Positions 1-64,000 of a stretch of 64,000 nt of DNA are shown here, piece after piece. The position numbers and the translations under genes are program-made. The first letter of the stretch is position 1, and each line of letters begins with the position of its first letter. The notes under the pieces were generated by a model, which searched no databases, was not told the DNA's origin, and was given only the letters and a program-made list of their open reading frames with translations. This DNA is from Hydnum rufescens UP504 (Eukaryota; Basidiomycota; Agaricomycetes; Cantharellales; Hydnaceae), in the NCBI GenBank assembly GCA_014904985.1, contig MU129006.1, forward strand, positions 20,297-84,296, in the 5' to 3' direction.

Positions 1-100
1 ATTTATTATTATTTGTTTACTATTTATTATTATTATTATTACTATTATTATATACATATTATACTATACCCCCCCAGGGTCTGCCACCACAGGGGGGGAT
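1..100. repeat. Left terminal block of hairpin-intron array 1
   Basis: An A+T-rich TTA/TAT tract is followed at about 68-98 by a C7 run, AGGGTCTGCC, and a G7 run, which together form an imperfect inverted repeat. The same order (TATACATATTAT, C-run, AGGGTTTGCCACTGCAGG, G-run) recurs at 20,690-20,812 at the left end of the second array. A partial copy lies at 21,430-21,480. An inverted A+T-rich relative lies at 4,745-4,790. I read it as the conserved end of the array element. The element may start before this window. Confidence 0.6.
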
Positions 101-1532
101 AGTTTATGCAGGTCACGCGCCCACATATACCCACCATACCTCCGCAGTGAGTGCGGTTGGGGGCCGGTTCCTTTTGGGCACTCCCTCGCGGGGTCGGTCT
201 TCGTTTGTGGGGGTTCGTTCGTAGTTATCGTTTGCTGCGATCTCATTCGGCCGGTTCTGCTTGGGGGCTCGCGGGGATTCTGGTTCAGGATCTAGAGAAA
301 TAAATAATAAAATATTAGTACAACTGTAATGCAGCACAAAAAGAGCAGCTTATGCTGCTCTTTGTGTGCCACAAGAATAAGAAATAAAAAAATAAGAAAA
401 AACATACTTGTAGTACCCCACACCCACTGCAGTGGTGTGGGGTACTGGGGCTGTGTACTCTGGCTGGTATGTACGGCGATTCGTACGGGTGCCCGTCGTT
501 CAGGCGTCGATAAGGGGGTTACGGGGGTGTTGCGTCGGTATTTATTTGCAGGGCATGTTAAGACCTACAGATAAACCTTTTTAATTAGTTAAGAATTAAA
601 AACCACGCAAAAAGAGCAGCGAAAGCTGCTCTTTTTGCGTGGCTGTAGCTACTAGGGTGGCGGGGGCTTACCTTATATAGAACCACACACCCGCCGTGGC
701 GGGTGTGTGATTCCGGGCCCTTGTTCTTTATTTGGCGCGTTGCCATGTCATGTTGCTGTGTCGCGTTGTTATGTTGCGTTGTTGTGCCACGTTCCCATGT
801 CATGCTGCGGTGTATCGTGCTGCCAGGTTGCTGTGTCGCGTTGTCTCGTCATTTCGCGGGTTATCTTCATGTGTTGGATGGGCTCCTATCTGGAATAAAG
901 TGCATCAGTGAAAAAAATCCCAAAGCAGCGCAAAAAGAGCAGCTTATGCTGCTCTTTTTGTGCCACAACAATAAAAAATAAAAATAAACCTTGTAGTACC
1001 CCACACCTGCTGTAGCGGGTGTGGGGTACTGCAGTCCATCATTCAGGTGTCGATAGTTGGGGGTTACGGGGGCTCTCGCGTGGGTATTCGTTCGTGCGGG
1101 AAGTGATGACCTATAATACAAGACTATATGTTAGTTAAGAGTTAAAGACCATGCAAAAAGAGCAGCTTTCGCTGCTCTTTTTGCGTGGCTGTAGCTACTG
1201 AGGGGGGGGGACTTATCTTATATGGAACCACACACCCGCCGTGGCGGGTGTGTGATTCTGGGCCCTCGTTTGGTGCATTGCCGTATGTCGCGTCGTCGTT
1301 GTCATGTTCGTCGTTGCCGTATATCGCGGTGCCGCGTCGCGTTGCCGTGTATTGTGGTGCCGCATCGCGTTGCTGTTTGGGGTCTCGTCGTTTCACGGGT
1401 CATCGTCGTGCTGTGGGACAAGGTCTCCAATCTAGAATAAGGCATGTTAGTAAAAAAATTCCAAAGCAATGCAAAAAGAGCAGCTTTTGCTGCTCTTTTT
1501 GCGCCGTTGTGTCTACTACAAGGAAGACTCAC
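101..1532 (-). repeat. Hairpin-intron array 1, minus-oriented half (5 units)
   Basis: Read on the minus strand, this stretch has five intron-like units: 1532-1432, 1216-1111, 989-890, 671-565 and 407-292. Each has a GT-type donor followed by a perfect or near-perfect hairpin ending in GAGCAGC/GCTGCTC, a T-rich tract, a CTAAY-like branch point and an AG acceptor. The hairpin at 603-642 has an 18-bp stem with a GAAA loop on the plus strand. A second hairpin class, CCACACACCCGC/GCGGGTGTGTGG, lies just upstream of most donors. Donors vary: GTGAGT and GTAAGC are good, 989 is GTTTAT, and 1216 is ATAAGT, meaning G+1 is lost. No long reading frame links the exons. The half points away from the foldback core at 1,624-2,281. 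Confidence 0.75.
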
Positions 1533-1623
1533 CTTATGACCACACACCTGCAGTCGCGGGTGTGTGGTCGTGCGTTTGCCTTTTCAGGCAGTTGCCTGTT
1601 GTGGTTCGGAGATGCGGAGCAAG

Positions 1624-2281
1624 ATGGAAACTCAACGCCGGCAATTGCCGGTACTTAACAAGTGCCCAAGTGCTGGTGTTACAAGCAGAATACATATTAA
1701 TAGCAAGTATATAGATGTGTAATAAATACTATATAATAAATATTTACCCAGAAATGCGAAGAAGACGATGATAATAGGTCAGAGCTCAATAAGGCATGAT
1801 ATGCATAATTGCAAAGTGGATTGGGCGACTTCTATGGGTCAGAATTGGCCCAAATTAGAATATATTAATGGTATATATGCACCTTACATGAGCGATCAGT
1901 TACATTGGACGTCCCGGGCATTTCTGAAATTTTCACGCCTTCAATTCCCTAAATAGGGAATTGAAGGCGTGAAAATTTCAGAAATGCCCGGAACGTCCAA
2001 TGTAACTGATCGCTCATGTAAGGTGCATATATACCATTAATATATTCTAATTTGGGCCAATTCTGACCCATAGAAGTCGCCCAATCCACTTTGCAATTAT
2101 GCATATCATGCCTTATTGAGCTCTGACCTATTATCATCGTCTTCTTCGCATTTCTGGGTAAATATTTATTATATAGTATTTATTACACATCTATATACTT
2201 GCTATTAATATGTATTCTGCTTGTAACACAGCACTTGGGCGCTTTCTAAGTACCGGCAATTGCCGGCGTTGAATTGCACCA
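1624..2281. repeat. Near-perfect foldback core of array 1
   Basis: A long palindrome is centred between 1952 and 1953, so position x mirrors 3905 minus x. Arms of about 330 bp match with only a few mismatches, and the inner part is almost exact with a 2-nt loop. Both arms contain the self-complementary block CCGGCAATTGCCGG. Beyond 2,281 the symmetry continues more loosely into the first exon hairpins on both sides. The two 62-codon open frames at 1768-1956 (+) and 1949-2137 (-) are mirror copies of each other and are not convincing genes. Transcription through the core would give a hairpin RNA long enough for Dicer. Confidence 0.85.
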
Positions 2282-2325
2282 CTACGCAGCCACACCCAGC
2301 AATGGCCCAGAAAGGCTGAGGACAC

Positions 2326-4690
2326 GACCACACACCCGCAGTCGCGACTGCGGGTGTGTGGTCATAAGGTGAGTTTTGTCCTATTAGATACAATGGCACA
2401 AAAAGAGTAGCGAAAGCTACTCTTTTTGCGCTGCTTTGAGTTCTTGTACTAACACACCTTTGATTATTTTAGACGAAAGCCCGCACGACGAGGGCCGACA
2501 CAGCAACAGCCAAACCAAAGCAGACAACAGACCCCCCTATGGGTGGCCCCAGGAACCACACACCTGCCGCGGCGGGTGTGTGGTTCTAATAAAGGCAGGT
2601 ACGTTTGTACACCCCCAACAGCGCGAAAGAGCAGCAGATGCTGCTCTTTCGCGCTGATTTTATTTCTCAACTAATATATTATTTATTATTCCAGGTTATC
2701 GACCAGACCCAGCAAAATAACGACCTGCCGAACGAACCACCCCCGCCCCGAAATCACGATGCGACCCGCCAACGACGGCCAACCGGACAAAGCCCCAGAC
2801 GAAACCACACACCCTGCTTCGGCGGGTGTATGATAATTTTAAGGTAAGTACAACCACGCGAAAGGAGCAGCGTACGCTGCTCCTTTTGCGTGGGTCTTCT
2901 TTTTTCTCTTTTACTAATATATTTACTATTCTAGGGTGTCAAGCAAAATGACGACCCGCCAAAACAACATACGCCAAACGAAACCTGCCAACGACGAACT
3001 GGCCAGACAGAACCCCAGACGAAACCACACCTGCCAAAGCGGGTGTGTAAGGTAAGTATCTGCACAACCGCACAAAAGGAGCAGCGTATGCTGCTCCTTT
3101 TGTGTGGCTTTGCTTTTTTTCTTTTTTACTAATGTATTATTTACTATTCTAGTTTGTTATTTGAACCCACAACAAACCCCCCACCAAACAAAAGCTACAA
3201 ACGTGACCTGCCAAAGCCCCATCAAACGAAACCCAGGACCAGACACCCACGACACGAGACCACAGAAACCGCAAATGGAACCACACACCCGCCAAAGCGG
3301 GTGTGTGGTAATTTTAAGGTAAGCATATGCACAACCACGCAAAAGGAGCAGCGTACGCTGCTCCTTTTGCGTGGCTTTTCTTTTTATTTTATTTTATTTT
3401 TTACTAATGTATTACTTATTATTGTAGATTGTCGTCTGAGCTAACAACGAGCTCCCCGCGTAACGCAACCCACCAAAACCCCAACCAAACGACGCCCGCC
3501 CACCATCAGTCCACCAGACGAGACCACAACACCCCGGCGAACGACAATGCACCACACGAGGAGACGGACCACACACCCGCAGTTGCGGGTGTGTGGTTCT
3601 ATACAAGGTAATGCACCCCCCCCCCCTCAACAGTGCAAAAAGAGCAGCAAGGGCTGCTCTTTTTGCATTGTTTTAATTTTTAACTAACAAATTGTTTATT
3701 ATTCTAGGATATCGCCTGAACCACCCACAAAACGAGAGCCCCAAGCCCAACACACCAAGGAACACCCCCAGACGTAACCCGGGAACGAGAACGCACAACA
3801 CAAGGCCACAGGGACCCCAGACGAACCACACCTGCTTCGGCGGGTGTGTGATAATTCTAAGGTAAGTACAACCGCGCAAAAGGAGCAGCGTATGCTGCTC
3901 CTTTTGTGTGGCTCTTCTATTTTTTCTTTTACTAACATATTTACTATTCTAGACAGTCAAGCCAAATGACAACCTGCCGAACGAACCCCCCCAGGGAATG
4001 ATGATGCGACCGGCCATGACACCTGCCAAACGAACCACGCCAACCATGACCGGCCAGACCAAACCCAAGAGAGCACCACACACCCGCTTCTGTGGGTGTG
4101 TGGTAATTTTAAGGTGAGTACAACCGCAGCAAGAGGAGCAGCGTGCGCTGCTCCTTTTGCGTGGCTTTTCTTGTTTTTTTTTATAACTAACGTATTATTT
4201 ATTATTTTAGTTTGTCATCTGAACCCAACACCCGCGACCCCGCCGAACGAACATGGGAGAACGACAACCCACCTGCCAAATGAATCCCGCGAACGGCAAC
4301 AAGTCGAAACCACGACACAAGCCCCGGACGAACCCCACACCCGCTTCGGCGGGTGTGGTAATCTTTAAGGTTAGTATATATATACATGTCCGACTATGCA
4401 AAAGGAGCAGCAGGGGCTGCTCCTTTTGCCTGGTTTTTCTTTTTTTAACTACCTTATTATTTATTATCATAGGTATTCTTCTGAATCCACATCCCCCAAC
4501 TGAAGCCACGACCCCGCCGAATGAAAACACGCAACCACGGGTGAGGGGGAGCCCCAACGGTGAAGCGCGCGAAACGACATCCCCGGTACCACACACCCGC
4601 CCAAGCGGGTGTTAGATAGTGTTTTAAATTTTTATAGACAGTACCACATGCCCGCCCAAGCGGGTGTGTGGTATGTTTTTTATGAATTTT
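2326..4690 (+). repeat. Hairpin-intron array 1, plus-oriented half (9 units)
   Basis: Nine consecutive intron-like segments are visible: 2369-2472, 2599-2694, 2844-2934, 3052-3152, 3319-3427, 3608-3707, 3862-3952, 4114-4210 and 4370-4472. Nearly all donors are GTRAGT-like, and branch points read CTAAC/CTAAT or close variants 15-25 nt before YAG. Each intron holds a hairpin of the type GGAGCAGC/GCTGCTCC shortly after the donor. The intervening C-rich exons are 117-180 nt and end with a CCACACACCCGC/GCGGGTGTGTGG hairpin 7-15 nt before the next donor. The first exon hairpin (2326-2363) is a 19-bp perfect palindrome. The exon phases do not join into one frame. The last exon carries two hairpins (about 4588-4613, 4643-4672) and runs into A+T-rich DNA. 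Confidence 0.85.
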
Positions 4691-5010
4691 TAAATAAATA
4701 AATAAATAAACAAGTCAATAAAAACAAAACACAGGACTGAAACCCTGTGGAGCATATGTACAATATAGTGATAATAAATAAATAATTATAAATGGAAAAC
4801 ATTATCCCCGATAAGCCCGTATGGCCCACTGCAAGTCTGAGATTCTCTAAGTCTCAGTTTCGGCCAATTTTCGGCCAATTTTCGGCCATTTCGGCCAATT
4901 CTGGGCCAGGAGGTGAAATCATAAAAATGGCCATTTCAGCCGGAATAGTGATGGGACCTCCTTAGGTACCATTATCTGCCCCGGAAGTGGTACCTAACTA
5001 GGTAGGCTTA
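4691..5010. repeat. Right terminal block of array 1 with GGTACC palindrome
   Basis: AAAT repeats and an inverted version of the array-end A+T block are followed by short repeats of TTTCGGCCAA. A palindrome at 4953-5005 is built on GGTACC arms around a CTGCCCCGG loop. A close relative of that palindrome sits at 20,568-20,620, on the outside of the second array. This suggests that it belongs to the ends of the array element, or to a common neighbour of it. Confidence 0.55.
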
Positions 5011-8000
5011 GATGACTGACCAAGGTGCATGACCTTGCCTCAAGGCCCTACTTCTTGGTGGTGACAGTAAATTCCATTGGCTCATTTTCCTGGCGACCGT
5101 GGCTGTCCGCACGCTCTCAATGCGGGCAGGTACAATATCATCAACATTGTTCCCCTCTGGTTTGCTCAATAAATTAACAGTCTAGTCTCCCCTTCCTCTT
5201 TCTTGCTTGGTGACTTCTGTGATCTTCTTGGCGCCTCAAGTGATTTTGGTTAGGCACAAATTGTTCTTGATGTTTTGTTACACTCTGTTCCCAGTATTCA
5301 GAAATGGGTGCAATTTCAGAGGATTTGTCTCTCCTTGATTGCTCTATATTGCCTTCCTCCAACATTGACATGTTGACACTTGAGGCTCTCAAGTCGATGT
5401 ATTTTACTCAAGGGGTTGTCCCCCACTGGGAGTCCTGGTTCCTCTTGTATCCCGAAAAGAGTATTGGCGGAACCAACGAGACCTCGCGATGCACCTCGCC
5501 TGAACTCAATGTTCTATGAAAGCCGGGGCTGTGACACCTTCGGGGCATAGCTGGTGCTTTCTGCCTTGGGTGTTCAACTCTTTGGTCTTGGGACAAAAAT
5601 GGTGGGAGAGCTCCTTCAGTGTCTCCTGCCATTAGAGATATCGTCAAGCATGAGGACAATAATGTCAAGGCCCTCGAAACCTCATCCCTGAAACATGCAA
5701 CCCAACGTAGATGTTCATGGCACCAGATTCGATTCTGGTTCGCCGTGACGACTCTGAGATGGAGTAATCGGAGTCGAATTATACTCTTGAAGATCTGTTG
5801 GCCCTTAGTCGCTCCGGTCAAGGTCTCCACAAGCTCCCAACGGATCAGTTCAATTTGAATAAGGAAGCGGAAGTCAACATCACCCTTGTTCCCCCTGTTC
5901 AGGGTATCCTAGAAGAGAGGTGATGTCAGCAGTTCAAGGTCTCAATGATGGTTTTGTATTCACTGGCTTTTCGGCACTTGAAGGCAGTCAGGAGTATAGA
6001 GTGTTTCTCCTAATGCTGATCAACATGCCAGATGGACCCCCAAAGCAATGAGAATGTGATCCCCCCCACGAATGGACTCTGTTTCCAATACAATTGTAAC
6101 TTCCCTCTTTCAGGGGCACCAGCCGATCTCCATGACATTGCCTTCTTTAAGGAAAGGAGTTGGAGATCTCATTTGCGACACTCTGAGGCTAATGTTGACC
6201 CACCCATGAGGGTTATCTGTCGCTGAGCATCCTGATTCCTCCTGTATTTCGAAGTTTCAATGAATTTATTGCGGCACTTTGGCAGCCGACAAATGCCGGC
6301 CTTGCATCCCAACCGAACTGAATGGTCTGCAAAACTGGTGGTCGTCACCCCCTTTGGGGCGCAGGGACTCCAGTTTCCAACTACTTTCCTAGGTGGAGCC
6401 CTCCCTACTCTAGCCCTCATGCAGTACAACCTATGTTTTCTGATCTGGGCACCTGGCTCTTTGGTTGTGAGACAAAATTACTATCAAGGGACGGGTCAAA
6501 TGACTTGATTTTCTCCCCAAGCAAGCAAGGACAATGTCAACCCCGGATGTGCCCCAAATGTAGGTGTTCTTCAAAGCGGATTCAGCTCTTGTTCTTGGTG
6601 ACTCCTCCGAGACATAGCCACGAAACTCGAAGTATATTGGTGGAGATTTGTCTATCATCTCATGGTCTCACCAAGGTGGCATCACTCGTTCAAGCTCTCA
6701 GTGATGGTTTCACATTCACAGAGTTTTTGGCCCTGTGCTTCACCTACCAGTGATTGACAAACCAGATGGACCCCAAAGACAGTTCCAACGATGTCAATGC
6801 TATGAGACTGCCTGCAATTCAAGTCAAGAAGATTTATACAGAGAGTGGCGAGAACACCACCAATGGATTCTGTTTCTGAGGCAGTCGCAACCACTCCCGG
6901 CATTACCTCCTTCAGGGGCTCCAGCTGATCTCCACAACATTGTATTCTCACGAAAAGATTTGGATGGCTCATATTTAGGCCTCCTTCTCTCCTCAGCAAA
7001 CTGAAAGAAGTGGCCCATTATGGTTTGCAGGCCCCTTGGTTAATGTTTCTGGGAGTACTGAGAGAAATCCTTGGGTGTTTCTATCAAAAGTTATGACTTT
7101 CATCAAGACTGAAGGTGGAGCCTTGGTTCTCATAGTCCCCTCCACTTCCTCTCATGTGTGTGACTGTGAGAGACACTGGGCAGGAGAAGAGTACAGTGGG
7201 GACTGCAGCTGATGGATGCAGGATGTGGCAAATAATGCTGGCCCCAGTTTGATAACCCTACCATTAGATTCAGTTGGGGCCATGTAAGGTTTATCAGTTC
7301 TCAATCCTGCTTTTCAATCCATTATATATGATCTCTTCAGTTTTACTCTCCCCATCAATGAATTTACTCACTGCCTTCACTGCTCCCACTAATCTCTATC
7401 ATTGGCTTTCCAAGACCAGAACGCTGATGGAGGCATTCATTCATATCTCAACCAAAATGAACAGCCACAAAGTAGACATCCACAAAAATGCCAAATGTGC
7501 ATTCCTGCCTCTATTTCCTCCTGGTTGATGAATTTCACCAAAAATATGCTGTATTCTTTGTAGTCTTGAAACCATTGATTGCAAGGCATGATGCACCATA
7601 CATTCTGCCTCACATCCAGTTCTCCCCTTTGTGATGCAAAGATTATTTGTCTATTGCCAGAATGAATGATGAACATAGGGTCACCACACAGTGAGCCTCA
7701 AGTGAAATGGAAAGCACAGTCCTGGGGTCTAGAAGAATGTGATCTGTGTTCCTGCTAGATGCAGCATTCCTGAGACCATCAGCCATGCACCAGAGGGAGG
7801 TGTCAGGCTTGGCAATCTGGCATACAAGAACTGGGGGCTGAGACTTGAGGGATGGGAACTCATTCCTCATTGCATTATGGTAAGTCCTCATCATGTCCAT
7901 ATTCTGGACTCTATGGGATTGTTGTAAGTGGTGTACTTAGTGTGTTCTTATAGGTGCATCAACCATGCTACAAATGACCTAAAGTGGCATTCATAGACAG

Positions 8001-9350
8001 AAGAAAAGATGGTCCTTGCTAATGTTTTCCTCCACCTATATAGCCACTCTACTTACATAAGCTGATGATGTAATCCTATACCACTCCCCTTACAATTGTT
8101 GTATATCATTGGGGCCATCTGAATGCCAATTTAGAGGACTTTTATTTAAGGGATTGTTAAGGGTCATTCATAGTATGAGGAGGCAATTAAGTAATTGGGT
8201 CAAGTGTGAATGAAAAGTCCTTAAGATGGCTGACTGGGAGTTTGTGAATGAGGATTATGTAAGTGCAGAGATGAAGGAATAGAAGGGAGTGAACTGAATT
8301 CCAAGAGACTCAGCACAAGGGGGACTTTAAGGCAGAGTCACAAAACAAAGGGGGCTTTGTGAGAGTAAGATCAACCAAAGACAATATATTCTTGATCTTC
8401 TGAAGAGTCAAGGTTACATGACGTATCTACTTATATACTAAAAGGTTAAAGGGATTTTATTAAAGGTGGTATGATGTAAGGAGTGGGGCAATATGTGGAG
8501 TGATGCAATGTATGGAATGGTGTGATATATGGAGTGGTGTGATATGTAAATAATGAGTCAAGGAGGAGTTGTCATGTGATCATGGGAAGTTGCAGCTATC
8601 CTGCATCCATGATCGAGGTCATGAATATGACTCATGACAGGGATGGAATACATGGAAAAGAAAGGAGTCCTCAATTCCAATGGTTTGTCCATCCCCATCA
8701 TGATTTCCAGATCTGGATATGCTCATATGATGAAGTGGACTGAGCATTCAGCATTTTGGAACCCCATCCATATCCATGCATGGTATTGATCTTCCTCTAT
8801 TACATTCTAATGGGAAATGCATCATTTATCTCATTTTACATCCTTCTCTCACTGGTGAATCTCCTCACTGGAGACCACAAGATGTGTGTTGCTAGGAGAT
8901 AATGATCCAGAAAGGGGGCTGGAATTAATACTAACCTTGAGGTGTAGTGGGGAATGCTGCATCCTCAAATCCCTCAAACCAAGAATTCTTACTCAATACA
9001 GAGCTGCCAGGTGCTCTTGAGGACATGATATGATCTAGTAAATCAATGATGGCTGAATACTTACAATTAATCTTCATACACTCTTGAGCTTTGACTGGTC
9101 CATATCCATGTGTATTGATTTTAGCAGTGCCAGAACAGATTATTGGCATGACAATGTTCATTCAGATGAAGTAGCAAGGCTAGATAATGCAGAAGGTGCT
9201 CTGTTGTTTCTGTTTCCTTTGGTCTTACTGAACAGAGGTTCCTGGATTCATTTATATTCAAAAAATATCTCTACAGTTGAAGATGAGTTTGGTTTCTTGA
9301 GTCAAAGAAGAAACAACGGTGTTCAAAATAATACAATACCATTCATGAAC
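5011..9350. other. Degenerate 3' flank of the NACHT-WD40 duplication unit, no intact gene
   Basis: Positions 5,015-6,230 match 13,956-15,200 with many substitutions, and 8,900-9,350 matches 15,380-15,920 and 17,640-18,030. This is the downstream flank of a tandemly duplicated gene. Parts of 5,930-6,230 recur again in 6,690-7,010. Short plus-strand stretches keep amino-acid similarity between copies (for example ISEDLSLLDCSI and APADLHDI), which suggests a decayed coding sequence I cannot identify. From about 7,000 the DNA almost lacks CpG. I see no intact gene here. Confidence 0.6.
8480..8547. repeat. Short minisatellite, 17-18 nt unit
   Basis: Four imperfect head-to-tail copies of a unit like GGAGTGGTGTGATATGT lie in CpG-free, gene-free DNA. 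Confidence 0.6.
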
Positions 9351-9353
9351 AAG

Positions 9354-11393
9354 TTATACATGTTCAAGCCTCTGTACAAATGGATGATCTTGAGGATCCA
9401 CAATTATAACATGGCCATCCTGACACCCAACTGCAACTCTGGGTTGACTGAGCAGACTGGATGCCTTAAGTGCAGTCTTTGGGCAATAATGGGGAGGGAT
9501 ATAGCATATATGAGCAACAGGATGGCCCTGTGAGTCCAGTGCCTGGATCCACCCACCCACCCTAGACCACATGAGGGAAGTGAGGCTGATAGTAGGAGGG
9601 AAAACCTCCAGAATTGAGGAAGAGACTAATTGAGGGGGTTGGGATGTCAAATCCCATGCAAAGGTGTTTGTAGGAGTTTGGGAGATGAGGGTGTGGCCAT
9701 CAAAGGAAAATACAAGATCTAGAACATTCCTAGAATCAACTTCAAGAGTTGCAATGCACACCCTTGACATGGCATCCCACAAGCATACAGTATGATCATA
9801 TGAGCCTGATGCAAGCCATGAACCATCAGGTGAAAAGGCAACCAAGGTAACTCCTTTAGAATGGCCATGAAGAGTTGCAATATGTGCACCTGACATAGCA
9901 TCCAACAAGTATACAGAAGAATCCCAGGAGCCTGATGCAAGCAGTAAACCATTGGGTGAGAATGCAACAGACCCAACCTGGTCCTTAGAATGGCCAGAAG
10001 TTGCAATGTGTACACCCAACACTGGATCCCACAAGCATACAGTACTATCTGATGAGCCTGATGCAAGCCTCAAATTGTCAGGTGAAAATGCAACTGACCT
10101 AACCCAATCAGAATGGCCCTGAAGGGTGGCAATGCATGTGGCATGCATGACATCCCATATGCATATAGTTTTATCAAATGAGCCAGATGCAAGCTGTACA
10201 CCATCAGGTGAGAATGCAACTGAGATAATCCAATCAGAATGGCCTTCAAGAGTTGCAGTGTGTGCACCAGACATGACATCCCACAACCATAGAGTATGAT
10301 CATATGAACCTGATGCAAGCCTCAGACCATCAGGTGAAAATGCAACTGAGAGAACTGAATTGGAATGGCCATGAGGGGTGGTAATGGGTGTACCTAACAT
10401 AGGATCCCACAAGCATAGTGTCTGATCACCAGAGCCAGATGCAAGCCATAAACTGTCTGGTGAAAATGTGACTGAGTTGACTGAATGAGAGTGGCCATGG
10501 AGAGTTGCAATGTGTGTGCCTGACATGGCATCCCACAAGTGTATGGTTTTATCACCTGACCCTGAGCCTGATGCAAGCCATGAACCATTGGGTGAAAATG
10601 CAACTGAGTATACTGAATCAGAATGACCTTGAAGAGTTGCAATGTGCACACCCAATACAGCATCCCACAAGCATATGGTATGATCATCTGAGCCTGATGC
10701 AATGTGTAGCCCATCAGGTGAAAATGCAACTGAGGAAACACTATCAGAATGATGATGAAGAGTTGCAATGTGGGTGCCTGACATTGCATCCCACAAGCAT
10801 AGGGTATGATCATATGAGCCTGACACAAGCTGCAAACCATCAGGGGAAAATGCCACTGACTCAACTGAATCAGAATGGCCTTGAAGAGTTACAGTGTGCA
10901 TCCCCAACATGGCATCCCACAACCATAGGGTGTGGTCATCTGAGCCTGATGCAAGCCTTGAACCATCAGGTGAAAATGCAACTGAGGTAATGCCATGAGA
11001 ATGGCCTTGAAGAGTTACAGTGCATGTATGCAACATGGGATCCCACAAGCATAGGGTCTCATCCAATGAACCTGATGCAAGCTGTAAACCATCAGGTGAG
11101 AATGCAAGTGAGGTAACTGCCGCAGAATGGCCCAGAAGAGTTGCAATGCACTCTCCTAACATTGCATCCCACAAGCAGAGCATACCCTCCTCTGAGCCTG
11201 ATGCAAGCCATAGACCATCTGGTGAAAATGCAACTGAGTAAACCCCACTAGAATGGCCAATAAATGTGGTCAAGCTCTGCGGCCATTGTGCCTCCACACC
11301 CTGCAGCACTCTGATACAACTCTTTACATCTTTTGAATATGTCTTGTATAGAGCAGTGTCATATGGTGTGAAGGCCAAGGCAGAATGATACAC
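9354..11393 (-). CDS. WD40-repeat half of a NACHT-WD40 NLR-like gene
   Basis: This 679-codon open frame encodes about 12 WD40 repeats plus a degenerate one, with the recurring pattern GHS-x-SVAFSPDG-x-LASGS-x-LWDA roughly every 42 residues. A C-terminal region of about 160 residues follows. Such repeats form beta-propellers that sense ligands or partners in fungal NLR proteins. The frame opens with a GTG at 11,393 and no convincing start. Its first residues (YHSALAFTPYDTALYKTY) are the usual linker between NACHT and WD40 in this family, so it continues the gene at 11,398-13,906. A shift of one base near 11,398 breaks the frame. CpG is almost absent (about two sites in 2 kb), unlike the NACHT half. 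The gene may be a pseudogene, or the shift may be an assembly error. Confidence 0.85.
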   Translation of the reverse strand: MYHSALAFTPYDTALYKTYSKDVKSCIRVLQGVEAQWPQSLTTFIGHSSGVYSVAFSPDGLWLASGSEEGMLCLWDAMLGECIATLLGHSAAVTSLAFSPDGLQLASGSLDETLCLWDPMLHTCTVTLQGHSHGITSVAFSPDGSRLASGSDDHTLWLWDAMLGMHTVTLQGHSDSVESVAFSPDGLQLVSGSYDHTLCLWDAMSGTHIATLHHHSDSVSSVAFSPDGLHIASGSDDHTICLWDAVLGVHIATLQGHSDSVYSVAFSPNGSWLASGSGSGDKTIHLWDAMSGTHIATLHGHSHSVNSVTFSPDSLWLASGSGDQTLCLWDPMLGTPITTPHGHSNSVLSVAFSPDGLRLASGSYDHTLWLWDVMSGAHTATLEGHSDWIISVAFSPDGVQLASGSFDKTICIWDVMHATCIATLQGHSDWVRSVAFSPDNLRLASGSSDSTVCLWDPVLGVHIATSGHSKDQVGSVAFSPNGLLLASGSWDSSVYLLDAMSGAHIATLHGHSKGVTLVAFSPDGSWLASGSYDHTVCLWDAMSRVCIATLEVDSRNVLDLVFSFDGHTLISQTPTNTFAWDLTSQPPQLVSSSILEVFPPTISLTSLMWSRVGGWIQALDSQGHPVAHICYIPPHYCPKTALKASSLLSQPRVAVGCQDGHVIIVDPQDHPFVQRLEHV

Positions 11394-11397
11394 CTGC

Positions 11398-13906
11398 AGT
11401 GCACTGCCCGTATCAGTTCACGGTGGGCGAGAATGAATCGCCGTGCATCGGCCAACAAAGTGATCACAATTGCCTCGCACTTCGAATTCATCTGTCATCA
11501 GAATCACTCTCCAATCAATTGCTGATCCGATGTACAATAACAAATACACTTACTGCCCATCGGTGTGCCACTTCTATCCAGACCACAGCACTAGAGAGAC
11601 TCCCAATCAGGCTCATTGCTTCGATCCACATCAGAATTAACCGCTTCGAAAATCCCTCCAGCGCTTCCACCATTCGCTTCTCCCCCAATTCCACACACGA
11701 TAGATGTGATGCCCAATACCTGCACGCATACTGCACCTCCGCCAATAGCACATCTCTCACTTTCTCCTCCAATCCCTTCACCTCGCTATTCAAAAGCGAC
11801 ACATCCGAGATCCCTGCGATGTCCTGCTTCAAGAAGGTTGCCATAAGCTCGAGGCATCGCAACGCGTGCCGTAGCTCTTGATCTGGTCCGGCAACAATCA
11901 CAAAGTCGGGGATAGCGCATCGTGAAGGATCCATAATGAAGTCGCGAAATGAAGGGTGATAAATACGAGGGGCCTCGTCCGGAGTGGAAGGAGGGATGAT
12001 CACGGAACGAAGGTGACGGAGGGCGGTATCAACATCATCGGGTGTGCACTGCACAAACTCCGCCAACGAGCCCATCGGGAGAGGTTGCCGAAGCAGGACG
12101 ATACTACCCACCACCGTTTGAAACCGTTTCACAATCGCTTTACGATTAGAATCCGAGAGCGAGTTCCGAAGGACCCCAACGTATAAGCTGTCCAGCTGCG
12201 AGTAAGGTGTTACCTCCGATTCCTTGCTGAGCTGGCTATCCAGTATAAGACGTAGATGACCACGAGGATCTCGAACACGAGCGTCGCCAATGAATCGGAT
12301 CGATGTCGCTGCATAAATGAACAATTTCCCTGATTTCTCAACCAGTGAATTGATTTCTCCCTCCGTCCAATCTGAAACGTTTCCGAGCTCGAGCCTCTTT
12401 AAAATCCTCCCCAATTCAGACCGAATGTAAAGCCGAAGGTCTTCCTCAATCACAGAAGCTTCAATATCGTGAAGAACTCTCTTGGCGAGGTTCCTGGCCT
12501 GAGTGAAGACCGACGAGATGTGTGGCTCCGGGCGACTGGTAATTAAGACGCGGAGGAAGGGTAATTGTGAAGCGTGAGAAAGTAGTAGTTGTAAGATTGT
12601 GTCAGCGCCCTGTTCTTCACACTCGTCGAGTGCGTCAAGCACGATAAGTGTCGTCTGTCGGGTTGGCCCAAGTCGGCCCAAGGGCGTCAAGATCAATCCT
12701 TCGAATTGGGAGAAAGTGTTCTTGTGACCCAACGTCGGGTCTTGTTGTATCGCCTCCCCGATAGCGTTCTTGAACTCGTTATCCGACAGTGCGAGTTGGA
12801 ACGCAAGCGTTGGGAAGACAAGGCTCGGATTCCGCAAAGGTGCGTCGCTCCGGGAAAAGAAGAAACTCCCCCCTAACATCTTATTCTTGCCCGCTCGTTC
12901 GGCCACCGTTTTCGCAATCGTCGACTTGCCGATTCCGGCGAGTCCAACGAGCCAGTACACAGGCGGCGTGCTGCTGTCCATGTTCTCGAACCATGACATG
13001 ATCTCTGTCAGGATTGAAACACGAGTGCCTTCGAGGCATGACGAGGGGGCATCCTCGCGGCCGGAATCGTAGGCCGCAGAATTAGCACGAGGGAGAGACA
13101 TGACGGCCGCAGATCGTTCTGTGGAAGCTGGTCTTAGCGAACGAACAGTGAGGAGTGGAGGGAATCTTACTTTCGAGAAACAATTCTTGCTCTTGACGGA
13201 GTGTTTGACTAAGCTGGATCGTCCACGCCAGTCAGGAGGATGGAGGGGCACAAATATTGTGGACAAACAGACCTGAAAACGGTCGAGAGCCGCCTTGACG
13301 TTTTGGGAAAAAGTAGGTAGATCGTGTTCATCTTTGTTTCGTTCCAAGAAGCGACGTACACGGCCTGCGGAAGATTTTGACTGGACACTGGAGGCAATAT
13401 GCTCCAAATCTCTAATTGGACGACGCATATATTAGTGGCACACATATTATCAATCAAAGCGTCGGTACTCACTTGCTCAACTTCCGCACATCGTCCTCGA
13501 GGCCAGATGGGATATTGTTCTGGTCCATTTTCGTCACGGGCTCCAGAAGATCGGTTAGGGATCGAAGATGATTTTCTAGTTCTAGTAGCGTTGAGGAGTT
13601 CCGGGAAGTTTTCTGGAAGGACACAGAGAGCAATGAGGACGGATGATTTCAAAACGAGGGGAGTATGATACTAACGTCAATGCCTTCGACAACATCGAGG
13701 AGAATGCCAATGCCATCCTTGGCACCCGGGATTGGGATTGCGTCGAGGAGGAGGTGGAGAGGTTGGAGAATGGCTAAGGAGAGACCTTTGGCGGTCTTCC
13801 CCGGGTTGAGGGACCACTTCATCCGGACGATGGGGAAGGCTTGGTAGACAGAGGTGAATTCGTGAGGAGAAAAGGATAGAATGACTATAGGTCGCCCTCA
13901 ATCTAT
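11398..13906 (-). CDS. NACHT NTPase half of the same NLR-like gene
   Basis: Predicted exons are about 13,906-13,676, 13,612-13,473, 13,411-13,273, 13,213-13,171, 13,118-11,554 and 11,491 to about 11,398. All junction phases agree. The large exon has a Walker A motif (GLAGIGKST), a Walker B-like stretch (LIVLDALDECE) and a sensor-like ITSRPEP, the hallmarks of a NACHT nucleotide-binding domain. The N-terminus is a helical fungal NLR-type region, and its true start is unclear: an in-frame ATG lies at 13,822 and the frame is open to about 13,906. The last exon (R-FILAHRELIRAV) leads into the WD40 part but loses frame near 11,398. Proteins of this class act in fungal non-self recognition and regulated cell death; that role here is inferred from domains only. 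Confidence 0.85.
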
Positions 13907-13955
13907 GCGGATGGAAGATTCGATGAGATTAACGAGAGCAAGATCTGGATCGATT

Positions 13956-15919
13956 GTCATGACCTTGCCTTGAGGCCCTGCTTCTTGGTGGTCACGGGAA
14001 GTTCCGTTGCCTCATTTGGGTTCGACCGTGGCCTCGCCTCAATGCGGGCAGGTACAATGTAGTCAACATCGCTCCCCTCTGGTTTGCTCAGCAAATTAAG
14101 ACTCTAGTCCCTCCTTTCTCTTTCCGGCTTGGTGACGTCCATGATCCCCTTGGTACCTCAAGTGATTTTGGCTAGGCACAACCGCACAGGTTAACCAGGT
14201 CTATTCTCGATCTTTTGTTACACCTCTGTTCCCAGTATTCAGGCATGCGTACCATTTCAGAGGATTTCTCACTCCTTGATTGCTCTATATTGCTTTCTTC
14301 AGATGTTGATATGTCGACATTTGAGGCTCTCAAGTTGATGTATATTTATTCAAGAGATTATCTCCCACACGGCGTCCTGGTTCCTCCTGTATCCGGAAGA
14401 TAGTATCGGCGAAACTAATGAGAGCTCGCGATGTATCTCGCCCGAACTGAATGTTTTATGAAAGCCGGCTTCTGGGGTGTTTCTGAATACCGGCCATCCA
14501 GAGGTGGTGCTTTCTGCCTCAGGCGCTCGGCTCTTTGGTCTTGTGACGAAAATGATAGGGAGAGCGCTTTCTAGGCTCACGCCATGGCCATCGGATATAT
14601 CGTCAAGCAGACGAGGACGATGGTGTCAGGCCCTCGAAACCTCATCCCCGAAACATGCACCCCGACGTAGATGGTCATCGCACCAGATTCGATTCTGGTT
14701 CGCCGTGACAACTCCGAGACAGAGCAATCGGAGTCACATTACACTCTCGAAGATCTGTTGGCCTGTAGTTGCTCCAGTCAAGGTCTCCACGAGTTCCCAA
14801 CGGATCAGTTCAATTTGAATAAGGAAGCGAACGTCGATATCACCCTCGTTCCGCTAATTCAGTGTATCCTAAAACAGAGGTGACGTCAGTAGTTCGGGCT
14901 CTGAGTGATGGTTTCGTATTCCCGGCTTTTCGGCACTCGAGGGCGATCAGGAGCATAGAGTGTTTCTCCTAACGCTGATCAACAAGCCGGATGGACCCCC
15001 AAAGCGGTGAGAACGTGATCCCCCCCACGAATGGACTCTGTTTCCAATGCAATCATAACTTCCCTCCTTCAGGGGCACCAGCCGATCTCCGCGACATTGT
15101 CTTCCTAGGAAAAGAGTTGGAGAGGTCTCTTTTACGCCTCTCATTCCCGAAGAAGTTGCCCCACGGAGAATCCTCTGTTCCCACAGAGGTCCCCTCCACC
15201 TCCTCTCATGGATGTAAGCGTGAGGGATGGGGAAATAGAGAAGGCATCCAACATTCTAGAATCTTGTCCGTATCCAAGCACACTCGTTTTGGTCTCGCTC
15301 GATTGCTTTCTGACTGGATCATGGAAAGGTGCCATCTCATTTTACGACATCATCCCGCCAATGAATCTCCTGACGTGGACACCCAAAGATCCATAGTCGG
15401 GGGATCGTATTCTGGAAAGAGCATCCTTGAATCCCTCAAACCGAGGTTTCCTGCCCAGATACAGAGCTGCGGTGTGCTCTCGATGCTGTATGTGATATAA
15501 ACTAAATGACCCTAAATATCTTGACTGCTGAATTATTCTCAGTATTGTTGGGTTCAATGCACTCGCAAGCTTTGACTAATGTATATCCGTGCGTATCAAT
15601 CCTATGTCATGAATCCCTCTGTCTCCAGGCGAATTCATGGTTTCGGCTGCGACACCCTCGTAGGTGATCTTGTCCTTGAGAAAAAGGAACTACACACTAA
15701 GAAGGACCCGACTGACATTGTTAATGCAGACAGAACATCAAGGCTAGGTAATGTGGAACGTGGTCTCCCCCGGCCTAGCAGATCAGAGCTTCCTGGACTT
15801 GTCTGTATCGAAAGGATAGCTCCATAGTCGTAGACGGGATACCTTGGTTTCTTTGATGCAAATTGTCAAGGCCTCAGATTCATTACCAGCTAAAAAAATC
15901 CTACATAATACAATACCAT
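13956..15919. other. Second copy of the NACHT-WD40 3' flank
   Basis: This block matches 5,015 onward, so the tandem unit boundary lies at about 13,956. It keeps more CpG than the first copy. The longest open frame, 14,991-15,500 (+, 169 codons), has no recognisable domain and its counterpart near 6,032 is broken. I treat it as decayed or non-coding. Confidence 0.5.
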
Positions 15920-16089
15920 CTATGATGCCATCATGAGTCTATGTACAAATGGATGATCTTCAGGATCTAAAATTACAACATGGCCATCTCCACATCCAAC
16001 AGCAAGTTGGAATTGATGGGGCAGATTGGATTTCTGGGGAGTAGAGCCCGAGTTCAGAATACAATGGGGAGGGATATAGCAGATATGTG
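15920..16089 (-). pseudogene. C-terminal tail of a second WD40 copy (distal piece)
   Basis: The minus strand resembles the last residues of the gene ending at 9,354, including AVGCGDGHVVILDPEDHPFV against AVGCQDGHVIIVDPQDHPFV. Its upstream continuation lies at 17,337-17,560, beyond an inserted transposon. It is truncated and non-functional. Confidence 0.75.
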
Positions 16090-16272
16090 TAAGGTAGGCC
16101 TCATTCATACTCATCAAGTCTCCGGCACCTACCGGTCACCTCCACCCCATCCCCTACTCCTCAACAACACATCACTTTATTTACAATGTAAGACTGCTGG
16201 ATGATGGAGATGAATCCCATCTACTAATCTGCGGTGAAAGAATTTGGAAAAAATTCCTTAGTAAATTGTCAG

Positions 16273-16592
16273 AAAAATCCATATTATGTAATATACCATA
16301 ATTTGGCATTAAATGGCTTTGTGTGTATAATTCTTGTGATAACACATGATGATGCATAATGATATGTCTTGCTGTGTCCAGAATCCTGCAGGATCTTGTG
16401 GTTCATAGCTATTTAGCCCATTTTACCCATTGCTTCCTGCCTTGGGTCATTCCAGCTCACTTCATGGTGTGTTTTTGTATCAAGTTATTGCCATTTTCAG
16501 CCTTTATTGCCCATTATTGCCATCATTACTATAATAATGAAGGCCAAGTCATTACATTGAGAAAAATGCTGCATTACATAATATGGATTTTT
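16273..16592. mobile_element. Nested MITE-like inverted repeat
   Basis: The ends are AAAAATCCATATTATGTAAT at 16,273 and its reverse complement ending at 16,592. The 320-bp interior is A+T-rich with no coding potential. It sits inside the TIR transposon, upstream of the transposase relic. Confidence 0.65.
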
Positions 16593-16622
16593 CCAACAAG
16601 GAGGAGATAGACAAAGAAAATT

Positions 16623-17150
16623 GTGATCATGAGAAAAGCTTCAGAATCACTTTTAGGCATCTTTGATTTGGGCAGCTGGGATTTTGAGCACTTCCTAAAA
16701 AGGAAATTGGATCTTGCTGATGCAATGGCAATCTCTGTTATTGCCTTTTTGGGCAAGCATATTGATGACTCAGGTGTCAAATCATGCCATGCAAGTCATC
16801 TTCTACCCTCATTCCATTGTGAATGCAATTTCATTGAAAACAATTGGGGATACACAAAGCATGTATCATATCTGGAGTCTTCAAATCAGATGGAGCTGGA
16901 GCAGAATGTGATAAGTGCTCTAGAATCAGTTCCTATTGTTTCAATGTGTCGGTGAGTTGTGGCACCCTACAGAATTCACCCCTCCTCATTCACTCCAGTA
17001 GATTTTTTACCCATTCATCATGATTTATGGATGCATACCAGAAGGGGCTGAATGGCATGCAAGCAGCATGGGCCAATAAAAAGTATTGGGGTCACCATGT
17101 CCTCCCAGACACACTAATGATGGACCTAGAGAAAGAAATCAGTGCTTAGC
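16623..17150 (+). pseudogene. Transposase C-terminal relic (FIENNWG type)
   Basis: The frame includes HCECNFIENNWGYTK, followed across an apparent intron (donor GTGAGT near 16,952, acceptor CAG near 17,034) by FMDAYQKGLNGMQAAWANKK. These are the conserved tail motifs of a DDE-type transposase family widespread in Agaricomycetes, and the ENN stretch probably holds the last catalytic acid. A TGA where CGA is expected interrupts the second exon, in keeping with C-to-T decay at CpG. Only the C-terminal part remains. Confidence 0.7.
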
Positions 17151-17255
17151 TTAGATAGGAATAAGTTTACTCAATGGAGAATCATAGCTCACCATCATAG
17201 CCAGAGCCTAGGAAAGCTAGATCAAAGTTGGCTATGGGTTCCTGAAATTTGAGCA

Positions 17256-17276
17256 CCTAAACCCTAACCCTAACCC
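17256..17276. repeat. Interstitial telomere-like repeat
   Basis: About three CCCTAA units lie just inside the right terminal repeat of the transposon. CCCTAA/TTAGGG is the telomere repeat of most basidiomycetes. Confidence 0.6.
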
Positions 17277-17336
17277 ATCATGTGATTGATCTGGCAATTG
17301 CTGGAGACTTGATGAGTATGAATGAGGCCTACCTTA

Positions 17337-17560
17337 AGATGATTGGCATGGGAATCCAGTGCCTGGATCCAGTCACCCACTCCAGACCACACAATTGAAC
17401 TAAGGTCTATAGTGGGGGGGAAAGTCTCCATAATTGAGCCAGAGACCAATTGAAGAGGATAGGATGTCAAATCCCATGCAAAGGCCTCTGTATTACAGTA
17501 ATTTGGCAGATGAGGGTGTGGCCATCTTAGGAGAATGCAATGGCTACAATTTCAGTAGAA
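17337..17560 (-). pseudogene. C-terminal tail of the second WD40 copy (proximal piece)
   Basis: This matches the region about 9,540-9,740 of the WD40 gene, including the residues around SLTSLMWSRVGGWIQALDS, and adjoins the piece at 15,920-16,089 once the transposon is removed. Frame breaks are present. Confidence 0.7.
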
Positions 17561-17589
17561 TGGGCTTGAAGGCTTGTGATGCATGTGCC

Positions 17590-18524
17590 CAAATTAACAT
17601 CTAAATGTTGATTCAGAGGAGACTTTATTCAGGGGATGGAACACATGAAAAGGAAAGGCACCTTAATTGCTAAGGGTTGTCTGTGCCTGTCATGATTCCC
17701 ACTATGACTGTTATCTCAGAGCAGATTCATGGTTTCAGCCACCACATCCCCACAGGTGAGTTCATCTGAGAAAAAAAACTCATCAAGACTGCAGTGCCAG
17801 AACAAAGTATGTGCATGCCAATGTTCATGCAGATGAAGTAGTAAAGCTAGGGAATCCAGAAGGTGCTCTGTTCTTTCTGTGTCCCTTTTGGTCTTGCTAA
17901 TCAAAGGTTCCTGTATTCATTTATATTGAAAAGATATCTCTACAGTTGAAAGATGAGACATATTGGTTTCTTGACACAAAGCAGACACAAAGGGTGTTAA
18001 AACAATAATATACTATCTATAAGGAGTTTCTGCATGTTGAAGCCTCTGTACAAATGGATGATCTTGAAGATCCACAATTATAACATGACCATCCCCACAT
18101 CCAACTGCAACTCTGGGTTGATTGAGTGGACTTGATGCCTGAACACCAGTCCATGGGGAATAATGGGGAGGGATATAGCATATACGGGCCACAGGATGGC
18201 CCTCTGAGTCCAGTGCCTGGATCCACCTGCCCACCATACACCACATGAGAGAACTGAGGCTGATAGTAGGAGGCAAGGCCTCCAGAATTGAGGAAGAGAC
18301 TAATTGAGGGGGTTGAGATGTCAAATCCCATGCAAAGGTGTTTGTAGAAGTCTGGGAGATGAGGGTATGACCATCAAAGGAAAATGCCAAATATAGAATA
18401 TTCCAAGAATCAACATTAAGAGTGGCAATACACACCCTGGATATGGCATCCCATATGCACACAGAGTGATCAAATGAGCCAGATACAAGCCATAAACCAT
18501 TGGGTGAAAAGGCAACCAAGAAAT
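17590..18524 (-). pseudogene. Third WD40 C-terminal copy, truncated
   Basis: The frame at 18,519-18,013 keeps one degenerate WD40 blade and the whole C-terminal tail, about 90 percent like the tail of the gene ending at 9,354. Its 3' flank (17,640-18,013) matches 9,090-9,350. The 5' side stops abruptly at about 18,520, where an unrelated tandem repeat begins. The NACHT domain and most blades are missing. Confidence 0.8.
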
Positions 18525-19335
18525 ATTAACCAAATTGGGTGTTCGTAGGCTTGTTGGAATCACCTCATTTGTCTGCATCTTTCAAGCCTATTTACAAAGC
18601 AGTCTGATCACTCCTCATCTCGCCATCTCCATCCTCTCCCCCTGCCCTCATGTGGTCCCCCAAGGGGAAGGGGGTTGTTGTTCAAGCTGTGTGTGGGTGC
18701 ATTATATGCACCCAAATTGCAGCTTTTCAACACCCCCACTCTCAAGGTGATCCAACAATTTTTGGCTATGCTGTTCCTCATCTCCTCCTGCCCTCCCACT
18801 CAACATCACCTGGAATCCTCAAATCTTAACCAAATTGGGTGTTTGTAGGTTTGTTGGAATCACCTCATTCGTCCGCATCTCTCAAGCCTATTTATAAAAC
18901 AGTCTGATCACTCCTCATCTCACCATCTCCATCCTCTCCCCCTGCCCTCATGAGGTCCCCCAGGAGGAAGGGGGTTGTTGTTCAAGCTGTGTGTGGGTGC
19001 ATTATATGCGCCCAAATTGCAGCTTTTCAACACCCCCACTCTCAAGGTGATCCAACAATTTTTGGCCATGCTGTTCCTCATCTCCTCCTGCCCTCCCACT
19101 CAACATCACCTGGAATCCTCAAATCTTAACCAAATTGGGTGTTCGTAGGTTTGTTGGAATCACCTCATTTGTCCGCATCTTTCAAGCCTATTTATAAAAC
19201 AGTCTGATCACTCCTCATCTCACCATCTCCATCCTCTCCCCCTGCCCTCATGAGGTCCCCCAGGAGGAAGGGGGTTGTTGTTCAAGCTGTGTGTGAGTAA
19301 ATTATGTGCACCCAAATCACAGCTTTTTAACACCC
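18525..19335. repeat. Tandem repeat, 300-bp unit, about 2.7 copies
   Basis: CAAATTGGGTGTTYGTAGG recurs at 18,531, 18,831 and 19,131, exactly 300 bp apart. Units are over 90 percent identical, and the third ends at about 19,335. There is no coding sequence. The unit begins where the WD40 relic is cut off. Confidence 0.9.
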
Positions 19336-19889
19336 CTTTCCCTGGTGGAGGCAATGGATCATCCCTGTGTTCTCCATGTATTGTCATAATTAGTCTCCAT
19401 TTGTGTCAATGTCTATCAGAGTACAAAATCACTCATTATAACCCATTGTGGCTATCCCTGATAATGCTGTGTTGCCTGCTGACCCCAAGGCCCACATTCC
19501 CTTGGTTTCCAGACCCCCTCCTGCTACCCCCATGTGGTTCCCCCTCCATGTAGTATTGATATTGGCTGAAGTTGAATTTCTCTTAAGGTCAATTTGATCA
19601 TTGTCAATTGACATCAAAGAAAATCAGTCCTCCTTAGGCCAGAAAAATGACCTCAAATGGTACTCCTTTTGAGGTCTGCCCAAGTGGCTGACTGAGGTGT
19701 TAATTCTGAACATAGGGAGAATGAGGCCAACACAGACCCTAGTAGTATGGATGGGTACAATGTGCCCACCCCCAGACATCAAGTTGACACAAATATCAAC
19801 AATGGCACACCTACCAGCAATGGGTTCATAGTTTATGATGATGAGAATGCTGGTCATGTCTTCTGACAACAACAACCCACCTGTTTTGA
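19336..19889. other. No gene seen
   Basis: CpG-poor DNA between the tandem repeat and the Plavaka relic. The open frame at 19,624-19,899 (-) shows no domain. Confidence 0.5.
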
Positions 19890-20545
19890 AGAGCTCCACT
19901 GCAGCAGGAACTCTGCAAGTTCATCTGCACCATGGGCAAGTGAAGAGGAGTGGGACCTGGCCCAATGGTTGATGTCAGTTCACATTTCACAGGTGGCTAT
20001 TGATAGATTCCTGAAGTTACCCTGGGTATGTACCAATACCACAATAAGGTTATATGATTTTTATACCTATTACCTACCAGGTTTGCACACACCCTGCGCC
20101 TTGAGCTTTCTGTCAGCAAAACAACTCCATGCTAAGGTCCAGAGCATGCCAGGTGGTCCGCCATGGCTCTCTGCTGAGATTACTCTCAAGGATGCCCCAA
20201 ATGAGCCACAATCCCTCTGCTATCATAATCCACTTGAATGTGTCACATACTTGTTCCAAAACCCTTCATTCAAGGGCTGTATGGACTTTTCTCCAAAGCG
20301 GGTCTATATGGCTGATGGCAAAACACAGTTGTACCATGAGATGGCATTGGCAGAAGGCTGGCATGCAGAACAGGTACATTACTTAGTAGTGATCATTGTG
20401 GATTGATCTTTATTCTGAGATTATCTAGGCAAAGCTCCCAAAAGGAGCTACACTGCTGTTAGTTATCATTGCATCAGACAAAACTCACCTCACAAATTAC
20501 TCAGGTGACAAGACTATGCATGCCATCTACATCACACTTGCTAAT
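19890..20545 (+). pseudogene. Plavaka-type transposase relic
   Basis: Exons can be read as about 19,890-20,024, 20,084-20,375 and 20,438-20,545. The first gives WASEEEWDLAQWLM and the second SAKQLHAKVQSMPGGPPW, then MDFSPKRVYM. The third gives LPKGATLLLVIIASDKTHLT, then SGDKTMHAIYITLANI. These are characteristic blocks of the Plavaka transposases of Agaricomycetes, distant relatives of the CACTA group. The introns have GTATGT and GTACAT donors with CAG/TAG acceptors. Catalytic parts downstream are missing, cut off just before the second hairpin-intron array. Confidence 0.7.
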
Positions 20546-20567
20546 ATCAGGCTGGTCAGTCAAATTG

Positions 20568-20690
20568 GGGACCTAATTAGGTACCATTTTCGGGGCAGAA
20601 AATGGTACCTAATAGGTCCCCAGACAGTATGGCCAAAATACGGCCATTCCAATTCATTTCAGCCAATCCATGGCTGTGCTAGATTATATA
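20568..20690. repeat. GGTACC palindrome flanking array 2
   Basis: GGGACCTAATTAGGTACC pairs with GGTACCTAATAGGTCCC around a CGGGGCA loop (20,568-20,620). It resembles 4,953-5,005 beside array 1. It leads into the A+T-rich array terminus at about 20,690. Confidence 0.6.
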
Positions 20691-22651
20691 TTTATTTATT
20701 ATTATTATTACTACTATAATTATATACATATTATGCTATATACATATTATCCCCCCCCAGCCCCCCCCCAGGCCCAGGGTTTGCCACTGCAGGGGGGGGG
20801 GGTGTTGCACCCCATGGGGCCACACCCCTGTCAGGTGGCCATATGCCCCATTTGGCCCAGCATTTCATCGGGTAGCCACATGCCCCATTCTTGTGGGCAT
20901 TCAGTCAGTGGGGTCGTGGGTTGCTTCATTTGGGGTCGCGTGTTTTGGTTGACTGGGATTTGCTTGGGAGGTGGTGGGCTCAATAAAGTCCTATATTAAT
21001 AAAGTAGTACATTAGTAAAAAGAGAACCCATGGAAAAGGAGCAGCCTGTGCTGCTCTTTTTCCATGGTTGGATGTGTAGATGTATGCATACCTTAAAGAT
21101 TACCACACACCCACCACAGTGGGTGTGTGGCCCCTTATTTTCCTCAGTGACTTTGTGTGCATGTCTTCCTTCAGTCATTCATGTATTTCCTTCTTGGGGT
21201 AGGGTGTTGCACAGGGTTTCAAAACCCGCAGGTTTTGACCCCACGGGGCAGGAGTACCAATGTGGACCCATGCCTAAAACCCGCCAAGAACCCGCCATCC
21301 CCAGGAATATGCAGGTGGGTTTGAATATCAGCCCTGGTCATCAGATTATATGCTAAAACAACAAAGGGCCAGTCATAATTCATGAGCTTCCTGGGATAGC
21401 AATACGTTATAATTGATTCATTAATATTATATTACTATATACATATTATATCTGCTACCAGGGCACCCCCAGGGCGGTGCAGGCGCATTGTTCTGCCTGG
21501 CAGATTTTGTATTTCATTGGGCTGGGTCCTTCGGCAGACCTTCGGTTGGCAATTTGTGTGAGTTTCAGGTTGGGCCTGGGTTCAGATAGCAAAACATTAG
21601 TGAAAAAAGAACAAAGAAGACAAACTGTGCAAAAGGAGCAGTGCCAGCTGCTCCTTTTGCACGATGGTACAGAAAATACTTAAAATCACCACACCCACTG
21701 AGGTGGGTGTGTGGTGCACAGGCTTCATGTGGTCTCGTTTCATCCATTTCGGGGGTTATCATTCATGGTATCCCTGGTTTGTCATTGGGAGGGTGTTCAC
21801 TGGTGAGGTTGATCTAGAATGACAATCAATATTAGTCAAGAGCCAGAGATGGCACCATTATACATGTCTTGGTTAAACACTTGCCTGATACACCCACTGC
21901 AGCAGGTGAGTGGTGTTTGGGGGTCGGGCCCTCAGGTGCAGTCTTGTGTGGCTGCGCACGTCCGAACTTCGCACAAGGTTGTGTTTGTGTTTTCATCAGG
22001 TGGGTTAGTAAAAAACAAAAAGGAGGCAGCACCAAAAGAGTAGCTGGTGCTGCTCTTTTGGTGCCATTGTACAAGTAGTAATGAAAAACTTATGAGGTAC
22101 CCACACCCACTGCAGTGGGTGTGGTACCGTGCATTGCATCATTGCGTCCATTGCAAATGTTCGGGAGCTGGCCCCTTGGGCATGATCTTTGGTGGCAATG
22201 TGTCAGTAATTCGTGTGGGCCTTCTTCATGTTCTTGTTGGATTGGTTTTCGTGGATGGGGATGGATCTAGAATAACAAATAATGCATTAGTAAAAAAAAA
22301 ACCATAGGCAGCCAAAAGAGCAGCTATTGCTGCTCTTTTGGTGCCATGGTACGTATTTTAATTAAAACTTACCAGATATTACCACACACCCGACGAAGCG
22401 GGTGTGTGGTCATATTTTATCAGCCACATACTTTGGAGGCCGGGCCCTCAGGCAGTCTTCAGTGGCTGCGTGTCTTGATGGATTTGTGTGGGGTTCCGTG
22501 GGTGTTCACATTGGGCAGGTCGTTGCATACAGAGGGGGTACCTAGAAGAATGAATAATACATTAGTAAAAAAAAAGAACAGATGCAGCATCAAAAGAGCA
22601 GCTTCTGCTGCTCCTTTGGTGCCATTGTACCTGTTCTGGTTGAAAACTCAC
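20691..22651 (-). repeat. Hairpin-intron array 2, minus-oriented half (6 units)
   Basis: On the minus strand, intact intron-like units are 22,651-22,542, 22,372-22,267 and 21,091-20,991. A shortened one, 21,884-21,814, has a GC donor (GCAAGT) and has lost its hairpin. Two more units (around 21,585-21,690 and 21,985-22,090) keep the hairpin, but the acceptor is altered. Intron hairpins here are mostly of the type GGCACCAAAAGAGCAGC with its complement. Exon hairpins are again CACACCCRC/GYGGGTGTG. The left terminus occurs twice, at about 20,690-20,812 and 21,425-21,480, so one element seems nested in or fused to another. Confidence 0.75.
21180..21420. other. Insert or junction between two array ends
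   Basis: This block does not match the array units. It contains the palindrome AAAACCCGCAGGTTTT, relatives of which lie near 26,000-26,090. It separates a single unit and its own left terminus from the rest of the array. Confidence 0.4.
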
Positions 22652-22830
22652 CTGGGATTACATACCTGCCGCAGTGGGTGTGTGGTGCTGTACTTATTGG
22701 TTGTTGTGTGGAGACTGGCAATTGCTGGCACTGAGTTGCATGACACAACTCGCCACAACTGAACAGCCAACCAAGAAGGAAAAACAGGCAGGACCACACA
22801 CCCGCTATGGCAGGTGTGTGGTCATATAAG
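22652..22830. repeat. Collapsed core of array 2
   Basis: Divergent half-arrays meet here. The block GGCAATTGCTGGCACTGAGT matches the CCGGCAATTGCCGGCGTTGA block of the array 1 core. The long foldback present at 1,624-2,281 is missing, so either array 1 gained it or array 2 lost it. Confidence 0.6.
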
Positions 22831-24914
22831 GTGAGTCATTCTTCCCCATAGATATGGCCACGCGAAAAGAGCAGCGAAAGCTGCTCTTTTCACGTTGGTT
22901 TTACTGGTTGACTAACATGTTTTAATTCTTATTCTAGGTCTTTAACTATCATCCAAATGACCGCAACCCCCGGCTCCCAAACAGCCGCCAACGTGCAAGC
23001 CCCCATACCTGTGAATCAAGCCTGAAACGGAATTCCAGCTCCTGTCAAAACCCGTACGAATGCCACCTGAAAACCCTGCAGCCACACATCCCATGGCAAT
23101 AATACGCGGACAGTGCATGATGAAGGAGGAAGTCATGGTACCACACACCTGCTGCAGCAGGTGTGTGGTAATGTCTGGTAATGTTTTAAAAAAAGATGTA
23201 TCCATACAACGTGCAAAAGGAGCAGCATTGCTGCTCCTTTTGTGCTGCTTCTAATTTTTAACTGACATACTTTTCTTATTCTAGGTTTCCTAAACAAAGT
23301 CCCACACATCCCACATGAAAACCCATACAAGCTCACGCCAAACCCGACGTTAAAGCGCCTGTCAACCACCACATGAAACACCTGCGTGAATGCCACATGA
23401 AAAACACCGGCCACACATATGATATCGCTGAAACCTGGACGATACATGATGAAGGAGGAACTTAAGGTGCCACACACCCACTGCAGTGGGTGTGTGGTAA
23501 TTACAACTAAGTTTTCATTCAGTATAGGTGCAATGGTGCCAAAAGAGCAGCACAAGCTGCTCTTTGGTGCTGCTTCTCGTTTTTATTTTTTTAACTAAGG
23601 TTATTCTAGATCCCCTCTCTGTGAAAACCCACCAAATGTGAACACGGACAACACCCCACACAAAAATACTGAAACCCACAGCTGCCGAAGGCCCACAACC
23701 AACCCGACAACGGGCAAAGCACAGTAGCCACACACCCACTATGATGGGTGTGTGGTAACACCTGGTGAGTTTTGACTGCAGTATGTGCAATGGTGCCCAA
23801 AGAGCAGCAGTAGCTGCTCTTTGGGTGCTGCTTCTGTTTTTTTTTTTTTTTAAACTAATGTATTCTTCATTATTCTAGCTGTCCTCTCAATGCCCAAAAC
23901 CCCATGACAAGAACACACCCGAGGTCCAAGACGAAACACTGACATGCACAGCCACCCGCAACCCGATATGAACACCCCCATGGAACTCCAGACCAAGCAT
24001 GAGCCCATGTGGACCCCCGCACTCCAGTATAAAATGGAGGTACCACACACCTGCTTAGGCGGGTGTGTGGCGATATTAGGTTGGTTCTTTTTATTACAGG
24101 GTGTATGATGGCACCAAAAGAGCAGCACCAGCTGCTCTTTTGGTGTTGCTTCTCTTATTTTTTCATACTCATTATTCTAGGTTTTCTCCTTCCGTGAAAC
24201 CCCATCTGAAGAATACACCAACAAGGCCCGGGCGAAACGCATGTGTGGGCACAGCCACACCAGCCCCAATGCTCAACTATCCACCACCAATACAACCATG
24301 CCTCAAATATGATGAGGTGTGTTGTTTTAATTATGGAGTGTACCATGATGCCAAAAGAGCAGCCCTGGCTGCTCTTTTGGTGTTGCCTTCATTTTTTTTT
24401 TCTTTACTAACATATTATTATTCTAGGTACATTCACTGTGTGATATCCGACCCAACCAATGCACAGACCAGATTCAGGAAAGATGGGAGTGCGTGGCCAC
24501 CCATACCCCGACCCTCGATTTTCCCCAACATGTATGAGGACGCCACACCCGCTTTGGCGGGTGTGTGGCAATATTAGGTAAGTTTTTAGATTATGGGGTG
24601 TATGACAATGCCAAAAGAGCAGCTGGTGCTGCTCTTTTGGCATTGGCTTCAGGTTTTTTTTTCCTTTGCTAATGTACTATTATTCCAGGTACCTCCACTG
24701 TGCGATACCCCACCTAACGACATGATCTGAGAGCCCAGCCCCCAGCACCTGCAACATACACAACAACAGACACCACACACCTGCTCTGGCGGGTGTGTGG
24801 TAATCTCAGGTAAGTTTTTGTTTAATATAGGTAAAATGGCACCAAAAGAGCAGCAGGAGCTACTCTTTTGGTGCTTCCTCTACTTCTCTACTAATGATTC
24901 TTTTGTTATTCTAG
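22798..24914 (+). repeat. Hairpin-intron array 2, plus-oriented half (8 units)
   Basis: Intron-like units are 22,831-22,937, 23,178-23,284, about 23,509-23,609 (donor CTAAGT, so G+1 is lost), 23,765-23,878, 24,080-24,180, 24,317-24,426, 24,578-24,688 and 24,810-24,914. The acceptors are all YAG, and most have a CTAAY- or CTRAY-like element upstream. Intron hairpins pair AAAAGAGCAGC with GCTGCTCTTTT around varied loops. Exon hairpins at 23,141-23,168 and 23,470-23,497 differ by paired substitutions. The exon before 24,317 lacks its hairpin. As in array 1, no shared reading frame runs through. The tail 24,915-25,037 has no hairpins. Confidence 0.8.
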
Positions 24915-25037
24915 GTCACCCCTACCCCAGATGAAACCTGACCCAACAAGAACATGGACAGAGCCCCAACATGGTATATGGACATGTGCAGTGGCCAAAG
25001 ATCTTGCCTGACCGAGTCCCATCCCTGGAATGCAATA

Positions 25038-25852
25038 GGGGGTTTCACGCCGCAAGAATTTGGTGGGAATTGAGCTGGAATCAAGTTGAGAATCAGTTTT
25101 GGAATTAGTTGGGAATCTGGATTCTACCTCACATTCTCAGGAATGTAATTCGAACTCAAGAGCTTGAATCGACATTCCGCAAATTCCAGCAGTCAAGAAT
25201 TGATCTCTGGAATCCAGAACACGTAAGGGGCCAAGCGCTATGCAAGTGTGACTAATCAACTGTACAGTGCCAACACTTGTCTTTTTACTTCCCCACTGCC
25301 ATACCTTTCAGCCTGGGCCACACAGTATCCATGGAGGAGACCCACCCCTGAGCCTGTGTCCCATCCCCTTACCTCCTAGTCTGCCACAACATTGTATATG
25401 CCTGCTCCTATTGGAACATAAAAGCTGCTGCTGCCCATTTAGGGTTAGGGTCAGAAAATATATATACAAAAATCAAGTACAATCATGAGGTGTCGGAGTA
25501 GGAAAGAAATTTTCAATGACAGCAGGCACTTATAGTCTGCCAGCTCAGACCAAAGCCAGTCTGTGGGGGAACTAGTGGGTATAGAAAGGATGTCCCAGAT
25601 ATACAGGACAATCAGACAGCCATGGGGGCTGGATGTGATGTCGGCAACATGGATGTAGTTGATGGACATGTATAGATTCCATACAGGGTTTGAATTGCAT
25701 TTCTTGGAATTCCAGTATGTACATGTCAAGGGGGGTTTCAGGCAACACCAAGAATTCACCTGGAATCAAGGCTGGAATTGCTGGATTCTGGATCAGATTC
25801 CAGCTCAATTCCAGCCTCAATTCCAGCCAAATTCTTGCGGCGTGAAACTCCC
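25038..25852. mobile_element. Short TIR element with TA target site
   Basis: GGGGGTTTCACGCCGCAAGA at 25,038 mirrors the end at 25,852. TA flanks both sides. The subterminal regions are rich in GGAATTGAGCTGGAATC-like motifs in opposite orientations. There is no transposase, so it is probably a non-autonomous element with TA target preference. Confidence 0.65.
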
Positions 25853-26144
25853 TAATATATGCATGCAATAATTATGATTAGATAGTATAATATATTAAAT
25901 ATTAAATATTAAATATTATAATTGCTATTTCTGAGGGATCCTAGTATTCTGATCAATACTACATCTAGGACTTGATGATAGGATGGATATTGCCCCATGG
26001 GAAACCTGCAGGTTTCCCTTGGGTTTTACAACCCCATCATGTATCCCACGGGATCTACCCCTGTGAGTCGCAGGGGCAGGTTTTCAACCCTGCGGGGCAG
26101 GAGGTCCTAAATTCCCCCAGGGGGACCCCGTGCAATACCCTAGC
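25853..26144. other. A+T-rich tract and small palindromes, no gene
   Basis: AATATTAAAT-type repeats are followed by AAACCTGCAGGTTT and related palindromes resembling those near 21,215. Confidence 0.5.
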
Positions 26145-27010
26145 TCAACCAGGGTAGGCAAATCTGACTGCTCTGCTGTAGAGCTGCCAGGCAATATCCC
26201 ATTGGCCATGGGTAGCAATAGGATTTGAGGCTGCCAATCTCCCAAATGTGATCTTGAGCTTTCCAAGTTCATGGATGGTGTCTTCATCAACATCACGGGA
26301 ATTCCAGATAGAGTGGACCTTGTCGAGATCAATGTATTTGTGGAGGAGGATCAGTTCCCAAAGGGAAGTTGGGAATGGCAGGACCTTGGGGCTCCCAAGG
26401 AGGCTCTTGAGTCGGGCTTTGATCATCTGAATATATTTCTGCTTGACTTTGACCATGTCAAGGGCAAGCTCAAGGTGGTGGTAATAACCCTTGGGCAGTT
26501 CAACAGAATCAGAATCCCAGAAATCAGTGATTGTATCCTTCTTCTTTTTTGAAGTCTGGTATGCTGCTTCAGAGCCATCATCCCCATCGTCTCTGCTGCT
26601 ATCTGGAGTGGCAGGTCATCACCGTTTTCAGAGCAGAGTTGGGAGTCTTGGGACATCATCAGGTTCCTCTTCAGGGGGAGGTGAAAGGGGGGCATCAAGC
26701 CCTCCATAGTTTTGGGCATGATCAGCTCGCCTTCCCCTTGGGTCAGAAGCTCCCCTGGCTGGGAGGCAATCTGATCAAGGAGTTGCATATAGGTCTGGTT
26801 GTATCATGTCTGCCTGATAGTGTCAAGGAATGCAGTGATTTTATCTCAGACAATGGAGACATTCTTGAGGGTAGGTGTCAAGCTGGCATCATCCAGGAGT
26901 CCTTCAAGGTAATCTCACTGCTTGGTGGCAAGGGATTCATTACCTCCAGTACATTCGCTCCTAGAAATAGTAGCAGCACCAGTAGTATCATCAAGTGTCT
27001 CAGAACCAGA
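26145..27010 (-). pseudogene. Gag-like relic of a basidiomycete retroelement
   Basis: The minus frame at 26,456-26,145 contains YIDLDKVHSIW and HGQWDIAWQLYSRAVRFAYP. From memory these resemble the upstream (gag-like) protein of basidiomycete retroelements. The preceding frame (26,788-26,423) is Gln/Glu-rich and overlaps it in another phase, so the copy is frameshifted. No reverse transcriptase is present. The identification is moderate. Confidence 0.45.
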
Positions 27011-27154
27011 GGGATTCATAGAATATGATGGGAGTAATGATAAGTGCCAACAGATAGTAGCTGCATGAGGAACTAATAGGGTGAGACACAGAAAACAAGA
27101 GAAATAGGGAAGCCTTATATTTATATCTTCTCAATCCTGCCTCAGGGTCCCTCA

Positions 27155-28557
27155 TTTTGGGATAAAGAACCTCGTGTGTGTCGCGGAGGTACAAACCAGT
27201 GGGGTATGTACACAAAATACCTATGTTATATATAGTAAAAGGAGGGCAGCCATAGGCCGGACAAGCGGAGAGGGGTAGATCGAGCGGCACGTGACATACG
27301 CCATAGTCGATAACCACCCATTTCAACACTCCCCTTGACGGTGGAGACTACGGCACCAGCGAAAAACATGAGACAAATGATAAAAGTTAATGGGGCAGTC
27401 CATATATGCACCCACTAAAGCGAGTGAGTTCGAACAGGGAATGGGAAAGTGAGCAAAACATGGACAATGGCTCCCACTGGAGCAAATGAGTTTGAGCAGG
27501 AATGGGGGCAAGGGAAAAACAAGAAGAAAAAATACTCCCCCTGGAGTAGAGACCATAAACACTGAAAAATTAAACCTGTCAGTAGCAGGACTGTGAGCCG
27601 AGCTGTCCGAGCTCCCTCGCGCGAACTGAGAACCGAAAATGAAAATTGCTCCCAAGTAGTAGCAGGTACCACGAGCCGAGTCCTCCAAAAAACTCCTTCA
27701 TGCGAACCGAAATCGAAAAATGAACCCCTCAGTAGGAGGACCACAAGCCGAGCTTACTGAGCTCCCTTGCGCGAACTGGAAACCGAAAATAATGTCATGT
27801 ACCGCGAGCCGGATATCCAAATCCCCTCGCACAAACCGTAAGCCGAAAAAATATAATGGTGGATGTCTTGATGACATCGAGAACTGTGAGCCGGAAAACT
27901 GAATCCCCTCACGCGCATCCCAAAACAGCGAGCCGGGCCATGGCCAATGACAAATCCCCCTCGCCTGAGTGCCACCTCCATCCCACCCACAAGACCATGC
28001 AAAAGGTCTCCCAAAGAGTCATGAGCCAAGTCAACAGACTCCCTCACACATGTCTCGAAATAGTGTTCCGGGTCTGGGCCCAGTGCCCACCCGAACACCC
28101 ACATAAAGAAAAATCCACCTCACCAACATGGCGCAGCGGCAATAGAAAAATTCCCCGAAAGAGGACACGGGTACGACGGTTGCAACGGTTACGACGGACA
28201 TGGGATGTATACAGACACGGGGCCTCAAACACAGGCCGGAGGATAATCCCAGGTATGAGCAAAGGTTTCCCTATAGGACAGGTACTCCCAGGCACAGTAA
28301 TCGCACAGATTGAGAACGGAACAACCGGTCCACAGACACGGTGTTGACTGTCACAGATTACAGCACAGAGGTTCACTGGTTTGTTTTGGGATAAAGAACC
28401 TCGTGTGTGTCGCGGAGGTACAAACCAGTGGGGTATGTACACAAAATACCTACGTTATATATAGTAAAAGGAGGGCGGCCATAGGCCGGACAAGTGGAGA
28501 GGGGTAGATCGAGCGGCACGTGACATACACCGTAGTCAATAACCGCCCATTTCAACA
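27155..28557 (-). mobile_element. TRIM retrotransposon with intact LTRs and TSD
   Basis: Direct repeats 27,155-27,328 and 28,382-28,557 are about 95 percent identical. The right copy starts TGTTTTGGG and ends TTTCAACA (TG...CA); the left has lost two bases at its edge. CCTCA occurs immediately on both sides (27,150-27,154 and 28,558-28,562), a 5-bp target-site duplication. A purine tract AAGGGGAG abuts the LTR at 27,329-27,336 on the minus strand, which sets the orientation. The 1.05-kb interior has no pol; it holds degenerate tandem units with AGCCGAG and CCGAAAAT motifs. It must have moved with proteins from elsewhere. I saw no clear primer-binding site. Confidence 0.85.
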
Positions 28558-28799
28558 CCTCATACTAGAGACACCACAGTAACTCTGCCACCCCAAGTAC
28601 AACTGAGTCGGGAGGTGGATGCCTTCATGCATGAGGCTATCCACGCAGTATGTCTCGCATGCTAGGTGCAGCAGTGCATGCCAGATGTGGCAGCAGAGAG
28701 AGTGGACACAGTGGCAAAAGAATGGATGGTAGTGGGAAGGATGGATGCAGTCCTGTAGATTTCACACAAGCCTGGTATAACTCATACCTCCATTAAACA

Positions 28800-29000
28800 T
28801 CAAATTTCCCCTGATGACTAAGCAGATGTGAGTGAATTCGATAGACCAGAGAGCCCTAGTTGCTCAGGTGACTTAGCAGGAAGGATATATTAAAGAGTCC
28901 TTAGATCTGTAGGCAAGCTCAAGCTTGCCCTTTTATACTATGTACAGGATATTAAAGAAACTACAGGAGAACAGTAGAATGTTCAGGTGCTATACTACTG
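28800..29000. repeat. LTR-like fragment shared with 52.5 kb
   Basis: CCCCTGATGACTAAGC through a CTTTTATACTATGTACAGGA-like TATA region matches about 52,507-52,660. It is probably part of another LTR family. No coding sequence is seen in 28,560-29,210. Confidence 0.55.
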
Positions 29001-29209
29001 GCACCAACAAGAAAGATATAGAATGTTCTCTTAGGTATATTATTACCATAAGAGGGTGGTAGGGGAGTCACACTTGATACGGCATTAAGTCCAAATAGGG
29101 GGTATTGCCACTTTGGGCTGATTACATGATCAACTCTTCCAACAGTTCAAGCCTTCACTTTCTTCCTCTTTTTTTTTTTCGTTGGTTGTCCAATTAAAAA
29201 ATCATTTTC

Positions 29210-29800
29210 TACAGTGTGCATCACCTCAAAACCCCTATCCCAGACAGACTGGCCAATTTTCCAAGCACCCGTGACACCCCCCAGCAACTTCGCCAGGTTG
29301 TGACGTCACAAATTGTTAGATTTCGAGTGCCTACAGTATCCACTCCGTTCGGTTGTAGGCTCCATGCTCTATGTGTTGTTGTAGGCGGTTATCGGCTACG
29401 GCGTATTAGTGTCACGTGCCCGTTTGTGGGCGGCCTTTACCCCTCGCCGCCCATTCTAGGGCCGACCCCTTTTATTATATATAGCGTAGGTACTACACTT
29501 AGTTTCTCACTGGTTTGTACCTCCGCGACACACACGAGGTTCTTCATTCCACAAAACTATGGCAGTGCCCTCGCTGTACATGTACTTGTGTAGCATATCC
29601 AGGTGATTGATCAGCACTTTCACAATCCAATTTGCAACCCTGATCAAGAGAGAAGCTTCAGAAGCTGGCTTTGATTCTACTAGCTCCAAACAGGCAGCTC
29701 GTAGCCGTAACACACTAGCGTACATACACAGTGTGAACGTAGGGACGAGCGTTCGTTCCCCCAAGCAAGAATCCTATTCCTCCCTATGTCGGTAAGACAG
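29210..29800 (+). repeat. Dispersed repeat, copy interrupted by a solo LTR
   Basis: Without the LTR at 29,374-29,556 this matches the reverse complement of 38,680-39,110. Its distal part (GCTTGGGGGAACGAACG and neighbours) also recurs at 35,245, 38,730, 41,905 and 45,870 downstream of wax-synthase-like copies. There is no coding sequence. Confidence 0.75.
29374..29556. mobile_element. Solo LTR with CTATG target-site duplication
   Basis: It starts TGTTGTTGTAGGCGG and ends near ACAAAA. CTATG flanks both sides (29,369-29,373 and 29,557-29,561). It is related to the TRIM LTR at 27,155 in the opposite reading and to 52,123-52,322. The related repeat near 38,920-38,940 lacks it and serves as the empty site. 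Confidence 0.8.
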
Positions 29801-30294
29801 CGGGAGAAACAAGAGCACGTTAGCAGTAAAGAGAAGCTAGGCGGGGCGATAGAATGAGGCTGGGGTGGTGTACAGTATTTCCTGCCAACGCTTGTATGGT
29901 TGGTTGGGATCGTCAACCATACACCGGCCACAAACCTGCGAGCCAACAGCCCAAGTGAATAGCATATACACTTCAGCTGAGCCTTGGCTTTCTTGCTCGG
30001 CGACGATCGCTAGATAGATTGCGCGGCAATCCGGCCGGAGACACGGTTCTCCTCATCCCTTTCGCCCAACATTATATTTCACTGAGAAGAATATCGTGCT
30101 GCGCAAGATTAGAATCGTATTTGATATGATGAAATAGACCATTCCAGGCCTTTAATAAATGCCCCACAAACTTTCCTAAATGGCATATCGCAGAGACAGT
30201 TAGGACTAAATTCGCGGGCGGAGGCCGCCCGCAGTCCTAGAGCGATATGTCAGCGCGTGAAAGCCAATGGAATTAATCCTCGAGGCGAATGCGA
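29801..30294. other. Intergenic, contains a nested hairpin
   Basis: No gene is seen. At about 30,182-30,250 a nested inverted repeat has CATATCGC/GCGATATG outer arms, AGGACT/AGTCCT middle arms and a GCGGGCGG/CCGCCCGC inner stem. It lies about 45 bp beyond the stop of the neighbouring F-box gene and might affect its 3' end. Confidence 0.5.
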
Positions 30295-32150
30295 TCACAG
30301 CTCTTCGAGGTCTTTCTCGATCCTCTCGTACAAATCCCAAGCGTGTCCAACAAGCGAATGCCCACACCCGGGAATATGGCCACCGAACTCGCCATCCTCG
30401 AGCTCTCGATCCTGTTCATCAGAGTCATCTCTCTTGCTGCCACCACCGTCGATTAGATGATCTGTTGGGACTCCGAAGCAAAGCAGAGGGGGCCGGCCGT
30501 CCCAATCCCACTCATCTCCATCAAGGCTTACGTCCACGAGCCCATTGAGGCCTTCCTCTTCCCCCCCTCTTCCACCTTCGAGGTGCTCGGCACTCGCCAC
30601 CTCGTCGAAGCACATAACCCGGACGGTGCCAGTTCTGCCCGAGGCACGCAGGCGCGCCCATACTGCGCGGATAGTATCCATCCCGGAAGCCCATCCGCTC
30701 TCAAACTCTTCTGTCCAATCAGCCCGCTTGAGCGCGTTTGGGACTGGGGATAGAGTTGTGGAGAGCGTCACGAGGCGCGGGACGGGGGGCAAGATGCGGA
30801 TCTTAGCTGCTGAGGGTAGCAAAGCGGCGGCAGCAGCAGAAGTCGAAGACGACGAGAGGATGGGAGTCGCACGGCGTGGGGGCGAATGTGAACGCAAGGA
30901 GACCGTAGACTGCGCGAGACCCCGACGACCTCTTCTTGGTCTCCTTGCAACCGCTACATTTTGCGGAGGGAGCAGCTCGGGTAGAGCATCCCCGTCGTTC
31001 GGAGTAGGGGACGACATGGCCTTGTTAGCTGTAATCCATTCGCTTAATGCCTTCTCTCGGGCCCGAGCTTTGGGGAGACCGGCAAGAGCACAGGACCTAC
31101 CGAGTTCGCGCCATCCTTCCCTATTTAACGAACAGCCATCAAGGATCAGATGGCGCAAGCTCGGTAAGCTCGCGACAAGTTGGGGCAAGGTCTGATCGGC
31201 GTCAGCCAGAGAAGATGTGCTGAGATCGAGGGCGTATAACGCGGGGAATGAGCCGGGGGAGATCAGCTGCGAGATGACAGGTCTCGCTGGTACGCGTAGC
31301 CTCAGGTGGGTAACGCCTCGCGCCAGAGGAGACAGGGAAAGCACCCGCAGGACGGTGAGACTATGAAAAACAATAGGCTGGGCGAAACTTGTTTGAGGGG
31401 CAAATGCACCACTTGGGAGTGGGTCTTGGACTATAGAGATGCGCTTCAGGGTTGCTATTCCTGGCCATCCCGCAAGTAATTCTATCATTGAGTCACTATA
31501 TGAGCCCTGGTCAACCGGGTGAGTGGGAGCCATTGGCTACATGTGAAAAGAGAAAATGTCCTACTTTAAGAAATTGGTAATAAGTCGCTTTTTCAACGCT
31601 GGAAGAGAAGGTTGATAGAGATACAGGTGCGATTAGGATGAGATGGCTCACTAAGGCCTGAATCGTAGTGAGAGGAGACGTAATGATTGTTGAGGCTTCT
31701 TGAATAGGTCCTCCAGGTGTTCTGGAGCAAAGGTAGTGCCGATGTTCAGATGCAAATACTGCAACTGGGGTATTAGCTGAACGGTGCTGTCGTGTGTGCA
31801 CCTTACCAGTCAGTGCCAAACCCGACGGTGATCGGATCGATCCACCACACGTACTTGACTAGCACATCGGCATCAGGATCCCATGCCCGAAGCTCGAAGG
31901 ATTGGATCCAGTTGCTCTCATGATGGTCCTCAGATTCAGGAGTGGAGAGGTTCAATTTGCGCCAAAGTCGCGGAAGTTGGCGTTTGGTGTCGATATGGAT
32001 GTGCTGATACAGATGGTGGAGGGGAATGGGTGAACAGGGAAGAGCAGTTGACAGCGCCCAAGCAGTGGTCTGCAGCTCCGCGGGGGGTATATGGGTTAGT
32101 ATAACTATGTATAACTCTGGGGGCAGACTAGCAATCGGTGAGAGAAACAT
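30295..32150 (-). CDS. F-box / LRR-like protein, 558 residues
   Basis: Exons 32,150-31,855, 31,786-31,652, 31,598-31,565 and 31,506-30,295 join in frame for 1,677 nt. Introns of 68, 53 and 58 nt have GT-AG ends. The N-terminus (IASLPPELYIVILTHIPPAE) fits an F-box, which recruits Skp1 in SCF ubiquitin ligases. The following LQYLHLNIG and RHLILDGCSL segments look like irregular leucine-rich repeats, the usual substrate-binding part. The C-terminal half is low-complexity, with Ser- and Ala-rich runs and an acidic tail. The substrate is unknown. A fragment of its first exon recurs at 39,165-39,375. Confidence 0.8.
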
Positions 32151-32199
32151 ACGGGCGGCAACTCGGGTGTGGCGATGCCCGGCCTCGTAACTGAAAGTC

Positions 32200-32584
32200 T
32201 TAATGCTTAGTCAGCACTTGTTTCTCGGGATGCACCGACCCTACTCTCCGAGCTGCTATTGTTGGGTGAATCTCTCGGCAAAATACACAGTTGATCTAGA
32301 AGGCACAGAATGATTTTCCAGAAATATATATGTATTATTGTTACATGCAGATATTTGACTTGAGTCGACTTCGAATCAAGTCGAGTCGGCAAATTTGGCT
32401 TATCTCCGAAGTCAACTCAAGTCAAATATCTGATGTAACAATAATAATCCACATTTCTGGAAAATTACTCTGTGCCTTCTGGATCAACTCTCAACGCTAA
32501 GATTCATACAACAGCAGTAGATCAGTGGGTTTGGGCACGGAGAGCAGGGTACATCCCGAGAAACAAGTGCTGACTAAGCATTAA
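32200..32584. mobile_element. Foldback MITE with TTAA target site
   Basis: TTAA at both edges is followed by inverted arms starting TGCTTAGTCAGCACTTGTTT and continuing with interruptions to a centre near 32,391 rich in GACTTGAGTCGACTT-type motifs. TTAA duplication is typical of piggyBac-superfamily elements. There is no coding sequence. Confidence 0.7.
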
Positions 32585-33613
32585 GATCAAGGGCGCATAA
32601 ATGGCGCTTGTTTCCACTTATTCCACATCGTGATTTGCGAGATTAAGCTTCATGTGCGTGATTCCTATTTCATAAAGGTATGAGGTATGGAAGTTGGGCA
32701 TAGCATCCCGCTGCGGACTCGGCTTGCAATTTGACAGGCATCATGGTACACAAGGCAGTGTATTACTGTAAAATTTCTAGCATAGTACTGCCATGTATGA
32801 ACAAGTATCGATAGTGCTCTTATTTTTCCCCTGAATTTGACTTGAGCTGGCTTGGAGCGAAGCCAAGTCGGCCAAAGTCAAGTCATTGATCTGTAATCAA
32901 TCAACTTGGCTTGACTTGCCTTGGCTCATTCGTGACTCAAGTCGACTCACACTACAATACAGATTTTTAGTATAAGGTGTATTCTAACATTTGAATTAGA
33001 ACCCCGTAGGCCTATCCACTTTTATGATTTGGGGAGTCACAAATTTACCACAGAGGACAAGGACACCGCCTGCACTCGTAGTTCGGTCGAGACACTCGTA
33101 GACGGTCAAGTGCGGTGGCATACAGCTGATAAAATATATGTAGAGCAGTTTCGAATTTTTCTCATTCGGATAGCTCCGCCAGCTCCATTGCGGCTTTCAG
33201 CCGCAGCCTTCCACAACTGCCACATCGCAAATCAAAGACGAGGTCCGTTGTTGGAGAGTGCTATAGTACAGCCTATTAGGCATTGTATAGTTCGGAGACA
33301 GGTGAGATAGACATCCTGAGGCCAAAACACGTGCTTTTTCTCATCATTGCCCTCGCAATGGAGGACCAGAACATTGGGACCCCGGCTGAGTCTGAGACGT
33401 GACGGCTGTGGCATCAAAGCCGCAATAGAGTTGGGTCGGAACTATCCGAAGGAGAAAAATTTACAAGCGCTCTACATATATTTTACCAGCGGTAACACGG
33501 ACAAGGACGGTGCAGATGATTAATCTCCAGTCTCTGAGCGGGAGGTCCGAAGTGTCTGAGATCCAACACATTTTTGCTGACCAATAATTCGCCCTGACTG
33601 ACATTTGCTCCCC
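32585..33613. repeat. Upstream repeat of the wax-synthase unit
   Basis: 32,640-32,815 matches 35,375-35,550, and 32,860-33,110 matches 36,220-36,450 and partly 40,060-40,150. These segments were duplicated with the downstream genes. CAAGTC/GACTTG-rich motifs recur. There is no gene. Confidence 0.65.
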
Positions 33614-33620
33614 TATAAAA
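33614..33620 (+). promoter_or_regulatory. TATA box of wax-synthase-like copy A
   Basis: TATAAAA lies 50 bp before the ATG. The same box lies 48, 49 and 45 bp before copies B, C and D, so it is conserved while the coding frames decay. Confidence 0.65.
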
Positions 33621-33663
33621 TGCCTTGCCTCCCTCCCGTGTTTCCCTTCCCCTCAATTCCGCC

Positions 33664-35165
33664 ATGCCTGGGCTGCTTCGAGGCTCGTCAACTACTGCGT
33701 TCCCCGCCCCGAGGACAAGGTGCGCATGACCTTGGGGAGGTCCCCGCACATCATTGCCGCCTTCCTCACCCTCGTAACGCTTGCCGCTCTCGCGCGCCAA
33801 CCTGGGACGCGCTTCCTGCGTCTGGCGATATTACCTTTCGCTGTCATACTCACCTTGCGGCTCACGTACGGCTTCGTCTGGTGGGATTTCCCACTGAACG
33901 GTATAAGCTTCCTCGCTGGTACGTGCTAGAGCCCCTCTCCTCACATAGCTTACTCATTCTATGATTCCCTTCCATTCCAGGAGCTTACTCGATTCTTATG
34001 ATAATGAAAGTCCTCCAATTGGGCCTCTCGCCCAATGGTATCCTCAAACTGGGTGAGAAAGTCCCTGGAGAGATTACAGTGCCAGCATCAGATCTCGTCG
34101 TGCGCGATCCTCCAAAGAGGGCCGCCCGCGCGCCAGGGAGCTTGACATTGGTAGAACACTTCCTGTCGGGTTTGGAGGTGCTGCCTCTGCGCGAGGCATT
34201 GGCTGGGAGTTCGGATCGGGCACAAAGATACAGATCCCACCGGAGACTCGCGACGTCTCGGACACCTCCAAGTTCCTGCGTCAAACATACCAATCCGCCG
34301 TCATCCACTTTCTTTACGTGGACCTCATCGATGTCTTTATTTCACTTGTCCCAGGCATTGGAACGCCTGATGGGGGCTCGATATTTGTGTTTGGCCAGAA
34401 TACTGTGGAAAGATACTTGATATCTGCACTGCTCCATTTCATCACTAGCCTCTCCTTGATATACAGTGAGCGGTCCCATCTTCCAATCGATTTCTCTCTC
34501 CCTCTTAGAACAGTGTATTTCTCTTCACAGAACTCCATTTCGGGTACGATTTTCTGACAATGATTGGGGTTGGCCTCATCGGGCAGCACCCAACATCATG
34601 GCCACCTGTGATCAGCACCACCGTCATCACCAGCACGTCAATGCACTCCTTCTGGGCCCGGGACTGGCACCAGCTCTTCCGACAGACGTTCCTGACCCTC
34701 GGCGGGTATCCCTTCCAGGCCATCTTCGGATCGAGTGGTCTCCTCTGGGGTACCTTCCTCGCCTCGGGGGTCCTGCACGTCTGGGGCCTGTACGTAACTG
34801 GCCGCGGCACCGACTGGGACTCGGTGATATACTTTGGGTTGCAGCCGTTGGCGCTGATCGCGGAGAGGGCATGGTATAGGGTCACGAAGCGACGAGTGGG
34901 CGGGTTCTTCGGATGGATATGGGCCTGGTTATGGGTCCAGGTGTTTGGTCAATTCTTAAGTGAGTCCTGTCCGACAACCCCGTCCGCCAGGTGCTCCCAT
35001 ACTCATTGCTTTGTCCTTTTTTTAGCGAATTCGTGGCATCGCCGCGGTTTTTCAGGTGGTATATTCGTGCCGCCGGCCCTCAGTCCAACCCGGCTCCTCC
35101 TGCTCCCCAAAGTCCTCCCGTACATCCAGCCAATCCTCCAGAGATACTTCACCCCTACGGCATAA
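33664..35165 (+). pseudogene. Wax-synthase-like acyltransferase, copy A, frameshifted
   Basis: Four exons match the other copies, including the active-site region HSFWARDWHQ of MBOAT-type wax synthases, which transfer acyl groups from acyl-CoA to alcohols at membranes. Several hydrophobic segments are visible. Two single-base losses break it: near 33,684 in the first exon (compare copy B) and near 34,183 (GTGCTG then CCTCTG, one base short). The 3' exon (34,556-35,165) is otherwise open. Splice sites are kept. It is likely non-functional unless these are sequencing errors. Confidence 0.8.
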
Positions 35166-36561
35166 ATATACATACATATCTTTTTTTTTTGATTTTTTCA
35201 GTACACGACGGCAGTGGAGGATGATTCTAGACGACATATGGGGGAGGAATCGGATTCTTGCTTGGGGGAACGAACGCTCGTCCCTACGTTCACTGTGTAC
35301 GTACGCGAGTGTGTTACGGGCTGTCCTTAGTCATCAAGGGGCAAATAGTATTTTCATCTGTAGCCTTCACTACGTCATTTGCGAGATTAAGCTTCATGTG
35401 TGTGATTCCTATTTGATGAAGGCATGGGAGTTGGGCTTAGCATCCCGCTGCGGACTCGGCTTGCAATTTGACAGGCATCATGGCGCACACAAGGTAGCGC
35501 TGTATTGTAAAATTTTCCGCATAGTACTGCCATGTATGAACAAGTATCGGTAGTGTTTTCCCTGAGTTAGATAATTGCTCATCCCTGGTCACAGCTAGGT
35601 GGGATTAGGGGTCCAGGCCAATTGGGCCGGAGCTTTGGAGCGCAAATGTAACACACACGACTGTGAAGCCGAGAACAGCCGAAGGTTGCACCTAAAGTCG
35701 TCATGTGTGCTGGGCTGCGAGAAGGAACAGGCGGGACCTCATGAAAAGGCTGTGGGTCATGGTCTGAGTTAGAAGATCTCGCGGCTTGCCAGTCTGCGAG
35801 GCTTTCTTGAACGGAAGCATCAAAGTCGGACTGAGGCATCTGGCGACCAAGACGGGAATTCTTGGCCTTCAACATTTGAATAAAGAGGGTTGGAGCATGA
35901 GCATACTCAGAACTCAGATTTCCAGATTCATTCTCAGCTGAGAACTCAGGTTGACTTGAGATGCCTGACAGCGGGAACATTGGGAATATCCGACTGAGAA
36001 GGTCCGAGCACAACCCCCGAGCCGGAGGCCACGGCAATGAGAGGAGTAGCTACGGGATTGGTGATCCCGATTGAATTCATTGATAAAAACTGACAGGAAA
36101 GCTCTTTAATGACTGAGCGGATGGGAGGAAGTTATAATAACGTGACTCAATTCGCTCACTTATCTAACTGTGAGTCTGAGGCTCGTTCCTCGCTCTCAGA
36201 CTCTGGCAGTTTGACTTTAGCTGCCGTCAAGTTAATGATTTGTAATCAATCAACTTGGCTTGACTCGTTCGTGACTCAAGTCGACTCACACTACATACAG
36301 ATTTTTGGTATAAGCTATAGTCTGACATTTGAATTGGAACCCTGTACGCTATCCGCCTATATGATTTGGGGACTCAAAAAATTATCACAGAGGACGAGGA
36401 CACCGCCTGCACTCGTAGTTTGGTCGAGACACTCGTAGGCGGTCAAGTACGGTGGCACAACACGGACAAGGATGGTACGGATGATTAATGTCCAGTCTCT
36501 GAGTAGGAGTTCCGAAGTCTGAATGTCACTGATAATTCGCCCTGTTTCACACTTGCTCCCC
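35166..36561. other. Intergenic duplicated DNA between copies A and B
   Basis: 35,225-35,330 is a dispersed-repeat fragment, 35,375-35,550 matches 32,640-32,815, and 36,220-36,450 matches 32,860-33,110. An open frame at 36,037-35,579 (-, 152 codons) has no recognisable domain and is not annotated as a gene. Confidence 0.5.
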
Positions 36562-36568
36562 TATAAAA
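36562..36568 (+). promoter_or_regulatory. TATA box of wax-synthase-like copy B
   Basis: TATAAAA lies 48 bp upstream of the ATG at 36,610. Confidence 0.65.
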
Positions 36569-36609
36569 TGCCTTTACCTCCCACGAATTTCCCTTCCCCC
36601 AATTCCGCC

Positions 36610-38119
36610 ATGCCTGGGCTGCTTCGAGACCTCGTTAACTACTGCGTTCCCCGCCCCGAGGACAAGGTGCGCATGACTTCGGGGAGGTCCCCATACATCA
36701 TTGCCACCTTCCTCACCCTCGTAACGCTTGCCGCTCTCGCGCGCCAACCTGGGACGCGCTTCCTGCGTCTGGCGATATTACCTTCCGCTGTCATACTCAC
36801 CTTGCGGCTCACGTACGGCTTCGTCTGGTGGGATATCCCACTGAACGGTATAAGCTTCGTCGCTGGTACGTGCTAGGGCTCCTCTCCTCACACAGCTTAC
36901 TCATTCTATGATTCCCTTCCATTCCAGGAGCTTACTCGATTCTTATGATAATGAAAGCCCTCCAATTGGGCCTCTCGCCTAATGGTATCCTCAAACTGGG
37001 TGAGAAAGTCCCTGGAGAGATTACATTGCCGGCATCAGATCTCGTCGTGCACGATCCTCCAAAGAGGGCCGTCCGCGCGCCAGGGAGCTTGACATTGGTA
37101 GAACACTTCCTGTCGGGTTTGGAGGTGCTGACCTGTGCCCGAGGCATTGGCTGGGAGTTCGGATCGGGCACAAAGATACAGATCCCACCGGAGACTCGCG
37201 ACGTCTCGGACACCTCCAAGTTCCTGCGTCAAACATACCAATCCGCCGTCATCCACTTTCTTTATGTGGACCTCATCGCTGTCTTTATTTCACTTGTCCA
37301 GGCATTGGAACGCCTGATGGGGGCTCGATATTTGTGTTTGGCCAGAATACTATGGAAAGATACTTGATATCTGCACTGCTCCATTTGATCACTAGCCTCT
37401 CCTTGATATACAGTGAGCGGTCCCATCTTCCATTCGATTTCTCTCTCCCTCTTAGAGCAGTGTATTTCTCTTCACAGAACTCCGGTTCATGTACAATCTT
37501 GTGACACTGATTGGGGTTGGCCTGATCGGGCAGCACCCAACATCATGGCCACCTGTGATCAGCACCACCGTCCTCACCAGCACATCCATGCATTCTTCTG
37601 GGCCCGGGACTGGCACCAGCTCTTCCGACAGACGTTCCTGATCCTCGGCGGGTATCCCTTCCAGGCCATCTTCGGGCCGAGTGGCCTCCTCTGGGGTGCC
37701 TTCCTCGCCTCGGGGGTCCTGCACGTCTGGGCTCTGTACGTGATTGCGTGGCCGCGGCACCGACTGGGACTCGGTGATATACTTTGGGTTGCAGCCGTTG
37801 GCGCTGATCGCGGAGAGGGTATGGTATAGGGTCACGAAGCGACGAGTGGGCGGGTTCTTCGGATGGATATGGGTCTGGTTATGGCTCCAGGTGTTTGGTC
37901 AATTCTTAAGTGAGTCCTCTCCGGCAACACCGTCCGCCAGGCGCTCCCGTGCTCATTACTTTGTCCTTTTTTTTTTTAGCGAATTCGTGGCATCGCCGCG
38001 GTTTTGCAGGTGGTGGATTCGTGCCGCCGGCTTTCAGCCCCACCCGGAACTTCCTGCTCCCCAAAGTCCTCCCGTACATCCAGCCAATCCTCCAGAAATA
38101 CTTTACCCCTACGGCGTAA
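36610..38119 (+). pseudogene. Wax-synthase-like acyltransferase, copy B, frameshifted
   Basis: The first exon is intact here (MPGLLRDLVNYCVPRPEDK), which shows what the others lost. The frame breaks near 37,299, where GTCC-AGG lacks a C found in copies A, C and D. It breaks again near 37,747, where four extra bases precede GGCCGCGGCACC. The HSFWARDWHQ region is largely kept but one base short: CATTCTTCTGG against CATTCTTTCTGG in copies C and D. Copy B is closest to copy A. Confidence 0.8.
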
Positions 38120-38279
38120 ATATACATACATAAGACACGTTGAGGGGGGCAATACCGTGTAAATACGGTATTCAGGCCCACAAAATAAACGGAAATAGAT
38201 TACTAGTAGTATTTTACAGCTATGTGAGATGTTTAGAGCGGATTTGAAGACAATACTCAGTAATTCCCAAAAAGGAAAT

Positions 38280-38515
38280 TATTGACTTCCCGCGTGCACG
38301 AGTGTGGTTCGTACGGGAAAGGAAGGATGGTAAAATGACGTCCGGAACGAGCCAAAATGAGGTTCCCCGAATGTCCAGCATGCTCCACTCTGGGGTATCG
38401 GATGGGCGCTTAATTCTACGACTTGACTTAAGCGGGGTTCGAACCGCAGCAACACAAAACATAACACTTCAAACCCAGCCACATTACCCACTACACTATA
38501 CACATAATGCAACTA
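38280..38515 (-). other. Possible tRNA-derived SINE-like sequence
   Basis: On the minus strand TAGTGTAGTGG (A-box like, 38,498-38,488) is followed about 45 nt later by GGTTCGAACCC (B-box like). The T stem does not pair properly, so this is not a functional tRNA. A SINE head is possible but weakly supported. Confidence 0.3.
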
Positions 38516-38679
38516 TCTCTAATTTCTCATGTATATAATACCATCCCGATCCGCCGCCGAGTTGCTGGGCGAGCCGAGTTTCCGGATTTACATCCGGATG
38601 TTGCCCAAAGTCAATTACTGTGGAAGAGTATGAATGCGCAGTGTCTTATATATGTATATTTTGACTTTTTTCAGTGCAC

Positions 38680-39110
38680 GACGGCAGTGCAGGATGATTC
38701 TACACAGCATAGGGAAGAATAGGATTCTTGCTTGGGGGAACGAACGGTCGTCCCTACGTTCACTGTGTACATACGCTAGTGTGTTAGGGCTACGAGCTGC
38801 CTGATTGGGGCGAGTAGAATCAGAGCCAGCTTCCGCTCTTGATCAGGGTTGCAAATTGGATAAGTGCTGATCAATCGGCTGGATATGCTGCAAATACATG
38901 TACAGCGAGGGCACCAGCACAGAGCATGGAGCTACAAAATAAAACACAGAGCGGGATGGATACTGTAGGCACTCGAAATCTAACAATTTGCGACGTCACA
39001 ACCTGGCGAAGTTGCTGGGGGGGGGTCACGGGCGCTTGGAAAATTGGCCAGTCTGGGATAGGGGTTTTGAGGTGATGCACACTGCAGAAAATGATTTTTT
39101 AATTGGACAA
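38680..39110 (-). repeat. Dispersed repeat, uninterrupted copy
   Basis: This is the reverse complement of 29,210-29,800 without the solo LTR. It lies downstream of wax copy B. Confidence 0.75.
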
Positions 39111-39164
39111 CCAACGAAAAAAAAACAGAGGAAGAAAGTGAAGATTTGAACTCAACAAATGATA

Positions 39165-39375
39165 GGACGTTGTCGATATGGATGTGCTGATACAGGTGGT
39201 GGAGGGGAATGGGTGAATGGGGAAGAGCAGTCGACAATATCCAAGCAGTGGTTTTTAGCTCTGTGGGGGTACATGACTTAGTATAACTATGTACAACTCC
39301 GGGGGCAGGCTCGCAATCCGTAAGAGAAACATACGGGGCAACCCGGATGTGGCGATGCCGGGTCGCAGCCACTCA
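39165..39375 (-). pseudogene. F-box gene fragment
   Basis: The minus frame contains LKTTAWILSTALPHSPIPLH, then HLYQHIHID, near-identical to exon 1 of the F-box gene at 30,295-32,150. It is truncated on both sides and adjoins the dispersed repeat. Confidence 0.75.
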
Positions 39376-40266
39376 CGTATTGTACTGTATCTCTGAAAGT
39401 CCCACAATCGACTTGACTGTGAAGGAACCACACAAAATCACGCATGGGGGGCCCGAGTGATTGGTAGTTGCGATTCCTAATCTGGAAGCAGTCAAAGCAA
39501 GCCTCTCCAAGCATATCTCCACTGTCCTTCAAGGCCAACCAGGATCACAGTCCGTAATTTTGCATTCCAATCCAGGGGCCTGGCGCACTTGTGGTATGAT
39601 CCTTTGCTGACAACCAAAACATTTTTGGATGCGGACCACCGCCATACATACAAGTACTTTGGTTTAGTACTTCCGTGAAATGCACATAGTACCCATGGAG
39701 GTTCTAATTACTGCAGCTGTACAAGCTATGTGTCTCTATTACGGTAAAAGGGCCAAAACAAAGAAACCACTACTGTCATGGTCAATGCGCATGCTGTGAT
39801 TTTTGGGATACCAGGAAAGCTCTATCAAGCATGTGAATGATGGAGCATCACTTCGATCAAGTTTATTGGGGAGAGACCCATTGCGAGAAATATGAAGAAC
39901 ACACAGAGGCCCGAAAACAACAGAAAGCGCGATCGGCTGGGAGCCGGATTAGGAACAGGATTGGGATTAGGATTCGGCCATAATTACCGACTGAAATGAA
40001 ATTTCATTCTGCAGTAATCTACGAACCCTGTACACCTCTGCCCTGATTTTCTTTCTTTTATGATTTGGACACTCAAAAATTTACCACAGAGGACGAGGAC
40101 ACTGCCTGCACGGTCGAGACACTCGTAGGCGGTCAAGTACGGTGGCACAACACGGACAAGGACGGTGCGGATGATTAATGTCCTAGGCTCTGAGCGGGAG
40201 TTCTGAAGCATCTGAAATCCAACACATTTCTGCTGAATGTCACCGATAATCTGACACTTGCTGCCC
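39376..40266. other. No gene seen
   Basis: Unique-looking DNA to about 40,060, then the conserved upstream segment shared by the wax-synthase-like copies. Confidence 0.5.
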
Positions 40267-40273
40267 TATAAAA
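40267..40273 (+). promoter_or_regulatory. TATA box of wax-synthase-like copy C
   Basis: TATAAAA lies 49 bp before the ATG at 40,316. Confidence 0.65.
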
Positions 40274-40315
40274 TGCCCCACCTCCCCACAGGCTTCCTTT
40301 CCCCCCAATTCCGCC

Positions 40316-41825
40316 ATGCTGGCTGCTTCGAGGCCTCGTCAACTACTGCGTTCCTCGCCCAGAGGACAAGGTGCGCATGACCTTGGGGAGGTCCCCGCAC
40401 ATCATTGCCACCTTCCTCACCCTCGTAACGCTTGCCGCTCTCGCGCGCCAACCTGGGACGCGCTTCCTGCGTCTGGCGATATTACCCTTCGCCGTGATCC
40501 TCACCCTGCGGCTCACGTACGGCTTCGTCTGGTGGGATCTCCCGCTGAACGGTATAAGCCTCATCGCTGGTACGTGCTAGAGCTCCTCACCACGTAGCTT
40601 ACTCATTCTATGATTCTTTTCCATTCTAGGATGTTACTCGGTTCTTACCATAATGAAAGCCCTCCAATTGGGCCTCTCGCCCAATGGTATCCTCAAACTG
40701 GGTGAGAAAGTCCCTGGAGAGATTACAGTGCCAGCAGCGGATCTCGTAGCACAGGATCCCCCAAAGAGGGTCGCCCGCGCTCCAGGGAGCTTGACATTGG
40801 TAGAACACTTCCTGTCGGGTTTGGAGGTGCTGGCCTCTGCGCGAGGCATTGGCTGGGAGTTCGGATCGGGCACAAAGATACAGATCCCACCGGAGACTCG
40901 CGACGTCTCGGACACCTCCAAGTTCCTGCGTCAAACATACCAATCCGCCGTCATCCACTTTCTTTATGCGGACCTCCTCGGTGTCTTTATTTCACTTGTC
41001 CCAGGAATTGGAACGCCTGACGGGGGCTCCACATTTGTGTTTGGCCAGAATACTGTGGAAAGATACTCGATATCTGCACTGCTCCATTTCATTACTAGCA
41101 TCTTCTTGATAAACAGTGAGCGGTCCCATCTTCCAATCGATTGCTCTCTCCCTCTTAGAGCAGTGTATTTCTCTTCACAGATCTCCATTTCGTGTACAAT
41201 CTTATGACACTGATTGGGGTTGGCTGCATCGGGCAGCACCCAACATCATGGCCACCCGTGATCAGCACCACCGTCACCACCAGCACGTCAATGCATTCTT
41301 TCTGGGCCCGGGACTGGCACCAGATTCTGCGACAGACGTTCCTGACTCTCGGGGGCTATCCCTTCCAGGCCATCTTCGGGTCGAGTGGCCTCATCTGGGG
41401 TGCCTTCCTCGCCTCGGGGGTCCTGCATATCTGGGCTCTTTACGTGATTGGCGCGGCACCGACTGGGACTCGGTGATATACTTTGGGTTGCAGCCGTTGG
41501 CGCTGATCGCGGAGAGGGTATGGTATAGGGTCACGAAGCAGACGAGTGGGCGGGTTCTTTGGATGGATATGGGCCTGGTTATGGATCCAGGGGTTTGGTC
41601 AATTCTTAAGTCAGTCCTCTCGCGCAAGCCCGTCCGTATCCGCCAGGCGACTCCCGTTCTCATTACTTTGTCTTCTTTTTCTTAGCGAATTCGTGGCATC
41701 GCCGCGGTTTTTCCGGTGGTGTATTCGTGCCGCCGGCCCTCAGTCCAACCCGGCTCCTCCTGCTCCCCAAAGTCCTCCCGTATATCCAGCCAATCCTCCA
41801 GAGATACTTCACCCCTACGGTGTAA
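40316..41825 (+). pseudogene. Wax-synthase-like acyltransferase, copy C, frameshifted
   Basis: Exon structure and HSFWARDWHQ match the family. Two bases are missing right after the ATG (ATGCTGGCTG against ATGCCTGGGCTG); an in-frame ATG at 40,377 could bypass this. Further on, one C is missing near 41,451 (GGCGCGG against GGCCGCGG) and one A is extra near 41,539. The stretch between them is therefore read in another frame and meets a stop. Non-functional as written. Confidence 0.8.
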
Positions 41826-42600
41826 ACATACATACATATCTTTGTTTTTCAGTATACAATGACAGTACAGCATGATTCTACACGACTATGGGGATGAATA
41901 GTATTCTTGCTGGGAATGAACGTTTGTCCCTACGTTCACTGCGTACGTACGCTAGTGTGCGTTATGACTACGAGCTGCCTGATCGGGGCTAGCAGAATCA
42001 AGCCAGCTTCCGATGCTTCTGTCATGATCAGGGTCGCAAATTGGATTGTGAAGCAATGATCGTTTAATCCGGACAAGCAAAAAAGAAGAAAGTGAATGGG
42101 TGAAGACTCGAATTTAAGAAATGATTAGACCAGCCAAAGAACAAATGAGAATGTAAAAAAAAAATAGATTGGAACCAGAAGACGATTGTACATGCTTAGC
42201 CTCTCCTTCTCTTTGTCCTCGAGGCTGTGGCTTTTCTTGCTGCATTATGAATGTGAAGCTTTCTCAAACTCAATAGATTTCTGTTCTCATACTCATCTTT
42301 GGAGAATTGTTTGACAGGACAGCTTGTCCATGGGCCCGACAAAATCTTATCAAGCAGCACATGGCAGGAAGCAGTGTGGTAGATTGGGTTCTCTGGCTGG
42401 AGACTGCATGGAGTCACACTGCACGTGCTCCGGAAAATAGCACAATTGTCAGATCACAAAAAATCTCCGGCTTGTTAGACTTTGATGCTACAGTAATGAC
42501 CTCCTTCCCCAGGAGACCAAGAAAAAACCCGTGCAAGATTGAATATCAGGAAGAAGAGTCCTCCAAGTGAGTGCCCGATTACGGAGTTAGGGTGAAGCTG
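41826..42600. other. Intergenic, dispersed-repeat fragment
   Basis: 41,870-42,060 belongs to the dispersed repeat. Open frames at 42,196-42,417 (-) and 42,307-42,570 (+) overlap and show no domain. Confidence 0.45.
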
Positions 42601-43860
42601 ATTACTAGTACTTTGTTTTTCGAAAAGTGGAGCCTATCCTGGAGGACACCATGTTTGGTGCGTAATACTGTATCTTTCGTGCGGACACAAAGATTCGAGC
42701 GGCGATGACGATCACACCGGCGTCTAACAATCGCACTTCCCAGCGAGGATCCTCTTCCATTGCCACTTGTTCCTCAGACACACGACTCGTGTGGCCCACG
42801 TCACTCTGAAGCCATTTGGCTTCGTCCACACCACTGTTTGCAGGGATTGTGTTTGTATCACGTGATCTGGTTCTAGAGTTAGGGGTTAGCCGGAAAAGCT
42901 CGAGACGAGCGGTCGCAACTCTTGTTCCAAAAGCGTTCAGGGCCAGCGTGGGGACAGATTTTATTTTATTTTGGAGGGTCGACTTGGAATCAACCGATGG
43001 AGTCTGGCCGCGATCATTACCGTAATAAGTATACCAAGCCGCAACCGCTTGTGGGGCCCGAAAAGGGAGCCCCTTCATGACCAGAAGGATACATCAGCTG
43101 CGTAAACTGATGGTTTTTGACATTAGCTGTCAGGATAATCTGACTGTGGGAGTCATTTACTGTAAGTTTGCAACCTGTGCTTCCATCGATATCAGCCTTT
43201 ATGATTCCGAGGACAGGACGCAGCCTGCCCTCCTCCGGCGGGGTTGGCACACTTGTCCACAGTTTAGACATCGTGCCCAAGATAGAGAACAGGGGAAAAG
43301 AGAAAAACAAATTAGTGGGTGCTCAAAGCAGGTCTACAATATGCGAAATGTCAATCATCCGCATAGAGCAGATTAATGATATCTCGGATTTTGGCACTCA
43401 CTCGGAGATAGGACTTGTTGACTCCAGATCGAGTGCAGGAGAAGATTGCCAAATGACGGGAAGGGTCCGATGAAGGCCATGCTTCGGGTGGTTCTCTTAT
43501 GTCAATTAGGGAGTGACCATATGAAAGATTTACGGGTGCACGGCAGCTTGTAATATTCAAAGATCTGGGACTAATTAGCCCACCCTTCCCCACTGGCGTC
43601 CTGTCTACAGTCTGATCTTAGGGTACATATAGGTGATGGATTGTGGTTACCTCCTCATCGAACGACGAGGTCGTGAGAAAGAACATGGAATTAACCGGCG
43701 CGGAACAATAAATCAGGCTAGGCTCGGCAACCGTATCCCGGTGAATTGTTCTATTTCCGGCTCTGTACTCGGGAAACCGTGCTAGGTGGGCGTCAAAAAT
43801 CTCAAAGTATTTCCGGGGGAGCATGGAGCGTGTAGTCAACCTGAGTAGGCCCGCTCAATT
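42601..43860 (-). pseudogene. Unidentified protein-coding gene or relic
   Basis: Several minus frames read like consecutive exons of one protein: 43,839-43,618 (MLPRKYFEIFDAHLARFPEY), 43,593-43,400 (GLISPRSLNITSC), 43,260-43,017 (LMYPSGHEGAPFSGPTSGCG) and 42,975-42,640 (HTSRVSEEQVAMEEDPRWEV). Exon joints are not certain. I do not recognise the family. The last part is repeated at about 46,410-46,740, at the 3' end of the next minus-strand gene. Confidence 0.45.
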
Positions 43861-44141
43861 CTCAAAAGTCACCAAAATCCGATGTGAGTTTTTCTTTTCT
43901 TGTTTTTTTTAATAAACCGTGAGTCCATGGACTTATGTGAGCACTCTTACTGTACCTTTCGGAGCTATCCGGGGGGTTTTCTGCAACTTCTAGCCTGAAC
44001 TTAGGCACACAAAAAAGGCACATAAAATATTTGTGACTTTCAAGGCCTAGTGACGGGGGTCTCCGTCTAAGATTTCAACCCATTCAACATTGAGTCAGCA
44101 TTCAATCCCGGAGATAATTGGCCCTCTCGGTTCACTTACCG

Positions 44142-44148
44142 TATAAAA
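44142..44148 (+). promoter_or_regulatory. TATA box of wax-synthase-like copy D
   Basis: TATAAAA lies 45 bp before the first ATG (44,187). Confidence 0.65.
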
Positions 44149-44186
44149 TGCATTACCTCCCGTGTTTCCTTTCCCCCAATTCCGCC

Positions 44187-45714
44187 ATGGCTGGGCTAGT
44201 TCAAGGCCTCGTCAACTACTGCGTCCCCGCCCCGAGGATAAGGTGCGCATGACCTTGAGGAGGTCCCCACATATAGTTGCGACTTTCCTCACCCTCGTAA
44301 CGCTTGCCGCTCTTGCGCGCCAACCTGGGACGCGCCTCCCGCGCCTAGCGATATTGCCTTTCGCCGTGGCACTCACCTTACGGCTCACGTTCGGCTTCGT
44401 CTGGTGGGATTTCCCGCTGAACGGTATAAGCTTCGTCGCCGGTGCGTGCCAGGACTCTTTCTCTCCTCACAGAGCTCACTCATTCTGCCATTCCTATGCA
44501 TTCTAGGATGCTATGGGATTCATACGATAATCCAAGCCCTCCAGATGGGCCTATCGCCCAATGGTATCCTCAAACTGGGTGAGAAAGTCCCTGGAGAGAT
44601 TACAGTGCCAGCATCGGATCTCGTACTGCAGGATCCTCCAAAGCGGGTCCCCCGTACGCCGGGGAGGCTAACATTGGTAGAACACTTCCTGTCAGGTTTG
44701 GAGGTACTGGCCTGTGCGCGGGGCATTGGCTGGGAGTTCGGATCGGGCACAAAAGTACAGATCCCACCGGAGACCCGCGACACCTCAGACACCTCCAAGT
44801 TCCTGCGTCAAACATATCAATCATTCGTCATCCACTTTCTCTACGTGGACGTCCTCGGTGTCTTTATCTCACTTGTCCCAGGCATTGGAACGCCTGACGG
44901 AGGCTCGATATTTGTGTTTGGCCAGAACACTGTAGAAAGATATTTGATATCTGCATTGCTCCAGTTCACCTCTAGCCTCTTCTTGATAAACAGTGAGTGG
45001 TCCTATCTTTCAATCGCTTCGTCTCTCCCTCATGGATCAATGTATTTCTGGTCACAGACCTCTATGTCGGCTACGATCTCATGACCCTTATCGCAGTTGG
45101 CCTCCTCGGGCACCACCCCACAGCATGGCCACCTATCATCAGCACCAACGTCACCACAAGCACGTCGATGCATTCTTTCTGGGCCCGGGACTGGCATCAG
45201 ATCCTCCGACAGACGTTCCTCACCCTCGGCGGCTATCCTTTCGGGGCCGTCTTCGGACCGAGCGCCATCATCTGGGGTGCCTTCCTCGCTTCGGGGATTA
45301 TGCACGTCTGGTGCCTGTATATCGTCGGCCGCGGTACCGACTGGGACTCGGTGATATACTTTGGAGTACAGCCCTTGGCACTCATCGCCGAGAGGGCATG
45401 GTATAAGCTCACGAAACGACGAGTCGGCGGATTCTTCGGATGGATATGGACCTGGTTGTGGATCCAGGAGTTCGGTCAATTCTTATGTGAGTGTTCTCGC
45501 GCGCGCGTAGCCCGCCCGTGGTGTCCACCAAGCGCTCGCATGCTCACAACACTTTTTTTCTTCTTCTTTCTTAGTAAATTCGTGGCATCGCCGCGGTTTC
45601 TTAGGCGGCATATTCGTGCCCCCAGCTCTCAGCCCCACCCGGAACCTCCTGCTCCCTAAAATCTTCCCATACATCCAGCCAATCCTCCAGAGATACCTCA
45701 CCCCTACGGTGTAA
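44187..45714 (+). CDS. Wax-synthase-like MBOAT acyltransferase, copy D
   Basis: Exons end at 44,441, 44,992, 45,486 and 45,714 and begin at 44,507, 45,058 and 45,575. From the in-frame ATG at 44,249 they give 1,248 nt (415 residues) with no stop. The earlier ATG at 44,187, which aligns with the start of copy B, loses frame by one missing C in a C-run near 44,226. The protein is hydrophobic throughout and has HSFWARDWHQ, the conserved His region of fungal wax-synthase-domain proteins (MBOAT family), and WHRRGFLGGIFVPP near the end. It should be a membrane acyl-CoA:alcohol acyltransferase; in fungi such enzymes also acylate terpenoids. The substrate is unknown. It is the only family member here that could work. 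Confidence 0.75.
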
Positions 45715-46599
45715 ATATCCATAGATGTTTTTTTTGCTATACATGTAGATTTGTAGATTGCTTCGCTTTCTTGCTTTCTTGCTTTATTTTTTTGGGGACC
45801 AATGATTGTACTTTGACATGGGGCGAGAGGGGGGGGGGAGGGGAGAACGGAATCCCTGGGGAAATGGGATTCTTGCTTGGGGGGACTTGCGTCCGAATGT
45901 ATGGCTACGAGCTGCCTGATTGGCGTGCAGAATTAAAGCCGCCTTCCGATGCTTCTCTCGGGGTTGTTACTCATAAGTCTAACAAAAAAATGTCACTATT
46001 TTTAGCGGATGATTACCAGCTGATATTAGAAAGCCTACAGGACGGAAAGGCAATAGGTATTCTGACCAGGATACCGTGGGGATGTCTCATTTTGATACGT
46101 ACAGTACAAATTGTATTGGGAAAGCGAGGGTCAATCAGCTCATCCGGGATGCTACTAGTATACACAAGCACAAGCACAAGCACAAGTTCAGTACATGTAC
46201 ACAGCCCCACCGCGAGGCGTGAAGCCTACAAAAAAACACATTGAACGAGTGGATAATAACCTCCTAACCTAAGGGACTGGGAAATCCACGGAAGCCGAAT
46301 ATGAGGAAGAAGAGTGCACTAGGTGAGAGGGTCCAATTACGGAGAGAAAGTGCCGATTACCTTTCCTTCTTTTTTTTTTTTGTCAAGCTGTTGAAATCGC
46401 TCCGGAGGGCACCATGTTTAGTGAGCGTTGGCCTTGTTGGAAATATCTTTCGTGCGGACACAGTTTCGAGCGGGGGACGACATCAATCACGCCTCCTTCC
46501 CTTCGGCGTCCAACAATCGCACTCTCCCAGTGAGGACCCTCTTCCATCGCCGCATCTCTACCTGTTCCCCAGACACGCGCGCAGTGCGACTCGTGTACC
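45715..46599. other. Intergenic, repeat fragment and short microsatellite
   Basis: 45,861-45,960 is a dispersed-repeat fragment. An ACAAGC microsatellite lies at about 46,161-46,188. About 46,410-46,740 is a duplicate of 42,640-42,960. Confidence 0.5.
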
Positions 46600-48084
46600 T
46601 CACATCGCCCCGCAGCCATTTGGACTTGGTCCATACCACCGTTTGCAGGGATCCAATGCTTTGTCGTGCCGGACTTTGTGTTGGGTCTGAATCACGTGCC
46701 TCCGGGACTGCAGATCGCGCTTCAAGGTTTTTGTTCGCCATTTCAATAATGAATGGGAAGAGAGATGGTATTGGCCGGGGGAAGAAAAGCGTGCGTAACG
46801 GGTGGGGACGAGGACCCGGGGCGGGGGGATGAGCAAGAGAGGAGGAAGCGGGAAGGGGAGATTGAGTCGCACGAGGTGGGGGAGAATATGTAAAAGAGAC
46901 TCGGGGGAATTGGCAGATGTTTGTGAGGGATTGTACGAGGCGTAATCCGGTGGAGGCCAGTCGGGTGGAGTAGGCAGGATGAGGGATTCAATACTCTCAC
47001 CATGTGCAGCGAGAAAGAGAGCAGAATGAGACGGCATGAGGCGGGAAGGGTATATCGTCATAGTGAGGCGAGTGAGGGAGGGCAATGCCGAGTTCAAAAG
47101 AGCGAAGAAGAGAGGTGATTGGGGGATCCCGTGAAGGGTAAGAGTATGCAGTCGGTTGAGCACGATAGCCTCATGGGTCAATTCATGAGTCGTTTGCGTT
47201 TGCAAGAACGACTCTTCGTCTTGCGTCTGCCCTGGACCAAAGACTTCGAGCACCTCAAGGAATCGGCAAATCCGGACAAGAGCTGTTAGAGGATCTCGTG
47301 CCACAAGGAATTGGCTGGGTGGCATGGATCCAAAATCCAAACCTGCTGAGAGCCCTCTGAGGACCCGGATTCGGCCACCACAACCTTCCGCCAATGCCCT
47401 CATTGCCCGACCGCTAAGAACCATCTTGGGATCTAGGAGAAGGGTGGAAAGGAAGGGGGTGAGACGGAAGAGGCTCGACAAAAGGGTATCCGCTCGCAGC
47501 TTAGCGGACCGGGTATCGAGGGATGACGAGAAGGAAGATATGTCAAGCGTCTGGATCCATCGACCCGGAGTTGAGAAGGGGATGCGACGCAAGCTATCCC
47601 ATTGCTGATCCGCAGTGAACACGACCGAGTGCAGGGACTCTAAGCCGCGCAAAGTCACAAGCCTTATACAGCCATATAAGATAGGCGAGGCGAGGCTCTA
47701 ACAAAATGGCACTCCATAAGACCTCCTAAGGACCTAGACACTGAAAAAGCCTACTCTAAATGTCTTGGAGACACAGAGAAGATCCCTTCTACATTGTTCC
47801 AGCCAGGCGAGTCGAGACTGATCCAGTATGGCCCGCTCAATGGTGAGGTCCATAGCAAAATGGAGGCATCGCGCCCAAATCTCTGAGGGGAGGTCAGCTT
47901 TGGGAAGAGGAGGGGGAAGCAGCGGGCAGAGAACAAGCCTGGCGCCTGAGCGGCGTGCGGGATTCAGTAGAATTGCCCCTGCAAAATGTGTGTCTTGCAC
48001 TGGATGGCGATGGTGGCGGTGGGCAAGAGCGTCAATTGACGACGAATAGGTCCGCACTACTGTTTCCAGAGTAGTGTACGCCAT
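46600..48084 (-). CDS. F-box-like protein, about 475 residues
   Basis: Exon 1 (48,084-47,755) and exon 2 (47,697-46,600) join in phase across a 57-nt GTAGGC...TAG intron. Exon 1 has ADLPSEIWARCLHFAM and CRRDLLCVSKTF, an F-box-like helix set of the kind that binds Skp1. Exon 2 carries leucine-rich segments (LHTLTLHGIP, SIESLILPTPPDW) resembling irregular LRRs. The last 60 or so residues after SLLKW fall in DNA duplicated from 42.6 kb and are read in a different frame from the version there. The true C-terminus may therefore end earlier or be spliced differently. Confidence 0.7.
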
Positions 48085-48989
48085 TGAAGGTGTACCGGGG
48101 AGAAATAACGGGAGGAAATAAGGAAGACAGCAGGAGTAGTAGGGCGCCTAAGGAGCGATCCCTGAATGACTTGGAATCGGGAGATAGCGTTGTGGGTCTT
48201 GCCGAACTCTATGGTGGATCTGCAACCGGATGCAAATGGAGTTTTCGGAACTTGCAGAAAAGACTACCTCCCTCAGATTTATCGACTTCCATGATATGAA
48301 TGCATTTTCTCATCCTATTGCCCAAAATACCCAATGTATCCTAGTTAGTGAGAAAATAACATTCGACTCAATTCAGTTGAAGTAATCACCGCAAGACACA
48401 GGCTAAGACCAGTTCGATTACCTATTGATCCAAGAGAATTGGCCCAAGAGAAAAGCCAATTGGCTAGATTGTAATAGACTAAATAGATGAATACTTCTCG
48501 ATGTTCACCCTAAAAATAGGAGCTGGGCGGTAGGAACCGCAACTTCCCGAAAACTGGAAACATCCATTTGAGTATCACCTCCATATTTGCCAGTGACACA
48601 CCCAAAGTTGCGCACTCGCCACCGGCTCGCTAGAGTCACGACATTCAAGGACGGCCAGCCTCGATGGACATGCTGCACCAGGGTCACTCTGTCCGAGGAC
48701 GCCCTAGACAGAGAATATGTCCAAGACTCTCTCAGTGCACGTCACGACTTTGATGATCAGGAGGCCAGGGGCTACTACCGGAATAAGCTCAGACACGTAC
48801 TCACTTGCCCAATGGGCTCAAAACTTGGGCATTTGCTCGAGACTGAGGACACTCGACTGGTGTAAAGGAAGCGCGTACAATAACATACACGATATACAAA
48901 ACGAAATAGGATAATAATTGCAGACAAACTAGAGGCCAAGTGAGTAAGAGAATGGCGGGGACCCGTAGGGGCACACATACCGCGAGACA
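48085..48989. other. No gene seen
   Basis: Intergenic DNA. The open frame at 48,587-48,865 (+) has no recognisable domain. Confidence 0.5.
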
Positions 48990-49517
48990 CTATGCACCGA
49001 AACCATAGAGCGTCTTCCCTGATCGCTTCAGGGCATAGACGACATCGAGAGCAGTGACAGTCTGATCATGACGGCTATGAGAAGCAATGCACGCTGAATC
49101 AAGGATATACACACCTTCCGCTTAGCATGCTCAGTGTATGTGACGGAATCGCGGATAACATCTACGGCGAAATGTGAATACAAGACTGGATAGGGCAACG
49201 AAAAATAAGACCCACTCTCAAGGAAAATCTTTAAGACACCGCGAGTCTCTTCGTAGATAAGACCACTGATACGCTTTACACCGCCGCGACGAGCGAGACG
49301 GCGGATAGCAGGCTTGGTGATACCTTGAATATTGTCACGGAGGATCTTGCGGTGGCGTTTCGCACCACCCCTGGGAAAGGACGACAATGAGGGAGAGAGG
49401 CCATGAGTGGTGAAGATCTGTCTTACTTTCCGAGACCCTTTCCGCCTGGGAGAACAGGATGAGTGTAGGCATTATGAATGTGGAGAATACAGACTTGCCT
49501 TTGCCACGTCCAGACAT
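48990..49517 (-). CDS. Histone H4
   Basis: Five exons (49,517-49,499, 49,445-49,427, 49,370-49,216, 49,161-49,115, 49,061-48,990) total 312 nt, giving 103 residues, the exact H4 length. The core ([40 protein letters not shown]) is canonical. Intron 1 starts with GC (GCAAGT) and the other three with GT. The C-terminus reads [12 protein letters not shown] rather than the common KRQGRTLYGFGG. H4 pairs with H3 in the nucleosome core. No H3 gene lies nearby on either side. A TATAC-like box lies upstream of the start at about 49,617-49,621. Confidence 0.95.
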
Positions 49518-50495
49518 TGTTGTTGCTTGAAGAGTGTGAAGGGAGAGATCGAGAGTGATAGATTGTTGAGGATGGGGTTGTGGAGAAGGGGAAAGAGCGA
49601 GGTTGACGCGAGCTTTATACGGTGAACGAGTGCAATCGGATGCAAGCCACCGCGTCTGAAAAAACAAACAACAAAGTCAGGTGACTGCATCACAACGGGC
49701 TGTATTGTTAAATGGCCTAGTGTCACGAGTGAAAAAAAGTACTTAAAACTGTACGAAGTGAAGCCATGGTGTTATTAGTGGAGGATATCATTACTTGGGG
49801 GGTCGCTGCCTTCAAGCTGGTATCGCCAGACGGGGGTGACAGCTATTACGTAATGTTACGTAATATCGCCCACTACAGTCACCCATAACGCTTCTCACAT
49901 CCTCGCTTGTGCCGTCCTACTATCGCCCTGGGTACTTGGGTACAGTGGACCCCTCTCTGTGCCTTCTGCGCTGTGCGGGATTAGACCCTCCGGGATTTTT
50001 GGATCACACAACAGAAGCGCCCAATTTTTATTGGTAGTCACGCATCTTGTTTTTGGCCTTATCTGCGCGTATCTGGGAAAATCCGCATGATCTGATCTAT
50101 CTAGGCTGTATCGGGCGCCAAATTCGCCTGCGATATTGTCTGGCAAGTCCCAGAGACAGCTTTGGTGAGCTGCCGCCGGGGCCTTCTGGAGGAGTGATGA
50201 GTCGCGCTGTGGGAGCTCCACGGGGTACTACTCCCATCATGGCCTCTTGTGGCCCTGATGTCGTATTCGTGCGTCGTGCCTCATGGCGATCTTCCTGTGC
50301 CCATAAATTATTTAGTTCTTGCGTAACTGACTGAGTCACAATTTCACTAGTTTCGGATGTCTGCACAGCCCCTGAAGTGAGGCGGAGCCGAGCCATATAA
50401 CACTCCTGACTCGACTGTCAATCGCCTGTCATCGTCTGCCATCGACGGCCATCTACTCGACCCCCAAGTCGAAACCACCCTCAACCCAGAATATC
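49518..50495. other. Intergenic; left part of segmental duplication
   Basis: From about 50,010 this DNA matches 61,690 onward (TCTGCGCTGTGCGGG / CAGAAGCGCCCAATTTTTAT and following). It contains the promoter and 5' leader of the small gene at 50,496. No other gene is seen. Confidence 0.6.
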
Positions 50496-50852
50496 ATGTC
50501 GAACGGCCCATCCCCAGCCAGCTCCACCGCTCATCTCATTCAGAAACCCTCCCAGAAGGACTACTCCGCGGCCCTCTCCAGCCTCCAAGATTCATACGGC
50601 TTCGGGGGTTCTCCAGTTATCCCAAATTCTTTCCAAGGCATTCACCCTAAAACTACTACCACGCCCACGTCCACACCCTCGCCGTCACGCCCTAAAACAG
50701 GCTTTACCAGTATTTTAACGTCCTTGGGGTTTGGTGGTGCCTCATCACCCAATCCATCCACCATGACACCGAAACCTTCGCCACTGTCCTCGTCGCCCGC
50801 GAAACGCGTTCTGAATTCCCCTCATATGGCTGCGTCTGCGGTGGGAAAATAG
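50496..50852 (+). CDS. Small Ser/Pro/Thr-rich protein, copy 1
   Basis: This intronless 118-residue frame begins MSNGPSPASSTAHLIQKPSQ and has a conserved block KDYSAALSSLQDSYGFGGSP. The rest is low-complexity Thr/Pro/Ser with ILTSLGFGG. Small fungal proteins with a similar KDY...YGFGG block exist, but I know no function. The copy at 62,193-62,558 is about 80 percent identical, and its reading frame is preserved despite substitutions and small indels of whole codons, which supports real coding. A GTAAGT shortly after the stop (50,874) suggests a spliced 3' UTR. Confidence 0.65.
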   Translation: MSNGPSPASSTAHLIQKPSQKDYSAALSSLQDSYGFGGSPVIPNSFQGIHPKTTTTPTSTPSPSRPKTGFTSILTSLGFGGASSPNPSTMTPKPSPLSSSPAKRVLNSPHMAASAVGK

Positions 50853-52122
50853 CTCGAGGCGCCTACCTTCGCCAGTAAGTAATTGATCATTCATGGTGGG
50901 ACCATTCATCCCTTACTTTCCCCTCCTTCAGCCCCCCCAGGGTCGCCGACGCCCCACTCTCTACACATCGTGACGTTTACACCCACACAATCCCCCGGAT
51001 ATCAATGGGTCACGAATGTTGCGATCGCGCGGCGATCGCGTTGGAGCACTTGGTCCGCAGTCCCAGGTGTATTTTGATTTATTTCGTTCTGATTTGTATT
51101 GCCGCCCAAGACTTGGACGGGAACTTTGTATCCTTGACTTCCATATCCTTACGACATGAATCAGGTGTTTTGATGTGCTGGTCTACTAAACTCAGTAGTC
51201 TGATTCCCTGGAAAGCTTTCACGGGGCTCTCGAAGGCCGTTCAATGACCGAAAGGCAATTTTCTTGTTCAGTTTTCACCTAAACCATTATTGCTTGGGTA
51301 CAAACGTAGAACTCACTGCCATACACGTCCCTGCCAAACCGAAATGCCATCTAGGTGTCATGTTGGAAGAGGTATGAAAAAGTACTGAACAGTGGCTGTT
51401 GAGGATCCGGCAGCCGCGCTCCAAGCGCCCGGCACTTGCCACCTTAAGCAGCGACCCTCAAGGGGCAGCCCCGGTGGCTTGCCACATAGGAAGGACCCTT
51501 TAGCCCACCACAATTCCCTATATATACAAGAAGAGACACGCCCATAGCGCGACAACCTTGATTCAGTTCATTGCACCATAGCCTTCACACATGCATATTT
51601 CGGAACACTAGGGATCACTTGTCAGGGGTTCATTATGCCCATCTGCAAGATGAGAGATCTGGCTAAGATGAGGAGTCCCTAGCATATACCAACCTTTTTC
51701 GGTCATTGAGTAGGGTTACGTAATTTCAACACCTCTTTGCAATATCGTTATACACCACAACACCTAAATACTAGTGAGAGTTACGGTACTGTACCCACTC
51801 GAAGTCTAGCAGCGGAATTTTTTTGTGACGTGACAATTGTGCTATCTCCCGTAGCAGCGGGGGGTGTCCAGCAGTGTGACATAGCAGTGAAAGGGCCCTG
51901 AGTGTGACTTGATTCTTTAATCCTCCCAGCCGAAACCCACTTGCCTAATCCCCATTCCAATCTTTTTTTATATATGACTTCGCTCGCTCTCTCATTTGTT
52001 CAACCACCCCCTCATTCTATCGTTCGTTAGACCATTCGAGTATTCACCCGTTCACTTTGGCCGTTTTTTTTTTTGCCAAAGTACCTTGTCCAGAGTAAAA
52101 ATTTAGTTTCTGCAGTGTGTAT
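50853..52122. other. Duplicated 3' flank, then inserted DNA
   Basis: To about 51,260 the sequence matches 62,580-62,940. From there to about 52,985 the other copy has no counterpart, so about 1.7 kb was inserted here or lost there. No gene is seen. Confidence 0.55.
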
Positions 52123-52322
52123 TGGTGTGATAAAAGAACCTCGTGCAATAGATCAAGGATGCGGAGGTACAAACCAGTGAGAAACTAAGTCTAGTACTTA
52201 CGCTATATATAATAAAAGGGGGCGGCCCTAGAATGGGCCAGAAGAGCGGAGAGGGGTAAAGGCCGCCCACAAACGGGCACGTGACGCTAATACGCCGTAG
52301 CCGATAACCGCCTACAACAACA
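52123..52322. mobile_element. Solo LTR with TGTAT target-site duplication
   Basis: It starts TGGTGTGATAAAAG and ends CTACAACAACA (TG...CA). TGTAT lies at 52,118-52,122 and 52,323-52,327. It is related to the LTRs at 27,155 and 29,374. A palindromic GGGCGGCCCTAGAATGGGCC segment is shared with the latter. Confidence 0.85.
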
Positions 52323-52985
52323 TGTATCACCCCAGAGCCTCTATCCCAGTGACTGGCCGATTTCCTGAGTGCCCGTGACACCCCACGGTGGCTAGCAGCG
52401 CCACGACTGCAATGTGACACGATTGCTATCGGTTCTAGCAGCTTTTTCCAGCTTGTGACGTGACAAACTGCTAGACTTCGAGTGGGTACAGTATTCGCGT
52501 GAGAGCTCCCCCTGATTACTAAGCGGGTGAAGACGAATTCGAGAGATCGGCGAGCCTTAAGTGCTCAGATGAATGGACGCAGCAGCGGGAAGAACACAGA
52601 AGTCCTTAATATTCTGCAGGCCCAAGCCCGTCTTTTATAGTATTTACAGGAGAGTAGAGAGCACATGAAAACAGGCTAAAGAAAAAGAAAAGATGTCCGA
52701 CTGCCGGTGGTGCCAGCAAGCAAAGAGGTAAAAGATCGCTGGTGAAACCTGGCTACGAGATCTACAAGGTAGCTTGGCGAATATGCGATTGACAAGGTCA
52801 TCGGCATAGCCCCACAGGGGTCGCGCTTGTCTCCGACGTCGTACCCGGCCACTTCCGCATCCGCTTGCTACAAATACTTGGAACATTGGGCGAGGGAATA
52901 TGCTCCTCAATATTTCCTGAAAAATCCAAGTGGTATCATACAAATTTGAAGTTATATCACTACTTCATTGGGCACTGAAAGATTG
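52323..52985. repeat. Further LTR-family fragments
   Basis: 52,328-52,500 resembles 29,220-29,365, and 52,507-52,660 resembles 28,807-28,960. There is no coding sequence. Together with the solo LTR this forms a nest of old insertions. Confidence 0.55.
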
Positions 52986-54150
52986 TACCACAGTCATAAG
53001 TTCCGCAGTCCCTTTTCATGTTCCCCTCCCACCGACCTGTATCTTGGCGTGAGAACCTTCGGAAATTAATCGCCGTCATCCGCTGCTCATCGAGATTGTC
53101 GGGCGCGTGGTGACCACTCCGTGACCCGCCTGTGACTCCGGTCTCTTTTAAGCGCCTGGGCGAATACATGCAAAGGTTTGAACCGCAGCCGCGCCCTTTA
53201 GATAATGGACCCTGTTCGCTGCGATTGTTCTGATTGACCTCTACCGGTAATACTGCGGAGTACTGTATTGTTTATCAAATTACATTATGTCTGGATATTA
53301 AAGTGCTACTGGCCACCCCCCAGGGACAAGGGGGGACCACTGGAAATGGGCACTACGGAATGTCAAATAATATTACTTACCTTCATTTTCTCAGAGCTGG
53401 ATGGCTGGGTAATCATGCCCGGATTGTTCTGTTACATGTACAGTAGTGAGAATACAGAGAGACGCGTGCCCTTCTAAAAAGCGATGTTCCAAAAGCAATA
53501 AGAGAAGCCAATCGCACAGTAAGGCTATAGGACCCTCACAGAAAAATTCACCATGCTTCGGAGGCCCTGAGGTCTTCCCAAGGGCCGCAAGCCGGACTTC
53601 GAAGACTTCGGAGCCTCCGCGGCCGTAGCGCAGTTGATTTTACTGATCCCGCATCGAATACCCATCCACGTCTCGGAATGCCCAGCTCACCCTACTTATG
53701 CTATACTTCGCATTCGCACCGCAAGGGAATATTATACCCGTATCATCGCCTCTTTCCCCGCACGGACCCTCGTTATCTCGCCTGTGGCCACCCAATCCAA
53801 TAGAAACGAAAACAGAAAGACAAGGGCAGAAGCGCCCAATTACCCAGCCATCACATTCGATACTCTAGAATACCAGGGTCGAACTCTTTAATGTGTGAAC
53901 TGTATTCACCCAAATAATACACTACGAGGGAGATTCTGTTTGCCCGGGCGGGCCATCTTTGGGACCCAGAAATAGATGTACGTACTATATTGGCTGTGAG
54001 CCACGACAGAATTGGAAAGACATCTTGACTGACAAAAACGTGCCCTGCTACTGTAAAAGTATCGTAGGCGTCACCGTACACCGCATGCATGGGGCCAAAT
54101 GACCAGGCCAACCCAACCCCCGTACTAGCCACGCAAACAGTGCCGGCGTA
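52986..54150. repeat. Right part of segmental duplication, copy 1
   Basis: Matches about 62,970-63,890 with indels (for example GCAAAGGTTTGAACCGCAG and the GACAAGGGGG...ACCACTGG block). Open frames here are broken in the other copy. No gene is called. Confidence 0.6.
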
Positions 54151-54770
54151 AGGGCCGTCACCGTTCCTGCCGCTTTTACACCACCACTGGGGGGGGGCAG
54201 GGACTAGAGTGGTGGGAGTGCAGGGCCTGGTTATGCACCCTGTTGTTACCAGGAGACGAATCTATAGGGCAGAAAGCCGCCGCGGAAGAAAAATTATTCA
54301 GGAAATTAATGAGACGGGAAACGCATTATTTCATTTGGCATCGTATCATCGCCCGGAGGATTGGCTCCCCGTTGATTTGCACTCCGTCGAACACGGACAG
54401 AATTTCAACATAATCATGTAACGCACATTCATTGCCTCGGCTGTCGAGGCCTTTCTTTCATGGTAATGGACAATGGTGTTGGTATTGAAGAATCCGCGCG
54501 GAACCACTTAGATTCGCACAATGAGGAATGACGGAGCATTTGATCGGAGCTCAAGTAAACGCTTGAGGGGACTTCAGTACATCCCACTATGGATACGCTG
54601 ACTAAGCGACGAGTTCGTGTCCAGCTAGGACACCCAAGTTCAAGAAACCCAAAATCTATCTAGTTGGGAAACCACATTAACGTAGGGAGATCAAGCAAGA
54701 GAGGTACATATGACTGAGGACGATAGCCAAGAAAATGCGGAAACGTGATCCCGTAAAGGAACAGGATATT
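54151..54770. other. No gene seen
   Basis: Intergenic, next to the 3' end of the desaturase gene. A G-run lies near 54,190. Confidence 0.5.
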
Positions 54771-56487
54771 TCACAATTCCGCTTCGCCAGCCGCTTTGCG
54801 CACACGTTTCCCTTGTTTATTTTTGTAAAAGACAATATCGCCTAGCAATAAAGGAAAATACGTCAGACGACCACTGTTACGTCAAGGGTATTTATCTTAC
54901 CCTCGTCTTCAACAAACTATACACGGAAGAGGGCGACAGATTAGGAGAAAGGGAGAAGACATGAACGTGGGATGCTTACCAAGCACTGGGTAAATGTTCG
55001 ATAATACGCACGCAACGAGCTACCCGAGTCACTGGGGGAAATTATCGTTTGAGATCCACAATGATCAAGCGAGTATAATAATAATTGCACATATCACAAC
55101 GCACCAGTTGTAGTCATCGCCAAGAGCCTTGCGAACGTGTTTTGACAACTCGGGTACGTTCCAGAAAGGGACTGTGGAGAAGAAATGATGCGCAACGTGA
55201 TCATGGGCTACCTGCATTCATATCAATCCCACGACGCATGAGCACGACTTGGTCCTGCGCGAAGACACGTGGGCATACGAACATTGTGGAGGAAGAAACG
55301 GCCCATCCAACCCAGAAGGGGACGATCGATAGTGCCTGCGGCGCCACGAAGGAAGGTCCATGTCTCTCCGCGGAAGTGGGGTATCGTTGGGTCCGTGTGC
55401 TGAATGAACGAGAACATCACAGACCAGTGGTTGGTGAGGATATACGGAATAAAGTAGTACTTGATGTAAGTCGTGAAGCTGGTAACGTATATCCACCGGC
55501 ATAGAACGGCTGCCCAGGCCAGCATTCCAACGTTGCTAATAATCACCGGGAGGCGATCCGATTTTCGGAAGAGCGGAGAAGATGGGAGGAAGTGCTGAAA
55601 ATTTCGAACCGTAAGTTTGATCTGTACATCATATCGAGTTGAAGAAGAGCCCCACATTCGTGCCCAGTGGGTAGATTGGGTTGCCCCAGACATTAAGAGT
55701 GAGATACCATTGCCACCCTAGTCCTTGCATCACAAGCATTCGGCACAAGGTCCAAAGCGGTGTCTCCCCTAGAATCTCCTGATAATCGTTCGGCTTCATG
55801 ACTTTCTCTGGGGCCATGCCGAAGCTGGAGCGTGTCAAGGGCACGTAGGCTTCATCACGCTCCATGGAACCATTGAACTTGTCTGAGAAGAAGGGAGTTA
55901 AAAGATGTCTTCGCGACGAGGATGATATTACACGCACGGTGCAGATTATGGGTATGTCGCCACGAGAAATAAGGGTTGAAAATAACGGTATGAGCGATGA
56001 ACCCGATAGTATGATTGATCAGTTTATTCTCAGAGAGAGTGCCATGCCCTGCATCGTGGCCGAGAAGGAAGAGGGCAGCACCGGCAAGACCCTGGAACCA
56101 CCAGTACGTCGCCCAGAGCGACCATTTGATAGTGAAAACGGCCCTAGGATTGATGTTCGATGCTTCCAGCGCCTGGGCCAAGGGGTCGATGTATGTAGCG
56201 GCCTGAAGGTAGTGAATAAGCTAAATGGAATGCGTCCAACCCAAGGAAATTAGGTACAAAATAAAAAACAGTGCAGAGCAGGGTATCGCGCGCGGCCCAC
56301 GCGAGACCCTTCAGTGTGCTCTTCTCCCATAACTCCTTTGGGACGGCGGCATGAATATCCTTGAGCGTCACTTTTGGGAGCGTATAGTCCGTCGCTAAGC
56401 GTTTCTTGTACCTTGGATGGGAATGAGCAAGGCCTACGATCACCGAGATGTTCGCACTCACTCAGGGCCATCTTCGAATAGAGACAT
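54771..56487 (-). CDS. Delta-12-type fatty acid desaturase, 409 residues
   Basis: Nine exons (56,487-56,462, 56,411-56,258, 56,202-55,938, 55,882-55,656, 55,594-55,283, 55,211-55,105, 55,031-54,980, 54,916-54,901, 54,841-54,771) total 1,230 nt in frame. The three iron-binding His boxes are HDAGHG, HTHNLHH (formed across an intron) and HVAHH. Paired hydrophobic stretches fit a four-helix ER membrane enzyme. Such enzymes insert the second double bond of oleate to make linoleate. The C-terminus (FVEDEGDIVFYKNK) is typical of fungal oleate desaturases. Exon 8 is only 16 nt. Oleate as substrate is inferred from the family; a related regiospecificity cannot be excluded. Confidence 0.9.
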
Positions 56488-57304
56488 GGCGTTCAACGAC
56501 ACGAACTCGTAGAGGTCGAGGCTGCTAGAGGAGCGGAAGATGCAAGCAGAAACCCCACAGAACGGTCCCCAATGTTCTTATACTGAAGAACCAGAACGGG
56601 GGACTTCTCGTGACTCAAAATGTAGAATGCCGCATTCCTAAGGGAATTTCAAATATTAGACGTTTATGGTGACAAGTCCTGCTCAGTTTTTTGACAGCTC
56701 CTGGGAATACGTCAAATGGTCAACCAAGCCTCCCACGGGACCCTGACCTTGACGTTACCAACAGCTAGGTACAGTTGATAAGATAGACTCTGTGAATCAA
56801 ATCGATAGGGAATTTGATTCGCTTCTGTACGGTGTCCGGTGTCCGGTAATGCCAAGATCCCGATCCTCTCGTCTTGGCCAGCCAACATGTCCCAGATGAG
56901 CAAGAGCCTCGCATTGAGACTTAACCGATATAGGAATGTCATTTTCCGTGACCCAGGCCCCCACTCCCGCAACTTGCATAGCGGAACATGTCACAGCTCA
57001 TTCAGTTCTCCAGGAAAATCTTACGCATATACAGTAGGGGCTTGAATCTCAACCAAGTAAGGATTCCCCCTCACTGCCGTAAGGAGCAGTCGTGCCACGT
57101 GGCTTGATTTGCATGAGAATCCTCCACTTTCCTGAAACCAAAAAATAAGTCAAAACAAAATGAGGAATGCCGACTTCTCAATACTTCCACCCAACAGCTG
57201 CTGCAAGATAACAACTACTGCTTGCCGTCACAGCCAATTCTTCTTCTCGCTCAACTCGAATGCATTGAAGTCACATATGGGCACAATGAATTACGAACCA
57301 CTGG
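56488..57304. other. No gene seen
   Basis: It contains the desaturase promoter region and gene-free DNA up to the sorting-nexin relic. Confidence 0.5.
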
Positions 57305-58968
57305 CTTCACCCCCTAACGCCTTCAAATCACTCGGGAGTCGCAAGGGTCTCATCTCGAGACTTGACCGCCATCGCGATCAGATCCTCGTCATTCACTCCA
57401 GATCCAACGATCCTGGCGAATTTGGGGTCCTGTCGGCTCAGGTGCTGAATCATGATGTCGAGCATTGAGGGTCCAAAGAACATATCATCAATGCCCAGGG
57501 AATGGGATTGGCGTCTTCGGTATAAAGGAATTCCCCGATTCATTCAAAGTCGACTGTTGCGAAAGAAATGCCCAAAGTTCGTCGCTCTCGTACACGAGAG
57601 GGATCAGAATCGGTTTCTAAATTCAACAATCAGCTAGGAAGCTTGGAGTTTGAGACGGCACTGACTTACTTGGAGATACCTTTCCCGGGCTGCTCTTCTG
57701 GTGTCAACAAAGGAGTGAGACATTGACGCGACGAGTCGTTTACAGGGGAAGTCCTGGTTCTTCACAAGGACATATCGTTCCTTCAAGCGCCGATGCATAG
57801 CAAAGAGCTCATTCTATCATCGCGAGATGACCCAACCCGATGTAACTTCATTCTCGGCGTTGAGATGTTGTATCTCGGCAAGAACTTGTTTTCCCTCAGT
57901 TTTCGTCGTGACGGAGGACGTGATGAAAATACATGTGCGGCCCGGGATGCGCCAATTGTCCTTCTCCTGCTGCTCGTACGGTGTCTTCTGGGAGGTCGTC
58001 TCTCGTGTCATCTTGGCTTGGCGAGAGATGCCTTCCAACGAGTCAGCAACTTGAGCTCCGGCAAGTCACCTATGAGTTCTGCCGTTTGGCCTTTCGGGTG
58101 AGGCGTTCCAGAAGTACTCCCTGGGATTGGAGTTTGTTGATCTTCTCGCCAAGTCGATTAATGTCATGGGAGTTGCAGGTCCCCGTCACGCTCGACATAC
58201 GAGTCGTGGGCTACAAGTTAAGACCTCGTTCTCACCATCGACCAAGGGATGGAAAATTGGCGAACGATGGTGTTCCGGAGGGGAAATATCAAACGCTAGT
58301 TCACAACGCTTGCCGCTAATGTGGGGGCTCGAGCGGGACGTACCTTCCGATCGGTTTCTTTGATTTGCCACATCTGTTTTTATCCGCAATGAGATTCACC
58401 AGAGCGCCTTGTATGGCCTCCATCCCTTCCACTTGTGCGGTCTCCTCTCGTGTGATTTCAAGATCATCAAAGAGCGGTGCACGGGTGTCAGAAGCAGGAG
58501 AGAGGAGATCAGACGCAAGGAAGTCAAGAGGATTGTTGACTGGTCTCGAATGAGAAGGCAGAGATTCAATCGAGTTCGAAAGTGAGTCTGGGTTCGACGA
58601 ATGAATGTCGGCATCCGGTTTGGAGCCGAACGATGGCACGCAGGGGCGAGAGGGTGACAAGGAATTAGACTGATCGGAGTCGTTCGCAGGGACCGTATCT
58701 GAGCAGTGTTGTTCGATAAAGGAGTCCCTAGGATGTCTACTGCAGAGTCTTCCATCACTTGCTCGATCCCACCTATTACTGTACTCGGAACTCAAGGCCG
58801 GGAGGAGGGGGATCGGCTCCGTTGATGAATGATGTCCCTGCCTCTACTCCCAGGGCACAAGTCTTTGGGATGACCAAATGCGAGAGCCCGCGGAGAGACC
58901 TCATTCAGTCAACGCTCAGGTCAGACCCGGATCAGACCGAATCTGGTCGCGACCCCATGCCAGACCTA

Positions 58969-59072
58969 GTGTTGCCGCGACTTGCGACTCGCGCCGACCC
59001 AAGTCGCAAGTCGAGTCGCCGAAGTCGTTCCGAAGTCGAGTCGAGTCGAGTCAAGTCGAGTCGCGGCAACAC
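58969..59072. mobile_element. Small foldback MITE with TA target site
   Basis: GTGTTGCCGCGACTTG at the left mirrors CGAGTCGCGGCAACAC at the right, and TA lies on both sides. The interior is AAGTCG/GAGTCG repeats, like the motifs in the centre of the TTAA element at 32,200. Confidence 0.65.
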
Positions 59073-59073
59073 T

Positions 59074-59104
59074 AACTGAGAGGTCTGGGCCAGACCTCTC
59101 AGTT
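59074..59104. repeat. 15-bp inverted repeat beside the MITE
   Basis: AACTGAGAGGTCTGG and its exact reverse complement are separated by one base. The hairpin directly abuts the MITE. Confidence 0.7.
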
Positions 59105-61689
59105 GTGGCACGTGCGGGTCAATCGACATCACAACCAATCACATCAATGAAATGGATTGATAATCAACGGAATTAAGCGGTAACACTGGGTTATTCCGAC
59201 CCTGTTTATGTCATTACAGAATCCGTCTTGCCGCGACTTGGAGTCGAAATTGAGCATGAAAGAGAGTACAATAAAACAAGTCATTGAGCTGTAACCAAAA
59301 CGTGTTGTGATAAGACCACACAATGCTGTCCTTGTTCGAGTCGTGGCATCGACACAGTGACACCTTTTACCATCCAGTTAGAGTCCTCAAAAGCCATCAA
59401 TATATTGATAGTGAACGCACAGACACAGAAAGGGACCAGAGGAGGAGCAGGGTACCAAGCATGCACCACAGACCATGAAAAAGTATATCATGTCGTCAAA
59501 CTTATGAGGATATTTTACATTTTACAATAATATTAGCGCCAAGTTTGATTGACCTTTTGCGACCCACTGACCGTGGGAATGACTGGGTCGCAAAAGTCAG
59601 ACCGGTCGGATTTCGGACCTTTGACCTTTTTAGACCCGGTCCGTACAACACTGTATCTGAGGACCTGAACGAGATCTGGGAATAGACATAAACATACTGT
59701 GTGGAGAGTGCTGTTTGAGAGGGGAGGATATACTAGGCACAAGGCCAACATGAGCAGGGGGATTTCGTCCTCGGAGCTGCTCGCTAGTTTACTCAGAGCC
59801 CAAGCTCACTGCGTTTGAAATCCTCGAAATCATCTGCCATGTCGCCTTCCACCTGTCTCCGAGCAAGAAGGGCGGTCTGACGCGACTTGTTTGCTTGCGT
59901 CTCAAGGAGATCCGAATCTGCGGACGAGTGGAGAACATGACTTCGGATGGCATCAATGTGCTTGCAAGGAATAGCAGAAAATGAAGGCGATGATGGAAAC
60001 TAATGATCTGAGAAGTTCCACTCATTCATCATCTTGATGTCCTCCCTGACAGTACTCGATGCGAGAGGACGATTCGAATGCTCAGTTTCAGACTCCGAAT
60101 CCACAGATTCTAGCGGATCCTTGAAGGTCTCTACGGTCAGACAAAACTGCACAAGCAAGGTACGGTGCTGGCGGTCCATGAACTCTATAAAATAGGGGAG
60201 AGAGTTGGAGCTAGATAGACATCCTGCAAGCTCAGTTGGGCAAGATTCTGATGCTCGCTTTCGGAGGATGTTCATACAATTAAGCTTACATAATTACCTA
60301 CAACCGAGTCGTCGGCCACCCAAGACAATTGTCCGTTTCTCCGCCTTGCGTCTTGCCGTGTAAAGCTTGTCAAGTTATGCCTCAACATCCGGCCTCCGTG
60401 GATAATGGAATGGATCGAAATTCCGAGCTCCCATTCGAGAAGTTATGTTCTCCATCCTGACGCCATCTGCAGAATTGCCTTTCGAAGTCTGGGGCAATTG
60501 TTTCCGAGAAAGAGGACCCCAAAGGCAACTCGAGAAGATGACGTACTTTGGAGACAAGGCGCCCTTATGCGTAGACTCCATGTCAGTCCAGAGGAACGAG
60601 GGGAAGTAATCATGTTTTCCTACCGTTGATGGATTGCAGCACCTGCCTAGATCATACTCTATATCAGGATGATAAATCGCGATATACAATACAGATTCAA
60701 GATACCCACGAATTGATCAATCATCCTGATCCAGAAATCTAGATATATCCATGATTGGCGCCAATGTACAGTAACGCAAGCGAGCGAGAATCTCTCCAGC
60801 CGCTGTGTGAGCCGCCCGACTGCCTCCTTCGCCGGGGGGTAGAATTATGAGCGGGGCCCGGTCCATCAGCTTCCTTAGGTGGGCCTCCTCGGAGTGTCTT
60901 GTAATCATGGAAGATAAATTATCCCCGGCTGTAAAAATATTCCCGCCTCGAGGAGCTCATCCGCTAGCAAGGAGACCAAGCTCATCTGATTGAGTTAGGC
61001 GCCGCTCCAAACCCACGCCACGAAGGGCCATTTCGGATTCACGAAAGTGGTGAACGTGCTGTTCAATTTCGGGCAACACACGCCGAATGAGGAAGAAGAT
61101 CTAGCTGATCAAGGCGAATGAGGAATAAGTGAACCGAAGGACAAAAGGTTGTTGATGTGGAGGCCGGAAGTGACGGCAAAGGCGACCTTCATGTATCAAG
61201 AAAGGACGAAGCGACGAGAACCAGGATAAGGATGTCGTCCAGCATGATAGAGATATGGAGAGAAGTTTGAACAAGAAGTGGAAAGGAGTGGGGGTTGGTG
61301 CCAGAGTGACACCATTGGGACCGTGTGAGAATACCATGGTAAGGTGCAGCCTGCAGGACGCGAACGCATGTGCTGATGTGGAGAGTCGCAAATCACCTTT
61401 CATGTGCTCGCGAGATGAGCGAAGGGGAACACATTGGCCACAATAAAGCTTATCAGAGGGAGTAGAGAAAACAAGCGCGAGAACAGAGGAGAAATAACTG
61501 CGATTCCGCCAACAAGCAGTTCCAAGTGGTCAGGATGCACCACTGGGGACATCGCCTACATGCACCACCCAAGAATTGAAGCGACGACTCGGAGAAATCC
61601 GGAGGGTGTGAGCCTTATGTAATTGACCAATGTCCTTCATCTGGATCTTTTGGATGTCACCCATTGCACATGTCGGTATCTTCGGCGCC

Positions 61690-63900
61690 TACCCACAGCA
61701 GAAGCGCCCAATTTCTATTGGGGAGTCATGCATCCGGTTTTTGGTCTTGTCCGCGTGCTACGTATCTGAGAGAAACCACCTGATCTAACTCTGTGAAATC
61801 GTCTGGAGAGTCCACAGAGAGCCTTGGCGAGCCGCCACCAGGGTCTTCTGGAGGGACGTTGTGGAGCTTATGGAATGAGGTCTCTTGGTGGCTGTGCACG
61901 CAGCACCGCAGGTATTACTGCCTTGATCCCCCCTCATGGGCCCCCTCTTGCGGCCTTGACGTACGTCGTACAGTACCTCATGGTGATGTTCGTCTTATGG
62001 GCCCATTATTCAGTTCTCGCGTAACTGACTGAGTCATAATTTCACTAGTTTCGGATGTCCGCACAGCCCCTGAACTGGGGCGGAGCCGGCCATATAACAC
62101 TCCTGACTCGACTGTCAATCGCCTGTCATCGTCTGCCATCAACTGCCATCTACTCAACCCCCAAGTCGAAACCACCCTCGACCCAGAATATCATGTCGAA
62201 CCACCCATCCCCAGCCAGTTCCACCGCTCATCTCATCCAGAAATCCTCCCAGAAGGACTACTCCGCCGCCCTCTCCAGCCTCCAAGATTCATATGGCTTC
62301 GGGGGTTCTCCAGTTATCCCAAATTCTTTCCAAGGCGTTCACCGTGAAACTACTACCACGCCCACCTCCGCACCCTCGCCATCACGCCCTAAAATACGCT
62401 TTACCAGTATTTTAACGTCCTTGGGCTTTGGTGGCGGCTCATCACCCAATCCACCCACTACATCGAAACCTTCGCCACTGTCCTCATCGCCCACGAAACG
62501 CAATTTCCCCACCGTTCAGAATGCCTCCCAGATGGCTGTGCCTGCGGCGAAGAAATAGCCCGAGGCGCCCACCTTCACCAGTAAGTAATCGATCACTCAT
62601 GGGCGGGGCCATTCATCCTTACATTCCCCTTCGTCAGCCCCAACCATATACAACTAATCGCCGATGCCCTACTCTCTACGCATCGCGGCGTGGATCCCCG
62701 CACAACCCCCCAGACACGAATGTCACAATCGCGCGGGGCTTGCATTATGGAGCACTTGGTCTGTAGTACGAGGTCTATTTTGACTTATTTCGTTCTCATT
62801 TGTGTCGCCGCCCCCTGGCTTACACGGGACTTTGTATCCTTCAACACGAATCTGGTGTTTTGATGTCCTGATCTACCAGACCCAGTGTCTGGTTCCCTGG
62901 AAAGCTTTCACGGGGCTCGAACGGCAATATCTACAGAGAGCACGTCAGAGGACGTACATGATTCAATGTCACGTTCTGCTAAGGGATCGTCCCCCTTTCG
63001 ATGTTCCCCTCTCGCCACCTCAGCTTTGTATTGTCTTAGGGCGGGAAGCTAGTGAGATTAATCGGGACGCCTGGGACCTCTGTGATCCCTGTGACTCCGA
63101 TCTCTTTTAGCGCTCGGAGGCACGCAAAGGTTTGAACCGCAGTCCCTCCTCCAGTTAATGCTCCCTGTTCGCTGTTATCGTTTGAATGATCGTCACTGCT
63201 AATGCCCCGAGTCCCGCAAATACTTGTTGACGCGACTGTGGTTCTGTGGATCTATGGATATCGAAGTGCTACTTAATCATATGCTCATAGAGCACGTACT
63301 GGCACCCCTAGGGACAAGGGGGACCACTGGGAATGGGATATGGACGTCAAATCAGATTGCCTTTATTTTCTCCCAAGCTGCTTGAGTAATCATGCATCTT
63401 GCGGATTGTCTATGCTGTAGTGAGAGTACGCAGCCGCGTGCTGTCTGCTAGTAAAGTGAATGCTCAAAACGTGTCCTCGTTGCTCCTCTCTCCGTGTGCC
63501 ACCCAATCCAATGAAAAAAAGAAAGAAAGACAAGTGCAGAGGCGTCGGATTTCCCAATAGCCACATTAGGACACTGTAAAATAGCTGCATCGAACTCGCG
63601 ACGGACAAACAGAATCCCCGTTGGTTTCTTAATTTTGTTCTGTGGATTGAGCGTCCACCTATTTTGAGTGGGTACCATTCGCATAGAGGAATCCAATGAC
63701 AGAATAGGCGCGTCCACTGCACCCGCACGCGTGGAATTCGCCCCGGAAATAGGGGTTTCTCGAGTAGTTCCGATCTACTGCCACGACTGAGTGTGGAATT
63801 GGGGTGGTATCTTGACGATAAAATATGGGCTGCTATCAGCCGGCGTCGCCGTACATCGCATGGGGCCAAGTGGCTATGAGTAGGAAGCATCGCGCAGTGT
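61690..63900. repeat. Segmental duplication, copy 2
   Basis: Matches 50,010-51,260 and 52,986-54,130, without the 1.7 kb of LTR-rich DNA in the other copy. It contains the second small Ser/Pro-rich gene. The remaining 63,900-64,000 shows nothing clear. Confidence 0.7.
62193..62558 (+). CDS. Small Ser/Pro/Thr-rich protein, copy 2
   Basis: This 121-residue intronless frame begins MSNHPSPASSTAHLIQKSSQ and keeps KDYSAALSSLQDSYGFGGSP exactly as in the copy at 50,496. Differences are mostly substitutions and codon-sized indels in the Thr/Pro-rich part and the C-terminus. The upstream leader (CTCCTGACTCGACTGTCAAT and following) is also nearly identical. Function unknown; see copy 1. Confidence 0.65.
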   Translation: MSNHPSPASSTAHLIQKSSQKDYSAALSSLQDSYGFGGSPVIPNSFQGVHRETTTTPTSAPSPSRPKIRFTSILTSLGFGGGSSPNPPTTSKPSPLSSSPTKRNFPTVQNASQMAVPAAKK

Positions 63901-64000
63901 TCGGACTTTGTACGACCCTACGTTTCCGACATCAATACTTCAACGGCTTACGAACCAAGAGGACTAAATCGCATGTCCGATGCAAAGAACCCATTGAGAT

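Follow-up and report, generated by a model that had tools for sequence, protein, structure and literature searches.

The window, the whole stretch of 64,000 nucleotides from Hydnum rufescens UP504 analysed here, begins with one copy (E1) of what is most likely a 4.5-7 kb DNA transposon that is non-autonomous, is probably mobilised in trans by a KDZ (Kyakuja-like) transposase and carries two divergent, intron-packed non-coding transcription units as cargo. Mirror-image non-coding arrays of intron-like units inside hundreds of transposon copies appear to be new, in that a literature search, made largely at listing level, yielded no recognised description of such an element or layout.

In E1, 14 intron-like units run outward from a perfect palindrome, five on the minus strand to the left and nine on the plus strand to the right, with intron hairpins at window positions 333-4391 (Table 1), as described in the first-pass annotation. 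The extent given there, 1..4800, does contain the array, but the element continues to 5027; its left end is missing, owing to an assembly gap that borders the window start. The proposed intron length of 91-116 nt holds for the nine right introns (91-109 nt) and for four left ones (100-116 nt). In the left unit at core 1160, AAG/ATAAGT is read from the sequence in place of a GT donor. The left unit at core 937 is weak in both donor and branch site. In the right introns the donors are AAG/GTAAGT-like, and the branch site, which resembles ACTAAC, is placed 21-28 nt upstream of YAG; these signals are weakest in intron 9. An exon-end hairpin precedes the donor, at a distance of 2-14 nt (median 6) in 137 of 180 strong introns from 21 elements rather than the 7-15 nt claimed. 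Around 398 hairpins from 39 sources, a strong donor plus branch/acceptor is found on one strand only in 306, on both in 11 and on neither in 81, compared with 76 of 1,965 random positions at which one strand was tested; the splice signals are therefore not due to chance. The units combine complete splice signals with internal symmetry, as introner-like elements do. A satellite array, consisting of head-to-tail copies without defined ends, was ruled out by the defined ends, the target duplications and the outward orientation. In the second array of the window (E2), the right end was not recognised, and a central palindrome was looked for and not found.

Table 1. Window coordinates of the mirror-array features.
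Feature	Position	Strand	Remarks
Element E1, mirror-array transposon copy	1..5027	.	right end ...TGACTGACCAAGGTG at 5013-5027; left end in assembly gap
Central palindrome	1676..2229	.	arms 1676-1951 and 1954-2229, 276 nt each, 100% complementary, 2-nt spacer
Outer inverted repeat; putative first exons	1629..2275	.	47 nt, 91%; CCGGCAATTGCCGG in each arm
TATA-like box, right arm, TATTATATA	2167..2175	+	coordinates read from sequence
Mirror TATA-like box, left arm	1730..1738	-	coordinates read from sequence
Right intron 1	2369..2472	+	
Right intron 2	2599..2694	+	
Right intron 3	2844..2934	+	
Right intron 4	3052..3152	+	
Right intron 5	3319..3427	+	fold -37.8 kcal/mol, z -7.6
Right intron 6	3608..3707	+	
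Right intron 7	3862..3952	+	fold z -8.1
Right intron 8	4114..4210	+	
Right intron 9	4370..4472	+	GTTAGT donor, weaker branch site
Left intron 1, nearest centre	1432..1532	-	
Left intron 2	1124..1216	-	donor AAG/ATAAGT, GT lost; 5' limit read from sequence
Left intron 3	890..989	-	donor and branch site weak
Left intron 4	565..671	-	
Left intron 5, outermost	292..407	-	
Exon-end hairpin B, example	2552..2590	+	one of 14 grouped copies
Exon-end hairpin B, other 13 starts	679, 995, 1224, 1536, 2330, 3019, 3277, 3565, 3820, 4072, 4329, 4585, 4640		
Exon-end hairpin B, more diverged copies	near 418 and 2808		
AATAAA run, putative poly(A) signal of right transcript	4690..4730	+	similar signal in 20/20 other elements scored
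Element E2, second mirror array	20548..24990	.	left end CAGGCTGGTCAGTCA at 20548; right limit approximate

The element is dispersed across the genome, in agreement with the earlier suggestion of an undescribed element. The intron-hairpin core has 4,921 matches (reversed pattern, 1) and the donor-hairpin-CTAA pattern 475 (reversed control, 0), while the termini, CAGGCTGGTCAGTCA on the left and TGACTGACCAAGGTG on the right, occur in 262 and 352 exact copies (reversed controls, 0). These termini read 5'-CA..TG-3', and both ends share TGGTCAGTCA, inverted. Exact target duplications flank 12 of 20 fetched end-pairs, 7 bp long in seven and 8 bp in five; the remaining eight have none, one of them matching at 7/8, and one further copy outside the 20 pairs shows a 7-bp duplication read from the sequence. 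The E1 palindrome arm is found at 97-100% identity at six other places. What moves is the complete element of 4.5-7 kb rather than the single intron.

Judged from its sequence signals, the cargo resembles a pair of Pol II genes, divergent and non-coding. The TATA-like TATTATATA lies inside the palindrome, with 9 columns at least 95% conserved in 40 arms, and A[AT]TAAA is present in 39 of 40 terminal 450-nt stretches versus 17 of 132 internal ones. Among units scored strong on one strand, 177 introns are oriented outward and 0 inward, with 46 others dropped. We infer that the element is transcribed, spliced and polyadenylated. Transcription would begin within the central palindrome, at the mirrored TATA-like boxes, and proceed outward through units of ~250 nt. 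Each unit would comprise a T-poor, freely evolving exon with a UNCG-type hairpin at its end, followed by a spliceosomal intron in which a GNRA-type hairpin separates the donor from the branch site; processing would be completed by polyadenylation within the element ends.

Comparison between units shows conservation of the exon-end hairpins and the introns, with exon bodies near background. In a set of 142 units, chosen solely on core hairpin and donor, identity is 0.68 for the exon end without the donor (shuffled 0.49), 0.60 for the intron after its hairpin (0.53) and 0.53 for the exon body (0.52). This relaxed choice shrinks the intron identity excess; the earlier value was partly built in, because those units had been picked by hairpin and splice motifs. 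The hairpin stems covary. On the sense strand, GNRA loops close 77 of 234 intron hairpins versus 2 on the antisense strand, and UNCG loops 35 of 175 exon hairpins versus 8; among less related representatives the bias is weaker (23/110 versus 2 and 12/85 versus 5, respectively), and a single founder unit can have passed on both the loop bias and the orientation bias. Stem G.U pairs relate to A.C as 86 to 37 in 69 representatives and as 105 to 63 after shuffling, a ratio close enough to make the asymmetry suggestive only. In recent copies, compared with CpG/TpG/CpA sites omitted, changes amount to 2/127 at donor positions +1,2, 5/240 at +3..6 and 75/5,529 in exons, leaving donors no better conserved than exons, and the rest of the intron (60/2,485) is less conserved. 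Rates below that of the exon are restricted to the branch site (2/403), the acceptor (2/203) and stems A (15/1,744) and B (2/863). The recent-copy rates fit neutral decay after insertion and give little support to the RNA reading. An apparently faster evolution of exons than introns in region-wise rates disappeared on omission of CpG/TpG/CpA sites, so the deep comparison between units was used instead.

A motif 1 base off the left end CAGGCTGGTCAGTCA, pointing inward, is located 1.5-3 kb 3' of 12 of 46 KDZ transposase hits, where 0.4 are expected (2 in other layouts). With its left end one base from this KDZ-adjoining motif, the element is read as a probable non-autonomous KDZ-type element; the comparison of termini covers the left end, where 14 of 15 bases match. 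KDZ elements end in the variant motif rather than in exact CAGGCTGGTCAGTCA, and 0 of 39 exact left ends (from 40 listed, C1-C29) adjoin a KDZ hit in the layout examined. No transposase was found in the mirror-array element, and we infer a KDZ enzyme as its mover. According to the excerpted account in PMC12730594, CA..TG ends and 7-bp duplications characterise Kyakuja of Laccaria, and 8-bp duplications Zisupton and Dileera. Plavaka, with 57 hits in the genome, was rejected as mover, since the same excerpt gives it target duplications of 2-3 bp. A duplication scan around one KDZ gene returned CAGGCTGGTCAGCC...TG flanked by TGGAAGT among 23 candidates, where six other dinucleotide ends give 4-21, and is a lead only; a scan also demanding matching inverted ends returned nothing.

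Some transposons have repeated subterminal sites, and the hairpins could act as DNA, either as transposase binding sites or as cruciforms, with the splice signals left over from an ancestral gene. The hairpins of either class are nearly palindromic in DNA, the centre is perfectly palindromic, covariation alone fits RNA or DNA hairpins, and one element (L040), which shares the termini of the mirror-array element, contains a palindrome with ~950-nt arms but no units. However, a DNA site needs neither outward splice signals nor strand-asymmetric loops, and donor, branch site and acceptor are kept outward in all 177 units counted above while exon bodies stay near background, which makes this reading unlikely. 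The perfect palindrome beside an assembly gap might point to an artefact mirroring one arm, yet a palindrome of its own of at least 150 nt is present in 19 of 21 end-bounded elements, the arm has 76 matches at the 40 places scored, and the left array differs from the right; this possibility can practically be dismissed.

A protein-coding repeat gene is highly improbable. The T-poor exons contain few stops, by chance, but no spliced frame of the E1 right arm is free of stops, exon lengths break the frame, and a length divisible by 3 is seen for 11 of 111 exon indels; no homologue was found for the one spliced frame searched, where the first-pass annotation had allowed for a protein match, and 7 chosen ORFs gave 0 Pfam matches. 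Non-coding host genes of the snoRNA-host style, their introns carrying the product and multiplied by transposition, would account for the higher conservation of introns than of exon bodies when units are compared. We consider them quite unlikely: no Rfam family reaches gathering score anywhere in the window, leaving no recognisable snoRNA in the introns, the exon end is conserved above the intron after its hairpin, and the copies are mobile in the hundreds. The introner-like link drawn earlier would have each intron unit mobile and inserting into genes, with the array as donor or graveyard, and hairpin-bearing ~100-nt introns in thousands do resemble fungal introner-like elements, for which an excerpt of PMC8469720 describes internal symmetry. 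On one 919-kb contig, though, 41 of 42 core hairpins fall in multi-unit clusters and the 42nd in a mini-array, and it is the element as a whole that has the target duplications and ends. The anticipated copies elsewhere exist in thousands, but none formed a solitary host-gene intron in the sampled loci, read by eye without gene models, so that the term introner is unsupported and this reading very unlikely.

For the transposon with two divergent non-coding units, one benefit would be that strong introns let element RNA accumulate and escape spliceosome-coupled silencing, which is a guess and a doubtful one; in Cryptococcus, such silencing hits poorly spliced transposon RNA (excerpt of PMC5851062). 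Conceivable, at somewhat less than an even chance, is a transposon selected for an RNA product that is processed from spliceosomal introns: thousands of introns would have spread as divergent arrays from a palindromic promoter, with GNRA-type intron and UNCG-type exon-end hairpins, exploiting the spliceosome for export, stability or silencing evasion and encoding no protein. Should splicing occur at these units, a single mobile family would contribute introns by the thousand to a genome of 63 Mb while encoding no protein, and would show that selection can act on introns and exon ends, leaving exon bodies free, within a selfish element. The hundreds of arrays would then be a natural test bed for fungal splice-signal and hairpin rules, for intron effects on transposon-RNA silencing and for a palindromic promoter sustaining two non-coding genes.

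Foldback and MULE-foldback transposons (Tm1, Galileo) resemble the element in having long inverted arms that hold tandem repeats; in the element, by contrast, the repeats are exon-intron units with splice signals, the palindrome is central and the duplication is 7-8 bp. Like snoRNA host genes, it would present a non-coding spliced gene with introns outlasting exon bodies, but its introns are repetitive and without an Rfam snoRNA match, and the gene is mobile. With the KDZ (Kyakuja/Zisupton/Dileera) transposons of mushrooms it shares CA..TG ends, 7- or 8-bp duplications and a near-identical left motif, whereas the excerpted account in PMC12730594 reports Kyakuja without TIRs, unlike the inverted TGGTCAGTCA here, and contains no intron-array cargo. 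Fungal introner-like elements and sister stwintrons likewise have ~100-nt introns with stable internal symmetry in many copies. Introner-like copies, however, lie each alone in a host gene, while the units of the element are packed in tandem and non-coding.

The mirror-array element in the window is a real, mobile and abundant element. The window spans C98:20297-84296, and an assembly gap ends just before its base 1; the first copy, E1, whose left end is lost in this gap, lies at 1-5027. E1 consists of five minus-strand intron-like units, a central palindrome with perfect 276-nt arms and nine plus-strand units, bearing out the first-pass annotation of 14 mirrored units around a palindromic centre. 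Throughout the searched genome (63.19 Mb, 539 contigs), there are 262 copies of the left end, CAGGCTGGTCAGTCA with GGACCTAA close by, and 352 of the right end; neither reversed pattern occurs. Twenty left-right end pairs, hand-picked from the listed places with a spacing of 2.6–7.1 kb, were fetched; in 12, an exact target duplication lies exactly at these ends, measuring 7 bp in seven and 8 bp in five, and L032, among the eight pairs without one, has 7 of 8 positions in agreement. The element L022, fetched apart from these pairs, also has a 7-bp target duplication. Nineteen of the pairs enclose array-bearing elements of 4.5–7.1 kb, while the remaining one, L040, possesses identical ends and no units, contains a palindrome of different sequence and is nested within another array. 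Judging from L040, forming palindromes may be a trait shared among elements that have such ends.

Each unit of ~250 nt comprises a predicted exon, terminating in an exon-end hairpin, and a predicted intron of ~100 nt with a hairpin of its own. Among 398 intron hairpins scored from 39 sources, strong splice signals are found on one strand only in 306, on both in 11 and on neither in 81, compared with 76 of 1,965 random positions in a control testing one strand. Unit direction was scored in the 20 elements whose centre allowed this, namely E1, L022 and 18 of the 19 fetched arrays, with one palindrome-less element left out; 177 units are directed outward and none inward, and 46 ambiguous or weak units were dropped. 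The strong introns (n = 180, 21 elements) span 88–134 nt (quartiles 102, 105 and 111), and an exon-end hairpin precedes the donor by 2–14 nt in 137 of them. The core hairpin occurs 4,921 times genome-wide (reversed control, 1). The donor-hairpin-CTAA pattern, which does not include the acceptor, has 475 matches (reversed control, 0), not all of which are intact introns, since among those listed one match continues into the end of a different element and a further place is matched on both strands. The search for unit copies inside genes that the first-pass annotation had proposed yielded dispersed copies and, as read from the sequence of contig C1, no lone unit in a host gene: 41 of the 42 core hairpins there are clustered, and one lies in a mini-array.

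Coding exons were considered and rejected. In the right arm of E1, stops interrupt every spliced frame, and of 111 exon indels, 11 are divisible by three. A protein match for the exons, named beforehand as an outcome that would refute the reading, did not emerge: a search with one spliced frame gave one candidate and no hit, and seven chosen ORFs had no match in Pfam. Across 138 same-arm pairs of 98 units, median identity is 0.71 in the 3'-terminal 45 exon nt (shuffled, 0.49) and 0.48 in the exon body (0.45), and the value of 0.67 for the intron (0.50) is inflated because units were chosen by hairpin and splice motifs. When core hairpin and donor were the sole criteria (142 units, 214 same-arm pairs), identity is 0.68 for the exon end minus the donor (shuffled, 0.49); the 55 nt downstream of the intron hairpin reach 0.60 (0.53), and the exon body reaches 0.53 (0.52). 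At stem positions outside the anchored core, pairing surpasses all 300 shuffles at positions 1 and 3–10 of 12 in the intron hairpin (244 units) and at positions 1–7 and 9 of 10 in the exon hairpin (150 units), including changes on both sides of the stem, for example from A-T (182) to C-G (42). Loops measure 4 nt in 230/244 intron and 140/150 exon hairpins. Read on the sense strand, 77/234 intron loops have the GNRA form (2 in antisense) and 35/175 exon loops the UNCG form (8 in antisense), the exon loop being closed by C-G in 165/175; less related representatives give 23/110 (2) and 12/85 (5). Every one of these counts is raised by shared descent. Five window pieces display folding energies below every shuffle (z −3.4 to −8.1). 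From these signs, we infer that the units would act as RNA. Against this reading, decay in recent copies occurs chiefly at CpG-type sites, and at the remaining sites donors show no greater conservation than exons.

When 40 palindrome arms are aligned, the longest column run conserved at ≥95% is TATTATATA, a putative TATA box. A[AT]TAAA is present in the terminal 450 nt of 20/20 right ends and 19/20 left ends (together 39/40), and in 17/132 internal control stretches. Searching the genome with one E1 arm returned at least 76 matches, mostly facing pairs (40 of 580 candidates scored). A copy's own arms are closer to each other (difference 0.006–0.156) than to the median other copy (0.11–0.22) in 17 of 18 copies, the exception being L037 (0.171 versus 0.140); as some other copy is closer than the own second arm in 11 of the 18, arm homogenisation is at most suggested.

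A central palindrome was looked for in the second copy, E2, and not found. E2 seems to be inserted into a remnant of a Plavaka transposon, given that the second transposase piece stops within 4 nt of its start. Elsewhere in the window, the NACHT and WD40-repeat ORFs constitute a fungal NLR-like gene, and nearly equal ORF lengths suggest tandem duplication of an MBOAT-like gene. The best match to a NACHT ORF of the window is a protein of Hydnum rufescens UP504 at 82% identity, from a family with multiple copies; none of the proteins listed is identical.

Features of the window and of related loci (window positions unless a contig or locus is named)
Feature	Position	Description
E1	1-5027	Mirror-array element
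E1 flank and relative	5028-5600; 13958-14553	Part of another repeat, 77% relative within window
NLR-like gene	9354-13428 (-)	NACHT (NPHP3_N) ORF, then WD40-repeat ORF with 126-bp tandem repeat
Tandem repeat	18521-19336	300 bp, 2.7 copies, 95% alike
Plavaka	20107-20551 (C98:40403-40847)	Two transposase pieces
E2	20548 to ~24990	Second copy
MBOAT-like (suggested duplication)	33998-34885; 36945-37835	Paired ORF sets
L010/L009	C98:11892-16603	KDZ gene, variant end motif 3' of gene; TGGAAGT as possible target duplication (7 bp); gene region repeated in part closer to gap
L016	L016:1620-2800	One-armed array directly after coding-looking (by eye) sequence, same direction
L040	L040:301-2884	7-bp target duplication, shared ends, unit-free palindrome with ~950-nt arms

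The genome contains at least 154 matches to KDZ (Kyakuja/Zisupton/Dileera) transposases (150 of 584 candidates scored), and a left-end motif variant, one base off, occurs 274 times. Among the 46 KDZ matches listed on contigs C1–C82, this variant lies 3' of the match, facing inward, within 4 kb (at 1.5–3 kb) in 12, versus 0.4 expected; other layouts account for 2 pairs. The exact left end has no KDZ association in that layout (39 of 40 listed places, C1–C29). A KDZ transposase is the probable mover of the mirror-array element. Literature searches found no description of such an element. According to PMC12730594, two Laccaria Kyakuja families have CA..TG ends and 7-bp duplications, and Zisupton and Dileera have 8-bp target duplications. 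The element's vehicle, a transposon, is of a known kind; its cargo is not.
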